From: Bimastos eiseni
Taxonomy: Eukaryota; Annelida; Clitellata; Crassiclitellata; Lumbricidae
Length of the DNA stretch: 64,000 nucleotides
Direction: 5' to 3'
NCBI GenBank assembly: GCA_959347315.1
Contig: OY365814.1
Span: forward strand, 28,080,329 to 28,144,328
The notes below the pieces were generated by a model that did not search any database, was not told the origin of the DNA, and saw only the letters and a list, made by a program, of their open reading frames with translations. Each line of letters begins with the position of its first letter. Position 1 is the stretch's first letter. This document shows positions 1-64,000 of the stretch, piece after piece. The position numbers were made by a program, and so were the translations under genes.

Positions 1-590
1 CTTTACTCGGGCACCGGGTGCCCCAGCTAGTTCATCTATAATTGTCTGTTCAACAAATTGTAAAAAACAGGAGTGCAAAAAAACAAGATTTAAAAAAAAT
101 TAGAAGTTGGTTTTTTGTTTTGTTTTTGTTTTTGTTTTTCGCTTTAATTTATTTTTTTGTTTTTAGTTTTTTGTGGATTTTGTCCCATTTGTTTTTGTTA
201 TAAAGAGCATCAAGCATAGCATGAATAAATTACTACAACTCGTTTTAATAATAATTTTTATTAATTCAGCTTGATTTCCGACTGAATAAGACACAATAAG
301 TAAGATAGGCCTAATAGTAATATTAGTAAATTGGAAATAAATATTTGTTATAGATCAAAAAACAAATATTGCCATTTTTTGCATCATTTGGTTTTTGTGT
401 AAAAAAAACAAATAAAAAAACAAAAAACAACATTTCTTCAGCTCTGGTAAAAAAATTGATCGTCAACTGTCTGCATTTCGTTGCAGGATTCAATCAACAA
501 GGCCATGCCTTGTGTGAATATGCCTTGAGATTTACGATTTGTGAGGACAGGTCAGGTGATAATACCATAAAACTGTCGGTGTCCGCTCGA
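1..590. other. AT-rich non-coding stretch with T-homopolymer tracts
   Basis: No supported gene. There are long T-rich runs around 110-180 and A-rich runs around 400-430. The only short open frame crossing it is low complexity. The first 30 bases contain a GC-rich inverted word (gggcaccgggtgcccc) that could be the edge of a repeat cut by the window start. Confidence 0.6.
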
Positions 591-1035
591 TAATCCGAAG
601 GTTCGATAGTCCAAAGATTAGTGTAGGCTCAAGAGTGCCTAGAGTTCGATAGTCCGAAGGTTCGACAGTCCAAAGGTTCGACAGTCCGATGGTTCGATAG
701 TTTGATGGTTCGATAGTCCGAAGGTTCGATAGTCCGATGGTTCGATAGTCCGAAGGTTCGATAGTCCGAAGGTTCGACAGTCCGAAGGTTCGACAGTCCG
801 AAGGTTCGATAGTCCGATGGTTCGATAGTCCGATGGTTCGATAGTTTGATGGTTCGATAGTCCGAAGATTAGTCTAAGCTCAAGAGTGCCTAGAGTTCGA
901 TAGTCCGATGGTTCGATAATCCGAGGGTTCGATGATCCGAAGAAAACTCGGACTAGAAATTTTTTAGGATTATCGAAACTTCGGACTATTGAACCTTCTG
1001 ACTATCGAACCTTAGAACTATCGATACAGAACCAA
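590..1035. repeat. Minisatellite, unit about 16-17 bp (ggttcgatagtccgaa)
   Basis: The words ggttcgatagtccgaa, ggttcgacagtccgaa and ggttcgatagtccgat recur in tandem from about 590 to 950. A short higher-order interruption (agattagtctaagctcaag) appears twice, near 620 and 870. The array ends in inverted versions around 960-1030 (cggactattgaacc, ggactatcgaacctt), so the edge could fold back on the array. Confidence 0.85.
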
Positions 1036-2020
1036 ACTTTCGATGATATTTCACATTGAAAATTTAACTAGTGACTGTTCAATATCCATCCCGATTTTTA
1101 AAAATACGTGTTGAATATTTAAGCAGCCCTTCTCCATTCCTCTTCCATTCAGCCTTTCTCCTTTTCCATGACTCTTCTCCTTTCTCTTCCATCCACCCCC
1201 TTCTCTCAAGTCTTCCCATTCTACTGATTCGATCAAAGGTTGTCATCAGTCTCATCAAAAGCCGCAAGACAAATAAATTAGCTGTAGGCTAATGTAAGTT
1301 TCTGATATTTCTCACACAGATCAGCGAAGTCTACTGGCGCTATATAAAATCAAGTACAGAGGAACCGCTGCATTTAATATGCAGCATCCAGATGTCTCTA
1401 TGCCCGTGGTTCGTTCGTTTTCTGAAATTCCATTTCGGTTCAGACAATGCGACCAAATCAAATTTGTCTGCCATGGCACTCTCTTATCGAACGTGTACAT
1501 AATTGTGTCGAAACGACATCGTCCCTAGACTCCCTACGACTTTATATATTATATAACCCAATACATACACAGAGCTAAGCACAAGCACACACACAAGCAC
1601 ATGGATATATATATATTATCTACTCACTTAAACATATACAGTTATACAATCAGGCATATGAAATGTAATGTAAATCTTCACAAATTTCTCACTATAGCGT
1701 TTTTCACAGTACAACCTGATCAGAGGCGCTCCAGTTGCGAAAACCTTAGATTAGTCTTAAGAGCATTGACAGAAACAGAAGTAGGCCTAGGCCCACTCCC
1801 AATTAAAAACCAACGAAAGAGTCGTAGAGGGAACACCGTTTCAAAGTAAATGGTCAATCAACACATTATGTACAGTATTGGACTGAAGCAATCTCAGTTC
1901 GAGGTACCAAGAGGTCAGTCATGTCGTCCTTAAGAATGAAGATTTCACATAATAATCATTTAATCATTTTAATTATCATGCATACATTATACTTAATTAC
2001 ACACACGTTCACATACGATC
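1036..2020. other. Non-coding interval, pyrimidine-rich patch and SINE/LINE-tail-like word
   Basis: A C/T-rich tract lies at about 1120-1215. Near 1338 the word ggcgctatataaaat resembles the 3' tail of several animal LINE/SINE families. No gene is supported. Confidence 0.4.
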
Positions 2021-2025
2021 TACCT

Positions 2026-2350
2026 GTGAATCTCACTGTTGTCATTAAGTTGTTGTCAATAAATTGTAATAATTCTGTTGTAGTCAATAATATTATATTG
2101 TAATAATTCTGTCGTGGTTAATAAATTGTCGTCATTAAGTTGCAGTCAATAAATTGCAATAATTCTGTTGTGGTCAATCAATTGTCGTCATTAACTCGTG
2201 GTTGATGAATTCTCTTGTAGTCAATAAATTGTAAGAATTCTATTGTGGTTAATAAATTGTTGTCATTAAATTGTAGTCAATAGATTGTTATTCTTTCATA
2301 TTTATAATTATTCTATTGTATTAAACAAACTGTTGTCATAAAATCGTAGT
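2026..2350. repeat. Degenerate tandem repeat (gtcaataaattgtaataattctgttgtg)
   Basis: Phrases such as gtcaataaattgtaa, aattctgttgtggt and gtcgtcattaagttg alternate several times with substitutions. The period is roughly 60-70 bp and it is AT-rich. No coding potential. Confidence 0.7.
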
Positions 2351-3110
2351 AATCAATTTGTAATTGCCTCAGCAATCCTTCGAAGCAATAGAACAGTAAT
2401 GCCCTTCACGACCCCTTGCCGTTTTCTCTGAGGGGAGGTTGCGCGAGTATAAACTGCAACGCTTTGCGTAACCTTAAAACGTCCGTGAAACTCTTATCAG
2501 TTGCATTCCGGTTTCAGACTCATCCATCCTTTATAAATGATTAAACCCGGACGTCGGACCCGGAAGGCAGATTGAACGGTCAAAGCGACGCCATAAATTC
2601 TGTACTTCCGGATAAAGATGGCGCTGATTTCATGCCGAACCCTTTAGCTGCCACGTTATCGTTAATCAAGTCAAACAGGATCCTATAAACCCATGGTTAC
2701 ATCTGAGACGGAGCGAGTGATAAAGCGGTAAAGAGTATAAGAAGATCGAGAGAGGGAGCGAGGTGAGAGAAGATCAAGCAGGTAAGACACACAGAGGGAG
2801 CGTAAAGTAATGGATATTACACACTGGGGCTCAGAGCTGAGTTCGATACCCGTACCGCGGCGTCGGTTAAATTAAAATTACATGAACATGTATAACCTAA
2901 TGGACGTCTTGCTGTGTCTTTAATCGTTTTGCGATCTTGAAAGTTTGAAAATAAACGGAAATTAAAATTATCAAAAAGATCAAGAAGGTAAGAGATACTG
3001 GCATATATGTACCTGGTATTGCAATACAGTAAACGGTGCTATTCATGCTGGCACCATGTGAAGTTAATATCCTAAAAGTGCGGGTACCTTTTATCGGGAA
3101 GAGCAGGCAA
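2351..3110. other. Non-coding interval
   Basis: No coding region or clear repeat is recognised. Around 2825-2870 the sequence gagttcgatacccgtaccgc resembles a tRNA T-arm/B-box, but no matching A-box or cloverleaf is visible, so no RNA gene is called. Confidence 0.4.
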
Positions 3111-3116
3111 CCAAGA

Positions 3117-3231
3117 AGACATACATACACAAGTGCATACACAATTACATATACATACAATCATGCATGGATACATACACACGTACACACATGCACAGAT
3201 GCACACATACATACATACATACATACATACA

Positions 3232-3266
<35 letters not shown>

Positions 3267-3335
3267 GCACACATACATACATACATTTATATGCACACAT
3301 ACATACATACATACATACATACATGCATACATACA

Positions 3336-3370
<35 letters not shown>

Positions 3371-3610
3371 GCACACATACATACATGCATACATACATAC
3401 ATACATATATATGCACACATACATACATGCATACATACATACATACATGCATGCATACATACATATATACATACATACATATATACATACATACATATAT
3501 ATGCACACATACATACATGCATACATACATACATACACACATACATACATACATACATGCATGCATATATATGCACACACACATTCATATGCACACACAT
3601 GTGCATGCAT
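3117..3610. repeat. Microsatellite (ACAT)n with ATGC/ATAT interruptions
   Basis: About 490 bp of tetranucleotide acat repeat, interrupted by atgcacac and atatat blocks recurring at about 60-70 bp. All six frames stay open here only because of the repeat. The His/Tyr/Ile-rich and Cys/Met/Tyr-rich open frames are artefacts. Confidence 0.95.
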
Positions 3611-4299
3611 TACATGAGCATACAGCAGGTTATCAAATCAATACAGGTTAAAGATTGACAACGATTCCAAGAGATCCTGGTATTGTTTCGAACATAAAAA
3701 TTTACACAGGGCCTCTCGCAGCATAAACCATTTAGAGACGTTTTAGCGAAAGGTTGCCACGATTATCCCTGACATGCATGAGCTCAGCCTTTAGCAGAGG
3801 GAAGAGGCCAATAATACTCTTTGTGTCAGCTGATTTAGCCGGAAGTGTTTCTCACAACGACGTCACGACTTGGTTCGTGTTTGAATGGCGTCTCAGTGAC
3901 GTCGGACGACAGGAAGGAATGAAGGAAGGCTGAAGGAGAAGGAGGTCGATGAGATCAAAGGAGAATCTTAAAAGAGATGATCATGCAGGTGCGGGCATCA
4001 ATTACAACGCGGCGAAGATTAAAGGAATCCGAGAGCACGGGTGGACCGATAAATTGATCAGTGGATAGCAAGAGGAACTTCTAGGGATACACCGTCGGAA
4101 AATAGCCACGAATAACATCCTCTGCAGAATCTCCTCCTCCATAAGACAATGCACATGTAGCTCTCATTGTTGACTGTACAAATATAGACCTAATCATAAT
4201 TAGCCGATTAAGGAAAATCACTTGATGAGAACTCGGCCCCTACTAATAGCAAATTAGTAGACATTAGTAATGCCCTTATTGAGCTGCCCATGGAATTCT
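3611..4299. other. Non-coding interval
   Basis: No open frame of note and no repeat recognised by eye between the ACAT microsatellite and the LINE remnant. Confidence 0.4.
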
Positions 4300-5592
4300 G
4301 AGCAGTTTCCTCATGCTCTTGTTCTCAAATGCTTGTATGTGTTTCTCTTCTTCTTTCTTTACTGTCCACGCCTCACAACCATACGTTGCTACTGGCCACG
4401 CCAAGGCCTTCATGAGTCACAGCTTGGTTTTAGTACTGACTGATTTATTCTTCCAGATGCTTACCAACTTAAAATGACTGACATTCCCATAGCTAATCTT
4501 GATTTTACCTCACTCGCGCAGTCCCCGCCCTTCGTTACTCGGTTTCCCAAGTATGTAAATGAGTCCACTTGTTCGAGTTTGTATCCGTCCACCTTGATCA
4601 AAAGTTCGACATTGTTATTTGTTATTAGTTTTGTCTTTGCTACGTTAATCAGCATACTGTATTTTTTGCTGATATCTCAGCACGTTGCACCAACTCCTGT
4701 AAATCCTCTGGTGAAGTGGCCAGTAGCACGATGTCATCAGCATATCTAAGGTTATTTAAAGTCTTCCCTCCAATTCTTAATCCCTTGTTGTAGTCTAGTA
4801 GTGCTTTTCGCATTACCTGTTCTGCCAGAATGTTAAACAGGCTTGGTGATAAATTACATCCTTGTCGGACTCCTTTCTTGATACTAAACCATGTCGACAT
4901 AATTCCGTCTGTCTCGACAGTAGCTCGTTGTTGTTTGTAGAGATTTCGCAATAGCTGAATGAGGTAGGGGTGGGAAACCCATATCCATCATGGTTATCCA
5001 TAGTTGATCGTGTAGAATCATGTCAAAAGCTATTGTAAAGTCAATGAAGCAGAGGTACAGTGGATGTTTGTCTCGCTTTCTCCAAGATGATTCTTAAGTT
5101 CACAATTTGATCTCGCGTGCCTCTTCTTGGCCTAAAGACAGCCTGTTCCTCAGCGATCTCTGTTTCCAGCTTGGTCTGGATGCGTCCCTGTATCACTCGT
5201 AACAAAATCTAACTGGCATGTGAGACTAGCGCAAATGTTCTGTGATTACCACAGTGAAATAGATTTCCCTTCTTCGGCATTGGAATAAAAATTGACTGTG
5301 ACCATTCTTCTGACCAATCCCCGATGTCCCATACGTCCCCACATATCTCGTGTAGTTTTGTCAGAGTCATTTCTCCACCAAATCTAAACAGCTCAGCGGC
5401 TACGCCATCTGGGCCTGGTGACTTCCGCATAGCTGCCTTCAATATGGCTCGTTTTATCTCTTCTTTTAGTGGCGGTGATTCCTTTTCTTGTATTTCGATT
5501 TTTATGTCTTCTTCATCTTCTTCATCGTTGTAGAGTCCTTCGCAATATTCTTTCCATCTTTGATTTACTTTTTCCGGTTCAACAAGTTTCAT
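4300..5592 (-). mobile_element. Non-LTR retrotransposon remnant (reverse transcriptase, frameshifted)
   Basis: On the minus strand several overlapping frames encode pieces of a LINE reverse transcriptase. In order: an upstream acidic segment, the fingers motif SPGPDG (about 5410), the first catalytic Asp in CFIDFTIAFD (about 5040), KKGVRQGCNLSPSLFN (about 4870), the palm YADDI box (about 4740), and a downstream segment (SFTYLGN, then a frame resembling the YGCEAWT / LRIPW region seen in many invertebrate LINEs). The frame changes at least at about 5000-5210, 4950, 4660 and 4460, and stop codons occur, so it cannot encode an active enzyme. The endonuclease region upstream is absent, consistent with 5' truncation. 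The clade is not resolved; RTE-like or Jockey-like are candidates. Confidence 0.85.
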
Positions 5593-5944
5593 AGTCCAGA
5601 ATACAGCGCTATATTAATCTTTTAATCAATGATGTGCGTTACTTGGAGTCAACGGTACACCTGCAAAACATCCTGATATTGATTGCATGCAAAGTAGATC
5701 ATGTTGGAAAGAGACTGAGCAGGCAGGTCACAATCAATTTTACCTTAAAAAGGTGGTAAACTAATTAGTGCAAGTAAAATCCTTTAAGATAGCTGAAATA
5801 ATTTATGGCGCAATCGCAGCAACGAAAGAGGCAGTAAATTGACACTAATTGGCGTCTTTCATATGTCCGAAGTTTGTCCGTAGGCTTGACTTGTATGTGC
5901 CTTTGAACGGAATGGGGGCCTTGTATGGCTGCCGACAGTTAAAA
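5593..5944. other. Non-coding interval
   Basis: No feature recognised between the LINE remnant and the GT-rich tract. Confidence 0.4.
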
Positions 5945-6200
5945 TCGTGCGTGTGTTAGTGTGTGTGTGTGTGTATTAATGTGTCTGCTAGTGTGCCAGT
6001 GTGTGTGCGCGCGTGTGTGTATTAGTAGGACTGTAGGTGCGTCAGTGTGTGTGTGTGTGTGTGTTAGTATGTGTGCTAGAAAATGTGTATTAGTGCGTGT
6101 TTGTGTATGTTAGTGTGTATATTTGTGTGCGTATGTGCCATGGTTGTGGGTGTGTGCGTGTATGTGTGTGTTCGTGCGCGTGTGTGCGTGTGTGAGTAGG
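5945..6200. repeat. GT-rich microsatellite (tgtg/gtgtgc)
   Basis: An interrupted (tg)n tract with tagtgtg and gcgtgtg variants, about 250 bp. No coding content. Confidence 0.85.
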
Positions 6201-6379
6201 CTATGATTGGTTGGGTATCAGTTGTTAAAGACGATCGATCGTGTGATCAGCACCGCTTTCGCCAGATTGGAGAATCAATTGCTGAGGCAAGTAATCTGTC
6301 ATCCTTTAGATGTCATGATTTCCATCTATCTCTTCCATCTCTTACTCCTCATATTTCTCTCTCTCCTTCTCTTTTCTCA

Positions 6380-6560
6380 CCCTCTGCCTCTACCTCTGCC
6401 TCTGCCTCTGCCTCTGCCTCTGCCTCTGCCTCTGCCTCTGCCTCTGCCTCTGCCTCTGCCTCTGCCTCTGCCTCTGCCTCTGCCTCTGCCTCTGCCTCTG
6501 CCTCTGCCTCTGCCTCTGCCTCTGCCTCTGCCTATCCCTCTACCTCTCCCTCTCCTTCCC
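6380..6560. repeat. Hexanucleotide microsatellite (CTCTGC)n
   Basis: About 24 nearly perfect copies of cctctg, flanked by a longer C/T-rich stretch to about 6720. The alternating Ala-Ser and Leu-Pro open frames across it are repeat artefacts. Confidence 0.95.
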
Positions 6561-6779
6561 CTTTTTATATAATTATGCTCTATTTCTCTTTGTTTGCCTC
6601 TCTCTCCCTGTCATACTGTCTCCTACACTCTTCTCTCCGTCTCCCTCCTCCTCGCTCTCCTGACCTCTTTTTTAATGTGCGTGCCTCTGTATCTCTCTTT
6701 GTCGCTCTCTGTCCCTGTTTGCCTCAGCCAGTAGCTGATTTATTTGGTGGCGCCACCTTTCGTGCCATCTTGCAGTAAA

Positions 6780-7790
6780 TAACGTAATTTATCAACGACT
6801 CCTGATATCTTTACTCATATCCTTTGCCTTTTTCACCTGCTTCTGTATGTCCATTTGTCATATTGCCACTCTGTCCGTCTCATTGATCGTTCTACTCCAT
6901 ATGTTTGCCTCCGTTTGATGCGTATGATACCTGTAGCAACAGGTACGATAGATTTTGTAAACTTAGCTAAGAAGCCTTATAAGAATTATAACGCCTAAAT
7001 CAGAGGTATAGAGAATGTTATGATGTCAGGCTAAGACCAAAATGGGCAGAAAAATCAGTCATTGAGACTGAATCCAACAAGTCAACTAAAATTCAGTTCA
7101 ACCAGAATTTAGCCGAAGGCGACTTGAGGAAACTCAAGCTACTCAAGGAGACAGCGTGTATCTGCACGGCTGCAGGCGTACCTGGTGCTGATAAAGCGCC
7201 TTTAGCGATCTTTCAGTGTGTGCTCCTATGCCTGAATTTATTAATCTAGTTATTCATCCTGGTTACTTATACTGCGCTTTGGGACCTTTTACGAAACCTA
7301 CTCAGGAGCGTTCCCAGCCAAGTCACGGCTAAAGAAAACAAGACTTGTGTGATTTGCTTTGAGTTAGTGTCAGTGCATATCATTGTGCCTCTGTATGCGT
7401 CTGTGTGGGCCTGTGTGTCTTGGTGTACCTGTGTGTGCCTACGTGTGTCTTTGTGTTTATCTTTGTGTGTGCGTCTGTACGCTTCCTATCTGGTGCTTCC
7501 GCACGTTTTCCTTCTTTCCCCTCTGGTCGACGAGAGATGCGACGCAGTCTCTGTAACCGCATCTTCGGTCGACCATCCTCTATGGACACGACGCGTTCTT
7601 GTCTGGTCGCTTGATCGACAGAGCGTGACGCCCGCACCGCTCCGATGGTCAGCCAACGACTTCAGAAGGTTCTTAAGGGTCGTTTCTACTCATATCAGAC
7701 ATCATAATGTAGTCGATAGTCTGTCGCATTTTGTGGTTAATTTAGAGTTACATGCATAATTTAGCAGTAGAGATAATATTGAACTCTTAC
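6780..7790. other. Non-coding interval
   Basis: No gene recognised. A T/G-rich patch with tgtgtgcct words lies at 7390-7490. The open frames here lack conserved motifs and splice support. Confidence 0.4.
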
Positions 7791-7797
7791 TGCGGCT

Positions 7798-8040
7798 GCT
7801 GGTATACTACTACTACTTCCACTACACCTACTCCCACTTCCACTACCAATACTTCCACTTCCACCACCAATACTTCCACTTCCACTACCAATACTTCCAC
7901 TTCCACTACCAATACTTCCACTTCCTCTTCCGTTACCACTTCCACTACTACTTCCATTACCACACGTACTACAATATCAACCGACGCTACTACTACTACT
8001 ATTACTTCTCATGTAACTATTGTTACCATTACTACCAGGA
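7798..8040. repeat. Minisatellite (acttccaytaccaat / act triplets)
   Basis: Direct copies of acttccactaccaat and related acttccaccaccaat run to about 7925, then decay into act/acy triplets to about 8035. The Ser/Thr-rich open frame is a by-product. Confidence 0.85.
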
Positions 8041-8860
8041 CCGTACCGAGCTATAATTGCGCCCTGTGCCTAGCATCAATCTGGCGCCCCCACCTTTTGA
8101 AAATAGTGCATTTTATAGAATAATAAGTTATTCCATCCTGAAATGTGCGCCATTTCCACAGTTGCGCCCTGGGCCACGGCCCCGCTGCCCCCTCGGTACG
8201 GCCCCGATTACTACCATCACCACTACTGCAGTAAATAACATAACTACTCCAAAATCTTTGCACGGAGTCCCATAGATAGGCTCGAACCCACAGGGACACG
8301 GATCCAGCGCGCAACTGAATAGTCCACGATGCAACGTATAAGCTGGAATTTATATTCAGATATGTAGATTTGGACTGAGATTTGGGTCCCACGTATACAT
8401 ACAGGGCCTATCGATATAATGCTCTATTAAGGAACAGATCGATCGGTAAGTATTAGCTAAAGACGCACACAGATGCTTTAGATCGTGCGTTCTTAGAGCG
8501 GATCAGTCGTTCCCGAAGGATAGGTGTCGCTGCAGGCAGCCGTTCTTAACTGCCGGATAGATGGCGCTCAAAGCTTAACGACTGCCAGATGCAGAGCTTG
8601 GCTGCAACACAATAACGAAGAATCCATTCATTGTCGTACAAAGCTACGTGGCCTCATCGCCGGTCAGTCAGTCCAGAGCTCTCCAATGTACTTCCCCTCC
8701 TCTGGCTGTGTCAGTCCAAATCCTCGGTTCATTGTATAATCTCAAAATATCGGAACGTTCATTTAACGCCATGCATGCACAGGGCACCAGCTCATTCACG
8801 AGCGGTGCCTCGATCACGCCAAAGGTGGTTGTCCAGAGAAATGAACTGGGTATCACTGTA
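8041..8860. other. Non-coding interval with decayed repeat fragments
   Basis: The words aattgcgccctgtgcctag and agttgcgccctgggcc lie about 110 bp apart and resemble the terminus of the MITE at 10106-10304. On the minus strand near 8280-8300 gggttcgagcctatc looks like a B-box of a decayed tRNA-derived element. No gene is supported. Confidence 0.4.
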
Positions 8861-8863
8861 AGC

Positions 8864-9162
8864 CAGCGTTTCTGAAACTGTGTTCCGCGGAACCCTGGGG
8901 TTCCGTGAGGTGAAGAAATGGGTTCCATGGAAAACCTTCAGTGTGAACAAATAGAGGCTTTTTGCTTGACATCTGTTAATATCTTTAAATCAAAGAGAAT
9001 TCCTATGTCATCGTCATCGATAATTGTGTCAATATTATTCTGATATTGGCCCAAGCTCATAATTGTCTGCATTCTTAATATTTTTTATTTGTTATTGGGG
9101 TTCAGCCTAAATAGTAATTAAGATCAAAATGGTTCCATGGCGATAAATATTGGGAAGCACTG
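8864..9162. mobile_element. Probable hAT-like MITE (CAGNGYTTC termini)
   Basis: The left end reads cagcgtttctgaaactgtg. The right end, read on the minus strand, is cagtgcttcccaatatttat. Both are followed by a shared ccNNGGAACC block about 20-30 bp inside (ccgcggaacc left, gccatggaacc right). This imperfect terminal inverted repeat with CAG ends is typical of hAT elements. No coding content. No convincing 8-bp target duplication was found, so the exact ends are less certain than for the other MITEs here. Confidence 0.55.
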
Positions 9163-9169
9163 ACACGCA

Positions 9170-10097
9170 ATAGAAGAGCAAACATCGTCAATGAATATGT
9201 ATACGACACGGGAAGATTTCCACTATAGTTAGATAGATTTTTGGTTCATATCGTAATCTTTTAAATTTAATACAAGCAGATAGACAGACGTAAAGAGGGT
9301 TTTATAGTCACAATAGAGGAGATCCGGACAGATGAATTAAATCAGGGAAAATGTATGATTTACTTCTAGGATAATTAATTTAACGTTGAAATTGATTGAC
9401 CTCTGTTAGCGGAAGAGTTCATTCTTTTGGAGTTTCTCTTGTTCACCGCATGGTTACGTTACTCTGTTTTCGTTTTTGTGTGCTGTGCTTTTTCGGTTAG
9501 CAATAAAATGAGTATTGATATTTATCAAAACCAACTGGAAAAATCAATGAGCTACATAAACGATAAGAGAAGCAAAATCCAACCCACGAATAGTGACGAT
9601 CAGGCCACGTCATCAATCGAGACACGTGACTGGGGAGACCTTAGAGCGAGGAGTAGAGCTTATCAGTAGAGACGCCTTGAGAGACGCCTTGAACTCGCGT
9701 GCTTCGAACAGGTAGAAGTATTTCCGGAACTGGCGCCTCTTACATTTCGACAGATTAATCCTCGTCAGTTCGACAGTGATCCGATTAACACGCACAACGC
9801 CCAGTTCGAAGAGATGTGTTATAATTATGGCTTCTGTTAATAACCTGTGTTTCTGAGGTAGCACCTTCCATTTTTGCTGAAACGTATTTGAAAAGCGATT
9901 GATCCTGAATTCACGCCTATAATAAGCAGCGTATATATATGTACATATATAATATATATATATCTGCGTTGGTGTGGGTGTGTCCGTGTTTGTGTTGACC
10001 TTAATAGCGACTGGCTGCAAATGAATGAGGTGGATTCTCCATCCACTGCATGCGACGCGAGGTCAGATCGAATAAGCGTCAAGTACAGAAGCAGATA
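9170..10097. other. Non-coding interval with short TA tract
   Basis: An atatat microsatellite lies at about 9930-9965. No gene is recognised. Short open frames at 9427-9669 and 9613-10020 (opposite strands) have no family motif. Confidence 0.4.
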
Positions 10098-10105
10098 TAT
10101 GAAGA

Positions 10106-10304
10106 CAGAGGTGCAACCAGAAAATATTCATTGGGATGCTCATACTGCAAATTATGAAGGCATGAAGCAGCATACTGATAGCATCCCTACCGCACCTTTT
10201 CAAAAAAATAGAAACTCATCGTATTTGGATCAATTTTGTGGGTCAACATTTTTAGCTAACCGGTGCTCAGGCACCCATCAGCATCCCCCCTAGTTGCGCC
10301 CCTG
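10106..10304. mobile_element. hAT-type MITE with perfect 8-bp target-site duplication
   Basis: The left end is cagaggtgcaaccag. The right end on the minus strand is caggggcgcaactag, 13 of 15 positions matching. The element is bracketed by an identical octamer tatgaaga at 10098-10105 and 10305-10312. An 8-bp duplication with CAG ends is the signature of hAT-superfamily transposition. The roughly 199-bp body has no transposase, so it must be non-autonomous. The perfect duplication argues for a fairly recent insertion. Confidence 0.85.
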
Positions 10305-10369
10305 TATGAAGATGCCAGCAAAATTGGCCAACAATGGAAAATAATGTGACAACGCAATTGTGCGCTTTC

Positions 10370-10680
10370 GGTCTCATCTATCAGCTTCTGGCAGCTTATA
10401 TCAGTTTATATCGGCTTCTATCAGCTTCTACAGATTCTATCAGCTCCTATATAGAGGCTTTTATCAGAGGTATAACCTTTTATATACTTTTATCGGCTTC
10501 TATCAGCTTCTACAGATTCTATCAGCTCCTATATAGAGGCTTTTATCAGAGGTATAACCTTTTATATACTTATATCGGCTTCTATCAGCTTCTACAGATT
10601 CTATCAGCTCCTATATAGAGGCTTTTATCAGAGGTATAACCTTTTATATACTTTTATCGGCTTCTAGCAGGTTCAATACA
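10370..10680. repeat. 82-bp tandem repeat, more than three copies
   Basis: The unit beginning tcggcttctatcagcttcta recurs at 10411, 10493, 10575 and (partial) 10657, an exact 82-bp spacing. Each unit also has internal ~10-bp periodicity (cttctatcag). A decayed relative (atcagcttctagcggcttct) reappears at about 11650-11830. Confidence 0.9.
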
Positions 10681-10769
10681 TTTCGATATGCTTGCTTTGG
10701 CTTCAGTTACACTCTGTCAGCTTCTATCTGGATGAAGTGAAATAACGTAGGCTATACATAATTGGTGAT

Positions 10770-11400
10770 TTCCGGGCGCAACTATTATGAGCTCAAACAA
10801 TACGAATCTATTGATTCTTGAAACATGGGTGTATTTCAAATTATGTGCTCTGGCTGTGCACGGAATTTAGACGTTTGTCAAGATTCAGTGAAGTTTTTTA
10901 ATGATCAAGTAAATTCAATTTGTAAATCCTGTTATTACTATTTTCGTGACATTCGAAGGACTCGACAATATATCCCTGCTAAAACACGATTTTTCTGGCT
11001 AACGCACATGTCTCTAGTCGCCTTAGTGTAATTCCCTCCTGTTTGGTATCATAAAAGCTAATTTGCTGAAAGTGCAAAGAGTACAAAACTGACTGGCCAG
11101 TGTTGCTACTGGTTCTCATAGGTGGGATCACATAATTCCCGTTCTCAAATAATTACATTGGCTTCCTGTTGAGCAACGAATTAAATTTAAAATTGGTGTT
11201 ATTACCTAAAAGACATTTTCTTCTGGTCAGCCGGGGTACCTACGCACTTTTGCTTGTCCCCAGGGCATCATCACTAGACTATATATCTATAGGTCTTCTG
11301 ATTTCGTGTCCCATGCTATACCTCGTGTTAGGACCAGTCTTGGTATGCGGGCTTACTTTGTCGCCGAGCCTAGGTTCGGGTCGCTGAGTCTTTAGTTTCT
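10770..11400 (+). mobile_element. CR1/L2-like LINE 3'-end remnant
   Basis: Conceptual translation gives the post-RT part of a CR1/L2-superfamily ORF2 in pieces. One segment around 10850-10970 resembles the consensus ARNLGV...HV...C...LRNIRRIR. After a deletion, 11090-11380 resembles LQRVQN...DHI.PVL..LHWLPVEQRI.FK and a GYL...RTSLG.RAF.VAEPR tail. Frames are broken by stops and small indels. This is an old, inactive insertion; no 5' portion is present. Confidence 0.75.
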
Positions 11401-11639
11401 TTTCGATCTCGACTTAGAACTTTTTTATTAACCCTTGCTTGTCCTCCTTAGATTCTCTTTCAGACTCTTAGGACTGACCTTGGAGCTGACCTGATTTAGG
11501 ATTTGTTTTTGTGCGCCGTCGGTTGATGCCCTGTACGTTATTATGGCGGCGCTATAGAAGTCTTTTAGTCAAAGTCATAATCGTAGTCATAGTCACGCAA
11601 CGTTTCTAGCGATTTCTATTACTAGAGTAGCTCTTAGTT

Positions 11640-11835
11640 GCGTCTATCACCTTCATTGGCTATCAACTTCTATTGGGTCCTATTAACTTCCATGGACTTC
11701 TATCAGCTTCTAGCGGCTTCTAACAGTTTATGTCAGCTTTCAGTGGCTTCTATAGACTTCTACCGGGTTCTATCGATTTCTGTCAGCTCCTGCCAAGCAG
11801 CTTCTATCAGCTTTCGGCAGAAGCGCAAATACGGC
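11640..11835. repeat. Degenerate (cttctatcag)n short-period repeat
   Basis: Imperfect decamer phrases (ggcttctatcag, gacttctatcagcttctag) related to the 82-bp repeat at 10370-10680. Confidence 0.65.
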
Positions 11836-11839
11836 AGCA

Positions 11840-12540
11840 ATACTCAGCCTTTAGTGATTAGAAAGCGACTGTCCCACCTGTCTTTTTGTCTGCCTATGGT
11901 TCTCTGTTTGTTTGTGTTTTGTCCACAGTTGCTCCACGCACTCTCTTCGCACCTCCTTCTATCCCTCTTTGAGCTTGTCAATGTTTGTCCGTGTATTTAT
12001 CTGGCTGCATGTTTGTGCGCAGGCCTCTGCCTGTGTCTGTCGGTGTCTGCGTCTGTCTTTTTTCATGCATCAACATCTCTCTATGAATTTTTATCTCCGT
12101 GTTTGTCTGTGTGTCCTTCAGATTGTATGCGTGTAAGTATGCCTCGGTCAGTGTCGGTCTCTCTCCCTACATCAACATCTCCCTGTGAGTTTATTCTGTG
12201 TTTTCTGTGTGTACATCTGGTTGTATTCGTGTCCGTATGCCTCTGTCTGTGTCTGTCCCTCTTCGTGTCAGCGTGTATCTTTCGATGTCCTGTTTCTGAA
12301 TCTGTTTACGGACGGAGTGTCAGAGGCCTGTCGCCAGAGGACGAAGAGGCCATCCCTCGGTCATCGGTCGGTCAGAGGGGCATCTGGTCGGTTGGGAGGG
12401 CAATCGGTCGATCGGTCCTCCCTCTGTCTGGCACGGCATCCCCCACGGACGGCAACATACGCGGCATCGAATGGCGCCTGCTGTTGCTGACGGTCGGTGG
12501 GGGCGCCCTAATCGATGGCGAATGTCACAGCAGGACATGC
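11840..12540. other. Non-coding T/C/G-rich interval
   Basis: tgtctgtgtctg and gtctctct words give a long open frame, but with no recognisable domain and strong low-complexity bias. I do not call a gene. Confidence 0.4.
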
Positions 12541-12549
12541 GTAGATTTG

Positions 12550-12700
12550 GCAGACAGGGAGAGGCAGGAGGACAGACAGGCAGACAAGCAGGCAGGCGGG
12601 TAGATAGACAGCCAGGCTTGGCATGTAGGCGGACAGACAGGCAGGCAGGCAGGCAGGCAGATACACAGACGGACGGATGGACAGACAGATTTCGAATGAC
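12550..12700. repeat. (GGCA/CAGA)n microsatellite
   Basis: Runs of ggcaggcaggcagg and gacagacag. Confidence 0.85.
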
Positions 12701-12707
12701 TTACACA

Positions 12708-12816
12708 CTAACTATATATACATACATACATATATATTATATATATATATATTATATATATATATTATATATATATATTATATATATATATTATATATAT
12801 ATATTATATATATAGG
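12708..12816. repeat. (TA)n with regular tatatatta interruptions
   Basis: About 108 bp of ta repeat broken at regular ~18-bp spacing by att. Self-complementary. A shorter TA tract occurs at 13170-13220. Confidence 0.9.
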
Positions 12817-12819
12817 AGA

Positions 12820-13595
12820 GTTCTTATATAGACCGTCGTTCCCAGTTGTATATGCCTCTCGCCTCTCGATTGCAAGCATTTACATTGCATGCAATTTCAA
12901 GAATTACACTATACCCATGCATATCGAAAAAAATTGAATCGTTTACTTGATGAACATTTTGCGTTGTAAATATTGTGTTAGAAACATCTATCACGATCTA
13001 TTAACACATAGCACTCACAGTCAAGAATTAACAGCCCATTGAATCATCGGTGTGTGAATTGAGCGCCTATACGCATCCGTATCGTTTAGATGGTGACGAC
13101 CTAATGATTTATGAGCTTTTAAAAGAAGGATCCACCAACACAGTAATTCCTATGCACCTAAGCTCTGAATATATATATATACATTAAGACATATAGTTTA
13201 TATATATATATTATATATACGACTAATTGTTCTAGGTACGTGTATGAATCAGTGTCGCAGCACAATGGAAAACCCCGTTTCCTTCATAATTGATGGCGTC
13301 ATTGCAGATATTTCTTGGCGCCCTTCTCTGTTACTTTTACTGAATAATTCATGTCGTCTTTTGCAGATGTCTTCTGGCGCCTGTCTTTGTTTCTAATCAA
13401 CGGCGTGTTGCCTGTATCAGCTGCTGCAGCAGGTGTTCGCTCGAGGCAGAGTGATGATGATCAACATTCGTTTGATTCCAATGCGTTTGCAGCTTTGAGA
13501 CGATATTATCACGTGAATTATGCACGCATGTGCACGATAAATTATGCATGGATACAATTAGAATGCAATTGATCATATATACATATATGGCATGT
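12820..13595. other. Non-coding interval
   Basis: Only TA tracts are recognised; no gene. Confidence 0.4.
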
Positions 13596-13601
13596 TGTGA
13601 T

Positions 13602-14008
13602 TAAGGCTGTCAGCAGGTACCCGACCGAAGCGGATTACCCGGGTAATGAAATCGGGTTTCGGGTAGCCGAAATTCCGTAAAAATGCGCGATTTTACCTGA
13701 ACATATGCCAGAAATATTCCCTTGGTCATATTGGCTGAGTGCCCGGGCAATGAACTCGATTCTCGGGTAACGGCATTCCGTAAAAACGCGCGATTTACCC
13801 GAACATATGCCAGAAATATTCCGTTGGTCATAGTTATTGGCTGACTGCCTAGGGCAATGAAATTGATTCTCGGGTGCTCGACACTCCGTACAAATTCGCA
13901 ATTTTCTACATTTCCTGACAAAATATCCGCGCGGTTTGATACCCGGGTACCCGACCGGCGGGTCGACGGGTACCCGGGTCGTCATTTCAAAATTGTTTGA
14001 CAGCCTTA
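13602..14008. mobile_element. Non-autonomous DNA transposon with internal repeats (TAAGGCTGTCA termini)
   Basis: The left end taaggctgtca is matched on the minus strand at the right end (taaggctgtcaaacaatt). Flanking octamers gttgtgat (13594-13601) and gctgtgat (14009-14016) match at 7 of 8 positions, as expected for an old hAT-type target duplication. Inside, a ~120-bp module containing gaacatatgccagaaatatt occurs about three times (about 13690, 13800 and, decayed, 13880). Near each end the sequence is built of gggtaccc/cccgggt words. No transposase. Confidence 0.75.
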
Positions 14009-14016
14009 GCTGTGAT

Positions 14017-15690
14017 ATTATTCAGATAATAATATGCAGTGTTGATGCTACATAACGGTAAGAACGTGCGAGGAATGTACATATTCAAGCTTGAGTGATG
14101 GATGACGATGGTTGAGCTGCAGTTTCATAGTTCATAGCATCTCTATCCGCCCTATCATTCTTTCTATTCAGCTATGTGTCTGCATGCCTGCGTGTAAATA
14201 TATATTATATGTCTGTATGTGTGTTCATTTGTCTCTCTATCACCGGTCTACATCCTCTGAGGGGCTTTTAAGAGGTGCTTTGCAAGTCAATGTGCCCTCT
14301 AAGCTGTGCATACGCGGACCGTTGAGTCAGCGCACACAAGAATTTAGTATGCGCACAAAAATGTTTACGAAACTACTTACAAATCTTAGCCAGTTGCGGC
14401 CTACCTTACTCCAGATACTTTGGTTCCTTGGCTGATACGTCACCTTATTTATCTTTAGACAGAGGACCGTTCTTTAGAATATCAGAACTTATCGCTATAG
14501 ATTTTTAGTTGTGATCTTAATTTGACCATTATCGCATATACGGCTCGGACTTGCCCACAGTGAAACAGTGAGTGCGAAACATTTTGAAATGTTGCACACA
14601 CAAAATTTCTTGAGCACACTATCTAAATAAATTAGAGGTACATTGTTAAAAGTGTTCAATTACCAAGCAGGCGAGCTACCCCATCTACATTGTACATGTA
14701 CAGAAGGTCTATCCTGTCTCATTTTCAATACGAACTGCTTCTCTTTGCTATGAGATTGTGCAGTGAAATTATTGTCGATCATAAAGCCATCGGGGTGAAT
14801 ATCGCATACAAGAAGTCTTGAAAGAAAGGCAGAAGATTGTACTGAATAGATTATCTTGAAGGGGCGCTATAGCAAGTATTTTTGATTGATTGATTTAAAA
14901 ATACGTTGCTTCAATAGATTTCAGATCCTCATGCCAAAGTCTTTGATCACTGGCACGAGCTTCGGGTCAATTAACATTGATTAACGTAGATAAACTTTAA
15001 TCGCCGGCTCAGGCTTTAGTAGCTTATATATATATAGCCTCTGCATTGAATTTCAGTTGTCAGAGAGACGGTAGACGCTAAAGTGAACCAGATCGTGATA
15101 AAATATCCATGGATTGTCCAAGATCACAAAATAAGAACTAATAAAAAAATAGTAAACTGTCCCAACGAAAATAAACTTATGTCAAGGATCAAAGCTAATT
15201 GTAGAGTTAAATAAAGTCATGCTAAAGATCAACGCAGATGTTTAGTATAAAAACTCAGTGAACTTTGTCACGTATTTTTTTATCGCCGGCTTAAAGCGTG
15301 CGGATAATTCCGAAAGAAATTCAAATCGTGGAAAGAAGCTGCCTTTACGAAGTCTGGCGTCAGAAGGTTTTCCGTTTCCATATTCGATCAGTTTTCTATT
15401 GATCCCTCACACTGACACGAGGGAAGTGGACAATGCTGTCGCAGACTTCCTGTTTCGTGGCTGTAGACAATGAATAATTCATGCATTGACTTGCATAATA
15501 ACGACACCAATGGTGTCCATGGATCTATCCTGCCTTTCATCCAACAGTCAGTCAATCGAACGAGGAGACGCAATGGAGGAAAAGAAAAGTTAGCTATCAT
15601 CTTTAAACTCTGGTCACACATCCGAAATAATACGATAGGAAACAAAATGTGAATTGAGTAGTTTGCTGTGTGATTGCTGTATTCATTGCC
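14017..15690. other. Non-coding interval
   Basis: No gene or clear repeat, apart from a short tatata run near 15030. The open frames are short and without family signatures. Confidence 0.4.
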
Positions 15691-15694
15691 GTTA

Positions 15695-16095
15695 CTAGGA
15701 CTAAATCCACTGTTGTTTGGACTAACTCATTGGTTGCTAGGACTAACTCTACGGTTGTTTGGACTAACTCATTGGTTGCTAGGACTAACTCTACGGTTGT
15801 TTTGGACTAACTCATTGGTTGCTAGGACTAACTCTACGGTTGTTTGGACTAACTCATTGGTTGCTAGGACTAACTCTACGGTTGTTTGGACTAACTCATT
15901 GGTTGCTAGGACTAACTCTACGGTTGTTTTGGACTAACTCATTGGTTGCTAGGACTAGTTCTACCATTTTCAGAACTAACTCTACGGTTGTTTGGACTAC
16001 CTCTGCGGTTGCCAGGACAAAGCTACTATCGCAATGACTAACTCTACGTGCCATGGGACTAACGTAACTGTTGCTAAGACTAACTATACTGCTGC
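15695..16095. repeat. 42-bp minisatellite (ggttgctaggactaactcta)
   Basis: A unit of about 42 bp alternates ggactaactcattggttgct with aggactaactctacggttgt. It is nearly perfect for about six copies (15700-15960), including a one-base expansion (tttgg to ttttgg) in some units that shifts the frame. Copies decay from 15960 to about 16095. Confidence 0.9.
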
Positions 16096-16274
16096 AAGAA
16101 CAACTTCATTATTGCTATGACTACAGTACTACAATCAACTGTTATTCGATTGAACTGTACTTCCACCTTGTGAAACTATAATGTTGCATTTTAGCTACTC
16201 TTCATTTAGAATGTTAGACACTGTTTTACAATTCGCAGATTTATCGTTATCTTGAGTATGGAACATTCTGTTAT

Positions 16275-16445
16275 ACCAATCTACCCTGTTGTTAAGGTGA
16301 TTGACTCGACTTCCACGATGATTAATGATTATATGGGATTTGCCTCTCGTTATACGGACTGTCAACCAAAACGTCGGGGGTTCATATCCCCGCCAAGAGT
16401 GAAATCTGTGTTGCTCCACCAGCGCCCCTACCGGACACCCAACAA
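16275..16445 (+). repeat. Putative tRNA-derived SINE, decayed
   Basis: A good T-arm/B-box (cgggggttcatatccccg, stem plus loop) lies at 16374-16391, preceded by an A-box-like ttaaggtgattgactcg at about 16294. The distance is longer than in a functional tRNA and there is no acceptor stem pairing, so this is a SINE-like relic and not a tRNA gene. Confidence 0.4.
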
Positions 16446-17423
<978 letters not shown>

Positions 17424-17578
17424 GACAATTTATATAACGCCGTGTTTATTTGGAACTATCTAGTAATATCCACAGCCCGATACGCTCTACTTTTTATGAG
17501 CACAGTTTTGCAACGTTTTGACTGTTGTTAATCTCAATAGCCGAATTCACGATGCTGATCGGGTGATGGGTCTTAGAC

Positions 17579-17840
17579 ATGTGGCATGGTGACCGATTGG
17601 TTAAAGCGGTCGAATCGTAACACGGAGAGTGCATGTTCAATCCTCGTCCAGGGAGTCACTGTGTAAGGACCTTGAGCAAGTCCTTCGCATACAATTGCTG
17701 TGCATGCCTATTACAACTGCAGCTGCGCCATCGAGGCGAGTGTGCACTTCTGAGCAAGAATGTTAGAAGGGCGATATCAAATTTTAACTGTATTGCATTG
17801 TATATCGACGCTTAATAAACGCTTAATAATATTAAATGAA
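17579..17840 (+). repeat. tRNA-derived SINE, copy 1
   Basis: It begins gtggcatggtgaccgattgg, with an A-box-like gaccgattggttaaagcgg, a B-box-like tgttcaatcctcg, a shared body (ccttgagcaagtccttcg, then acaattgct), the block gtgtgcacttctgagcaa, and an aataaacgcttaataatatt tail. The same architecture recurs at 56669-56872 and on the minus strand at 63497-63730. Confidence 0.8.
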
Positions 17841-19023
17841 TAACGCGATCAGTCATTCAAAAGGGACTTGATTGACATAGCGCTATATAAAAAGATCCAT
17901 CGTGTCTTCCCTCTCAGTCCAACTCTTCCGACTGAACAGATAGATATCTTGCACAGGCGCTTTACAAAAGATTAAGAGAAACCGATAAATGGTCATGAGG
18001 GTCAGTTGGTGCACAAATGTGGATGGCTGGAGAATGGGATACTTTTGATCGATCGTTCAGGCGCCCTACGAACGAATAATAGTCGCAATTTAGTTGGACG
18101 CGACGAATCGTTTGCAGTCTAACTGTCTGAAGATACTCAAAAAATGACCTCCGATTAAGAAATCCTATCAACTGCATGCTACGTACCTTTTTAACGGATT
18201 CCCAAAATATCCACTCCAGAAACATATGTGCCACAAATTTATAGGCGAATGTGATACCTGCTCAGTTTGTCGTGAAGAAATTCATGACTATCGCGTGAAG
18301 ATGTAATTCGCTGGGAGCTCAAACAAGAAACGACAAGAGCGGAAATGAAGTTTACAAAGAGCCGCAATAAAAAGTTATTAACGGCTTCGTCCGACACGAA
18401 GAATTAGGCTGCCTGTCACGCGTCAACTATAATCAGATTTTCTCAAGCAACAAAGTTACATGTTTGTAGGCACGCTCACGCTTGAATTTAAGTTCAACAA
18501 CCAGGACATAAGAGTCTAAGACTGTCAGACTTATGATGAGATATTGTTTATTTAGAAATAACACAATCTGACAACGACGCAGAAATGCTTGCATGAGTGA
18601 CATTGAACAAAAAAAGTAACTATAATAATATTAATAACGAAAAAATTAGTAAATGATTTTGTATCTGGGGATAAATTGAGAGTCGTCTCCGGGTGGGAGG
18701 ACATGGTTGTGTGCTCTAGGTTTTAATTGGAGATTGGAGTGGGGATGGAGTGGAGGTAGGAGTTGGTTTTGTATAGTTCTTTAACCTCCAGCACAATTCC
18801 TATCGAGCAATATCTCCCTCGTTTAAAGAGTCGGTTAAACTCGAACGGAAATATAGGATGCAAGCCGTTACCCACGGTGGCATTCACTTCCATCGCATCT
18901 CCGAAAGCTGTAACTACTCCTATAATGGGAAATTCTAGAAATCAACGTCTACACCAAAAGCAGTTGGTTGCACATACGCTCTCTTAGACTACACATAGGT
19001 TAGAAGATCAGCGTCATGATTAA
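17841..19023. other. Non-coding interval downstream of the insulin-like cluster
   Basis: No gene recognised. The word gcgctatataaaa near 17880 resembles a LINE/SINE 3' tail. Confidence 0.4.
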
Positions 19024-19175
19024 TCAGTAGCAGAAGCGCTCAACCATGTCCACGTCTTCGCAGCCGTGGATGCAGCACAGAGGAAGCAGATTATAGACCG
19101 TTCCTCCTACGGTTTGACGGTCCTGCATCTTCGTTGCCGACTATTTTAATAGGTCTAGTAGTCTGGTCCTTTTAA
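19024..19175 (-). pseudogene. Insulin/relaxin-like second exon, copy D, with in-frame stop
   Basis: On the minus strand an acceptor (atcacag) precedes a phase-1 exon of 152 bases. Its translation begins VKRTRLLDLLK, meets a TAG at 19141-19143, continues in the same frame, and ends in an intact A-chain-like segment LCCIHGCEDVDMVERFCY before TGA at 19024-19026. The cysteine pattern (CC, three residues, C, nine residues, C) and the E-D-x-D-x-V core match the intact genes at 23266-24945 and 27051-28558. The C-peptide part is about 40 residues shorter, and the multibasic site is eroded to TKMQ. No first exon was found in the next 1.4 kb upstream. I call it a decayed copy; the stop would need confirming, since without it the exon would be open. 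Confidence 0.7.
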
Positions 19176-20555
19176 CTGTGATGAAAGTGAACGCTGACGA
19201 CACCTGTACCGTTTGGCAACAGTACTGGCAGCTAATTTGCCGCGTGAATGGGCTAGGGCGACTTAGAAAGAGGCTAGAAAGCTAGTTACAACTAGCGTAC
19301 TGTTGTACACGTAGGATTTAAATTTTACGGAATATGAATATTATATGATGAATATTATTATTATTGAACTAAAATGAGTCGTGAGATAGTTACTAGTTTC
19401 TATTGCATTCGCCAGGTTGTCGCTTCAATATTCTAATTAAAATTCAGGACGGACTTGACCTGTGATCCAGTGGCCTTTTTAGTGACTTGACTTATAAACT
19501 GAGAAATCTTAAAAACCCTGCAAATTATAAAAAATAAATGTAAGAATCAGCCAACTAGATTATGTTTTATTATTATAGCGGATTAGACTGTTTAGATAAG
19601 TACTGTCTAACCTTTCTGACACCGAGGATCGCAGAAGACATTATTCTTGAAGCCGAGGACCACGCTAGTATAGAGCCTAATGAGAGGCAACGACCAGAAT
19701 CTCTTGATAATTATAGCTTATTAAAACGTATTTTGGATTTTGTCTTCATGACGACAAAATTACGATATGCCAAGTCACGAGCGAATAGGTAGAGCCGGTT
19801 CGTGGCATAGTAACATAACGAACCGCCAAGGGCCCACAAATTTAAGGGGCGCCAAATCTGACGAAAATAGTTCATTACCGAATAACAATTTTATGATAAT
19901 ACGAGAAATTATGAAATTGGATATTCAACAATTGTTCTAGGCTAATTCATTTTCCAAACAAAATATTCAATCCTCTGACACCTCAAACCAGCTCAGGCCT
20001 ACAACTGAAGTCATAACCTGTAAGGCTGTAACAGTCTTGTAGCTAGTTCTGCGAGACACACATGATATCTAGCTGCAAGAATCAATTAAACTTGATAGAC
20101 CTATAGCGCCTCCTCAAGAAATCTACCAGAGGCGCATTCAATATTACCATTTCAATATTTGAATTCGGCTCTCCTTGCTACATGGCACACAAGACAAAAT
20201 CTGTATTGGAGCTACCTGTCCTTCCCAAACTGTTTTCCTATGCCGGAATCGTTCTTATATTTTGCAGTTCGCTTTACAGTAAAGGTAAATTGCGACGATA
20301 ATTATGTGAAGAAGATTAGGAGACAAGATGACACGACTTCTGAAAGAACTGAAAAAATTACGAAGAATGACAATATTGTTCGATACTTCCCGATTAAGAG
20401 GTACATGCCTACAGGAACATCCACGAATGAAGGATGGTAGCAACGTGCTAAACGCAAATGATTCAACAGCTTAGCCAGAACAATATTTTGAACATTTGAA
20501 CATATTTTGAACAATACTTTGAACAATCGCGTGTCGTTTGATTGCATAGTGTCAC
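19176..20555. other. Non-coding interval
   Basis: No signal-peptide/B-chain exon and no other gene could be seen on either strand. Around 19790-19850 a gagccggttcgtgg...gggcccac stretch resembles a transposon terminus, but no partner end was found. Confidence 0.35.
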
Positions 20556-20557
20556 CA

Positions 20558-20971
20558 GAAATTGAAGGAGAAGGAAATTGAAGGAGAAGGAAATTGAAGG
20601 AGAAGGAAATTGAAGGAGAAGGAAATTGAAGGAGAAGGAAATTGAAGGAGAAGGAAATTGAAGGAGAAGGAAATTGAAGGAGAAGGAAATTGAAGGAGAA
20701 GGAAATTGAAGGAGAAGGAAATTGAAGGAGAAGGAAATTGAAGGAGAAGGAAATTGAAGGAGAAGGAAATTGAAGGAGAAGGAAATTGAAGGAGAAGGAA
20801 ATTGAAGGAGAAGGAAATTGAAGGAGAAGGAAATTGAAGGAGAAGGAAATTGAAGGAGAAGGAAATTGAAGGAGAAGGAAATTGAAGGAGAAGGAAATTG
20901 AAGGAGAAGGAAATTGAAGGAGAAGGAAATTGAAGGAGAAGGAAATTGAAGGAGAAGGAAATTGAAGGAGA
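20558..20971. repeat. Perfect 16-bp minisatellite (gaaattgaaggagaag), about 26 copies
   Basis: An uninterrupted, essentially identical 16-bp unit over more than 400 bp, strongly purine-biased on the plus strand. The 16-residue repeat in the minus-strand open frame follows from the 16-bp period and is not evidence for a protein. Confidence 0.97.
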
Positions 20972-22900
20972 CTCTTCAGCGAATGTTAATGGGCAGAAAT
21001 GTTCTGCAGCCCCCCTACAAACAAAATATTTGAGAGATTGTGTATTAAGTAAATGTCTTGCATATTCTACAGCAAAGAAGAGAATATTATTCTTCTGTTG
21101 CAAACTCTTAGGCAACATGTCCGGGAGCCGACGGCTTTGCGAAAGAAAAAATGCATTTGAGAAATAAAAGTGGCATCTGAAGTCTACTTTTGAATGGTTT
21201 GAGCTGGAAAACCGATTAAGAAATCAATGGATAATTATCAAACGAAACCAGAAACTAATAAGCAGTTAAAAGGCTAGCTGACATATTTTATTTGAACGGT
21301 TCATGACAATAATTATTATTCACTAGTTGCTGCTCAGGATAGTAATTAAAAACCTTTCATTTAGACTGTAGACATATGCTGGTTGCTGAGTATTCTAACC
21401 AACACAATCCTTTTTAAATTGTCTTATATACACATTCTGAAGCGAATCATGACTGAACTGTATTCATAGTAAAATGCTGGTATTAATAGTGCATCATTTA
21501 GCTAAACAGACCGCATTCGATATCTTTTAAGCGAACAGATTTCATAGCATGAACACGTCAAATAGGCCTACATTTCTGCAGACTTCTGCAACCGGTAGCA
21601 TAATACTTATGCAATGGCATTGCAAAAATCACAGCTGTTACTAACGAGACTTCTAGAACTCAATGCGAATAGTAAAACACTTCCCTAGACCGTCAAGGTG
21701 TCAGTTTCTCTAATAGAGTCACACACGTTCAGCTACGTAATCGTCGTCGCAGCACTTACGCAGCAGCTCGTAAACAGCTTCCCTGTATGTGAATTCTCTG
21801 CACCTTCGTTCCCTGAAAATTACACGCCCGCTGTATCCCACCTCTATATTATGAAGACATTTTTATAGTCAATAGTCATTGCAAGTGCAATAGATGTACA
21901 AGTCGCTCAACTGCTGCCAAAGACCTCGTGGAGACATGTTTAGAAGCGTGGTACATCGAAATACATTTTCAGATCAACCCGCTTCTACAAGGGCGAAGAG
22001 TTCTTGCAGTAGGTCTTAATACACTGCAGAAACGCAGGCTAAGCGACTCCTGTCGCTGCAACTTTGTCTTCGACCTACTCCTGCATATTTTATACTTACA
22101 TGCAAGGGCAATACTGAAGAGTTTCTGAGCGCTATTGACAGTGACTTCGTTCGGCGCCTTAATGAGGGAACTAGACATCGGGCCAAAAAGATAAAAACCG
22201 ATCTAGACGATTATACGCAGACCCACTGAGAGGGAGCCCCCAACCCGATAAAATGAAAAGGAGCCCCACCCTTTGAATATTTGTAAATTTTTTCTTTAAT
22301 TGTTAAAAAATTTATTAACAAAACACATTCGATTTTGTTAACTAGATTTCGATTTCTGATTAATTTGTTTTAATGAGTTAAATTCGTCTGTTAAATCCTT
22401 ACAAATGTTGGAATATTTATAATTTAAAATATTTTTATTCTTAAAAATTATGTATTTTATTCAATAAAATAACGTCACATTCTGCAACTCCATGCGAAGA
22501 GTCAAAGAATGCAAAACACGCTTGTGTGCTAGAGTAAAATGCTGGCGAGGTAGTGTATAGAACGTAATTTTTTTATTGCGACGTTTTCCTTAAAATTAGG
22601 AATTACAAATTATGAAAATATCATTTCGTCGGGGGCTGAGTGATAGTGATGAATGACGAGTCGTTGATAACTTTGATAAATGAGTGGTGTATCATGTAAG
22701 CTTACTGGTTGGAATTTTGCAAAAAATTTCATAGTACTGTGTATTACAGATTTACAGTTTACTGTCAATCAGTCTTTCATTCATGCTCAAGACTTTAAAT
22801 TGCACAGGGCCACCACTTTGCTCTCGACGGGCGGGAGTATCCGAACCAGCATCCACGAACAACAGTCTATCTAAATTGCTTCCGCATACGTTTCTCATCA
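20972..22900. other. Non-coding interval
   Basis: No gene recognised on either strand. The section 22250-22620 is very AT-rich. Confidence 0.4.
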
Positions 22901-23265
22901 GTTAGTTTTTTATATCCAAAATAATCTGCAGGTGTACAGAGTGCGGCCAGTCAGCTGTAGCTCATTCGATCTTCGTCCATCGGACGCCGAAGAATGAAAC
23001 CATTCCTCACCCAAGGCAAAATAAAATACGACGAAAGCTACATCAAATACTGTAACAACAACGTCGCTCTTAACAGATTCACAGCGTTTGGGCATCAAAA
23101 TCCACATCATATCGCGTTCATCGGGAATTGGCGCAGTATTGAACAAGGTCAAAGAAGTTACTATGCCTAATAGAGCATCATTTAAATCAATGTCTATAAC
23201 AAAACCAATTGCACATCGTCTTTGCACTCTTCTCACGCAGAGGTCCATGGATCAGAGCTCCTCGA

Positions 23266-24945
23266 TTAGACGAGGCACATGCGCTCAATTATGTCGTTGT
23301 CATTGCAGCCGCGATCGCAGCACGTACTAAGCAGCTCATAAACAGCTCCCGTGTCTCTGAAAGCCCTGCGTCTTCGTTCCATTCCACGACCACTCAGTCC
23401 CTCTCCAGCATAAGGAAGCGACCGGTCATATGTCCGTTTCTCCATATCAGACCGAGCTGCATCCATCTGCAAGTCCCTAGTTGACCGTAATTTCAGCAGC
23501 CCAACCAAATAAGCCGGGAAGTCTCCGTCCACTGAAAACAATATAAACACCCGTCAACGTTTAAGCGACAAGAAAACAACCTTATAGAAGGTTCCAATGT
23601 AGCAGCAGTCGCGGGATAGCCGCACAGCTGAAGTAAATGGACTGCGTGAGTTGGAGCGCAGGTTTCCAGACTTTCCAGGTATGTGTATTCAGTCGGTAGC
23701 GGATGAACTTCTGATGTGATGGAGATTAAGAATGGGATATTTCGCAGCTGGCTTCCGAGTTAGACGAACTAGAAAGTCAGTCGAGCATTCGGTAATTTAT
23801 ATTCGCCAGAGGATCATTTGAACCAACGGATGCTAGGTCAGCGGTGAACATCAGACTCAATTGCATCACCGAGTAAAACGTTTGCGTATATCATGAAGCC
23901 AAAACACAGGAGCACAACAATTACGAAGAGAACATCGCGTGTTCAATTCCAGGGTCTGCGTAACCCAGGGGCGTCGATCCCACCCTGAGTGATGCGAAGC
24001 AAACCCCCGGTCTCCAGTGTTAGGAAGGATAGATATTCCCTTAGACTAAAATATTATCCCATAAACGAAATTGGGGGCATTTGCCTCCGGACTCCCCCTA
24101 TGTGGACGTCCCTGGGGTAACCCCATGTAGCCGAATACGCAATTCGGAGCATTTCATGGAGCGCGCCTCTATAGGACTTCACGGAAAAATTGTGATAAGC
24201 GAACCACAGTTGGATAACCTAAGCACAAAAACAACGAAAATACGATCGCTAGAGACAGCCTCAACACAATCTACAAACCAACTTATTTACACACACGCAC
24301 AGCCAGATTCTTGCAAGAGGACAGACGCGGACAAGCAGACACAGGTAGACAGAAGGGCCATCAATTATAGTATGTCAGTGCCAGTGTCGAAATTGCATTA
24401 CAAAATTACATCACTTAACCTCAACTGGCCAATGATTCTGCAGCACGCAACTCATTGTTGCTAATACTCTTCGGACGCTAGATCGGGTCAAGGGCTCTAA
24501 AATCAGACTTTCAAGTCATTTTACACTCTTTGACGACAAATGCAGCACGTCCAATTATCTACAGCCGCACGTCATTAGCAGTAATTATATTAACAATACT
24601 GATACGGTTAATAGTATCGTCTATGACGAATAGACGGAAATATCCTCAAATTGGTGGATATATAAATCATCGTAACGAATGGATAATGAATTAATAAAGT
24701 CTACCTTTATTTTCAGTCAATGAAGAGGTCAGCGCAATTCGCTCAGACTTTAACGGTTCTTGAACATCGATGTCTCTGGCCACGGCTTTCTCCTGCAGAA
24801 ACCTTCGACAGACCTTGAAGTAGGTCACAAGCAGGTCCTTCGTTTCACAGATACGATACTGGAAAGCGTCGCTGGAGACGGTCACCGTCAGAATTCCGCT
24901 CAAGCAGACGACGAACATCATCGTCACCAGATTCATCTTCATCAT
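23266..24945 (-). CDS. Insulin/relaxin-superfamily peptide precursor, gene A (two coding exons)
   Basis: Coding exons 24945-24705 and 23531-23266 join across a phase-1 intron (donor AAAG|gtagac, acceptor ttttcag) to give 168 residues. Residues 1-25 are a hydrophobic signal peptide (MNLVTMMFVVCLSG). The B-like chain follows, with Cys33 and Cys46 in CETKDLLVTYFKVC and dibasic RR directly after. A C-peptide has an internal MEKR site. RRRR at 133-136 releases the A-like chain, with Cys151, 152, 156 and 166 (CCDRGCNDNDIIERMC). Signal-B-C-A order, six cysteines, multibasic site and a phase-1 C-peptide intron are hallmarks of the insulin/relaxin family. Spacing is odd: C-x12-C in B and CC-x3-C-x9-C in A, against 11 and 8. 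An acceptor (ttttgcag) 7 nt upstream of the ATG implies a separate 5' non-coding exon. Predicted secreted hormone; receptor and role unknown. Confidence 0.85.
23966..24114. mobile_element. hAT-type MITE in the gene A intron
   Basis: The left end is caggggcgtcgatcc. The right end on the minus strand is cagggacgtccacat. Flanking octamers gcgtaacc (23958-23965) and gggtaacc (24115-24122) match at 7 of 8 positions. The 149-bp body is C/G-homopolymer rich (cccccgg, ttgggggc) and has no coding content. It lies between exons 1 and 2 of gene A and is not visible in the gene B intron, so it probably inserted after the duplication. Confidence 0.8.
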
Positions 24946-25409
24946 CAGCACCTGCAAAAGATTTCAGTTTAAATTAATACTCTAAAAGAGCAAAGCAATG
25001 CGCTACAAAGGACCAGCCTAAAGGAACGCAGTTAAGTCTCATTCCGCTCTCCCAAAGCAACAGTCTTGACCTATACACATTTCCACAAGTCTGGACTCTC
25101 CTCCTTTTCCTCTTTAACTCCCAAGGCCAGTCAAAAATTTCCAGTAGATTTGAAATACAGTTTCTTCACTCTCTCAATTGCTTTCGTAGACTTTGCTAAA
25201 TGACTTACAGACTCGTCTGTGAAGTTAATCCTCGCTTGCAGACTAGATTCCGTTTTTCTATGTCGAACCCAACTACACTTTCATCTACTGCAACTCGACT
25301 GGCGTATAACATCTCATTAAGAGAGTTTTATAATAGCTGGCAGACCATCCCACAACAACAGATGCGCCGAGTTTCACCACCAACCCAGACATCCCATCCC
25401 TCATCAACA

Positions 25410-25462
25410 GGAGGTATATAATCTCTTCCCGCCAACTTCTGAACTGCAGTCATGCATGACAA
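25410..25462 (-). promoter_or_regulatory. Conserved 5'-flank element of gene A, possible promoter
   Basis: The word cttcccgccaacttctgaa followed by tgcagtca-gcatgacaaaa is retained in the 5' flank of both intact genes while sequence around it has diverged. In gene A a TATA-like word (attatata on the minus strand, about 25416-25423) sits just downstream. About 470 nt separates this from the coding-exon acceptor at 24952, room for a 5' non-coding exon and intron. Inference only; no start site is demonstrated. Confidence 0.35.
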
Positions 25463-25639
25463 AAGACTTAGCGCTTTTGCATATCTCTTTCTATCTGTCG
25501 TTGACAGTCTTCGTCTTCCTTGATATCTGCACTGTTCTGATTGCCTTCCTATCCATGACTTTACAATGCTACATGAATGAGTTCAGTTCAATAGGTCTAT
25601 CTGGCAACGTAACAGCGATCCAAAGAACTCTCTATGTGG

Positions 25640-25850
25640 CCAGATATATATATATATGTTTAATATATGTATATATAACTACGTGATATATATGCATACA
25701 TTGACGCATATATATACACACGCATATCTTTATTTATATATATATACATATATATATATGTAAGACAGGGGAGGAAAAGACACATTTACGTATATATATA
25801 CACGTATCTATATAAATATATATATATATATATATAAAAGAGAGAGGGGA
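25640..25850. repeat. (TA)n microsatellite patches
   Basis: Alternating atatat and acatatat tracts with a gagagaggggagg purine patch. The equivalent position upstream of gene B (29280-29330) also carries atatat plus gagaggggga, so the microsatellite predates the duplication. Confidence 0.85.
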
Positions 25851-26170
25851 GGAAAGAGACAAAGTTGTATAATTATTTGTGGCATAAGATCTGAATTACC
25901 AAATTGTCAGGCAACTTAGACATGTATATTGTGCATCAGTCAATATTGGACTGGCTCTGTATCTCGACAGACTGGCCTTCTGATTTAGAAATTATCGGCG
26001 AGATTCTCGCCGACGTTGAATAAAAAATGCGCTAGATAAATCCTGCCGCGTCTCCGGGAGACGGATTGCTTAATCCTATTTAGATTGGTGGCTCGAGATT
26101 GGCGCCTTAATCCTATTGAAGGTCTCAATTTTTCAGGTTACTGCATGCATAGCATTCTTTAGACAGACCG

Positions 26171-27050
26171 GAATTCTAGGTACGTAGAACTTAGAGCGAT
26201 CTGTCCAATCCTGAGCTTATTTATAAATGCGTCTGTTGATTTATGTATTTTTAAGAGTATTCAATTTATGAAACTCTTCAATTTTAACGGATAGGCCCCT
26301 CTCCTAGCTCCTAAAGACGTCATTTCTCTCGGTGCTTTTCGCACTGGGAAGTTGGGAACACCTGATTAGGTTAAACTTTTATAAACACCATAGAAAACGG
26401 TTATACAAATACAAATTTCGTGTACGAAGTCTACAGGTTTGCAGATCTTAAGCGCATTACTTCCGATAAGTCGTTACTATACAACGGATCAGAATTCCCT
26501 TTTACCAGAGTGTGGCAGTTGTTCGCTTGAAACCATTCTCAGCAGGGCCACTGGACTCCCGTTGAACTGTGCAGTTCCGTTGAACTGTGAAGTTGAGTAA
26601 AAATCAGCTACATATGCTTAGGCAGTGGTTTTTATTTTCGGTGCGCTACTTCACGGGATGATAAAATCCTGGAAGACAAAACCTCCATCTTGACGAATGC
26701 ATACCCTATATCATACCTTTAACTATTTAGTCAAATAAATTCTTTTAACAAATTTAGTTTTTAATAGATATTTTTACATTGCTTGATTTAGCAGAGGTGA
26801 ACAGTTCGCATTCGCAATTTTATAGCGAGAAACGTAAACATGACATGCGTGTAAGCTACCGAACAGTACATAAGAGCCTACACGGCCGAGTTAAGTCTTT
26901 GGAACCGCTAGCATACGCTACAACATTGAAAGCGTTCAAAGCTGTAACTAGGCCTAATGGAAAATTATAGAACTCTGCGTCCATGGTACCAGTCGTCTAT
27001 GCACTCTAAAAGTTCAGAGCAGAGGAGAAATGATCAGCCTCGTCGATTAT
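26171..27050. other. Spacer and 3' flank between genes A and B
   Basis: No gene recognised. From about 26780 the sequence begins to resemble the 3' flank of gene A. Confidence 0.4.
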
Positions 27051-28558
27051 TTAGCTGCAAAATAGTCCAATTACGTCCTCGTCTTCGCAGCCGTCTTTGC
27101 AGCACTTTACGAGCAGTCTGTAAGCAGATCCCTTCTCCACTGCGCGTTGAACATTCCTACGTTTTCTTTTATTTATCATTCCACGATCATTCGATCTCTC
27201 TCCAGTGGACGGAAGCGACCAGGTGTCATCTGTTCGTTTCTCCATACCATACAGACCTGTATCAATCTGCAAGTTCCTGCTCGCCAGAAGCTCTAGCAGC
27301 CCAACCAACGAAGCGGACTCTGAAAAAAAAGCAACGAAATGCGTGTCAGCGTCTAATAAAGTAAGTAACTTAAAACGCTTGCATGGTTCCCGGTTTTGGG
27401 TCTCAGGAAGTGGGTAGTGGATTAACTGTTTCGAGATCCTGGAATTTCAAAAAAAAAGCTAGACGAGCACGACATTCAGCAATTCATTTGGGTACTAATT
27501 TTCATCAGAGGGTCATTGCGCCTCTGAATAGGTTGTACTGTGATAGGCGTTTTATAAATCCGTAGATAGAATAAGATAAAATAGAATTGCAAGGATTCTG
27601 CACGTACCATAGGCCAGCGGTGTTAAGATTTTTATTGCATCATCATGGGATAAAAATAAATTTTTTGGGTCAAAGCACCCCAGTGCGATATCCCCTTACC
27701 ACGAAGGTAATATCGCAAGTTCAGCCCTGTTTGAAAACCGCAGCCCTATAGGTTGCACAGTGCGTACCAAGTGGGTTACTAACATTAGCCAAATAGTTGC
27801 TGAAAGGATGTTAATTCATTAGGCTAAGTAAAGTGAAGTAGATTTTTTTTTAAACACGCAGACTACAACGACGATATGTTTAACGACGGCCTCAACACAC
27901 CAAGCCAACCTAGCTATAGGTAGCTTTGTAAGAAGACAGACGCGGGCAAGCAGACACGTGTAGTGAAAGAGGGAACAGCGAAAGAGGGACCAGCGAATCG
28001 AGTCTGTCACCGTATCCAGTGACCCTATGACATAACGCCACACAGGCACTCTATCAGAACTCAACCCAGGATATATTCATTCGCCAACCCTTTTCGGATA
28101 TTCTGGTCAAATGCTCCCAACATTCATCGAAATTCAAAGCCCACACTTCGATCATTCAATTTACACGTTTGTCACAGCTCTATAATACGGCTTCTGGACT
28201 AAACGGGCTTGGCTACATCCAAACGTCTTAATCAGAGGTTGGGTCGAGAGAAATAGCTTCCAATTGGCGCTATACAAATCATTGTAACTAATGAACAACG
28301 AATCATATACGAGTGACGACTACCTGCATCCGTTAATGAAGAGGTCAGCATCGCTCGTTCAGACTTCAACGGTCCTTGAACGTAGATTTCACTGGCCACA
28401 GTTTCCTCCGGCAGAGACCTTCGACAGACTCGGAGGTAGGTCGCAATCAGGTCCTTCGTATTACAGAAGCGATAGAGGCGACCGACCCCGTTAGATGAAC
28501 CCATCAACAGAACTCCACTCAAACACACAACGAAAATCATCATCGTCACTCGATTCAT
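27051..28558 (-). CDS. Insulin/relaxin-superfamily peptide precursor, gene B (two coding exons)
   Basis: Coding exons 28558-28324 and 27319-27051 join across a phase-1 intron (donor GCAG|gtagtc, acceptor ttttcag) to give 167 residues. Residues 1-22 form a signal peptide (VTMMIFVVCLSGVLLMG). The B-like chain has Cys32 and Cys45 in CNTKDLIATYLRVC, then RR. The C-peptide keeps an MEKR site. KRKRR precedes the A-like chain with Cys151, 152, 156 and 166 (CCKDGCEDEDVIGLFC), and the precursor ends FCS. Cysteine positions equal gene A to the residue, including C-x12-C and CC-x3-C-x9-C. The preceding exon acceptor (aaatcttctgtag) matches that of gene A. Gene B is a tandem paralogue of gene A, with strong amino-acid divergence outside the cysteine frame. 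Expected product: secreted two-chain peptide; physiology unknown. Confidence 0.85.
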
Positions 28559-29061
28559 CTCCAACGGCGGCAACACCTACAGAAGATTTCAGTTTTAATA
28601 GACACTTTGGAACAGTAATACAAGAAACGGCAAAATACTTAACCTAAGAGTGCGGTCAAATCTACCTCCGCAGAGTCCGTTCTTTCTATAAAACCGAATA
28701 CACATTCTCCGCCAGTCTAGCCACACCTCCTCTTCCACTTATAAAGCAATACTCTCAAGGCAAGTCTCTCCACTGTATCAGCACCTGAATGAGTTTTAAC
28801 AAGACTTGTCACTCTCTCAGTCGCTTTGCTAAATAATTAACTTCCAAAGTAATTATTAACAAACTTGCCTTTGACGTTAATTCTCGCTGTAGTCTAGATT
28901 CCGATGTTCCACGTCGAACCAAACCAGACGTTCATCTGCCCCAACTCCATATGGTACATGACGCCTTGTGAAGGGAACTTTATAGGGAGCTACCCATCCC
29001 CTAACAACAGATGTGCTAAGTTTTACCCGCCAATCCAGACGTACCATCCCTCTTCAACAGA

Positions 29062-29112
29062 GGCATCATCTCTTCCCGCCAACTTCTGAAATGCAGTCAG
29101 GCATGACAAAAA
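29062..29112 (-). promoter_or_regulatory. Conserved 5'-flank element of gene B, possible promoter
   Basis: Matches the element at 25410-25462 over cttcccgccaacttctgaa plus tgcagtca-gcatgacaaaa. No TATA-like word is present here, unlike gene A. If functional, this difference could separate the expression of the two paralogues; that is inference. Confidence 0.35.
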
Positions 29113-29718
29113 CTTTCCTCTCTACGCACGCTCTCTATCTGTCTGTGTTCTGCTCTTTGTCCTCCTCAGTAGCTGCGCTGATTCCTTCCTAGCCATGGCA
29201 TGCAGAACTACACGCATAAGTAAGAGCCATAGCTGGCAAAGTAATAATGGGACAAATAACTCACCCTGTGGTCACTGCATAATATATATATACATATATA
29301 TATAATATGAAGAGAGGGGGAGAGAGACATAGCTATGTACGTGGTTACTGTGTCTTCTATATATGGCATGCATATTTTTGCGTGTATAGATAAATATATC
29401 ATAGTTGCTAAATTATGGCATACGGTAACTTAGATGATACATAGCCACTCTTGCACTGGCTCTCCACCTCGATTGACTTACCTTTTGGAGTTTGAAGTGA
29501 TCTGTGGCGTAATCGGAGACGCTCAATCCAAACATGCGCTAGATAAATTATGTGCAATAGCATCGGCTGGCTCATGAGGTTCACCTGTACTGCAATGCTT
29601 GGTGACCTAATCTTATGGAATGCCTCGAATCTTTGTTGCTCTAATGCATATTTAATGTGGTCTATGCATGCAGATATAATAATATATCCTAGTGTCCTAC
29701 TCCGTTGTACCTAAGCTG

Positions 29719-29945
29719 CAGAGGTGTAATAAGGTTTTTAAAAGAGGGAGGGCATAATTTAAAAAATATTGCGCGAAGCGGAAAAATTTATCTCAACAAA
29801 AGTCATCTTTAAAAAAATTGGAGAAACATAAAAAGAACCGATGTGGGGGAACATGGGGGGCACTGGGCACTAAGACTGGCGGGGGGGGCTTTGAAACTGG
29901 GGGGGGGGGGGGCCGGTGCCCTCTGCCCCGCTTGTTACACCTCTG
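29719..29945. mobile_element. hAT-type MITE with G-homopolymer core
   Basis: The left end is cagaggtgtaataag. The right end on the minus strand is cagaggtgtaacaag, 14 of 15 positions matching. Flanking octamers ctaagctg (29711-29718) and ctaaactg (29946-29953) match at 7 of 8. Near 29880-29915 the body contains long G runs that may be hard to sequence accurately. No transposase. Confidence 0.8.
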
Positions 29946-29954
29946 CTAAACTGG

Positions 29955-31859
29955 ATTATTTATCCACAGCATGAGCAACACCTACAAAATATTTCCCTAC
30001 ACTTTAAAACTTTTGAATATTAACACAAGACATGACAAAATCTTGTCCTATTCAGATCTTATAAGCGCCTGTCTTAGTTATGCTGTTCCCACTATATAGA
30101 GACCCGGACCGCATCCTCAGCAAACTTATGAAAGAATATTATTATCAGTTATACAAAGTCTATGATTTTTGACTTTGTCGATGTAATATTACGGACATGC
30201 ACTTAATTACACCATTTTAATTTCCACTTCTTCAGTCATCTTAATAATTATTATCGTAGGCCTTTCTCGTAACTCGTTGCACTAGATCACACCCACTTTC
30301 GAAGATGAAATGAAGAAGAGCTCGCCATGATTTTAATGGTATGCGGATCCTTGTCCAAAGACTATGCTACACAGAGTAACAGATTATAGCCAATATTTTA
30401 CAAAGTCCACCACTTGCTCTTGCAAACTACTGCCGCTGGTCCGACATCATTGAAAATTCGACAGCCCTGGTCGGAGGGGCCATGAACGCTGAACCTAGGC
30501 GACCGGAATTGATCTACATAGGAGCAAGGAACTTTTTCTCGGTCTACATGTAGTGTAACGGAACGGGGCCTATTCAACAGTGACCAGGATGACGACTTGC
30601 AGCCCCGTCCGATATGGGGGTAGTTCGAGTTGCAGTCCGCTAAGTAAGGCTTCAGTGGTTTGCTGAAGACTAACCATTTAAGGTTTAAATAGCACCTTTC
30701 TGGATGACGCTTGGAATAAGACACGCTTGTTCGATAATCCTCGTTTAATGTACAACGGAAAACAATACTTCTGTAGCGCCCATTCGGAAACTTGATTGCG
30801 TGATCTCAAACATCTGCTGGCATTAGTATAGCGTAATGTAGATCTAGTAAAATTTCTCAGCGAACCCTATATACTTCCAGGACCAATTGGGAAAGAGTCT
30901 AGAAGGGAAGGAGGCGAGAAAGATAGAAATGAACGGTTTGCGAGGCGAGGAAGCACAGAGCTGGAGGAAACGAGTTCGCGGTAAAGAAGTGTCAATGGGA
31001 AAGGTCTCAGAGAGTAGAGGATAGAATAGGTTTGATGGTGGAATGGTTTGGTCGGGTCTTTCGAAAGATCCGAATAGCTCAAATTCTGGCCATGGCCAAA
31101 ATTGGCGTTGACAAGTCGGACTGCATGACCAACTCGGCCGTATATAGTACAAACACCGCCATCGGAATGAGGAGAGTCAAAACATTTCATGAAACCGATT
31201 ACAAAAGGAAATTGCTTAAAATCTTGGATGACTTTATACAAGCATCCAAATCGCATCCGAAGGCGACATTTTCCATGAAGCATATAGACGTATACTGGAG
31301 GCGCTATACAACCGTTCAATTAGAATATTATCTGGAACTTCTAAACATAACGCCACGTTCTATCCTACATTTCGACATAAGTCAACTAACCTCTTGCTTC
31401 GAGAGTAAGGATATCGTCAGCCGACAACGACTAGGCCTACAGAAGTCATGAATGAAAAATCCAATTTTCGAAAAGACTAGGATTAGTTGCATGATAAATT
31501 TCAAGAGTCAAGAGAAAGAATCGACATCGTAAACCACAGGATTTCAACAATTCAGCAATTAACACGCCAAACGGAACATTTAATTACCATACGTCCGTCC
31601 ATCGAAAGCCAATTAAACCAGCCAACCAATAATATCTTTATCTAGATAGGCCCTATAAAGTTCACAGAAAATGAACATTGAACAAATGGCAGAAAACATC
31701 TCCAGTCGTTGGCATATCCTACAGCTAAAGCATTGGAAAAATTTCACAGCTTTCGCCCAACAGAGACTTCCAGAGATCATGTCCCCGGCACAACTTGATT
31801 GAAGATCAACTATCTCCTAGCACAGAGTTCAAAGGTCAAGAGATTGGCTTCTAAGCTAG
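29955..31859. other. Non-coding or unrecognised interval
   Basis: The longest frames (30398-30724 minus; 31032-31451 plus; 30867-31319 minus) overlap on opposite strands. They lack recognisable domains, signal peptides or paired splice sites. I cannot support a gene here. Confidence 0.4.
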
Positions 31860-32138
31860 TTACATGTAATAGCAGATGCGTTCAGCGATCTCCTGGTCAT
31901 CGCAGCCGAAAATGCAGCCCATGTATACGAAGCGGATTGCAATGCGATCCCTGCGGTCTGATCTCCCTGCGTCTTCGTTCCCTCGTCATTCCGCGACCAC
32001 TCGATCCATCTGCAGCGGAAGCAAGCGACCGGCCATCTGTCCGTTCCTCCATATCCAACTGACCTGCGTCCGTCCGCAAGTCGCTACTCCTCAGCAACTC
32101 TAGCAGGTTAACCACAGAATCTGGCTCGTCATCGCCCT
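31860..32138 (-). pseudogene. Insulin/relaxin-like second exon, copy C, frameshifted and missing an A-chain Cys
   Basis: On the minus strand an acceptor (ttcccag) precedes a phase-1 exon homologous to exon 2 of genes A and B: NLLELLRSSDLRTDAGQLDM, then EERTDGRSL, SGRGM and RERRRR. After the multibasic site the frame is shifted by one base (46 nt where gene A has 42). In the shifted frame an A-chain-like segment continues to TAA at 31860: GCIFGCDDQEIAERIC. The first Cys of the CC pair is Gly (TGC to GGC), which would remove one half of the intrachain bridge, and MEKR is MEER. Intron-like homology continues to about 32300, but no first exon lies where genes A and B predict it (about 32635). Most likely a truncated, dying copy. 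Confidence 0.75.
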
Positions 32139-34700
32139 CTGGGAACATCAACAATGTAAATACCAGCCAGCAGCTTAATTAAGAAACAATGGATAGCCTT
32201 AGCACTCGAGTCAGCATTGGAATATTACGTACAAGCATCTCAAAGCAGATCGACAAGGGCAAGCAGAGTCTGCAGACGCAAACAGAAACCTCGGCGATTC
32301 CGCTCAAGACGGTCACTGCCAGTGTTTTATTTTAACACCCACAGGACCTTGCCATTATTATTCGTGGCGGCAGAGTCCTGTCTGGCGTTCTGGTCCAAGT
32401 ACGGCCTACAGGTTTTGTCTGAACATTGCTCACGTAGAAGCTGGTGACTTACGCTTAGCTTTCGAATGGCGCTTCAAAAGTATTTAGATCACGATGGCGA
32501 GGACTTAATTCCTCATTCACTATTTACACATTTTGTCTTGGCTCTATAGAGAATGCAAAAGTTATTCCTTCAGAGTTATCTACATGTACAAATATGCTTA
32601 GACTCGAGGACTATACGTTGGTTCCACGCAACTGACATTTACTCGTTCACTATGAAATTTTTCATTTAGGCCACCACAGAGAGCGAATCTGAGTAGAAGT
32701 CCTGAAGTGATGAAGATAAAAGAGTTCTGTATATAAGGCCGATGACTAAAGCATTTGACTAACTATAGTAGCTGTAACGGAAAGACTATGGGATCGGTCG
32801 ATCTTCCTCAGCTGTGTATTAACTTTAGTCAAGTCGACCCTTCATTCACAACCTAGATGAAATCTATCAGTTCAAAAGCAGCAAATTTGTAGGTATACGT
32901 ACGTACGCTTGGTTTCACTAAAAGTCCACTGGACAACATGAAACAGGTTTACTTAACACAACATTCTGAAGTCAACATAATAGACTACAGTCTTAATAAG
33001 TAGGCCTATAGGACTACCTTCATAAGCAGGTATGCCCTAGGCCTACTTGTTTTTGAACCTAATACAAAAGTCATTAATAGACCTATAGTGCTCGGTACAC
33101 TGTGCATTTCTGAGCTTCATATTTCAACAATATTGAAGAAATTCTATAATAGCTAAGCGTAGCTCTTAAAGTATCAATTAAGTGATGCTTCTTTAGCCCT
33201 GTCATACCGTAGGCCTATGCAGAACGATTATCGTAGGCTACCTTATCTGCAGCATGTATACAGGATGGCTCGATAAAAAAATACCCCACCCGAAGAATTG
33301 CAATTTCTCAACCTCAACAACCGAGAGAGATATATCTTTACCAAACTTTTAGGATTTATAGAGAAATTATTTAAGAACAACCTCTGAAGATTTCAATGAA
33401 AACTTTTCATTGCTTCAAGTATTACAGCTATCTAAATTTAATATTTCGTATTTTCACATAGGTTGAGTTTGTACGTGGCCTATTAGTCAAAGTATAAATA
33501 AAGTCGAACTGGCCGAGTCCTTATATCTGCACGTAGAGAGCCTTCCGTTCTGCCTATGGTGTGAAGTCATATTTTTAGACATATTACGAATTCAGAAGAG
33601 GCACCAGAATAGTATAGTTCCTAAAACGCAGCCCAGACCAAATGGCAAAGGGGTGCGTCGTTAGATTTCTTATAGGCTGCACGTCCTGCACCGACCGTAG
33701 ATGTAAATGTAGGGCGTATAGTCCTACACGTTTATATCAGGCGACTGTTATGCCTATAGAGCAAGTACAGTCTGTTTCTTTTCCCAGTACAATAGATATA
33801 AATGAGCCACATCTGATTCAATGTGCAACGATTGAATGTGGGCATAAGATGGGCCCCGTACGGTCATAAAATTATGTGTTCTGTAGGCCTAGGGCCTAGG
33901 CTATTATACAGAACTCAAATGAAAATATATGGGCCCTACATTGGCTCCATATTGCGGAGTAGGACCTTCAATACAATACAAATAATAGACAGGGTCGCTC
34001 TAATCTGACAAGTCTTTTATTACAAAATACTTATTATTGTACTCATTAGGTATAGGCCTTCGTGGGCCTAATGTAGGCCTACTACTGAAACTGCTGAATC
34101 GCGTTTACCCTCAATACACAATTGGGCCAATAATTTGTTTACCGCGTTTCGGTATATGTTTCCAATGAGCTCTTATTTAAAACTGCTCATGCATGTTGGT
34201 CACGAAAAGTTGTTGCATAATCATTTGCGACTTATTTAATATTGGCTTTAGATTTACGAAATGTGATATCTTAAACTCTAGGGCTGTGAGTCTAGGATCC
34301 ACACTCCCGCAGCCTTCCAGGAAGTTACTCATCAATAGGCCAGTAGAACGAAGGCGTTGATTGCTTATTTTGACGACGCCTTCGTCTAAAATGTATTTAT
34401 GCAGATAAGTACAAATACATATTATTATGAATTTGGAGTCGCACGAACCCTGACTACATATATTGATAGATTTCTCTTGTGATGACGTAAATATAACATA
34501 CGCTATGAGTTGAAGTTGATGGGTACCATTTTTACAGACATTGCTGAATGAAATAGTAAGAAAATGTCCGATATTAAGTATACTATGCAAATTTTACATG
34601 TGAAATGTCATAAATATTGAGTTTTCTCCAACTTTGACCGCATGCAGATGTCCTACATCCATTGTAGGTCCAAGCTCTAAAAGTTCAATGACGTCAGTAG
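32139..34700. other. Non-coding interval; 5' flank of the large zinc-finger gene at its right end
   Basis: 32240-32300 retains intron-like sequence of the insulin-like family (gacaagggcaagcag). The rest has no recognisable gene. TAGGCCTA-type words are unusually dense from 33000 to 34100. Confidence 0.45.
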
Positions 34701-34856
34701 ATTCGGTAGAGTAATCAAGTAATGATACACATCTATAGTCCGTACGAAAATGGCGACCGTATTTATTAGCGATAGCCGCTGTCGATTAAAGAAGAAGGTT
34801 GTCGATTAATAAACGAACGAAAGTCGCCGACGGACATAAACTAACAGATATTTAAC

Positions 34857-37800
34857 ATGGATCGAGATCGATTTCTTAGAGAACTCGAAGAAATAAAAAA
34901 TGGACGTAAAACTCAGAACTTGGTGGACAGCGGAACGAGCGTCTGTAACCGACTCTATTCTGTGAGACGAAATTCCTTCGTTAAATAGACTTGGCATTTA
35001 ATTTGCTATGCTTAGGCCCTTAAGGGTCGATGAAGTGCTAGAGACTCAGTTTTTGCCGCAATGCATGCATAGTCTAAATGGCAATAGAGATAACAGATCC
35101 TTTTAGTAATCCAGTTGCTTTCACTCTTTTGGGGACCGTAACTTTGCCCGGTTTGTAAACAGCGAGGGTTATGAGGGAAGCCGGGAAGCATTAATCTTGA
35201 TGTGGCGTTGTTATTTATAGACATTTATTTCATTTTCCGTAGAGCTAAAGACATATCGAGCCATTTGACCTTAAGGGGTCAGTGAGGTTGACGTCATTGT
35301 TTTAGATTTGGACTATCTAAGCTATGTGATTGCTTTGACTAAATCGGAACCGTGTAGTATCGTTTTAGTGCTTTTAGCTTTTAAATGCAACGTTGTCACT
35401 CAACATGGTGCTAGTTTATATATTCTAAGTTGTCTTGTACAATACAATAATACAATACAACTGTAATTTGATATTTTCCTTCTTACAATCAGTTCAGAAG
35501 GGCACAGCCAGGAGCATATCCTTTTTTAAGATATCATGAATTTACAGGTTGATGAAATGAAGTCGCTTGTTAAAGCATTTGTATTTAGAAAATGAATCAC
35601 GTCAGAGTTACTTGTTACCTCTTCCAACATTGTGCATAACTTTCAATACTTTTTTGCATAGCTGGATCTATTTTTAAAAATGGACACCCTAAAAGAGTCA
35701 CTACTTCATATACTTCATCGTTTCCTCTTTGAGTCGCATCTGGGTCGTCTCTCTCACCCTATCCCAGGATGCTACTGCTACCCTTGTCCATGCTTTTGTA
35801 ACCAGCTGCTTGGACTGCTGTTGCTCTATACTGGTTGGTCCTTTTCTTGTACATAGTCATAGCCTGATTTGTTAAGGTTCGTCGCATCTCAGGCTGGCTA
35901 ATTGGGAAAATCCCTAAGTTTTGTCTTCATTTCAGCTTGGCTCCTGCGCTGGCTCCTTGTATTGCGCCACTTCTAGTACACAATCACTGCATTGGTTTGT
36001 CGTTACCTCCTTGGTTATGCTATCTACGTGAGCCATGTTGTTTTATACGCCTATGGCAGGTAGCTTTTTTTCCTATGCTAGCATCTCAAACTGCGAGTGT
36101 TGTGCTTGCTCATTTTGTAGGTCCTTCTGTCTGGAATGATCTCCTATTTTAGATGCGCCTCGTACCTATGGATGATTCTTGTACATTCTGAAGAGTCTTT
36201 AACCCTTTAACGACTGGCGTGTACTAAAATGTATGGGAAAACCTATGTAGCTGGTCGTTAAAGGGTTAAGATTTATCTGTGTTACTACGTCACCACTGAG
36301 TAGATTTCTTGATGGGGTGCTATATAAATTCGTGATTTGAGCAAATGAATGGACATCTGGATTCAGTAGATAATTAGATTGAGCATTGCTTTATGCAGCA
36401 TCCTTAAATACAACATTTCAGAGTTGAACATGCACGCATTGCCTGATTTGCTGCGTAGATTTATATGCTCTTATTTTGTCCTGCTTTTTTCGGTTTAACT
36501 TCAGAAAATATATTGAACTTTTATATACTTCATCGTTTCCTCTGTTGTTACATTACAAGCATTGTGAAATGACTTCCTTCATGTGATCCTTTGCCTGACC
36601 AAGTGGACAACTGTGCCATAAAATTTTCCCAGCAGTTTGCCATTTATAGTGGGTAATAGGGAACTTCCTTATGAATGAGTTTGGACTGTCCACCATTGGG
36701 GGACCATTTCCCCATTCATCTTGCTCTGCTGTATAAATCTTCTCTGTGCTCAGTGCTCTAAATCAATCGTAGTGAATCATGGTGCAATAAATTATTCCAC
36801 ATTTTTTTATTGATTATTATTAATTAACAAGGTGCTGTAGGTTACAGGTTGCATTTTGATTGCCCACTTAAATCTGAGGTAAGTAAGTAAGTATTTTCTT
36901 TAATAATAACGCCTGCAATCGCATTAATCTGAAAAGAATGATGAGGTTTTTGAGGGGTGATTATTGGTGCACATAACCAATGTAGTTCGATTCTTCCCCA
37001 TTGCTGTATGACATAGTTGTATCAACTCCGTTGACACAAGGTAAATGTATCCAGTTCTTGGATGTCTTTGTAACGAAAAGAAAATCCCAAGAGTCTGGGT
37101 TTTTTCATTGATGTGAAGCCACTGAGCGTGACCAAGTGTCTTCTTGTCTTGTTCAAACTGATTGATGATTATGTTGATTATGTGACCCCATGTCACTTGT
37201 ACCATTCATTAGTTTCCATTTATTAGGATGTTACTCTGGTCTTTCAGTAGACAATGAATGAATGAGTATAAGAATAAGTGACATAAGATTCAATAAGATT
37301 CATAAAAAATGTGTGTAGCGCCCTTTCAAGGTGGCTAAATAAAGTGCTCCCAACTCACGCCTGGACAAAAACGTAAGTTTTAAAATGGGCATGAAAAGCA
37401 GTAGGCCTTCTATATGACTTAGTTAATAATTGTTAAGCTTATGAATGAAGTGGTTGTGGTTTTAACAGGTATGAACATAATTACTGAACTTATTAACTAC
37501 CTCATTGTTTCTTTCAGATTGCCCAGGACTGCTTAAGACCAAGTAGTCATTTCAGGACCTGTCTAGCCACATGGAAAATTTAAATAGCAAACTTAATCTA
37601 TCATAGCAATCAGTACTAGTTCCAATTATGATTCTTGCTCCTGCACTATGGTTTTGTTTACAAAGGTACAAGTGAGGGTTTCCTATGACATGATATGTGA
37701 TGCATTGGCAATGTTTTACGTAATTCCTGGATGTTCTTGTAGACATTGGTTGAATGCCTGGCCTTCGAGTCAAAAAACGTTGAGGCCAAACTGCAGGTTC

Positions 37801-40800
37801 TGACATCGGCATTGTGTTATTATGTCGACCTTCGACCTCATTATGACGTCACGTCTCCAGAAGCCGACGCCTTCGGTCATTTCTTATTCATGTTAGTAGC
37901 GAACGATCCATCAGTTTTGTTAAGCTCCATTTGCTTTGATGTTTTCAATGCAAATTTTTGGAGCCATAGTTGCTGTTTATTTTAAACAAGGAAGCTGTCA
38001 AAGACTGACAACTGAAGCATCAGAAGTAATTACAAGTAAAGAAGATATTAACGTTTTTCATCATCATAATTGTTTTTGCATCTGCTTTATATTGAGAGTC
38101 TCTCGCAGTATGATGTTTAGTTTCATTTATAATTATTAGTACAATATAGATATTGTTACAGGCACCTGCTTGGTTATCTGGTAAAAAGTTGGTGAGCATT
38201 ATTAGTTCATCTGAGGTTGACGTGTGTAATTTTTGGCATTGCTTATAGCGTCTTAATGAAGGCTCTGAAAATTTTAGAAAAATGTGTTCCATGTACCTGC
38301 ATTCATTCTGAGTGGGTTACTGTATAAACATTTAAACCAAAACCTTTAGATAGTTGCTTGATATAATTCACTGCTCGTATTGTTGTTATTATTATCAAAT
38401 TTGTGACATGCACACAGTCACACCAAAATGTGAATCTGAGTCTGGGATGGCTGCCACAAGATTTTAGATGTCCTTGTGCTTGAAAGCCATGGAGAAGTAG
38501 TGAGTCTTGAGCCACATTTTGAAGGAAGTGAATTTGAGCTACAAAAAGAAAGTTGCAGTGAATTCCTTGAGAGCACAGGCATGGAATGCCCCAGATCCCA
38601 TGACTATTCTGCATCATGGCTTACCTAAAATATCTGTACTTGATGATTGCAGGCCGCAATGAGAGATGTAATTAGTAGTGATTGAATGTAGTGAGGTGTG
38701 CTGCCCTGAGGGCTTTGTAGGTAAGCAACTGACATTTTATTTTAGTTGACAGGTGCTTCCAATTTGTTAAGTGCTGCGAGTCATTAGATTAATATAGCTG
38801 CTGGATTAATGCCGATAATTAGGGAAGGTTAATGTTGATGTAACACACAATTTAATGACCATGTATACTGATTTACTGCTATGGCTTTTATTTGTGCAAT
38901 TGAAGCATCACCAGCATTGGCAGCCGATGGGGTCTATTTTAAATTCCCACAAGGTGAAAATCTGAAAGAGTAGAAAGTTAAACAGTTGTTGAGTGGGTGA
39001 CATGTGAGATGCAGGCACTTATTATCTGCACAATTCACAATTAGTCATTATACTCTGTCCGATGATGCACAATTGGTGGCTGGGGTGTCGAATGGCTTAG
39101 TCAGTAGTCACCCAATTCGTACACTGCGATATGTGTGATCCTTTTAGATGCATTTGACATCTTGTTAATATGTATCAACTCTCAGAGACTTTGGAAAGTA
39201 GTTATTCTGTATTTATCCTTTTCTGGTGACTGTTGGCTGTGTAAATGAGTAATGAGCCTCAGCATCACTCCAAGAGACAGAAAGTGCCCATTTTAAGCCA
39301 CATGGCTGTGACCAAGCAGTTGCTTAAACCAATCTGCTTCTTTGGTCTTATTTAAGGGATTTGATGATTGGATTCATGGCCTGGATCTGACCCTTTAGTA
39401 CATACCTTTCAAGTAGCCCTCTGATGACCCTAGTATTAATAGATGATGATTTTCATGGGAGCAACAAAGATTGCTGGAAATCTCAGTGTTACTTAGCGAA
39501 TATCATACCACTAAAGTCTTGGAGATAGAGATATACTAGCCTGTTCTGATCTCAATGTTATATGTTGCACAGATGTAAATTCCTTAATGTAAAATTCGAA
39601 TGTTGCAACAAAAAAGATTGATTGGTTCCTTTTGGGATCTAGTTATATGAAGCTGTGAACATGATGTTATGTGTGCATAGGAAATGTCATAAAGACGCCT
39701 TTCAGCAGGTCTGGCCTATCTGGCATTAACAACTGCTTTAGCCTTATCGTGTCGGCCATTTTCTTACCGTAACACGAGGTTTCTGTGTAATGACTAGTTA
39801 ACGTCAGATAACGATGTGATGACATTGCAATGGGAAATTAACTGATGGATGGATGTTTATTTTGATTTTATAGGGAGTGTTCAAGATTGGTGCTAGGGAT
39901 TGAGTTTCATCATCTGAAAAGCGACGACTCCTACAAGTGTGCATTCAAAGGTGCAATCGGTGACGTTTATCGGAAGCTGCAGGACTACGCGATCGGTCAG
40001 GTCTTCCTTGTTCTAGAGTGGCTGATGGTGAATCAGTGGAGTCATCCGACTCTTGTCGCCATGATGAAGGGCGAGGACATCGATAAGGATCGAGGTACGT
40101 GGCAGTTACCGTGATGTCAGGGGCGGCGATCCCGGGGGTCGAGGGGGACATGTTTCCCCCCACTCGTTATACATTTGTCTCCCCCATATTTCTTATTATT
40201 ATTAAGTTGAAGAATACTTAATAAAAGTAGAGTACAAAAGTACAGCACAAAAGCAGAATATAAAAGTATCATTGGGTGTCTCCCCTCCTGTCAAACGAGA
40301 TCGCCACCTGTATGTGATGTGTAGTGGTGCACACACATCCCCCATCCATCCTCAGAGTGATGGTAAAGGAGTGGATTTGTGTTGATTTAAAAACATTGCT
40401 GCTTGGTGTGACTTGAAGTCTAGAAAATATGTTGTGTTGCCTTTAGGTTTAGGCTATTTAGCATGAATGAGTGGTTTATTTAAGGTTTATTTAGTGGGCT
40501 CTCTGAGTTTGTGGCAAAGTATTTGGCAGGCCCTGCTCCACGTTTCTGGCGTGCATAGTTCTGGAAATCTGTGGGAACTTCATATAGGTTTCCTGGTCAT
40601 GCTCAGGTTTCAGGTGCACCTGAGCCATCCATTAAGCCTCTGAAAATCCCATGATAGAATAGGATGTGAATCTTGAAGCTCACTGCATTACTCTTAACGG
40701 TTTGCATTGTTGAATGTCCTCTTAAGTTACTTTTGTACTCAGTTATTTTTGTACTCTACTTTTGTGCTCAACTTTTATTTTCTACTTTTGTGCTCTACTT

Positions 40801-43800
40801 TTATATTCTACTTTTATATTCTACTTTTATATTCTACTTTTATATTCTACTTTTATTTTCTACTTTTGTGCTCTACTTTTATATTCTACTTTTGTGCTCT
40901 ACTTTTATATTCTACTTTTATATTCTACTTTTATATTCTACTTTTATATTCTACTTTTATATTCTACTTTTGTTCTCTACTTTTATATTCTACTTTTATA
41001 TTCTACTTTTATATTCTACTTTTATATTCTACTTTTATATTCTACTTTTGTGCTCTACTTTTATATTCTACTTTTATATTCTACTTTTGTGCTCTACTTT
41101 TATATTCTACTTTTATATTCTACTTTTATATTCTACTTTTGTGCTCTACTTTTATATTCTACTTTTATATTCTACTTTTATATTCTACTTTTGTGCTCTA
41201 CTTTTATATTCTACTTTTGTGCTCTATTTTTATATTCTGCTTTTATATTCTACTTTTATATTCTACTTTTATATTCTACTTTTGTGCTCTACTTTTATAT
41301 TCTACTTTTGTGCTCTATTTTTATATTCTACTTTTATATTCTACTTTTATATTCTACTTTTATATTCTACTTTTGTGCTCTACTTTTATATTCTACTTTT
41401 ATATTCTACTTTTATATTCTACTTTTATATTCTACTTTTATATTCTACTTTTGTGCTCTACTTTTATATTCTACTTTTGTGCTCTATTTTTGTATTCTGC
41501 TTTTGTGCTCTACTTTTGTACTCTACTTTTATTAAGTATTCATCAACTTAATAATAATAAGTTAGTAATAAATAGTTAAGTGCAATTGATAATTGTTTTG
41601 TTAAGTGTGATCGATGATTGTTTCTAGTTGTAAGTGATGATTGTTCTCCAAGTGTAATTGACGATTGTTTTCTTTGATTGTTTTCTAATTGTAATTATCG
41701 ATGACTGTTATTTAATTGTAATCGACGATTGTTTCCAGCGCTGACATACATTCGCAGTGGTGAATATCCGGAGTTGTTTCGTCTGAGAGTTGAGATGCTC
41801 ATGGAAAGCGGGTGTGACAATTTCGCCTCCAATCTCGTCGGTTGGTGCACACAGAGTCCGCTATTTGAAAACGACGTCCCGTTGCGCTCTACTCACTTGC
41901 TTCTTCTCCACAAGCTCGGACGAAACGAACAATTACATAGTCAGGTGAGACATTCACAATATCTGCCTGGCTGATACAATGACCTTCGATAGTATTAGCA
42001 TCCGTAGACTTTAGTTAGTTGCGGTTTAAGGACACTGTCATAACGGAGATGAATAACATTGCTCGCCTCCTTTCTCCAGGCTTACGATTGGCATGGCTGG
42101 AGTACGAGCAATTACTGAGTTCTTAGTATATTATTCCTTTTTTCTGAAAATAGGCTATTTTTCTGAAAAGTTAATTTCTACCATTGAATTTCTGATTCAA
42201 CATGAAAGATTTTGGCAATGTGTATCATTTAGATAAGAATATGCTTCTATGACTTTGATTAGTCATTTCAAGTAGTCTCTTCTTAGTACCTCTTAGAAAA
42301 TAAGTATGTCAGACTTTTGCCAGTTTAGCGGGGCATGTATGAGTTTGAACACTTTCTGAGACTATACTGTGCAGTGAACATTGGTGAGTCGAGTCCACTT
42401 AGGATTGCTCAGCATCAACATGTGATTTTTGGTCACTAGATAGTGAGTAGAACTTGAAAAATGCTTAATAAAACAATGTATACATATGAGTTAGTGATCT
42501 TCAGGTTTGTGATTAGTAATTCTCAGACTCTCAATTGTCATTTTGGATTTACGTTGTGCTGATATTTAAAAGGCATTTGTTATTCGTTAAAAATATTTGT
42601 TAGCTCTGAAAGACCTATTTTACGATATGTTATGTTTGAGACAGAATGACGTTATTTTATGCTTTGTACTTTCAATTTGTTTGTTAAATGAGGGAACAGA
42701 GTCAAATATTAATAATAATAGGTTAGTAATAAATAGGTAATCTTTAATGGATTAAAACAACTTTATGTTATCTAATTGAAAATTGTATACAGCACTGTAT
42801 GAAGTGTATCAGTGCGACTATACTTACTACTTAAGAACCTTAGTTGGGAGGTCCTTCATTGACTATCCTGATCCAATTACATCAATTTTGTATAGAGTTT
42901 AATTATCTTTCAGACAGTAATAGGTTTTGACATTTCTGAATATTTTGTAGATTTTATTTCAACCACATGTTGTGAGAAGTGTTTTGTTTGTGTGTTGCAT
43001 AGTGTTGTCAGTTGAGTTGCTGCGTTGCTAAGGAGATCCTGAGGCACCTGACGATGCGATCAGAAGAACCATCATTTCTTCTGCTCATGACCCAAACATT
43101 TCTCCTTCTCAACTGGATAAAACCTGGTGATTTCTGCTGTACAAAGGTCAGTCTGTAACCTTTAATTTTGAGTGAAAAGCCCAGTCATCTGTTTAATCAT
43201 TTGATGATGAACTGCATGCGATGCCCAGTCACTTTTAGTACATGCTCATCGTTAAAGGATTAAGCCACTCTGATATGTATGAATGTAGCTCTTCATTATG
43301 TGAAATTGGCGGTAGATTGTCACAGCTATCGATCAGAATGTCCTCTTAAGTTACTTTTGTACTCTACTTTTGTGCTCAACTTTTATATTCTACTTTTGTG
43401 CTGTACTTTTGTGCTGTACTTTTATATTCTACTTTTGTGCTGTACTTTTGTGCTGTACTTTTGTGCTGTACTTTTGTGCTGTACTTTTGTGCTGTACTTT
43501 TATATTCTACTTTTGTGCTGTACTTTTGTGCTGTACTTTTGTGATGTACTTTTTTACTCTACTTTGGTGCTCTACTTTTATACTTACTTTTGTGCTGTAC
43601 TTTTGTGCTCTACGTTTGTACTCTACTTTTGTGCTGTACTTTTATATTCTACTTTTGTGCTCTACTTTTGTGCTCTAATTTTGTACTGTTACTTTTTTTA
43701 CATTACAAGTGCCTCACAGACATTGACTGCCTATGTACTACAGCTTTTGAAATGTTTGAATGCTCTCTACTATCTATAATTTTACTGCTTAAATGCTAGT

Positions 43801-46800
43801 TGTTGATGCTGGTTAATTAATATACTTCTATAATTGAATTGATGTGCAATAATCACCAAAACTTAACATTTGATATAACATACAGCCGTCCTGTTCATCA
43901 TAACAAGATGGCATTGTGTGATTAATTAACATTGTTTAAAGCTATGTACCTATTGAGAGCAGAAGACAAAACAGTGGACATTATAATATTATGCAGTTAG
44001 GTAGTTTCTTATTAGTTTCTAATCAATCAATCAATCATTTTTCTTTTAAGTGGGTTCTTCCATTTGCTGCAATATTGATTGTTCTGTTTAGGAGCTTCTG
44101 GAATTCTGGCTGACAGTGCAGCATCAGGGAGAACCGGAGGTGGACAAATTCCTTGAAAGCATCAACAAGGTCGTCGTCCTCACCCAGGACATTCGCCAGA
44201 TCACAATATTTCTCGAAGTCATGGTCTCGCTGGTGAGTAGCTCTTTACGGAACTCTTTGTAACAGAGAGACCTCTGTACATTTTGAGATAAAAATGAAGT
44301 ATTTTTTTATGACTTTTTTGGCTATGAGCTGCATAATTATGCATAAATTATGAACAGAACTTATTTCAGATCTGTTTTATGTCTGAATTGTCTTTCGAAT
44401 CTATTTCTTTCAGATTGTTTTTCCACTTCAGCCGGGTATTTCCTGGAAGCATGACTTTTGGTTGAAGTAATTTTATGTGGGAGATATTATAGGACTTTTC
44501 TTCTGTTTCAGTTTGAATCAAAGTTCATCCAATTCTGCACAGAACTGGCCCTGACGTCACTTAGAAAGGAGAGACATCGTCTGGATATGGCACGCGAATG
44601 TCACAAAGATGAAAAGGAAATCGAAGAGGCAGCCAAGAGCCTCGCTCAGATATGTCGCTTGGTTGCCCAACTCTATGTACACCATTCGCAGATGCATCTC
44701 GTAAGTGGTGCTGCTGTCAGAACCTTTTGTATCATTTGTCTTGTTGACTGAATGTGTGTATAATATGTGCAATGTATGTGTGTCTATTCATGTGTGTAGT
44801 CATGTGTGTAGTCATGTGTCTATTCATGTGTGTAGTCATGTGTGTAGTCATGTGTGTATTCATGTGTGTATTCATGTGTGTAGTCATGTGTGTAGTCATG
44901 TGTGTAGTCATGTGTGTATTCATGTGTGTAGTCATATGTGTAGTCATGTGTGTATTCATGTGTGTAGTCATGTGTGTAGTCATGTGTGTATTCATGTGTG
45001 TAGTCATGTGTGTAGTCATGTGTGTAGTCATGTGTGTAGTCATGTGTGTAGTCATGTGTGTAGGCATGTGTGTAGTCATGTGTGTAGTCATGTGTGTAGG
45101 CATGCATGTGTTGCAGTAAACCTAGTAATCTTATCTAGAAACTGTTTTTCTACTTGTAACCAGTATATGCGTAAACTTTTGCTACACTATGCTACATCCG
45201 TAATTGATTACTTATCGCTGTATTGCTCCATCTTCTCTCACCAGTCACACATAACTTTTCATTCTGTGTTAATAGGTAAGTAAGAAACATTCTTAAATCA
45301 AACATCTGCAAACGCACAACATGTACATAAAAATTACAAATATAATCAATAGTATCCATTTGCATATTGTAAGAAATTTTTTTAAGCATATAAGATGTCT
45401 CTATTTTAGTTGTATTATCTATTTAGTGACATCATTATTTTGAAGATGATTCATATCATGACCTAAACACGTAGAGAGTTATATTGTAACCCAGGGTACG
45501 GGAATATTGTCGGTTTCGTGTATTATAACGTGAAACTCGAAAGTTGAATTTAATAAAATACTGTTGTTGGTTTATTGTAGGCATGTCTGCTGACCATCCT
45601 ATACTTGGAGCCAAACGACACAAATTACTTTGTCATGGAATCTTATTTTCAAGATGCTGCTGATGTTCCCTCTGCCGAAGCCCAGCCACCTGTCTCTGTG
45701 GATCCTCATCACTACAGGGCGGTCCTGGAGACAGTGGAGGCGCTCCGGCCATTGAAATTCCACCCCAAGTTTGGCTGGAAGGAGGTGAAGCTATCTGCCC
45801 TCAGCCACCTGGAGGACGCAGGGTACAAATTTGACCCGGAAAAGAACGCAGTTGCTGGAGTTCTCGACAGGAACCCTACAGGAAGAGGGAAAGTCTGCTT
45901 CCGCCTGGTAAAACCGGTGAAGGTCTCAGCCTACGAGGTGTCGCCGGAGCATGACGCGCTCCACGACAGCGTCATTGACGGCTTCTGTGACGGGATCGTC
46001 GCCAACGACTTGGACATGACGAGATACGGCAGCGGTGCCAATGTTGAGGCTTCCGTTCATTTCACGCTTCCGATGTCTATCCAGGACCCTGCTCATGTCC
46101 TGAACGAGCTGAAATCTCTCGACAATGTGAGGGACACAGGAGGCGGAGCAGACAGGTGGTCGAGCAACGGGAGGGCGTCATCACTACCCCTCTCCCAGCT
46201 TTCTAGTCATAAACTGGTCACCTTGAGCGAGGATTCGGCCTCTTCGATCTATCAGCAGCAAGCGCTCAGTGGATCGTACCCGCTCGACGGGATCATGAGC
46301 TTTCCGCAGCTGTCCACCGGTCACCCGAGCGTGACGAGCAAGATGCATGCTGGGTTCACACTCGACGACATCCAGCAGGTGCTCAGCGCCACTCAGACTT
46401 CCTGCGACGGAAGCTCCGCAGGCGGAACCGACATTCCGATGGACGAGAGGAAACTGCGTGAAATAACGGCCTTCCTTCTCGGAAGGCATCCGGATGGCAT
46501 GACTACCACGTTTCCCGTCGGGGTCTATCCATCCGCACCACCCCCACCTCCGGCACATCCACCAATTGGCAGCACCGGTGTCACTGCCCATCCGTCGGGA
46601 AGGCACCAGGCAGATGTGGCGCCGGAAAGCGGCTGCGCTTCGTCGGCGGCGTTCGCTTCTGCGGAATCGGTTCTACCTCACACGAGCCAGTCGGAAGATA
46701 TGCAATTCAACATACCATCGTCCTATTGTTCTTCTTCATCTTCATCCTCTGCCTCTTCATCCTCCTGTGGCTCCTCTGCATCCTCCCAGAAGGAGGCAAT

Positions 46801-49800
46801 CGGACTCGCGAGGGTCGCCGGTCAGCCCGCCATGGTCCTTCCGCCCAATGCGTTCTCCGCGTCCGCCAACTGCCTCGGAAGCACCATCCTCGTGACGGAA
46901 TCCAACCTGCCGTACCTTCAGCAGTTCCTGCCCAACCTGCAGACCGTCATGCAGTCCGTGCAGAGCCTCGTGAGGGGAGTGCCGTCGTCGCAGAGCGAGA
47001 CAGGAAAACAGACCAATCACCTGATCAACTCCACCGACAACAGCACGAGCTCCTCCGACATGCTCCAGGAGGTTCCAAATGTCACAATCTCCTCCTTCGG
47101 CGGAGTCTCGCCGGCTGGCCCTTCGAGCACGGTCGAGCACGAAAGCCCACATAAGCTCATCAGGATGATGGACCCAAAGATGTCCGTTGGGGCCATGCCG
47201 GGTGGCTACTGCTCGCCAACCCTCGAGATGGTCTTAGACAAAGTGGAAGATCTGTCGGACGACAGCCTCAGCATCCACGAGGATTCATTCACAGGTGGAG
47301 ATGGAATGCTCCGACTGAAGGAGAAGAGCCGGAAGGATGCGGATGCTGCAGACAAGTTCTACTGCCGATTCTGCCGGCGCGGTTTTCCAACGATTGCGCA
47401 GCGCCGTCGACACGTGGAATGGAAGTGCCAGAAGAAGAAGGCGGTGCAGCCAACGGCGTCTCAGGTCGGCTCCTGTCTCAAGTGCGAACTGTGCGGGAAG
47501 ACGTTCGTCTCGAAGTCTGGCCACACTACGCACATGATGCGCGTGCATGGCAATCAGACACCGCACGAACCAGAACCGACAAGCGACTCGGACACTGCCT
47601 CTTCCAGTGTCCGTCTCCCGGACGACGTCACCCTACGCGACTGTTTCGTCAAGATAGTTCGAATGGACAATGGCTGTGAGGGCGATTCGGAAGAGGGGGT
47701 CGATGGACGAAGCGGGGCGGCCGAGGAAGAGGCTGACGGGGAGGAGGCCAGCCCAAAGGAGGACGCGTGCATGTGCGACAGCTGCGGAGAGATCCTTTCT
47801 GGCTATGACCGGTTGACCGTTCACCTGGAGCACTGTAACGTCACGCTGCCCGCCGAGAGGAGCATCACCGGGGAAAGGCCGAGGGCGGTCAGCGGCGAGG
47901 GCGGTCTGTACAAGCAGGGTGACGCATTTTCAGTAATGACTGTCAATCCTAATGGTCAGCAGGTCACTTACTGCAGCATCAGTGGTACGGACGGGCACCC
48001 GGCTCCGGACGGATTGCAGCCGCGGCTCCTGGTGGCCGAACATGGCGCCTACTTTGTTCAGAAGCCTAGTCAGCTGAGCGCGCTCGGTGTACCGGGCTCG
48101 GCATGTGTCAAACAGGGAGCAATGATCGAGATGCTCCAGGTTGCCGAGCACTTCCTCAAGAACAGTCTGTTCGTCACCGGCAACGCTGAAGTTCCCAAGG
48201 GGGCGTTGGAACGACACACTGAGGCAGTCGTTCGTGCCGACCTCAGACCAAAGCTGGAGCCCGGATTGGCACCCACGGTAATGACCACATCTCGCTTTGT
48301 CCCTGTTCAACAGCAGCAGCAGCAGCAGGCACCTAACAATGCCCCAAAGTCAAACCACCTGTCAACCGATCCAGGTCACCTGCCCCTCACAGTCGCGTAC
48401 TCACAGCTTCCGAACAAACGGGTCGCCACGACAAAAGGAACCGGTGCCAAATACGAGACCCTGTCAGGGTCCGGGTTCATCTGGCCAAAGTCCGAGTCGG
48501 AGAAACTGCTTCCTGGCTCCCTCTTCCAGTCGAGTCTGAAACCGGACGTCGTCATGGACGGCTGTCTGTCGGTGGGGAAAGAGATTGTCTACGAGGGAAC
48601 CAGGATGCACGAGTACGTCGAGTACCAGTGCGAGACCTGCCTGCTGACGTTCAACGAGAGCGCTTCTGCGAACGCTCACATCGAGGGCAGCGATCACGGC
48701 AACTCGAGCGTGGCCAGCTATCACGTGTACGTCTGCACGAGCTGCAGCATCAAGTATCGCGACAAGCAGGTGATGCGCAACCACATCCTATACATATGTA
48801 CAGGAAGTCATCTGACCTCGCTGGCCCCGAGTCAACAGCAGAGGGAGCTGCACAGGTGCGGCCTCTGCACGAAGGCTTTCATTTCGAACGACTTTCTTCA
48901 GGCCCATCTCAACTTGAAACACGGAGTCAAGAGTAAAGAACTCTTGCTGAATCGCAATTGGTCCTCGAACAAAACGGCGCCCGCCGACGTTTCCTCCAGT
49001 CAGACGAAAGACATTCTCACTCAGTCAGGATTGGCTGACGGTCCCGGCCAATTGGAAGTCTCTTGCGCTGGCACGGCCGTGTTCAGGAAGCCGCAGTGGT
49101 TGAGCGGCGACTCGGTTCAGGTATCTGCAGTCAGCGCCGGCACTTCGCCGCCATATCTCTTTGCCACTCCAAGCGCAGTGTCTATTCCGACGCTAGAACA
49201 GCTGACGTCTGGGTACGGAAAATCACCGAACGATGCAAAGGATGCGACAAAGTTCCCCGACCTTGCTGCTTCTCACCAGAGTCCCGACGTCACGCACCCG
49301 GTTGGGGGCGGCAGCGTTCCCGACATCCTGGCGTCCATACCCGAACACGGGGACGTGCAGAAGCAGGCGGTGGCGGGCGACCCGAGACAGCTGATCGGGG
49401 GCGCCCAGGGTGCCGGTCTCAAGCAGAGATCATCGAAGGCAAAGGGAATCCTGTACAAGAACGTGTTCATGCAATGCGAGGGAACATACTTCTGCTCGGT
49501 GTGCAAGGCGGATCTGAGCACGAGGGAGTCGAAGAAGAACCACCGGCAGATGCCGTGTGGCGATCCGCGCACCATCACCTACTCGCGCAAGTACAGCTAC
49601 CTGTGTCCGTACTGCATGGAGCGGTTCCCGTCGCAGAAGACGTGCCGCCAGCACCAGGTCTCCGAGTGTCTGCCCCTCATCGGGATCAGCACGGAAGAAC
49701 TGAGCGTCAAGGAGCTCATCTGCCCGCTCTGTCCCAAGAAGTACTTCAACCTGATTCCGCTCAAGGGCCACATGACGCAGGTACACAAGCTCCCAAAGGC

Positions 49801-51223
49801 AGAGACCCGGGACATGCTGCACCGTCTGGGCTACATGGAGCCGAGCGTCCCCGACGGTCAGGGAAAGGCGCCGTCCGCCGACGGGGGCGTACTCCAGGAG
49901 GGGGTCGTAGTCAGGCAGCACAAACTGTCCCCAGCGGATTTTGTTTCCGGAGACCACACCAATTCGACGGATGTGGAGTTCGTCCAGCGATCCATTCTGT
50001 TTGACTTTGAGAACGATGTGTCCTCGGAGTGTGCGGTCCAGGGCCAGGACGTCCTCATCCAGAACAACTGTGAGGAACAGTGTCCGGAGATGGAAGTCAT
50101 ATACGACGGAGAGATCTTCATCGACCAGGAAGACAAGAAACTCAAAGATGTCGACCTCGCTGGCGCCGAGGAGATGGAGATCAGCTCGGCGATGCTCGGT
50201 GCAGACGAGACCCGCATCGGAGGATACGGAGGTGGGGAGAAGAGTTCCTCGCTCGGCATGGATCAGTATCTGACACAGTGGCCGGAGGAGAGTGGGCAGA
50301 TGTCGGGAGGAGGTGGTGGTGCGTTGGTGGTCAAGAGCGGGGCTTATCTCCAGGAGACGATGGCCGACAGCACGGTGTCTCCGGAGCAGAGGCGGAGGAA
50401 ACCGCGACAGACGAATGAGTTCTTCGTCATGATGTTCAGGAACTATCCAATCCTTGCGAAGGGCGTGTCGGTGTGCGCCGGGTGTCAGGCGCAGATGTCG
50501 TCCAACAGCGAGGTCGACAGCCACATCAGTTCGGCCGTCTGCACCGGTCCGGACGGTCGTCCGGCTGACGTCAAGCGCTCGACTATATTCAAATGCACCC
50601 ACTGCGACAAGACGTTCTGGAAGGCCAAGACGTGTCGCCAGCATCAACTCGACACGTGTCTCCCGCTGCATGGCGTCGAGGTTGACAACCTCGTCCAGCC
50701 GTCGGTCGCGTGCCCCCTGTGCGCGGCCAAGTCCTACAACCGGTCTGGTCTCATGTCGCACATGAAGTACAAGCATGGCATGGACACGAAAGGTGTGCGA
50801 GACATCATGGAGCAGTACGGCATCCACAAGAAGACGGCAGAGCTTGTCGTTCCGTCTCTGACAACCGCGAGTAACTGTGTCATCGGCGGCACGAGAGGCG
50901 CGATGTCAAGCGGCGGTGGCGATTGCGTCGATGATCCTGCTGGTACCGTTGTGGATTTCGAAAAGTCCCTCGATCTCGACAGCAACGAGAAGCTCTACGC
51001 GCTGGAAGGTGTCGGTGGAATGCATTTCATCGGTTCCGACAATCCGCAGCCAACTTCGGTTGTCGGCGATTCGTGCTCTACTCAGTTCGCCGGCGGCATG
51101 AAGACCAACGCGCTCGGGAGTCAGTTTGAGGCACAGCGAATGTACTCTGCGGTGAGCACGCTGAGCAAGGATCGAGATCACGGCAACGTTGTAGGCACTG
51201 CTTCCTTCAACTCTGTCACATGA
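34857..51223 (+). CDS. ZNF292/RLF/ZNF654-family zinc-finger protein, eight coding exons
   Basis: Eight exons join with matching phases: 34857-34961, 37743-37891, 39874-40094, 41739-41944, 43003-43146, 44092-44232, 44512-44700 and 45581-51223; total 6798 nt, about 2265 residues. Start ATG is fixed by an in-frame TAA at 34842-34844. Exon 1 (RFLRELEEI...CNRLYS) runs into exon 2 (TLVECLAFESKNVEAKLQVL), then exons 3-7 and the start of exon 8, colinear with the helical N-terminal region of vertebrate ZNF292 and RLF. Landmarks: RPHYDVTSPE, HPTLVAMMKGEDIDKDR, ELLEFWLTVQHQGEPEV, ACLLTILYLEP, and LRPLKFHPKFGWKEVKL. These are family matches recalled by eye. Expected role: nuclear DNA-binding transcription factor. 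Uncertain points: exon 2 donor (gttagt after 37891, or gttaag after 37918, same phase) and exon 5 acceptor (43003 or 43012, same phase). Confidence 0.88.
35690..36345 (+). mobile_element. Decayed CR1/L2-like LINE 3' end
   Basis: A fragment translating as ASQTASVVLAHFVGPSVWND (about 36075-36140) resembles the terminal F..GP.VWN.LP motif of CR1/L2 ORF2. A ggtgctatataaattcg tail near 36318 resembles the 3' end of such elements. The rest is too degraded for firm assignment. The piggyBac-like MITE at 36203-36265 splits it. Confidence 0.5.
36203..36265. mobile_element. 63-bp piggyBac-like MITE with TTAA duplication
   Basis: The element starts ccctttaacgactggc and ends gctggtcgttaaaggg. The two 16-bp ends pair at 14 positions (two mismatches). 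It is flanked on both sides by ttaa (36199-36202 and 36266-36269). A TTAA target duplication with CCC/GGG-ended terminal repeats is diagnostic of the piggyBac superfamily. The centre (about 30 bp) includes tgtatgggaaaacctat. Far too short to encode a transposase. It sits inside the LINE 3'-end remnant, so it is the younger of the two insertions. Confidence 0.8.
37892..39873 (+). other. Intron 2 of the zinc-finger gene
   Basis: Acceptor gattttatag. No repeat or gene recognised apart from ordinary AT-rich sequence. Confidence 0.65.
40118..40310. mobile_element. hAT-like MITE in intron 3 with internal 13-bp repeats
   Basis: The left end caggggcggcgatc matches the minus-strand right end caggtggcgatc with a two-base gap. 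An octamer cgtgatgt directly before the left end is matched by tgtgatgt at 40313-40320, two bases beyond the right end, so the duplication is imperfect. Between G/C-homopolymer arms lies a ~80-bp segment (about 40190-40270). It is the reverse complement of the right edge of the minisatellite at 40709-41566. Confidence 0.65.
40709..41566 (+). repeat. 13-bp minisatellite (tacttttatattc / tacttttgtgctc), intron 3
   Basis: About 60 tandem 13-bp units alternate two main variants, tacttttatattc and tacttttgtgctc. All three plus frames stay open, giving spurious Phe/Tyr/Leu-rich frames. The array begins after gaatgtcctcttaagttact, which also begins the related array at 43337, and ends attaagtattcatcaactta plus ataataataag. 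Confidence 0.95.
41945..43002 (+). other. Intron 4 of the zinc-finger gene
   Basis: Donor CAG|gtgaga. The acceptor is either gttgcatag before 43003 or tgttgtcag before 43012. A short ataataataggttagtaataaat near 42708 resembles the edge of the 13-bp minisatellite element at 41540. Nothing else recognised. Confidence 0.6.
43337..43695 (+). repeat. 13-bp minisatellite (tacttttgtgctg), intron 5
   Basis: Same left flank (gaatgtcctcttaagttact) and same 13-bp unit family as the intron 3 array, but the dominant variant is tacttttgtgctg. About 25 units with some irregular spacing at the right end. It is a second copy of the same mobile or duplicated unit within the same gene. Confidence 0.92.
44775..45112 (+). 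repeat. 12-bp minisatellite (tgtgtagtcatg), intron 7
   Basis: About 28 copies of a 12-bp unit with two common variants (tgtgtagtcatg, tgtgtattcatg), starting 75 bp after the exon 7 donor. The Cys/Val/Met/His frames on both strands are artefacts of a period divisible by three. Confidence 0.95.
45581..51223 (+). CDS. Giant terminal exon with twelve C2H2/C2HC zinc fingers
   Basis: One uninterrupted exon of 5643 nt (acceptor ttattgtag; stop TGA 51221-51223). The N-terminal ~60 residues finish the conserved helical region. Next comes a low-complexity stretch: PPPPPAHPP near 46540, a Ser-rich run near 46730, acidic segments near 47690-47760 and polyGln near 48310. Fingers: 47363-47428 (C2HC), 47483-47547 (C2H2), 47768-47836, then three modules of finger triplets at about 48625-48930, 49490-49785 and 50470-50775. 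Within modules the last finger is C2H2 (CGLC...H...H, CPLC...H...H) and preceding ones end in Cys or vary. The second and third modules share KTCRQHQ and CLPL-G spacers. Codon use is GC-rich compared with flanking DNA. The tail after the last finger has no domain I recognise. Confidence 0.9.
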   Translation, partial: ACLLTILYLEPNDTNYFVMESYFQDAADVPSAEAQPPVSVDPHHYRAVLETVEALRPLKFHPKFGWKEVKLSALSHLEDAGYKFDPEKNAVAGVLDRNPTGRGKVCFRLVKPVKVSAYEVSPEHDALHDSVIDGFCDGIVANDLDMTRYGSGANVEASVHFTLPMSIQDPAHVLNELKSLDNVRDTGGGADRWSSNGRASSLPLSQLSSHKLVTLSEDSASSIYQQQALSGSYPLDGIMSFPQLSTGHPSVTSKMHAGFTLDDIQQVLSATQTSCDGSSAGGTDIPMDERKLREITAFLLGRHPDGMTTTFPVGVYPSAPPPPPAHPPIGSTGVTAHPSGRHQADVAPESGCASSAAFASAESVLPHTSQSEDMQFNIPSSYCSSSSSSSASSSSCGSSASSQKEAIGLARVAGQPAMVLPPNAFSASANCLGSTILVTESNLPYLQQFLPNLQTVMQSVQSLVRGVPSSQSETGKQTNHLINSTDNSTSSSDMLQEVPNVTISSFGGVSPAGPSSTVEHESPHKLIRMMDPKMSVGAMPGGYCSPTLEMVLDKVEDLSDDSLSIHEDSFTGGDGMLRLKEKSRKDADAADKFYCRFCRRGFPTIAQRRRHVEWKCQKKKAVQPTASQVGSCLKCELCGKTFVSKSGHTTHMMRVHGNQTPHEPEPTSDSDTASSSVRLPDDVTLRDCFVKIVRMDNGCEGDSEEGVDGRSGAAEEEADGEEASPKEDACMCDSCGEILSGYDRLTVHLEHCNVTLPAERSITGERPRAVSGEGGLYKQGDAFSVMTVNPNGQQVTYCSISGTDGHPAPDGLQPRLLVAEHGAYFVQKPSQLSALGVPGSACVKQGAMIEMLQVAEHFLKNSLFVTGNAEVPKGALERHTEAVVRADLRPKLEPGLAPTVMTTSRFVPVQQQQQQQAPNNAPKSNHLSTDPGHLPLTVAYSQLPNKRVATTKGTGAKYETLSGSGFIWPKSESEKLLPGSLFQSSLKPDVVMDGCLSVGKEIVYEGTRMHEYVEYQCETCLLTFNESASANAHIEGSDHGNSSVASYHVYVCTSCSIKYRDKQVMRNHILYICTGSHLTSLAPSQQQRELHRCGLCTKAFISNDFLQAHLNLKHGVKSKELLLNRNWSSNKTAPADVSSSQTKDILTQSGLADGPGQLEVSCAGTAVFRKPQWLSGDSVQVSAVSAGTSPPYLFATPSAVSIPTLEQLTSGYGKSPNDAKDATKFPDLAASHQSPDVTHPVGGGSVPDILASIPEHGDVQKQAVAGDPRQLIGGAQGAGLKQRSSKAKGILYKNVFMQCEGTYFCSVCKADLSTRESKKNHRQMPCGDPRTITYSRKYSYLCPYCMERFPSQKTCRQHQVSECLPLIGISTEELSVKELICPLCPKKYFNLIPLKGHMTQVHKLPKAETRDMLHRLGYMEPSVPDGQGKAPSADGGVLQEGVVVRQHKLSPADFVSGDHTNSTDVEFVQRSILFDFENDVSSECAVQGQDVLIQNNCEEQCPEMEVIYDGEIFIDQEDKKLKDVDLAGAEEMEISSAMLGADETRIGGYGGGEKSSSLGMDQYLTQWPEESGQMSGGGGGALVVKSGAYLQETMADSTVSPEQRRRKPRQTNEFFVMMFRNYPILAKGVSVCAGCQAQMSSNSEVDSHISSAVCTGPDGRPADVKRSTIFKCTHCDKTFWKAKTCRQHQLDTCLPLHGVEVDNLVQPSVACPLCAAKSYNRSGLMSHMKYKHGMDTKGVRDIMEQYGIHKKTAELVVPSLTTASNCVIGGTRGAMSSGGGDCVDDPAGTVVDFEKSLDLDSNEKLYALEGVGGMHFIGSDNPQPTSVVGDSCSTQFAGGMKTNALGSQFEAQRMYSAVSTLSKDRDHGNVVGTASFNSVT

Positions 51224-54200
51224 CGGTGATGAATACGACGACGATTTCATGCGTTGATCTCTCATCTTCTGCTGTCACCTGCTTGTATGAGTCACGTACT
51301 GTTACAGGCGCATGCCGACAAGAGTTTGCTGCTGAATGGCTTCAAGAACCTGGTTAGTGGAACTAAATTTACTTTTATTCGCTGTTGTCCGTTAGCGCAG
51401 GTCGAGAGAGATTGATATTTTCTATTTTGAAAATGCATTTAACAGAGGATCATTCGATCTACGTCTTCACTGTACGTCGTGTGTTTAATATTCTTCGTGA
51501 AGTTTTGTTTCTACGCGTACCTGGACGGAGAGAATTGGTCGACGCTCCCACAAATTGCGGTGTGTGAATTGCAAACCGTGTTTGGCGTTATTATCAGTGA
51601 ACTGGGTTGGAGAGGATGTACCAGGACGTGCATCAGCAGTACTTTGAAGCAAGTTCCAGAGCAGGGGGCGTCCACTGTGCCGCAAAAAGGCCGATCGCTG
51701 AAGAACGCCCCGAAACTGCTGTCGAGCCATCACTGAATGTTGATTGCATCTGTGGAGGTCCCTCAGGTCCTGAAGAGTATCTGACAAGTCAATTTGCGTG
51801 TTCAGTCTCGAATGTTGTGACTCAGTTGACAGTTGATGCCAGACACACTCTGAGGTTGAGCATGAAGGCTGTTTGCTCCTAAGACTTGGGATTCTTGCAT
51901 TCAAGGAAGTTATACGTCTTGTGCAGTGACTGCCCGCGAAAGCACGTGGTGTTGTTATAGCGAACAATGGGATGGACCAATCCGTCGGCTTATTCGATTG
52001 AGTTATGAACAGTTAGCTGTCGATTTCGTCGCTGCTCTCCATCTGCTGTGTCTTCGAGGCTTCTGCGTACTGCTCCACACTCAGGGAGGAGGAGATGGAA
52101 GCAATGGAAGACAAGAGGAAGAGGGTGACACCGGTAGCTTCGATACCTCATAATCAAAATATTCCTGTTAGTGTAACCTTTGAACTGCCAGCTGAGTCCT
52201 GTTGCCTCTGCTTCAACTGTAATTGCACTGCTTGACGCGTGCAAGAGAACGAGTCTGTGCTTTCATTATCAATTGCTGTCTTGCAAATATCAACACCAAA
52301 CTTATTTCTAATATTCCCAATATTAAGTAAGTAAGTAAGCATTCGTTGTCTTTGATATATCATTTGCAAACGCACAATGCGACATCAACGGTGGAAAGTA
52401 ATCATAAATCTTTTAAGAAATATTACTGACAATGATAAATGTAAATAGTATGGTGCTTGCAGAACTTGAAGAATATGAGCTGTACAACATCCTAGCGATT
52501 AAGCCCTTCCTAGTGAGGGGGTCAAAGCGCGGTGTATTATGGTTGAGCAAGCAGGGTGGGAGTATCTGGATTCATGGATGGGTAGTGTGTTAATTAGTGT
52601 GATTACACATTATCATTCACCGCATGAGTTTATCTCCAACATGGTGGGGAAACAGTACAGAAATTGAGCATGTGTTGTAGACCATGGAGTCAGTTTCCAG
52701 GTGCCACAAGGACTCGTAGTGCAAAAAGGATTGCTTAGCTTTTATTGATATTCCTTGTGTATCCAACTTTTCCTCAGTAAGTAACTCCCAGAATCTTGAT
52801 TTAATTCACTTGTTCTATCCCTGCAATTGACGGGAGGGTATCCCTTTTATCTTATTAGTATTGTATCATGTTAATTTCTGTTATTAATCAAGAAATTGAG
52901 AAGGGTATGTCAAAAATTTCCAGATTCATGCTTGTGTTTATGTATTGCATGCAGCTGAAAAATCACGATTTTTACAGTAACTAGATTATCGTGAGGAAAT
53001 TGTGACTTGTCAGTTATCTTAAAATATGGTCATTGAACATTGCTGTTTACAGATTACTCTGTGTTGGACTGTTGGTGCCCAGTGTGCAGGGGCTGTTTAT
53101 ATTATTTGTTGTTATTAGTCTCTATGGCTGAGAACCTCGCAGGAGATGCATAATGAACCAGGGGCAGTAAAGGCATAGGAGTATGAAATACGTCTGTCGT
53201 TTTTATTTTCTTAAAATTTGGGTCTTTTGATATTTTTGCTGAAACATTTTTATTTTTAGTGTTTGGTGTTTTTAAATATTTGCAGAAGAAATTGCAGGGA
53301 ACTAATTTGAGTGCCATACAGTTAAATTAACTCCTGTGTATCTTGTCATCTTCTCTTACGTAAGATGTAATTTTTCTGTGGTTTGTCATTTGGAATTCAC
53401 ATGAATATTATTATAAGCATTATGCAACATATTTCATCTGGTTTTGCTCCTGCATTTGTGGGTGACCATGGTTATCAGAAGTTAAAGACTGACAAAGTAG
53501 TTCTAACCAGATTTATCTTGTTGCAGTACTCGGTTGGCTGTCAGTGTTTCTTCCTATGAAACTTTCTACTTTTCATTTAATTTCTTTTTTAAGTATCACA
53601 ATTTTGACATGTTTTTATTTCTTGACTTGACGTGTTTTGCATCTATGGAACAAGGTACTTGTAGTAAACTAAACAATGTATAATACAACAGTAGAATTAT
53701 TACTGATACTGTTTCTAAAGTAACAGGTTCTTCTGTTTATTGTGATTTTTCTGAAGAAATATGGATAAATTCCTGTTTGGCATACCCAGGTACTGTCTTT
53801 GAACATATTTTTGTGTTATGGTGGTTGATTGTCGATTAGGCAAAGCATGCAGGTTCAAGCTTCCCGTAGATGGTCACTGAAGAGTTCGTGGTCACCAGCG
53901 CAAGTCTTTAAGGCATGGTAGTTGCTATGCACTACCAATTGAAAACTCGGTTTATGCTGAAGCTACATAAATGTGCATGCGGTTTTTTTTCCTTTTTTTT
54001 CCTTTTCTCTGCCTCTGTATGTTCAGCGATCAAAGTTAATTGTTTTTGTTCAAATTTTGTGAGAATACCTTTGATAAGGTGTAAATGTGCAATTAAAAAT
54101 TACGACAAGTAAGAGATTTCTTTGTTAAGAGAACTGAATGTGTCTGAGGTTGCCATAAGATTTTTTTATATGATGGTAGATTTGTCTGATTTGTACTAGT

Positions 54201-54230
54201 TTCCAATAAATTTGTGCCAAGAATGTGTTC
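51224..54230 (+). other. Probable 3' UTR region of the zinc-finger gene
   Basis: After the TGA the sequence loses coding bias. Canonical AATAAA words occur at 54205-54210 and about 54400; either could be a cleavage signal. Transcript extent is inference. No other gene is seen. Confidence 0.4.
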
Positions 54231-56452
54231 TTTTGAAGCAAACAATTGGTCAAAACTCATGTGTCATCATTACTTTGAGTGATTTTCTGTATTTCATGAG
54301 AATTCCGATGGGAATGAGCTGCTACGTGTATAGGAAATTAATTCTCTTCTGATCAGTTCTTGCTTCCAATTTGCATATTATAATGAGACATCTTTGCGCA
54401 TAATAAAAATTTATTATTGTTGGTAGATGACTGTGTTTAGTGTTCAATGCCACGATAATTTTGGTGTTACTAGCATGAGGCTTGACGTCCAGAGAATTTC
54501 TTTCTTTCACCTCTTGCCTAAAGCTTTCCGTTTCAACAACATTTCTACAACCCTGGTCTGCATTGAAAATCTTCTTCAAAACCTTGTTTGAAGAATGGCG
54601 GGTTTTGGCGAGTTTTCAGTATGCTATTAGTTTTTGCCAGCAGGGATTTCTAGATTTTGGGATTGAATATGTATTGCAAGTGGCAGATGAAAGTCTAGCA
54701 CCTTATTGTCTTGGTTCTTATCAAGGTATTTTGTAATTATCTAAATGTTGAGATTATATACCTGTTTTAATTTATTTGTTGAAACATGCATGCTTGTTTG
54801 ATGTGTGAATTTTCTCCTCTTTAGCGAAAGTTGTCTGTATGTGAGCGAATTCAACTCTGTAGCTACGTTTGTGCTGTAATTATATTCTTTAATACTCCCC
54901 TTGCCAAAACACAATGGGAAAGAAGCTATTATTATAATACATGCAAGTAATAATGAGCAATTAAAAATATCTAATTGAGTTGATGGGTAAAGTGAATGAA
55001 ATTATAGTGTTCCACAAGTCATCTATAAGGCATCACACAGTATAAATCTCTTTCGAGTTAATGAATCACAGCATGGTATTTTTTGATTATGGGAATGAGG
55101 CTTAGAAGGGATTATCCAGTTATCGGTTGTTCAGGTGGGAGAACGTGCTCAGAATGCAAAGGTTGCACCATTTCTGTATTTCTGAATTTGTTCAAGTCAT
55201 GGCTCAAGACCTATCATAAAATATCCCAAGACTCATCAGTTACTGGATGTGTTAAGGTATCCTTTTATGGTCTTAGCAGTGCCAAAAAACGCTTCAAAAT
55301 ATTATTATCTTAATATTATTATTTTAATATTATTATTCCTACTCAAGACCTCATCTCAATATTCACTGGCCTTTCTTCAGCTAATGTTGGATTCTTTGTT
55401 CTTGTTTTGTACATTTTTGAGTAAATCATGAGACCATAGAAAACAAAATGATCATAGCGAGTTTTCATTTAAACTGTGTTAGACTGCAAATCTGTCGTAA
55501 TTGCATTCTTGACAGTTGGGAATGATAGTGTCTTGTTTTCCTTTGCGACCAACCTGTCCTAATCTTCCTGTCCTGTCCAGAAAATTCATTTGGATATTAT
55601 GACTGATAAGAGCCGATCATCCTTCCAGGCACTAAGCAATTGTAACCATCTTCGAAATTAGTGATGTCTTATCAAGTTTTGACATTTTCTGGTGTTTGGT
55701 GGTAACTGAAGAGGACAGTGAGTGTACCTTTTGAAGTGTGATATGCATGCATGTCTACACGTAGTGTATGCATATATATGTACAGATTATACATCACACG
55801 TGTACGTATGTGCAATTGGCAGAGTGAAAAACTGTTGTACAGAAACGTAGTGTTAGATTGTCAGAGTGATATTGAAGCAGAGTCAGTTGACTCAAAATTA
55901 TGATGTTTATGTGAACGATGATGTCAAGTGTGGAGAGCGCAATAGCTGGTGATGTTTATGATATTATCATGGCGCAGTGTATAATATGGTTGATGACGGT
56001 TGGGCCATGTATCCTATGATTTTTTTATGGTTTTGGAATATATTTGTGCTGTTGTCAGCGTATAGAAATCACGTACCATTTCCAGTGCAGCTTTCTGCTG
56101 TTGCACTTTAGATTTGCAATTTGTACTGTGCTCTGCTGTGACCGTCCGACCAACTTTCGTTCTCAGTGCCCAAGTCTATGACAACATACCATCGTAAATG
56201 AGACCTGTGTACTAATGGAGTATGCTGAGAGCACACGAAATGATAATTCTTTGCTATACACCATCTGTGTTTATTTTCCAATGCAGTCCCTAAAGATATA
56301 TCCGATTTTCTTTTCTAATAGCTGGCTGTTAAGGTGCTTGTTCACTGTCTAACTGATGCCTGCTTGTCATCATATCAGCTTTGCAAGCTAAATTATCATT
56401 TGACAGTAGCCTGTACCCTTACTGATAAAGACATTAACATATCTGCCCATCT

Positions 56453-56552
56453 GAATGTTCTTTATTGTCACCCTTGCTATGTTCTTTATTGTCACCCTTG
56501 CTATGTTCTTTATTGCCACCTTTGCTATGCTCGTTATTGCCACCCTTGCTAT
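56453..56552. repeat. 24-bp tandem repeat (cccttgctatgttctttattg)
   Basis: About four copies of a 24-bp unit (gttctttattgtcacccttgctat) with minor substitutions (gccacctttgctat). Confidence 0.85.
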
Positions 56553-56668
56553 CCATATCACCTGCTGTTTTAGAAGAAGCTGCATTACCTGGTTTAACGA
56601 TGCCTTATTCGATAACTTAATAAAATATTGGATGCGCATTATGTCAGAATCCTTGCTATCGTTATTAT

Positions 56669-56872
56669 GTGGGGCATGGTAACCGATTGTGGGACACAAT
56701 AACCCATTGCTCATCTTGTAATGCATTGAGTATGGGCTCAAGCCAACTTCTCTGAGCAGTTACTGTGCATGGACCTTTGAGCAAGACCTTTGCTCACAAT
56801 TGCTTAGTGCCATCAGCTGATATTTGATCAATATACTGGTGCTTAATAAATGCATAAAAATAATAATAATGT
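56669..56872 (+). repeat. tRNA-derived SINE, copy 2
   Basis: Begins gtggggcatggtaaccgatt, retains accttTgagcaagacctttg and acaattgctta, and ends ggtgcttaataaatgcataa plus (aat)n. The tRNA-like head is more degraded than in copies 1 and 3. Confidence 0.7.
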
Positions 56873-58908
56873 GTTGTAAGGATACTGCTGCTGTGTGATT
56901 ACCACAACTTATCTTACCTGCATTATTAGTCTATGGCCATGAATTTTGCTAGGTGCTTAATCTCTCAATCTCGGTTCTAAGCAACAGTCCCATTTTTGAA
57001 TCAGAGCCGATTTTACTTCACTGATCTGCTCTGACCAACAGAGGTTTTTATGTCTTTTGTCAGTCGGTCAGTAGGGTTCATATTAGTTACCCTTTAAGAG
57101 GAGTATAGTTACTGATAGTTACATAATTTAAACTTTCGTGCGTACGGCTTTATTGTTCTGATTACCCTTGCTGTGGTTTTTTCCCAACCCTTGCTACTTC
57201 TTGCAACACATGATGATGCTCTAACTATAAGGGATTGGACTTTAAGAATTTCTTCTAGTGTTTAGAACTCAGTGACAGTTATTTGATCGTTCTTTTCAAC
57301 CAGACTGGTTCTGGTTGTGTAGGAATTTCTGCCTAACAAATGAGAGACTTGTCGAAAGAGGGGTTGCTATCATGCCATACTGCACCCTATAGCTCTACTT
57401 GGCATGTACTTTCTACCCACATTTTATGGCTTTGTACAGTAGTGCTGTAGTCTTCTTAGGATCTTATCCGTCGGTTTTAATTTTTTTCACTGAGAGATCT
57501 GGACTTGTCTGTGAAGCCATATGCTACCCAGATGACCTAAAATATCAGTAATCAACACTGAATAAGTTTTAAAAATGCTAGGATTGTCACTTTGGGTTTG
57601 GCCAAGGTACGCTAAAGTCGAATATCGTGTGTTTCGGTCATACAGCCAGAACTACGATAGTTTAATTGACGATGACAATTATATGTATATCTGTTTATAG
57701 GAAAGCTTTTTTAAGTAATGGCTGCATCATCAGTTATGAATGGATTGAAAATTGTCGGTTGTTTTGTTTCGGTGTGTGACCTCGTCGGTTTTAGCAACAA
57801 GACAATTTTAGATATTTTGTTTTGCATCCTCAGTTTCTCCATTTTTGTATAATAGGATTATGTTGTGTGTGTGTGTGTGTGTACACTCTCTCCCGTATTT
57901 GTTTAATCAAATTCACTTGTGAATACAATAGGTGATCCAGCTGGAGTTAGTTAGAATTATGTGTTTTCAAATACCTTTCGAGAATCATGGCCAGTTGTCA
58001 ATGCCAAATCATGAGGAGTGTTACCAGCTCATCCAGTTCTAGAGGTTTTCTGCATGGTTTTCAGTGGTTGTATGTTGCCGAGACTTGGTTTACCTTTTAG
58101 TGTCTGCTTTTGCGTGGATTAGGCTGCCTATATTTTCATACGTTACCTGATAGGCGCTGTAGCTTGACTGATGGTCTAATAGACCCGCTTGTAACTAGTT
58201 CTGCTGTTCAGATCCGTGGCCGAGTTGAAACAATAATTCAAGTCATCACCTGCGTTTTTAATATAATCCATGGTCATAATTTGCATTAAACTTTCACCAG
58301 CGCAATGTTCCTGCTATTAGAGTGTTTGCAGGTTTAGAGTCGTCAGTCAACAAAGCGTTTTTTTGTACAGAATTAATTTGATCCGCGATGTTACTGGCGA
58401 CTTTTTCTACTGTGACTTGTGGCTAAACGAATCAGTTTGAAATAGCAAAGGGACTTTATCTGATGGGTCATGCTGTGACCACATCAGGATGAACAGCCAT
58501 AGCAGTGTGTGCATGTGTTTGGGTGTATGCATGGGTGTGACCGTTATCCTGCGTGTGGTGCAGTAGCGTTAACTATGCCGGACCAGGTGGAAAGTCCTGT
58601 GTATCTGTGTAATATTTGCTAGTTTATTCTTGTTACTGTTGTACCAAGGTCCTGTACCTGTATGACAGATAATTGTAGTTATATTGTGATTATATGTGTG
58701 AGGAAACAAGCAAGTTGTCTGGCGTTATTCATTAACAACTTCTATTGAGCCGGTTTCCGATGATGATGCAACCGCCCCAGCCACCAGTTGTTCTGTTCAT
58801 ATACCCTTAGCCAGACAATAATATTGTTATAATGGCAGCTTTATAACTTCGGGGCCATTATAATCATCCATTTTGTACATACGAGAAGGTAATTTCACAG
58901 ATCTAACT

Positions 58909-58978
58909 AAAGATGGCACAAGGCACCAGCATTGAGCTTACTTAAAGATGGCACAAGGCACCAGCATTGAGCTTACTT
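58909..58978. repeat. 35-bp perfect tandem duplication
   Basis: The unit beginning aaagatggcacaaggcacca occurs twice in direct succession with no visible difference. Confidence 0.9.
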
Positions 58979-61900
58979 TTCACTCCTCTTATGCCTAGTA
59001 AAGTAATGTAATGTGATAGCAACAAGACCTGCAACTACTGTTGATTGTCGGTCTACAGCTTGAGAGTGGAAAAGAAAACAAGTATCTTTCCAGATTGTTC
59101 TTTCTGAAAATATAGGACATGAATCTATTTGCCAACCTAGTTGTTTGATCACCTATAATATTTTTTAATTGGCATTTCTGAATAGAATTACGATAGGTCA
59201 CTGTAAATGATAGAAGTTTCATCTGAATGTTCAAACAGGTTCATGCATTTCAAACTGAACAGCTTCCCTTCTCGTAAAGAACTTTAAGCCAAATTAGTGC
59301 TAGGAAATAGAGATCAATCATAATCCGGAAACTTCAATCAGGCAAGTGTTGCTACCTCTAAAATCCCTCTAAGAGTGCACAGCTGCTTTCTAATGAATTA
59401 TCACTGAACGTCGAACTTCTAATAAACCACACACTAAACAGCAGTTTACATTGCAATGTATCAGTAGCTGCAAACCTATCCTATCGACATGTTACATCAG
59501 ATTTGTCCATAATGTATAAAATAATTCGATGTTAGTCAGCACCACTAGGTCACATCTGTGTGGTTTCCGCCTGGGCCTTGAGAAGACAATTCTCACTGCC
59601 CTGCAAGTGTAAGAATAGTGGATTCCTGAAAAGATGAAATTGAGGGAAAATGGTTAAATATCGTGCAGTAACTATGTTAAAGAAGCATTATGCAATATAA
59701 CTTTTCCAACACTGAACTAACAATATATAAGATTCTGTACAGAACAATTCCCTATTCTTTAGTCAATGAGTGTTTGAAACCCCCCCTCCCCCTTTCCCTG
59801 CACCAACATGTGAGATTCTCACAAAGCTAAAGACGCACGTGAGAACGAAGAAAATAGTTATATTTCTATAATGCAGAATTAATTAAGTATTTATGCATTT
59901 CCTCCATTAACATGCAAGACGCTTACAAGTTCAAACGTCTTTTTAACGTGCAGGCCTTTGAACCGAGATCATATTAAATAAATATTAAATAAGAAGGTCA
60001 AAGTCATTATATTGTCATATGGGTTTTCAAATAAGTTTGGGAGATCAGTGGTGAGCTAATACCCTTTGTGTCGATTGGCTTTGCCAAGGATTGTAGGCCT
60101 AGATCTTAAATTATTAGTTTAAAATTGAACCTGCTTCTAGCTTATCTATGTCTGGCCAAATTCAATTATCTGTAGTTTAGAGATACATACTTTTGTATGC
60201 AGATTTTATTAACTATTGTTCAAAATTTAATTTCATACTCCAAAGCATCAAGATTTTGTAAACTTAATATTTAATTAACAAAATTTAAATTATTAGTTCA
60301 CTTATAAATTATCCCTTTACCTGAATCATATTTACTAAATGCTGCATCTGTAGTGAGGTTGAATGTTATAACAGAACACTGTAAAACAAATTGTTAGCTT
60401 TCTTGATAATTAAACCAAACAATACTGGGTTACAAATAAGACAGGAAACATTAAGTAAACGTGAGATTGCATGCAAGATGTAGCCGCGTTCCTAATCCGC
60501 AGATTTCCGTGAGAAATGCAGCACAGTGGCAGAAATTCTGTTTTGCTGAACAAACACGTAGTTATTACCTGTTATTTCAGCAAAACAAAATCATCGCAAA
60601 AACTAAACCAAATCAAGAAAATTTTGCATTTGCATAGACATTGGAAGCAACGTGAAAACGCACCAACAAGCAGCATCTCTTTCTTATCGCGAAACCTGTC
60701 GTGGGCAAACATCAACCTGGTGACATGGGCAGAAGTCTTTGTTTTTGTTAATGGGCCAGATTTCAGAATAAAGAAACAATAGAAGTTTCTTAGTTAATGA
60801 ATCTACATTCAAATTAGTAGGATCTACTAACAAAATGCTATGGTCTACATACAACCTGGTAGGAGATATTACATGATCAACAATTCAACTGATAGGACCT
60901 AATGCTTGTGAAATTCACCCTTCACTATTCTTGAACACCTGATTTCAGAAGGCTTACAAATATAAATTCACATATGCAACAAAACTTTCGTCAAGGTTTC
61001 TTCTTTATAAATCCTCGATATGTTTAACATGAATTACCAAGACATTACAAAATATTAGCAAACACCAGCAGTTGAAAGTCAACCAAAATCTTAGACAGCA
61101 CTCCATTACCTACATCTAGTTAATCAGCGGCTAGGCATACACTACAAATGAATTTCTATTTAGCAGAGCCAAACAAAATGCACTGAATGCGGCTACAACT
61201 CAAGAAACATCTGCATCTGGTTTGAACATGCCAAAAGTTTTGAACAGGCACTACAACTGATGTGCAGATGAAAAGACATAATACCATAGAAGAAATCTGC
61301 AGAATTGTTTATGTGATTTAAAATGTAGGACCGGCAGCAATGAACCTTCTATTGCTGTGGTGATTTGCCTTTTGCCTTGAATGGCAACACGAGAAAAGAG
61401 CAATTCTCTGTACACCAGAATATCGAATTAAGTCTGATTTTGCAATTAAAATACTTCACCCAACTAAAGCAAAGGAAGACAGACATGATTCCATCAATAG
61501 CAAATTCATGAAACTGAAGCAAAAACGGAATGCACCCACTAAGCCACCCAAAAATTACAGAGGAAGGTAGCTGCAAAATAACACAGAAAAATGGCTGTGT
61601 GTAAATGGGAAGTAGATGGAACTCGAAAGACAATAGAAACCATTGTGATCACCTGGCCCTAGGCACCATCTGCCTTAACGGGCCACTCAGGCATTTCTCT
61701 ATGGATGAAGTCTCGATCATCAATTAACATAGGAATGCAGCAAGCAATAGAACAGTAACTTCCACTATAGCTTAGTGTGTTCTGCGTTGTCTGATTCATT
61801 GAAGTTGCAAATCAGTTTCACATCAAACTAATGCCGTCGTCAGCAGTACATCTACTAGAAACCCTGTAAAGAAGAAGTCACTCCAGGTTGCTGTTTGCCA

Positions 61901-62028
61901 GACCTACTACAATTTGCCCCGGAGTAAAACAAAATTCACTAAAGTTACTTGCTTGGCCGCCTCAGTACGTCAGCGGCAGACGCAGAGAGATGTTGCGAAA
62001 CAACTAACGTTCGTTACGTTCGTCCAGA

Positions 62029-64000
62029 TTAACTGCTGTAGATCTCCTTGGCCTTGATGAGGAGGGCATCGCACGTCTTCTTAGCATCACCCAACAACAT
62101 CCAGCTGTTCTGCTTGAAGAAGACCGGATTGTCAACGGCAGCATAACCGACACCAAGTGTCCTCTTCATCACGATCACCTACAGCACAAAATTATACAAC
62201 TACCAGTTAATGCCTACTAACATGTATATAAAAAAAGCACACTCAAACCTCATTATTTATCCTTCGCTGTCAAGCACTTGGATGTCTTACAGCATCTTTT
62301 TCTGGTGGCCAACTATATGTGCCTCTGATTAACATACCTGTGTGACCAAAAACCTGACCATACAGTCACAAAGAAATGGAGTTGAGGATTTTACCTCAGC
62401 AGAGTTTACCTTGGTGGAAAGGTAAACTTGTAATCAAAGCATAAATACAATACCTTATTTCACTTTACCCATGGTAAACATTCCCATGGTAAAAATCTGG
62501 TACAGTCTCAAAGCCTTGGATTTTGCAGCTATTTAAACTCCTTTACTAAATAACATGATACAAATTTGATAAAAAACCGTATATTTGGCAGGGTATCCTA
62601 TATACGAAGCTGAAAATAAATAGCTACACCCATTACACTGACCTTGGTTCTGGAACATATTATCATCAACATTCCATACTGAAAGATACACATCACAAGA
62701 CTCTGACAAAAGGGCAATAATAATTGTAATGGAATTAAGTAATCAGAGAACAGTGCCATTATACAATCACACATCATAACCCTATCCATGTTTACACACT
62801 GTGTCTGCTCTGGCTGTAGCAAGTCTCTACTATTTTTGATCATTGATCTTAGCATCTGATAATGATCACTTGCCTGCTTAGAGAGCCACACTCTGATCAC
62901 CGGCATCCCAGCGATGATAGAGTTCGGATCCTCTTCCGCAGCCGAGTTGACGGTGTCGTTGGCTCCAATGACAAGCGTCAGATCAATGTCATCGATCTCA
63001 GGGTTGACTTCATCCATCTCATGAACGATGTCGTACGGAACTCCAGCCTCAGCAAGCAATACATTCAACTGACCCGGCATACGACCTTCAATCAATCAAT
63101 CCAAGCAATATATTCAATCAATCAATCAATCACAATATAGTAACTAATTTGTACTCAAAAGTGACCATGTGATCAAACTCAAAAAACAACTGCGGCAGAT
63201 ATACCATGTCACTGTTAAACCATATATTGATGCAACTGCTCTGAGGCATGGTGATCCCTTCTGTAACAAGCAATCCTAATGATCATGGGTTCCAGCCTAA
63301 CAAGCACACTCTTTGTAAAGAAGATGTATCAGTTGTCTGTGGTCCACCTCAGATTCGCAGACTCAACACTCTGACAATGAGCTGTACTGGTTCCCAGTAC
63401 ACTCTTTTTATGTACACTCTCATTGTTAAAGTGTGCTAATAAAACAGGAGAGATATAGTAATGAACATGTCTGTTTAACTCACTATACAAGAATAAGGTT
63501 AATTTATTTTTATTCTGAAATTTGATTTTGCCCTTCTTCCAAAATTTTTTGCTCAGAAGTGCACACACCTCGACGGTGCAATTGCAGTTGTACTGCAGAG
63601 CAATTGTGCGCAAAGGACTTGCTCAAGGTGCCTACAGTGACTGACGCCTCAGATGAGGGTCGAACTCACTCACTCAGCGCACACTGAGTGCTACGGGCCG
63701 ACCGCTCTAACCAATCGGCCACCATGCGACATTAATCAGTAATGACGCGTCACTACTTTCAATTTCATTTCGACATACCCGATGTAAAGCAGACGAAATA
63801 CATCGGTCGGCCTCTACATACAGGAATAATAATAACTGCACGAAATCTACAATCATTCTGGAAACCTGATGACATTACCTGCAACAGGGTGAATTCCGAA
63901 TTTGACATTCTTGCCCTTTGACCTCAGGAGTGTAACAAGCTCTGCGATTGGATACTGGGCCTTGGCAACACAAAGACCATACCCGGGAACAATCAGGATG
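62029..64000 (-). CDS. NNT: NAD(P) transhydrogenase, mitochondrial: C-terminal exons (domain III), partial
   Basis: Three minus-strand coding exons: 64000-63879 (continuing beyond the window), 63085-62874 and 62178-62029 (stop TAA at 62029-62031). Together they encode the NADP(H)-binding domain III of the inner-membrane proton-translocating transhydrogenase, which couples hydride transfer from NADH to NADP+ to proton movement. Visible motifs: [20 protein letters not shown], then [20 protein letters not shown] across the first junction, [51 protein letters not shown], and the terminal [13 protein letters not shown]. Phases agree at both junctions (1 and 0). The intron after SKQ uses a GC donor (CAG|gcaagt) with acceptor ctgtag. 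The upstream exons lie outside the window. Confidence 0.96.
62179..62873 (-). other. GC-AG intron of NNT
   Basis: The donor CAG|gcaagt is a textbook GC-type donor, and the acceptor is tgctgtag|GTG. Reading through would replace the conserved Q-V-I-V-M junction with a frame ending at 62598-62600, so the splice is needed for the family sequence. Confidence 0.85.
63086..63878 (-). other. NNT intron containing a SINE
   Basis: Donor GCAG|gtaatg, acceptor attgaag|GTCGTATG. A caatcaatcaat run sits just inside the acceptor, and a SINE occupies 63497-63730. Confidence 0.85.
63497..63730 (-). repeat. tRNA-derived SINE, copy 3 (best preserved head)
   Basis: Read on the minus strand: gtcgcatggtggccgattgg, ttagagcggtcggcccgtag, B-box gagttcgaccctc, body caccttgagcaagtcctttg and acaattgctctgcag, block gtgcacttctgagcaa, and an A/T-rich tail. 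Its A- and B-boxes are closest to a tRNA consensus among the three copies here. Confidence 0.85.

Follow-up and report, generated by a model that had tools for sequence, protein, structure and literature searches.

Probable divergent insulin-superfamily hormone genes with widened cysteine spacing in the earthworm Bimastos eiseni

Introduction

Insulin-superfamily hormones are usually detected by profiles tuned to a fixed cysteine spacing. The locus considered here, in a window (the whole stretch analyzed) of 64,000 nucleotides on the presumed chromosome 9 (C9) of the earthworm Bimastos eiseni, raises the question of whether a gene family in which that spacing is altered may still belong to the superfamily. 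A sequence-only reading of the window had described a tandem cluster of insulin/relaxin-type precursors, two intact and two decayed, and had taken their cysteine pattern as a family hallmark.

Results

The two intact minus-strand genes of that reading, A and B, each with two exons joined at a phase-1 intron, are borne out (Table 1). Their junctions, 24705/23531 and 28324/27319, are exact, with a GT donor and an AG acceptor behind a pyrimidine-rich tract, and the spliced reading yields unbroken precursors of 168 and 167 residues, respectively. The tally of decayed copies did not stand: the window holds three second-exon remnants (E, F, and G) instead of two, and a tblastn search with both first exons as queries found no first exon in the window besides those of A and B. 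With another at C9:28188271, the decayed copies number four in all.

Table 1. Features of the gene cluster, in window positions
Feature	Position	Strand	Description
Gene A, 5' block and probable 5' untranslated exon	25200..25400	-	TATAAAA block; predicted from conservation with genes B and C
Gene A, coding exon 1	24705..24945	-	Putative signal peptide (by eye), B-like chain C-X12-C-RR, start of C domain; phase-1 GT donor
Gene A, coding exon 2	23266..23531	-	C domain, RRRR site, A-like chain CC-X3-C-X9-C, stop; acceptor TATTGTTTTCAG
Gene B, 5' block and probable 5' untranslated exon	28844..29100	-	TATAAA block; predicted from conservation with gene C
Gene B, coding exon 1	28324..28558	-	Putative signal peptide (by eye), B-like chain, start of C domain
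Gene B, coding exon 2	27051..27319	-	C domain, KRKRR site, A-like chain, stop
Decayed copy E	19024..19128 (A-chain match 19030-19104)	-	A-chain stretch only; 4/4 A-chain cysteines kept; no first exon found in window
Decayed copy F	21719..21838 (match 21722-21838)	-	Second-exon end; CC kept, third and fourth A-chain cysteines gone, ends at stop; absent from the earlier reading
Decayed copy G	31872..32138 (match 31872-32130)	-	Second exon; frameshift, one Cys of the CC pair lost; no first exon found in window

One genome-wide search located two further intact copies: gene C, inverted, about 40 kb beyond the window on chromosome 9 (junction C9:28184341/28185717), and the divergent gene D, on chromosome 15 (C15:22380304/22381382). 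Both have the phase-1 intron and the cysteine plan of A and B, so that all four intact genes, spread over two chromosomes, share a GT-AG phase-1 intron in the C domain. The donor of gene D is strong (GTAAGT after a T), and its acceptor, with a weak pyrimidine tract, was picked by frame. A weak match on chromosome 8 (L012, E 3.18) was discarded because no insulin-like frame was seen there.

The four intact genes carry six cysteines in the order B(2)-A(4), placed across the C domain, and all space them as C-X12-C in the B chain and CC-X3-C-X9-C in the A chain, each chain being that of insulin plus one residue. Vertebrate relaxin spacing, too, is one residue shorter per chain than that of the earthworm family. 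The spacing departs from the canonical one: canonical insulin, which requires C-X11-C (B) and CC-X3-C-X8-C (A), was rejected for the 12 and 9 found in 4/4 genes, and vertebrate-type relaxin for the absence, in all four sequences as read, of the B-chain motif RxxxRxxI/V, as given in the available part of PMC551602.

The insulin-counted positions B11, B12, B15, B18, A2, A3, A16, and A19 are hydrophobic or aromatic in every intact gene, and a multibasic site stands ahead of each A chain (RRRR, KRKRR, RRRR, and RREKKK). All four precursors also show, by eye, a hydrophobic N-terminal start that may be a signal peptide, and three A chains read CC-x-x-G-C. In the six-frame translation of the window, CC-X3-C-X9-C occurs three times, always in family copies (A, B, and E), a count reached in none of 60 dinucleotide shuffles (mean, 0.03; maximum, 2). 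The B-chain pattern C-X12-C-[KR][KR] alone is within chance, its two occurrences in the window being equalled in 9 of the 60 shuffles.

Further known classes were set aside on gene structure or cysteine number. Dilp7-type genes, in the part of PMC11863921 available, have an additional phase-2 intron that separates the signal peptide from the B chain; both lie in one open exon in all four earthworm genes. Mollusc-type (MIP-like) eight-cysteine insulin-like peptides (ILPs) have an extra cysteine per chain, against two in B and four in A here (4/4), and multinsulin and octinsulin were ruled out by intron or cysteine number.

A search with PF00049 (Pfam Insulin), proposed as a check by the sequence-only reading, went against it: none of the intact genes A to D matched. 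In the B. eiseni genome, the profile does detect four ordinary insulin genes with eight cysteines (C11:29152315, C17:19347185, C8:6090121, and C3:11603468), two of which passed as a positive control. We attribute the failure of a standard insulin search to cysteines spaced one residue wider than in insulin, and we take PF00049 as a detector rather than a defining feature, because variable members of the superfamily, the gonadulins, are also hard to recognize, as stated in the available text of PMC7357564. The nematode profile PF03488 (Ins_beta) gave subthreshold matches in two of the four genes: for gene A it was the sole Pfam match, at E 0.024, and for gene D the leading one, at E 0.017. When exons and B+A pieces were searched, it was again the only Pfam match, below cut-off, in the two gene A pieces containing the A chain. 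NCBIfam returned one chance match for gene B and none for gene A, and Rfam returned no match.

When the four-gene profile was aligned to the four ordinary ILPs (hhalign), 18 A-chain columns fell in register (P 0.0023); the score of 25.85 was reached by 0/200 column shuffles and 0/200 cysteine-fixed shuffles, though the best of the latter came near it, at 25.5. The hhalign probability of the match to the ILPs is only 12.6%. An A-chain profile had four matches in the PDB at E <=10, with the unrelated candoxin at the top (E 0.14) and INSL5 A chains second and third (E 0.44 and 0.52, not significant). The full-length profile matched no insulin in the PDB, its two matches being unrelated (a lin-37 homologue, 0.72, and candoxin, 8), and precursor A matched no PDB sequence up to E 10. 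Two word-based searches of 5.8 billion proteins, which reach only proteins sharing short exact words, found no homologue: 1578 candidates for A+B gave none at E <=1, and three for D gave none at E <=10. No description pairing "CX12C" with insulin was found in open PMC text; Lumbricus terrestris is among the 31 proteomes searched in PMC11863921, according to its available part.

The family is fast-evolving. Whole-gene dN/dS lies between 0.42 and 0.66 in all six pairs of intact genes, as figures without a significance test, and exceeds 1 in short pieces: the A chain of A versus B (1.07), the C-domain part of the first exon when D is compared with the other genes (2.06, 2.21, and 1.26, at 10 codons each), and the putative signal peptide of B versus C (2.11). 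DNA conservation between B and C does not simply track exons, because coding exon 2, at 82.5% identity, scores lower than the sequence flanking the gene on its 3' side (93%) or the opening 250 bases of the intron (92%). Exon 1 is 96.6% identical between them, against 65-69% just upstream, where identity drops from the 90-95% (100-base windows) of the 5' block, and dS is 0.08 in exon 1 versus 0.36 in exon 2. Gene conversion was considered for the similar first exons and could not be separated from constraint. Genes A, B, and C have in common a TATA box, along with a probable 5' untranslated exon and intron.

Discussion

The genes very probably form a divergent, possibly lineage-restricted, hormone family of the insulin superfamily. 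The insulin/relaxin assignment is supported at the superfamily level by the structure of the genes, the order of their cysteines, the processing sites, the core residues, and the paralogues at other genomic loci, and does not extend to a PF00049 match. For precursors A to D, we infer a hormone function together with secretion, cleavage, and disulfide formation: for each, we envisage entry into the secretory pathway, folding with three disulfides, cleavage at the multibasic site ahead of the A chain and probably also at the dibasic site right behind the B chain's second cysteine, and release of a two-chain peptide hormone.

A competing account, that of ordinary annelid ILPs that have drifted while still acting, like their eight-cysteine relatives, as receptor tyrosine kinase (RTK) ligands, with one residue inserted per chain, is one that we entertain as a minority view. 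Insulin-like peptides are known to have multiplied in particular lineages, and in the available part of PMC8286064, Veenstra regards variable multinsulins as RTK ligands; the family profile, moreover, matches the ILPs of the same genome, which share the B-C-A layout in two exons and the A-chain register; in three of these ILPs, a phase-1 donor was located behind the B chain. These ILPs, however, have eight cysteines, C-X11-C and CC-X3-C-X8-C spacing, CG after the B cysteine, an aromatic after the last B cysteine, and a PF00049 match, and the extra cysteine pair, the CG, and the aromatic, present in 4/4 of them, are lacking in the family. We hold it rather doubtful that the genes are instead an expanded annelid orthologue of the gonadulin/Dilp8/relaxin type, ligands of RXFP/LGR3. 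With that type they share a two-chain plan, six cysteines, rapid sequence change, and a C domain interrupted by the only coding intron, of phase 1; the phase-2 intron by which Dilp7 is distinguished, in the text available from PMC11863921, is absent. The variability ascribed to gonadulins in the accessible part of PMC7357564 and the CC-x-x-G-C of three A chains point the same way. Yet RxxxRxxI/V is missing, and the single phase-1 coding intron is not decisive, since GSS and octinsulin genes are built likewise.

Convergence of an unrelated secreted cysteine-rich family on an insulin-like appearance is highly improbable. No curated profile exceeded its cut-off, the B-chain pattern alone is within chance, and candoxin outscored INSL5 in one PDB search, but four genes combine the phase-1 intron in the C domain with the cysteine order, the processing site, hydrophobic core positions, and the match of the A-chain profile. 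To the idea that all copies, A and B included, are functionless decaying relics, we give very little credence, raised from an even smaller one because B and C resemble each other less in exon 2 than in the 3' flank. The four decayed copies also speak for it; against it stand four intact frames with splice sites, a whole-gene dN/dS below 1 in every pair, and the sharp rise in B/C identity at exon 1.

For the insulin-superfamily family that we favor, our best guess, held at even confidence and drawn from the peptides' predicted sequences, is that the candidate receptor is a relaxin-type LGR G protein-coupled receptor and not the insulin receptor kinase. Two features lead us there: the predicted B chain would end with its cysteine, without the aromatic-bearing tail of the worm's four ordinary ILPs, and CC-x-x-G-C in three of four A chains resembles relaxin-like peptides. 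The peptides are concrete material for annelid endocrinology and for the switching of insulin-like peptides between kinase and LGR receptors. That four genes on two chromosomes all keep one additional residue per chain suggests a fold able to accommodate coupled insertions, and a family so spaced suggests that profile searches undercount insulin-superfamily hormones. Speculatively, and we think it unlikely as a whole, this would be an undescribed subfamily with a different insulin geometry, made by the coupled insertion beside the B7-A7/A6-A11 disulfides and a B chain ending at its last cysteine; it would have a receptor of its own, would be gaining and losing copies rapidly in earthworms, and might act as a hormone in reproduction.

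Two more distant likenesses deserve mention. PF03488, the best Pfam match of A and D though subthreshold, recalls nematode beta-type insulins, which belong to another phylum, and the match spans only about 20 A-chain residues. Asterozoan multinsulins, as far as PMC8286064 is available, are likewise clustered and multiplied within one genome, but their coding sequence is typically spread over four exons, with additional introns of phases 2 and 1, against two coding exons in the earthworm genes.

Results

Genes A and B, the two intact insulin-like precursors in the window, are each interrupted by a phase-1 intron that begins with GT and ends with AG after a pyrimidine-rich tract, in agreement with the two spliced precursors proposed from the sequence, and share 55% identity. 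A tblastn search of the window with both genes returned three extra second-exon pieces (copies E, F and G) and no first exon besides those of A and B. The sequence-only reading had listed two decayed copies, both of which are present, but the count is three; their lesions were established by three-frame reading (see the table). Between E and F, a short TTCAATTTCCTTCTCC-like unit is repeated in an array.

The window occupies C9:28080329-28144328. The genome (660,451,143 bases, 118 contigs) was searched with gene A, which gave 13 scored candidates and 12 matches. Six of these fall in the window, copy F being missed, and three lie on the opposite strand of chromosome 9 (28184101-28188435), about 40 kb beyond the window end, where gene C and a further decayed second exon are found. 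Two matches on chromosome 15 make up the divergent gene D, whose donor is strong (GTAAGT) and whose acceptor, picked by frame, is weak. The match on chromosome 8 (E 3.18) was rejected as a family copy, having no insulin-like frame. The family's copy number is a lower bound, the genome search results being those of the gene A query.

Coordinates of family members, ordinary insulin-like peptide (ILP) genes and other features; positions without a C prefix count within the window
Feature	Location	Strand	Description
Gene A	24945-24705 joined to 23531-23266	minus	intact, 168 residues
Gene B	28558-28324 joined to 27319-27051	minus	intact, 167 residues
Gene C	C9:28184107-28184341 (exon 1, L013) joined to 28185717-28185997	opposite to A/B	intact, 171 residues
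Gene D	C15:22380148-22380304 joined to 22381382 onward		intact, 129 residues
Copy E	19104-19030		A-chain stretch intact, no upstream precursor
Copy F	21838-21722		CC retained, third and fourth cysteines missing
Copy G	32130-31872		frameshift, one cysteine of CC pair gone
Decayed second exon	C9:28188271	opposite to A/B	from gene A search
Short-unit array	about 20560-20990		
L016, L017, L018, L019	chromosomes 11, 17, 8, 3		ordinary eight-cysteine ILP genes
C2H2 protein	45605-51223	plus	single open frame, 1872 residues
Open frames	39866-44748		possible further C2H2 exons
Minisatellite arrays	40744-41532; 43352-43696		related to each other
PNTB exon	62598-63095	minus	E 7.4e-35
Reverse-transcriptase-like frames	4464-5613	minus	broken

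All four intact genes share a C-X12-C B chain and a CC-X3-C-X9-C A chain. Six-frame translation of the window contains the A-chain pattern three times (copies A, B and E), as against a mean of 0.03 and a maximum of 2 in shuffled windows (three reached in 0/60). Preceded by Y-x-LL, a longer pattern picked after the copies were seen, it occurred in none of 60 shuffles. The B-chain pattern by itself is within chance, its observed number being reached in 9/60.

The search of the A and B precursors against PF00049, suggested from sequence alone, gave no match: against Pfam, gene A matched only PF03488 Ins_beta (E 0.024) and gene B nothing. Gene D likewise had PF03488 as its best match (E 0.017), both values being below the cut-off, and gene C matched nothing. 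Across the whole genome, PF00049 found nothing at E 0.001 and at least four genes at E up to 10, all above the bit cut-off (four candidates scored), with none of genes A-D among them; it found none in 14 control genomes. These matches are ordinary ILPs, with one extra cysteine per chain (spacing 11 and 8), two of which passed as spliced positive controls. Alignment of the family and ILP profiles placed 18 columns in register, reaching the third A-chain cysteine (P 0.0023, probability 12.6%, score 25.85). This score was reached by 0/200 column shuffles (best 20.4) and 0/200 cysteine-fixed shuffles; since the best of the latter scored 25.5, much of the match comes from the cysteine pattern. When a profile built from the A chains of five copies was run against the PDB, four matches appeared at E up to 10, namely, the unrelated candoxin (0.14), the A chain of INSL5 twice (0.44, 0.52) and a phosphate acetyltransferase (1.8); the full family profile found no insulin in the PDB.

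Discussion

The family very probably belongs to the insulin superfamily. To this extent the initial insulin/relaxin assignment stands; canonical insulin is excluded by cysteine spacing, and vertebrate-type relaxin by the lack of the RxxxRxxI/V motif (PMC551602). Dilp7 is ruled out by the lack of a phase-2 intron (PMC11863921), and multinsulin and octinsulin by exon and cysteine number, respectively (PMC8286064). The single phase-1 coding intron agrees with that of relaxin/Dilp8-type genes and of GSS and octinsulin genes (PMC8286064); since all of these agree, it is not decisive. Gonadulins are highly variable and some insulin-like peptides differ in cysteine spacing, according to PMC7357564. 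Judged from their sequences, the products would be secreted two-chain hormones, and we lean slightly toward LGR as candidate receptor. Lineage-specific expansion of insulin-like genes is already known.

Counted backward from each chain's last cysteine (A2 and A3 from A6), the equivalents of human insulin B11, B12, B15 and B18 are Leu, Leu/Ile, Tyr and Val; in the A chain, Leu stands at both A2 and A3, Ile/Met at A16 and Met/Phe at A19. Because of this counting, the extra residue of each chain would sit near the B7-A7 and A6-A11 bridges. RR or KR immediately follows the second B cysteine in all four genes, and a cut there would leave a B chain without a tail, whereas in all four ordinary ILPs the chain continues with an aromatic residue (GYN in three).

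It is very unlikely that all copies, A and B included, are decaying relics without function, a reading favored by the lower identity of B and C in coding exon 2 (82.5%) than in the 3' flank (93%). Whole-gene NG86 dN/dS values, without a significance test, are 0.66 (AB), 0.58 (AC), 0.55 (AD), 0.42 (BC), 0.60 (BD) and 0.43 (CD). Values above 1 come from some short pieces: the A chain of A versus B (1.07), the exon-1 C-domain piece, 10 codons long, against gene D (2.06, 2.21 and 1.26) and the signal peptide of B versus C (2.11).

Genes B and C share 96.6% identity in coding exon 1, 65-69% directly upstream of it and 90-95% in a block farther upstream with a TATAAA box. Since the first 250 intron bases (92%) and the 3' flank are so alike compared with exon 2, DNA conservation is not simply exon bound, and conversion tracts may partly underlie this pattern. 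Exon 1 is near-identical even at silent sites (dS 0.08; exon 2, 0.36), for which either gene conversion or hidden constraint could account. The TATA block is also found in gene A, and an AG immediately 5' of the start codon is common to A, B and C, in which we infer a 5'-UTR intron. Vertebrate insulin genes have a two-intron layout, with which such an intron would agree.

Elsewhere in the window, residues 960-1460 of a large C2H2 zinc-finger protein are 87% identical to protein P0001, and a protein of the annelid Helobdella robusta, one of 19 hits, covers 29% of this 501-residue query and is 79% identical to it there. By eye, neighboring open frames may be further C2H2 exons, and two minisatellite arrays produce long repetitive open frames. 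An exon of the NAD(P) transhydrogenase beta subunit is also present, as are broken reverse-transcriptase-like frames that have, by eye, the appearance of a LINE remnant.
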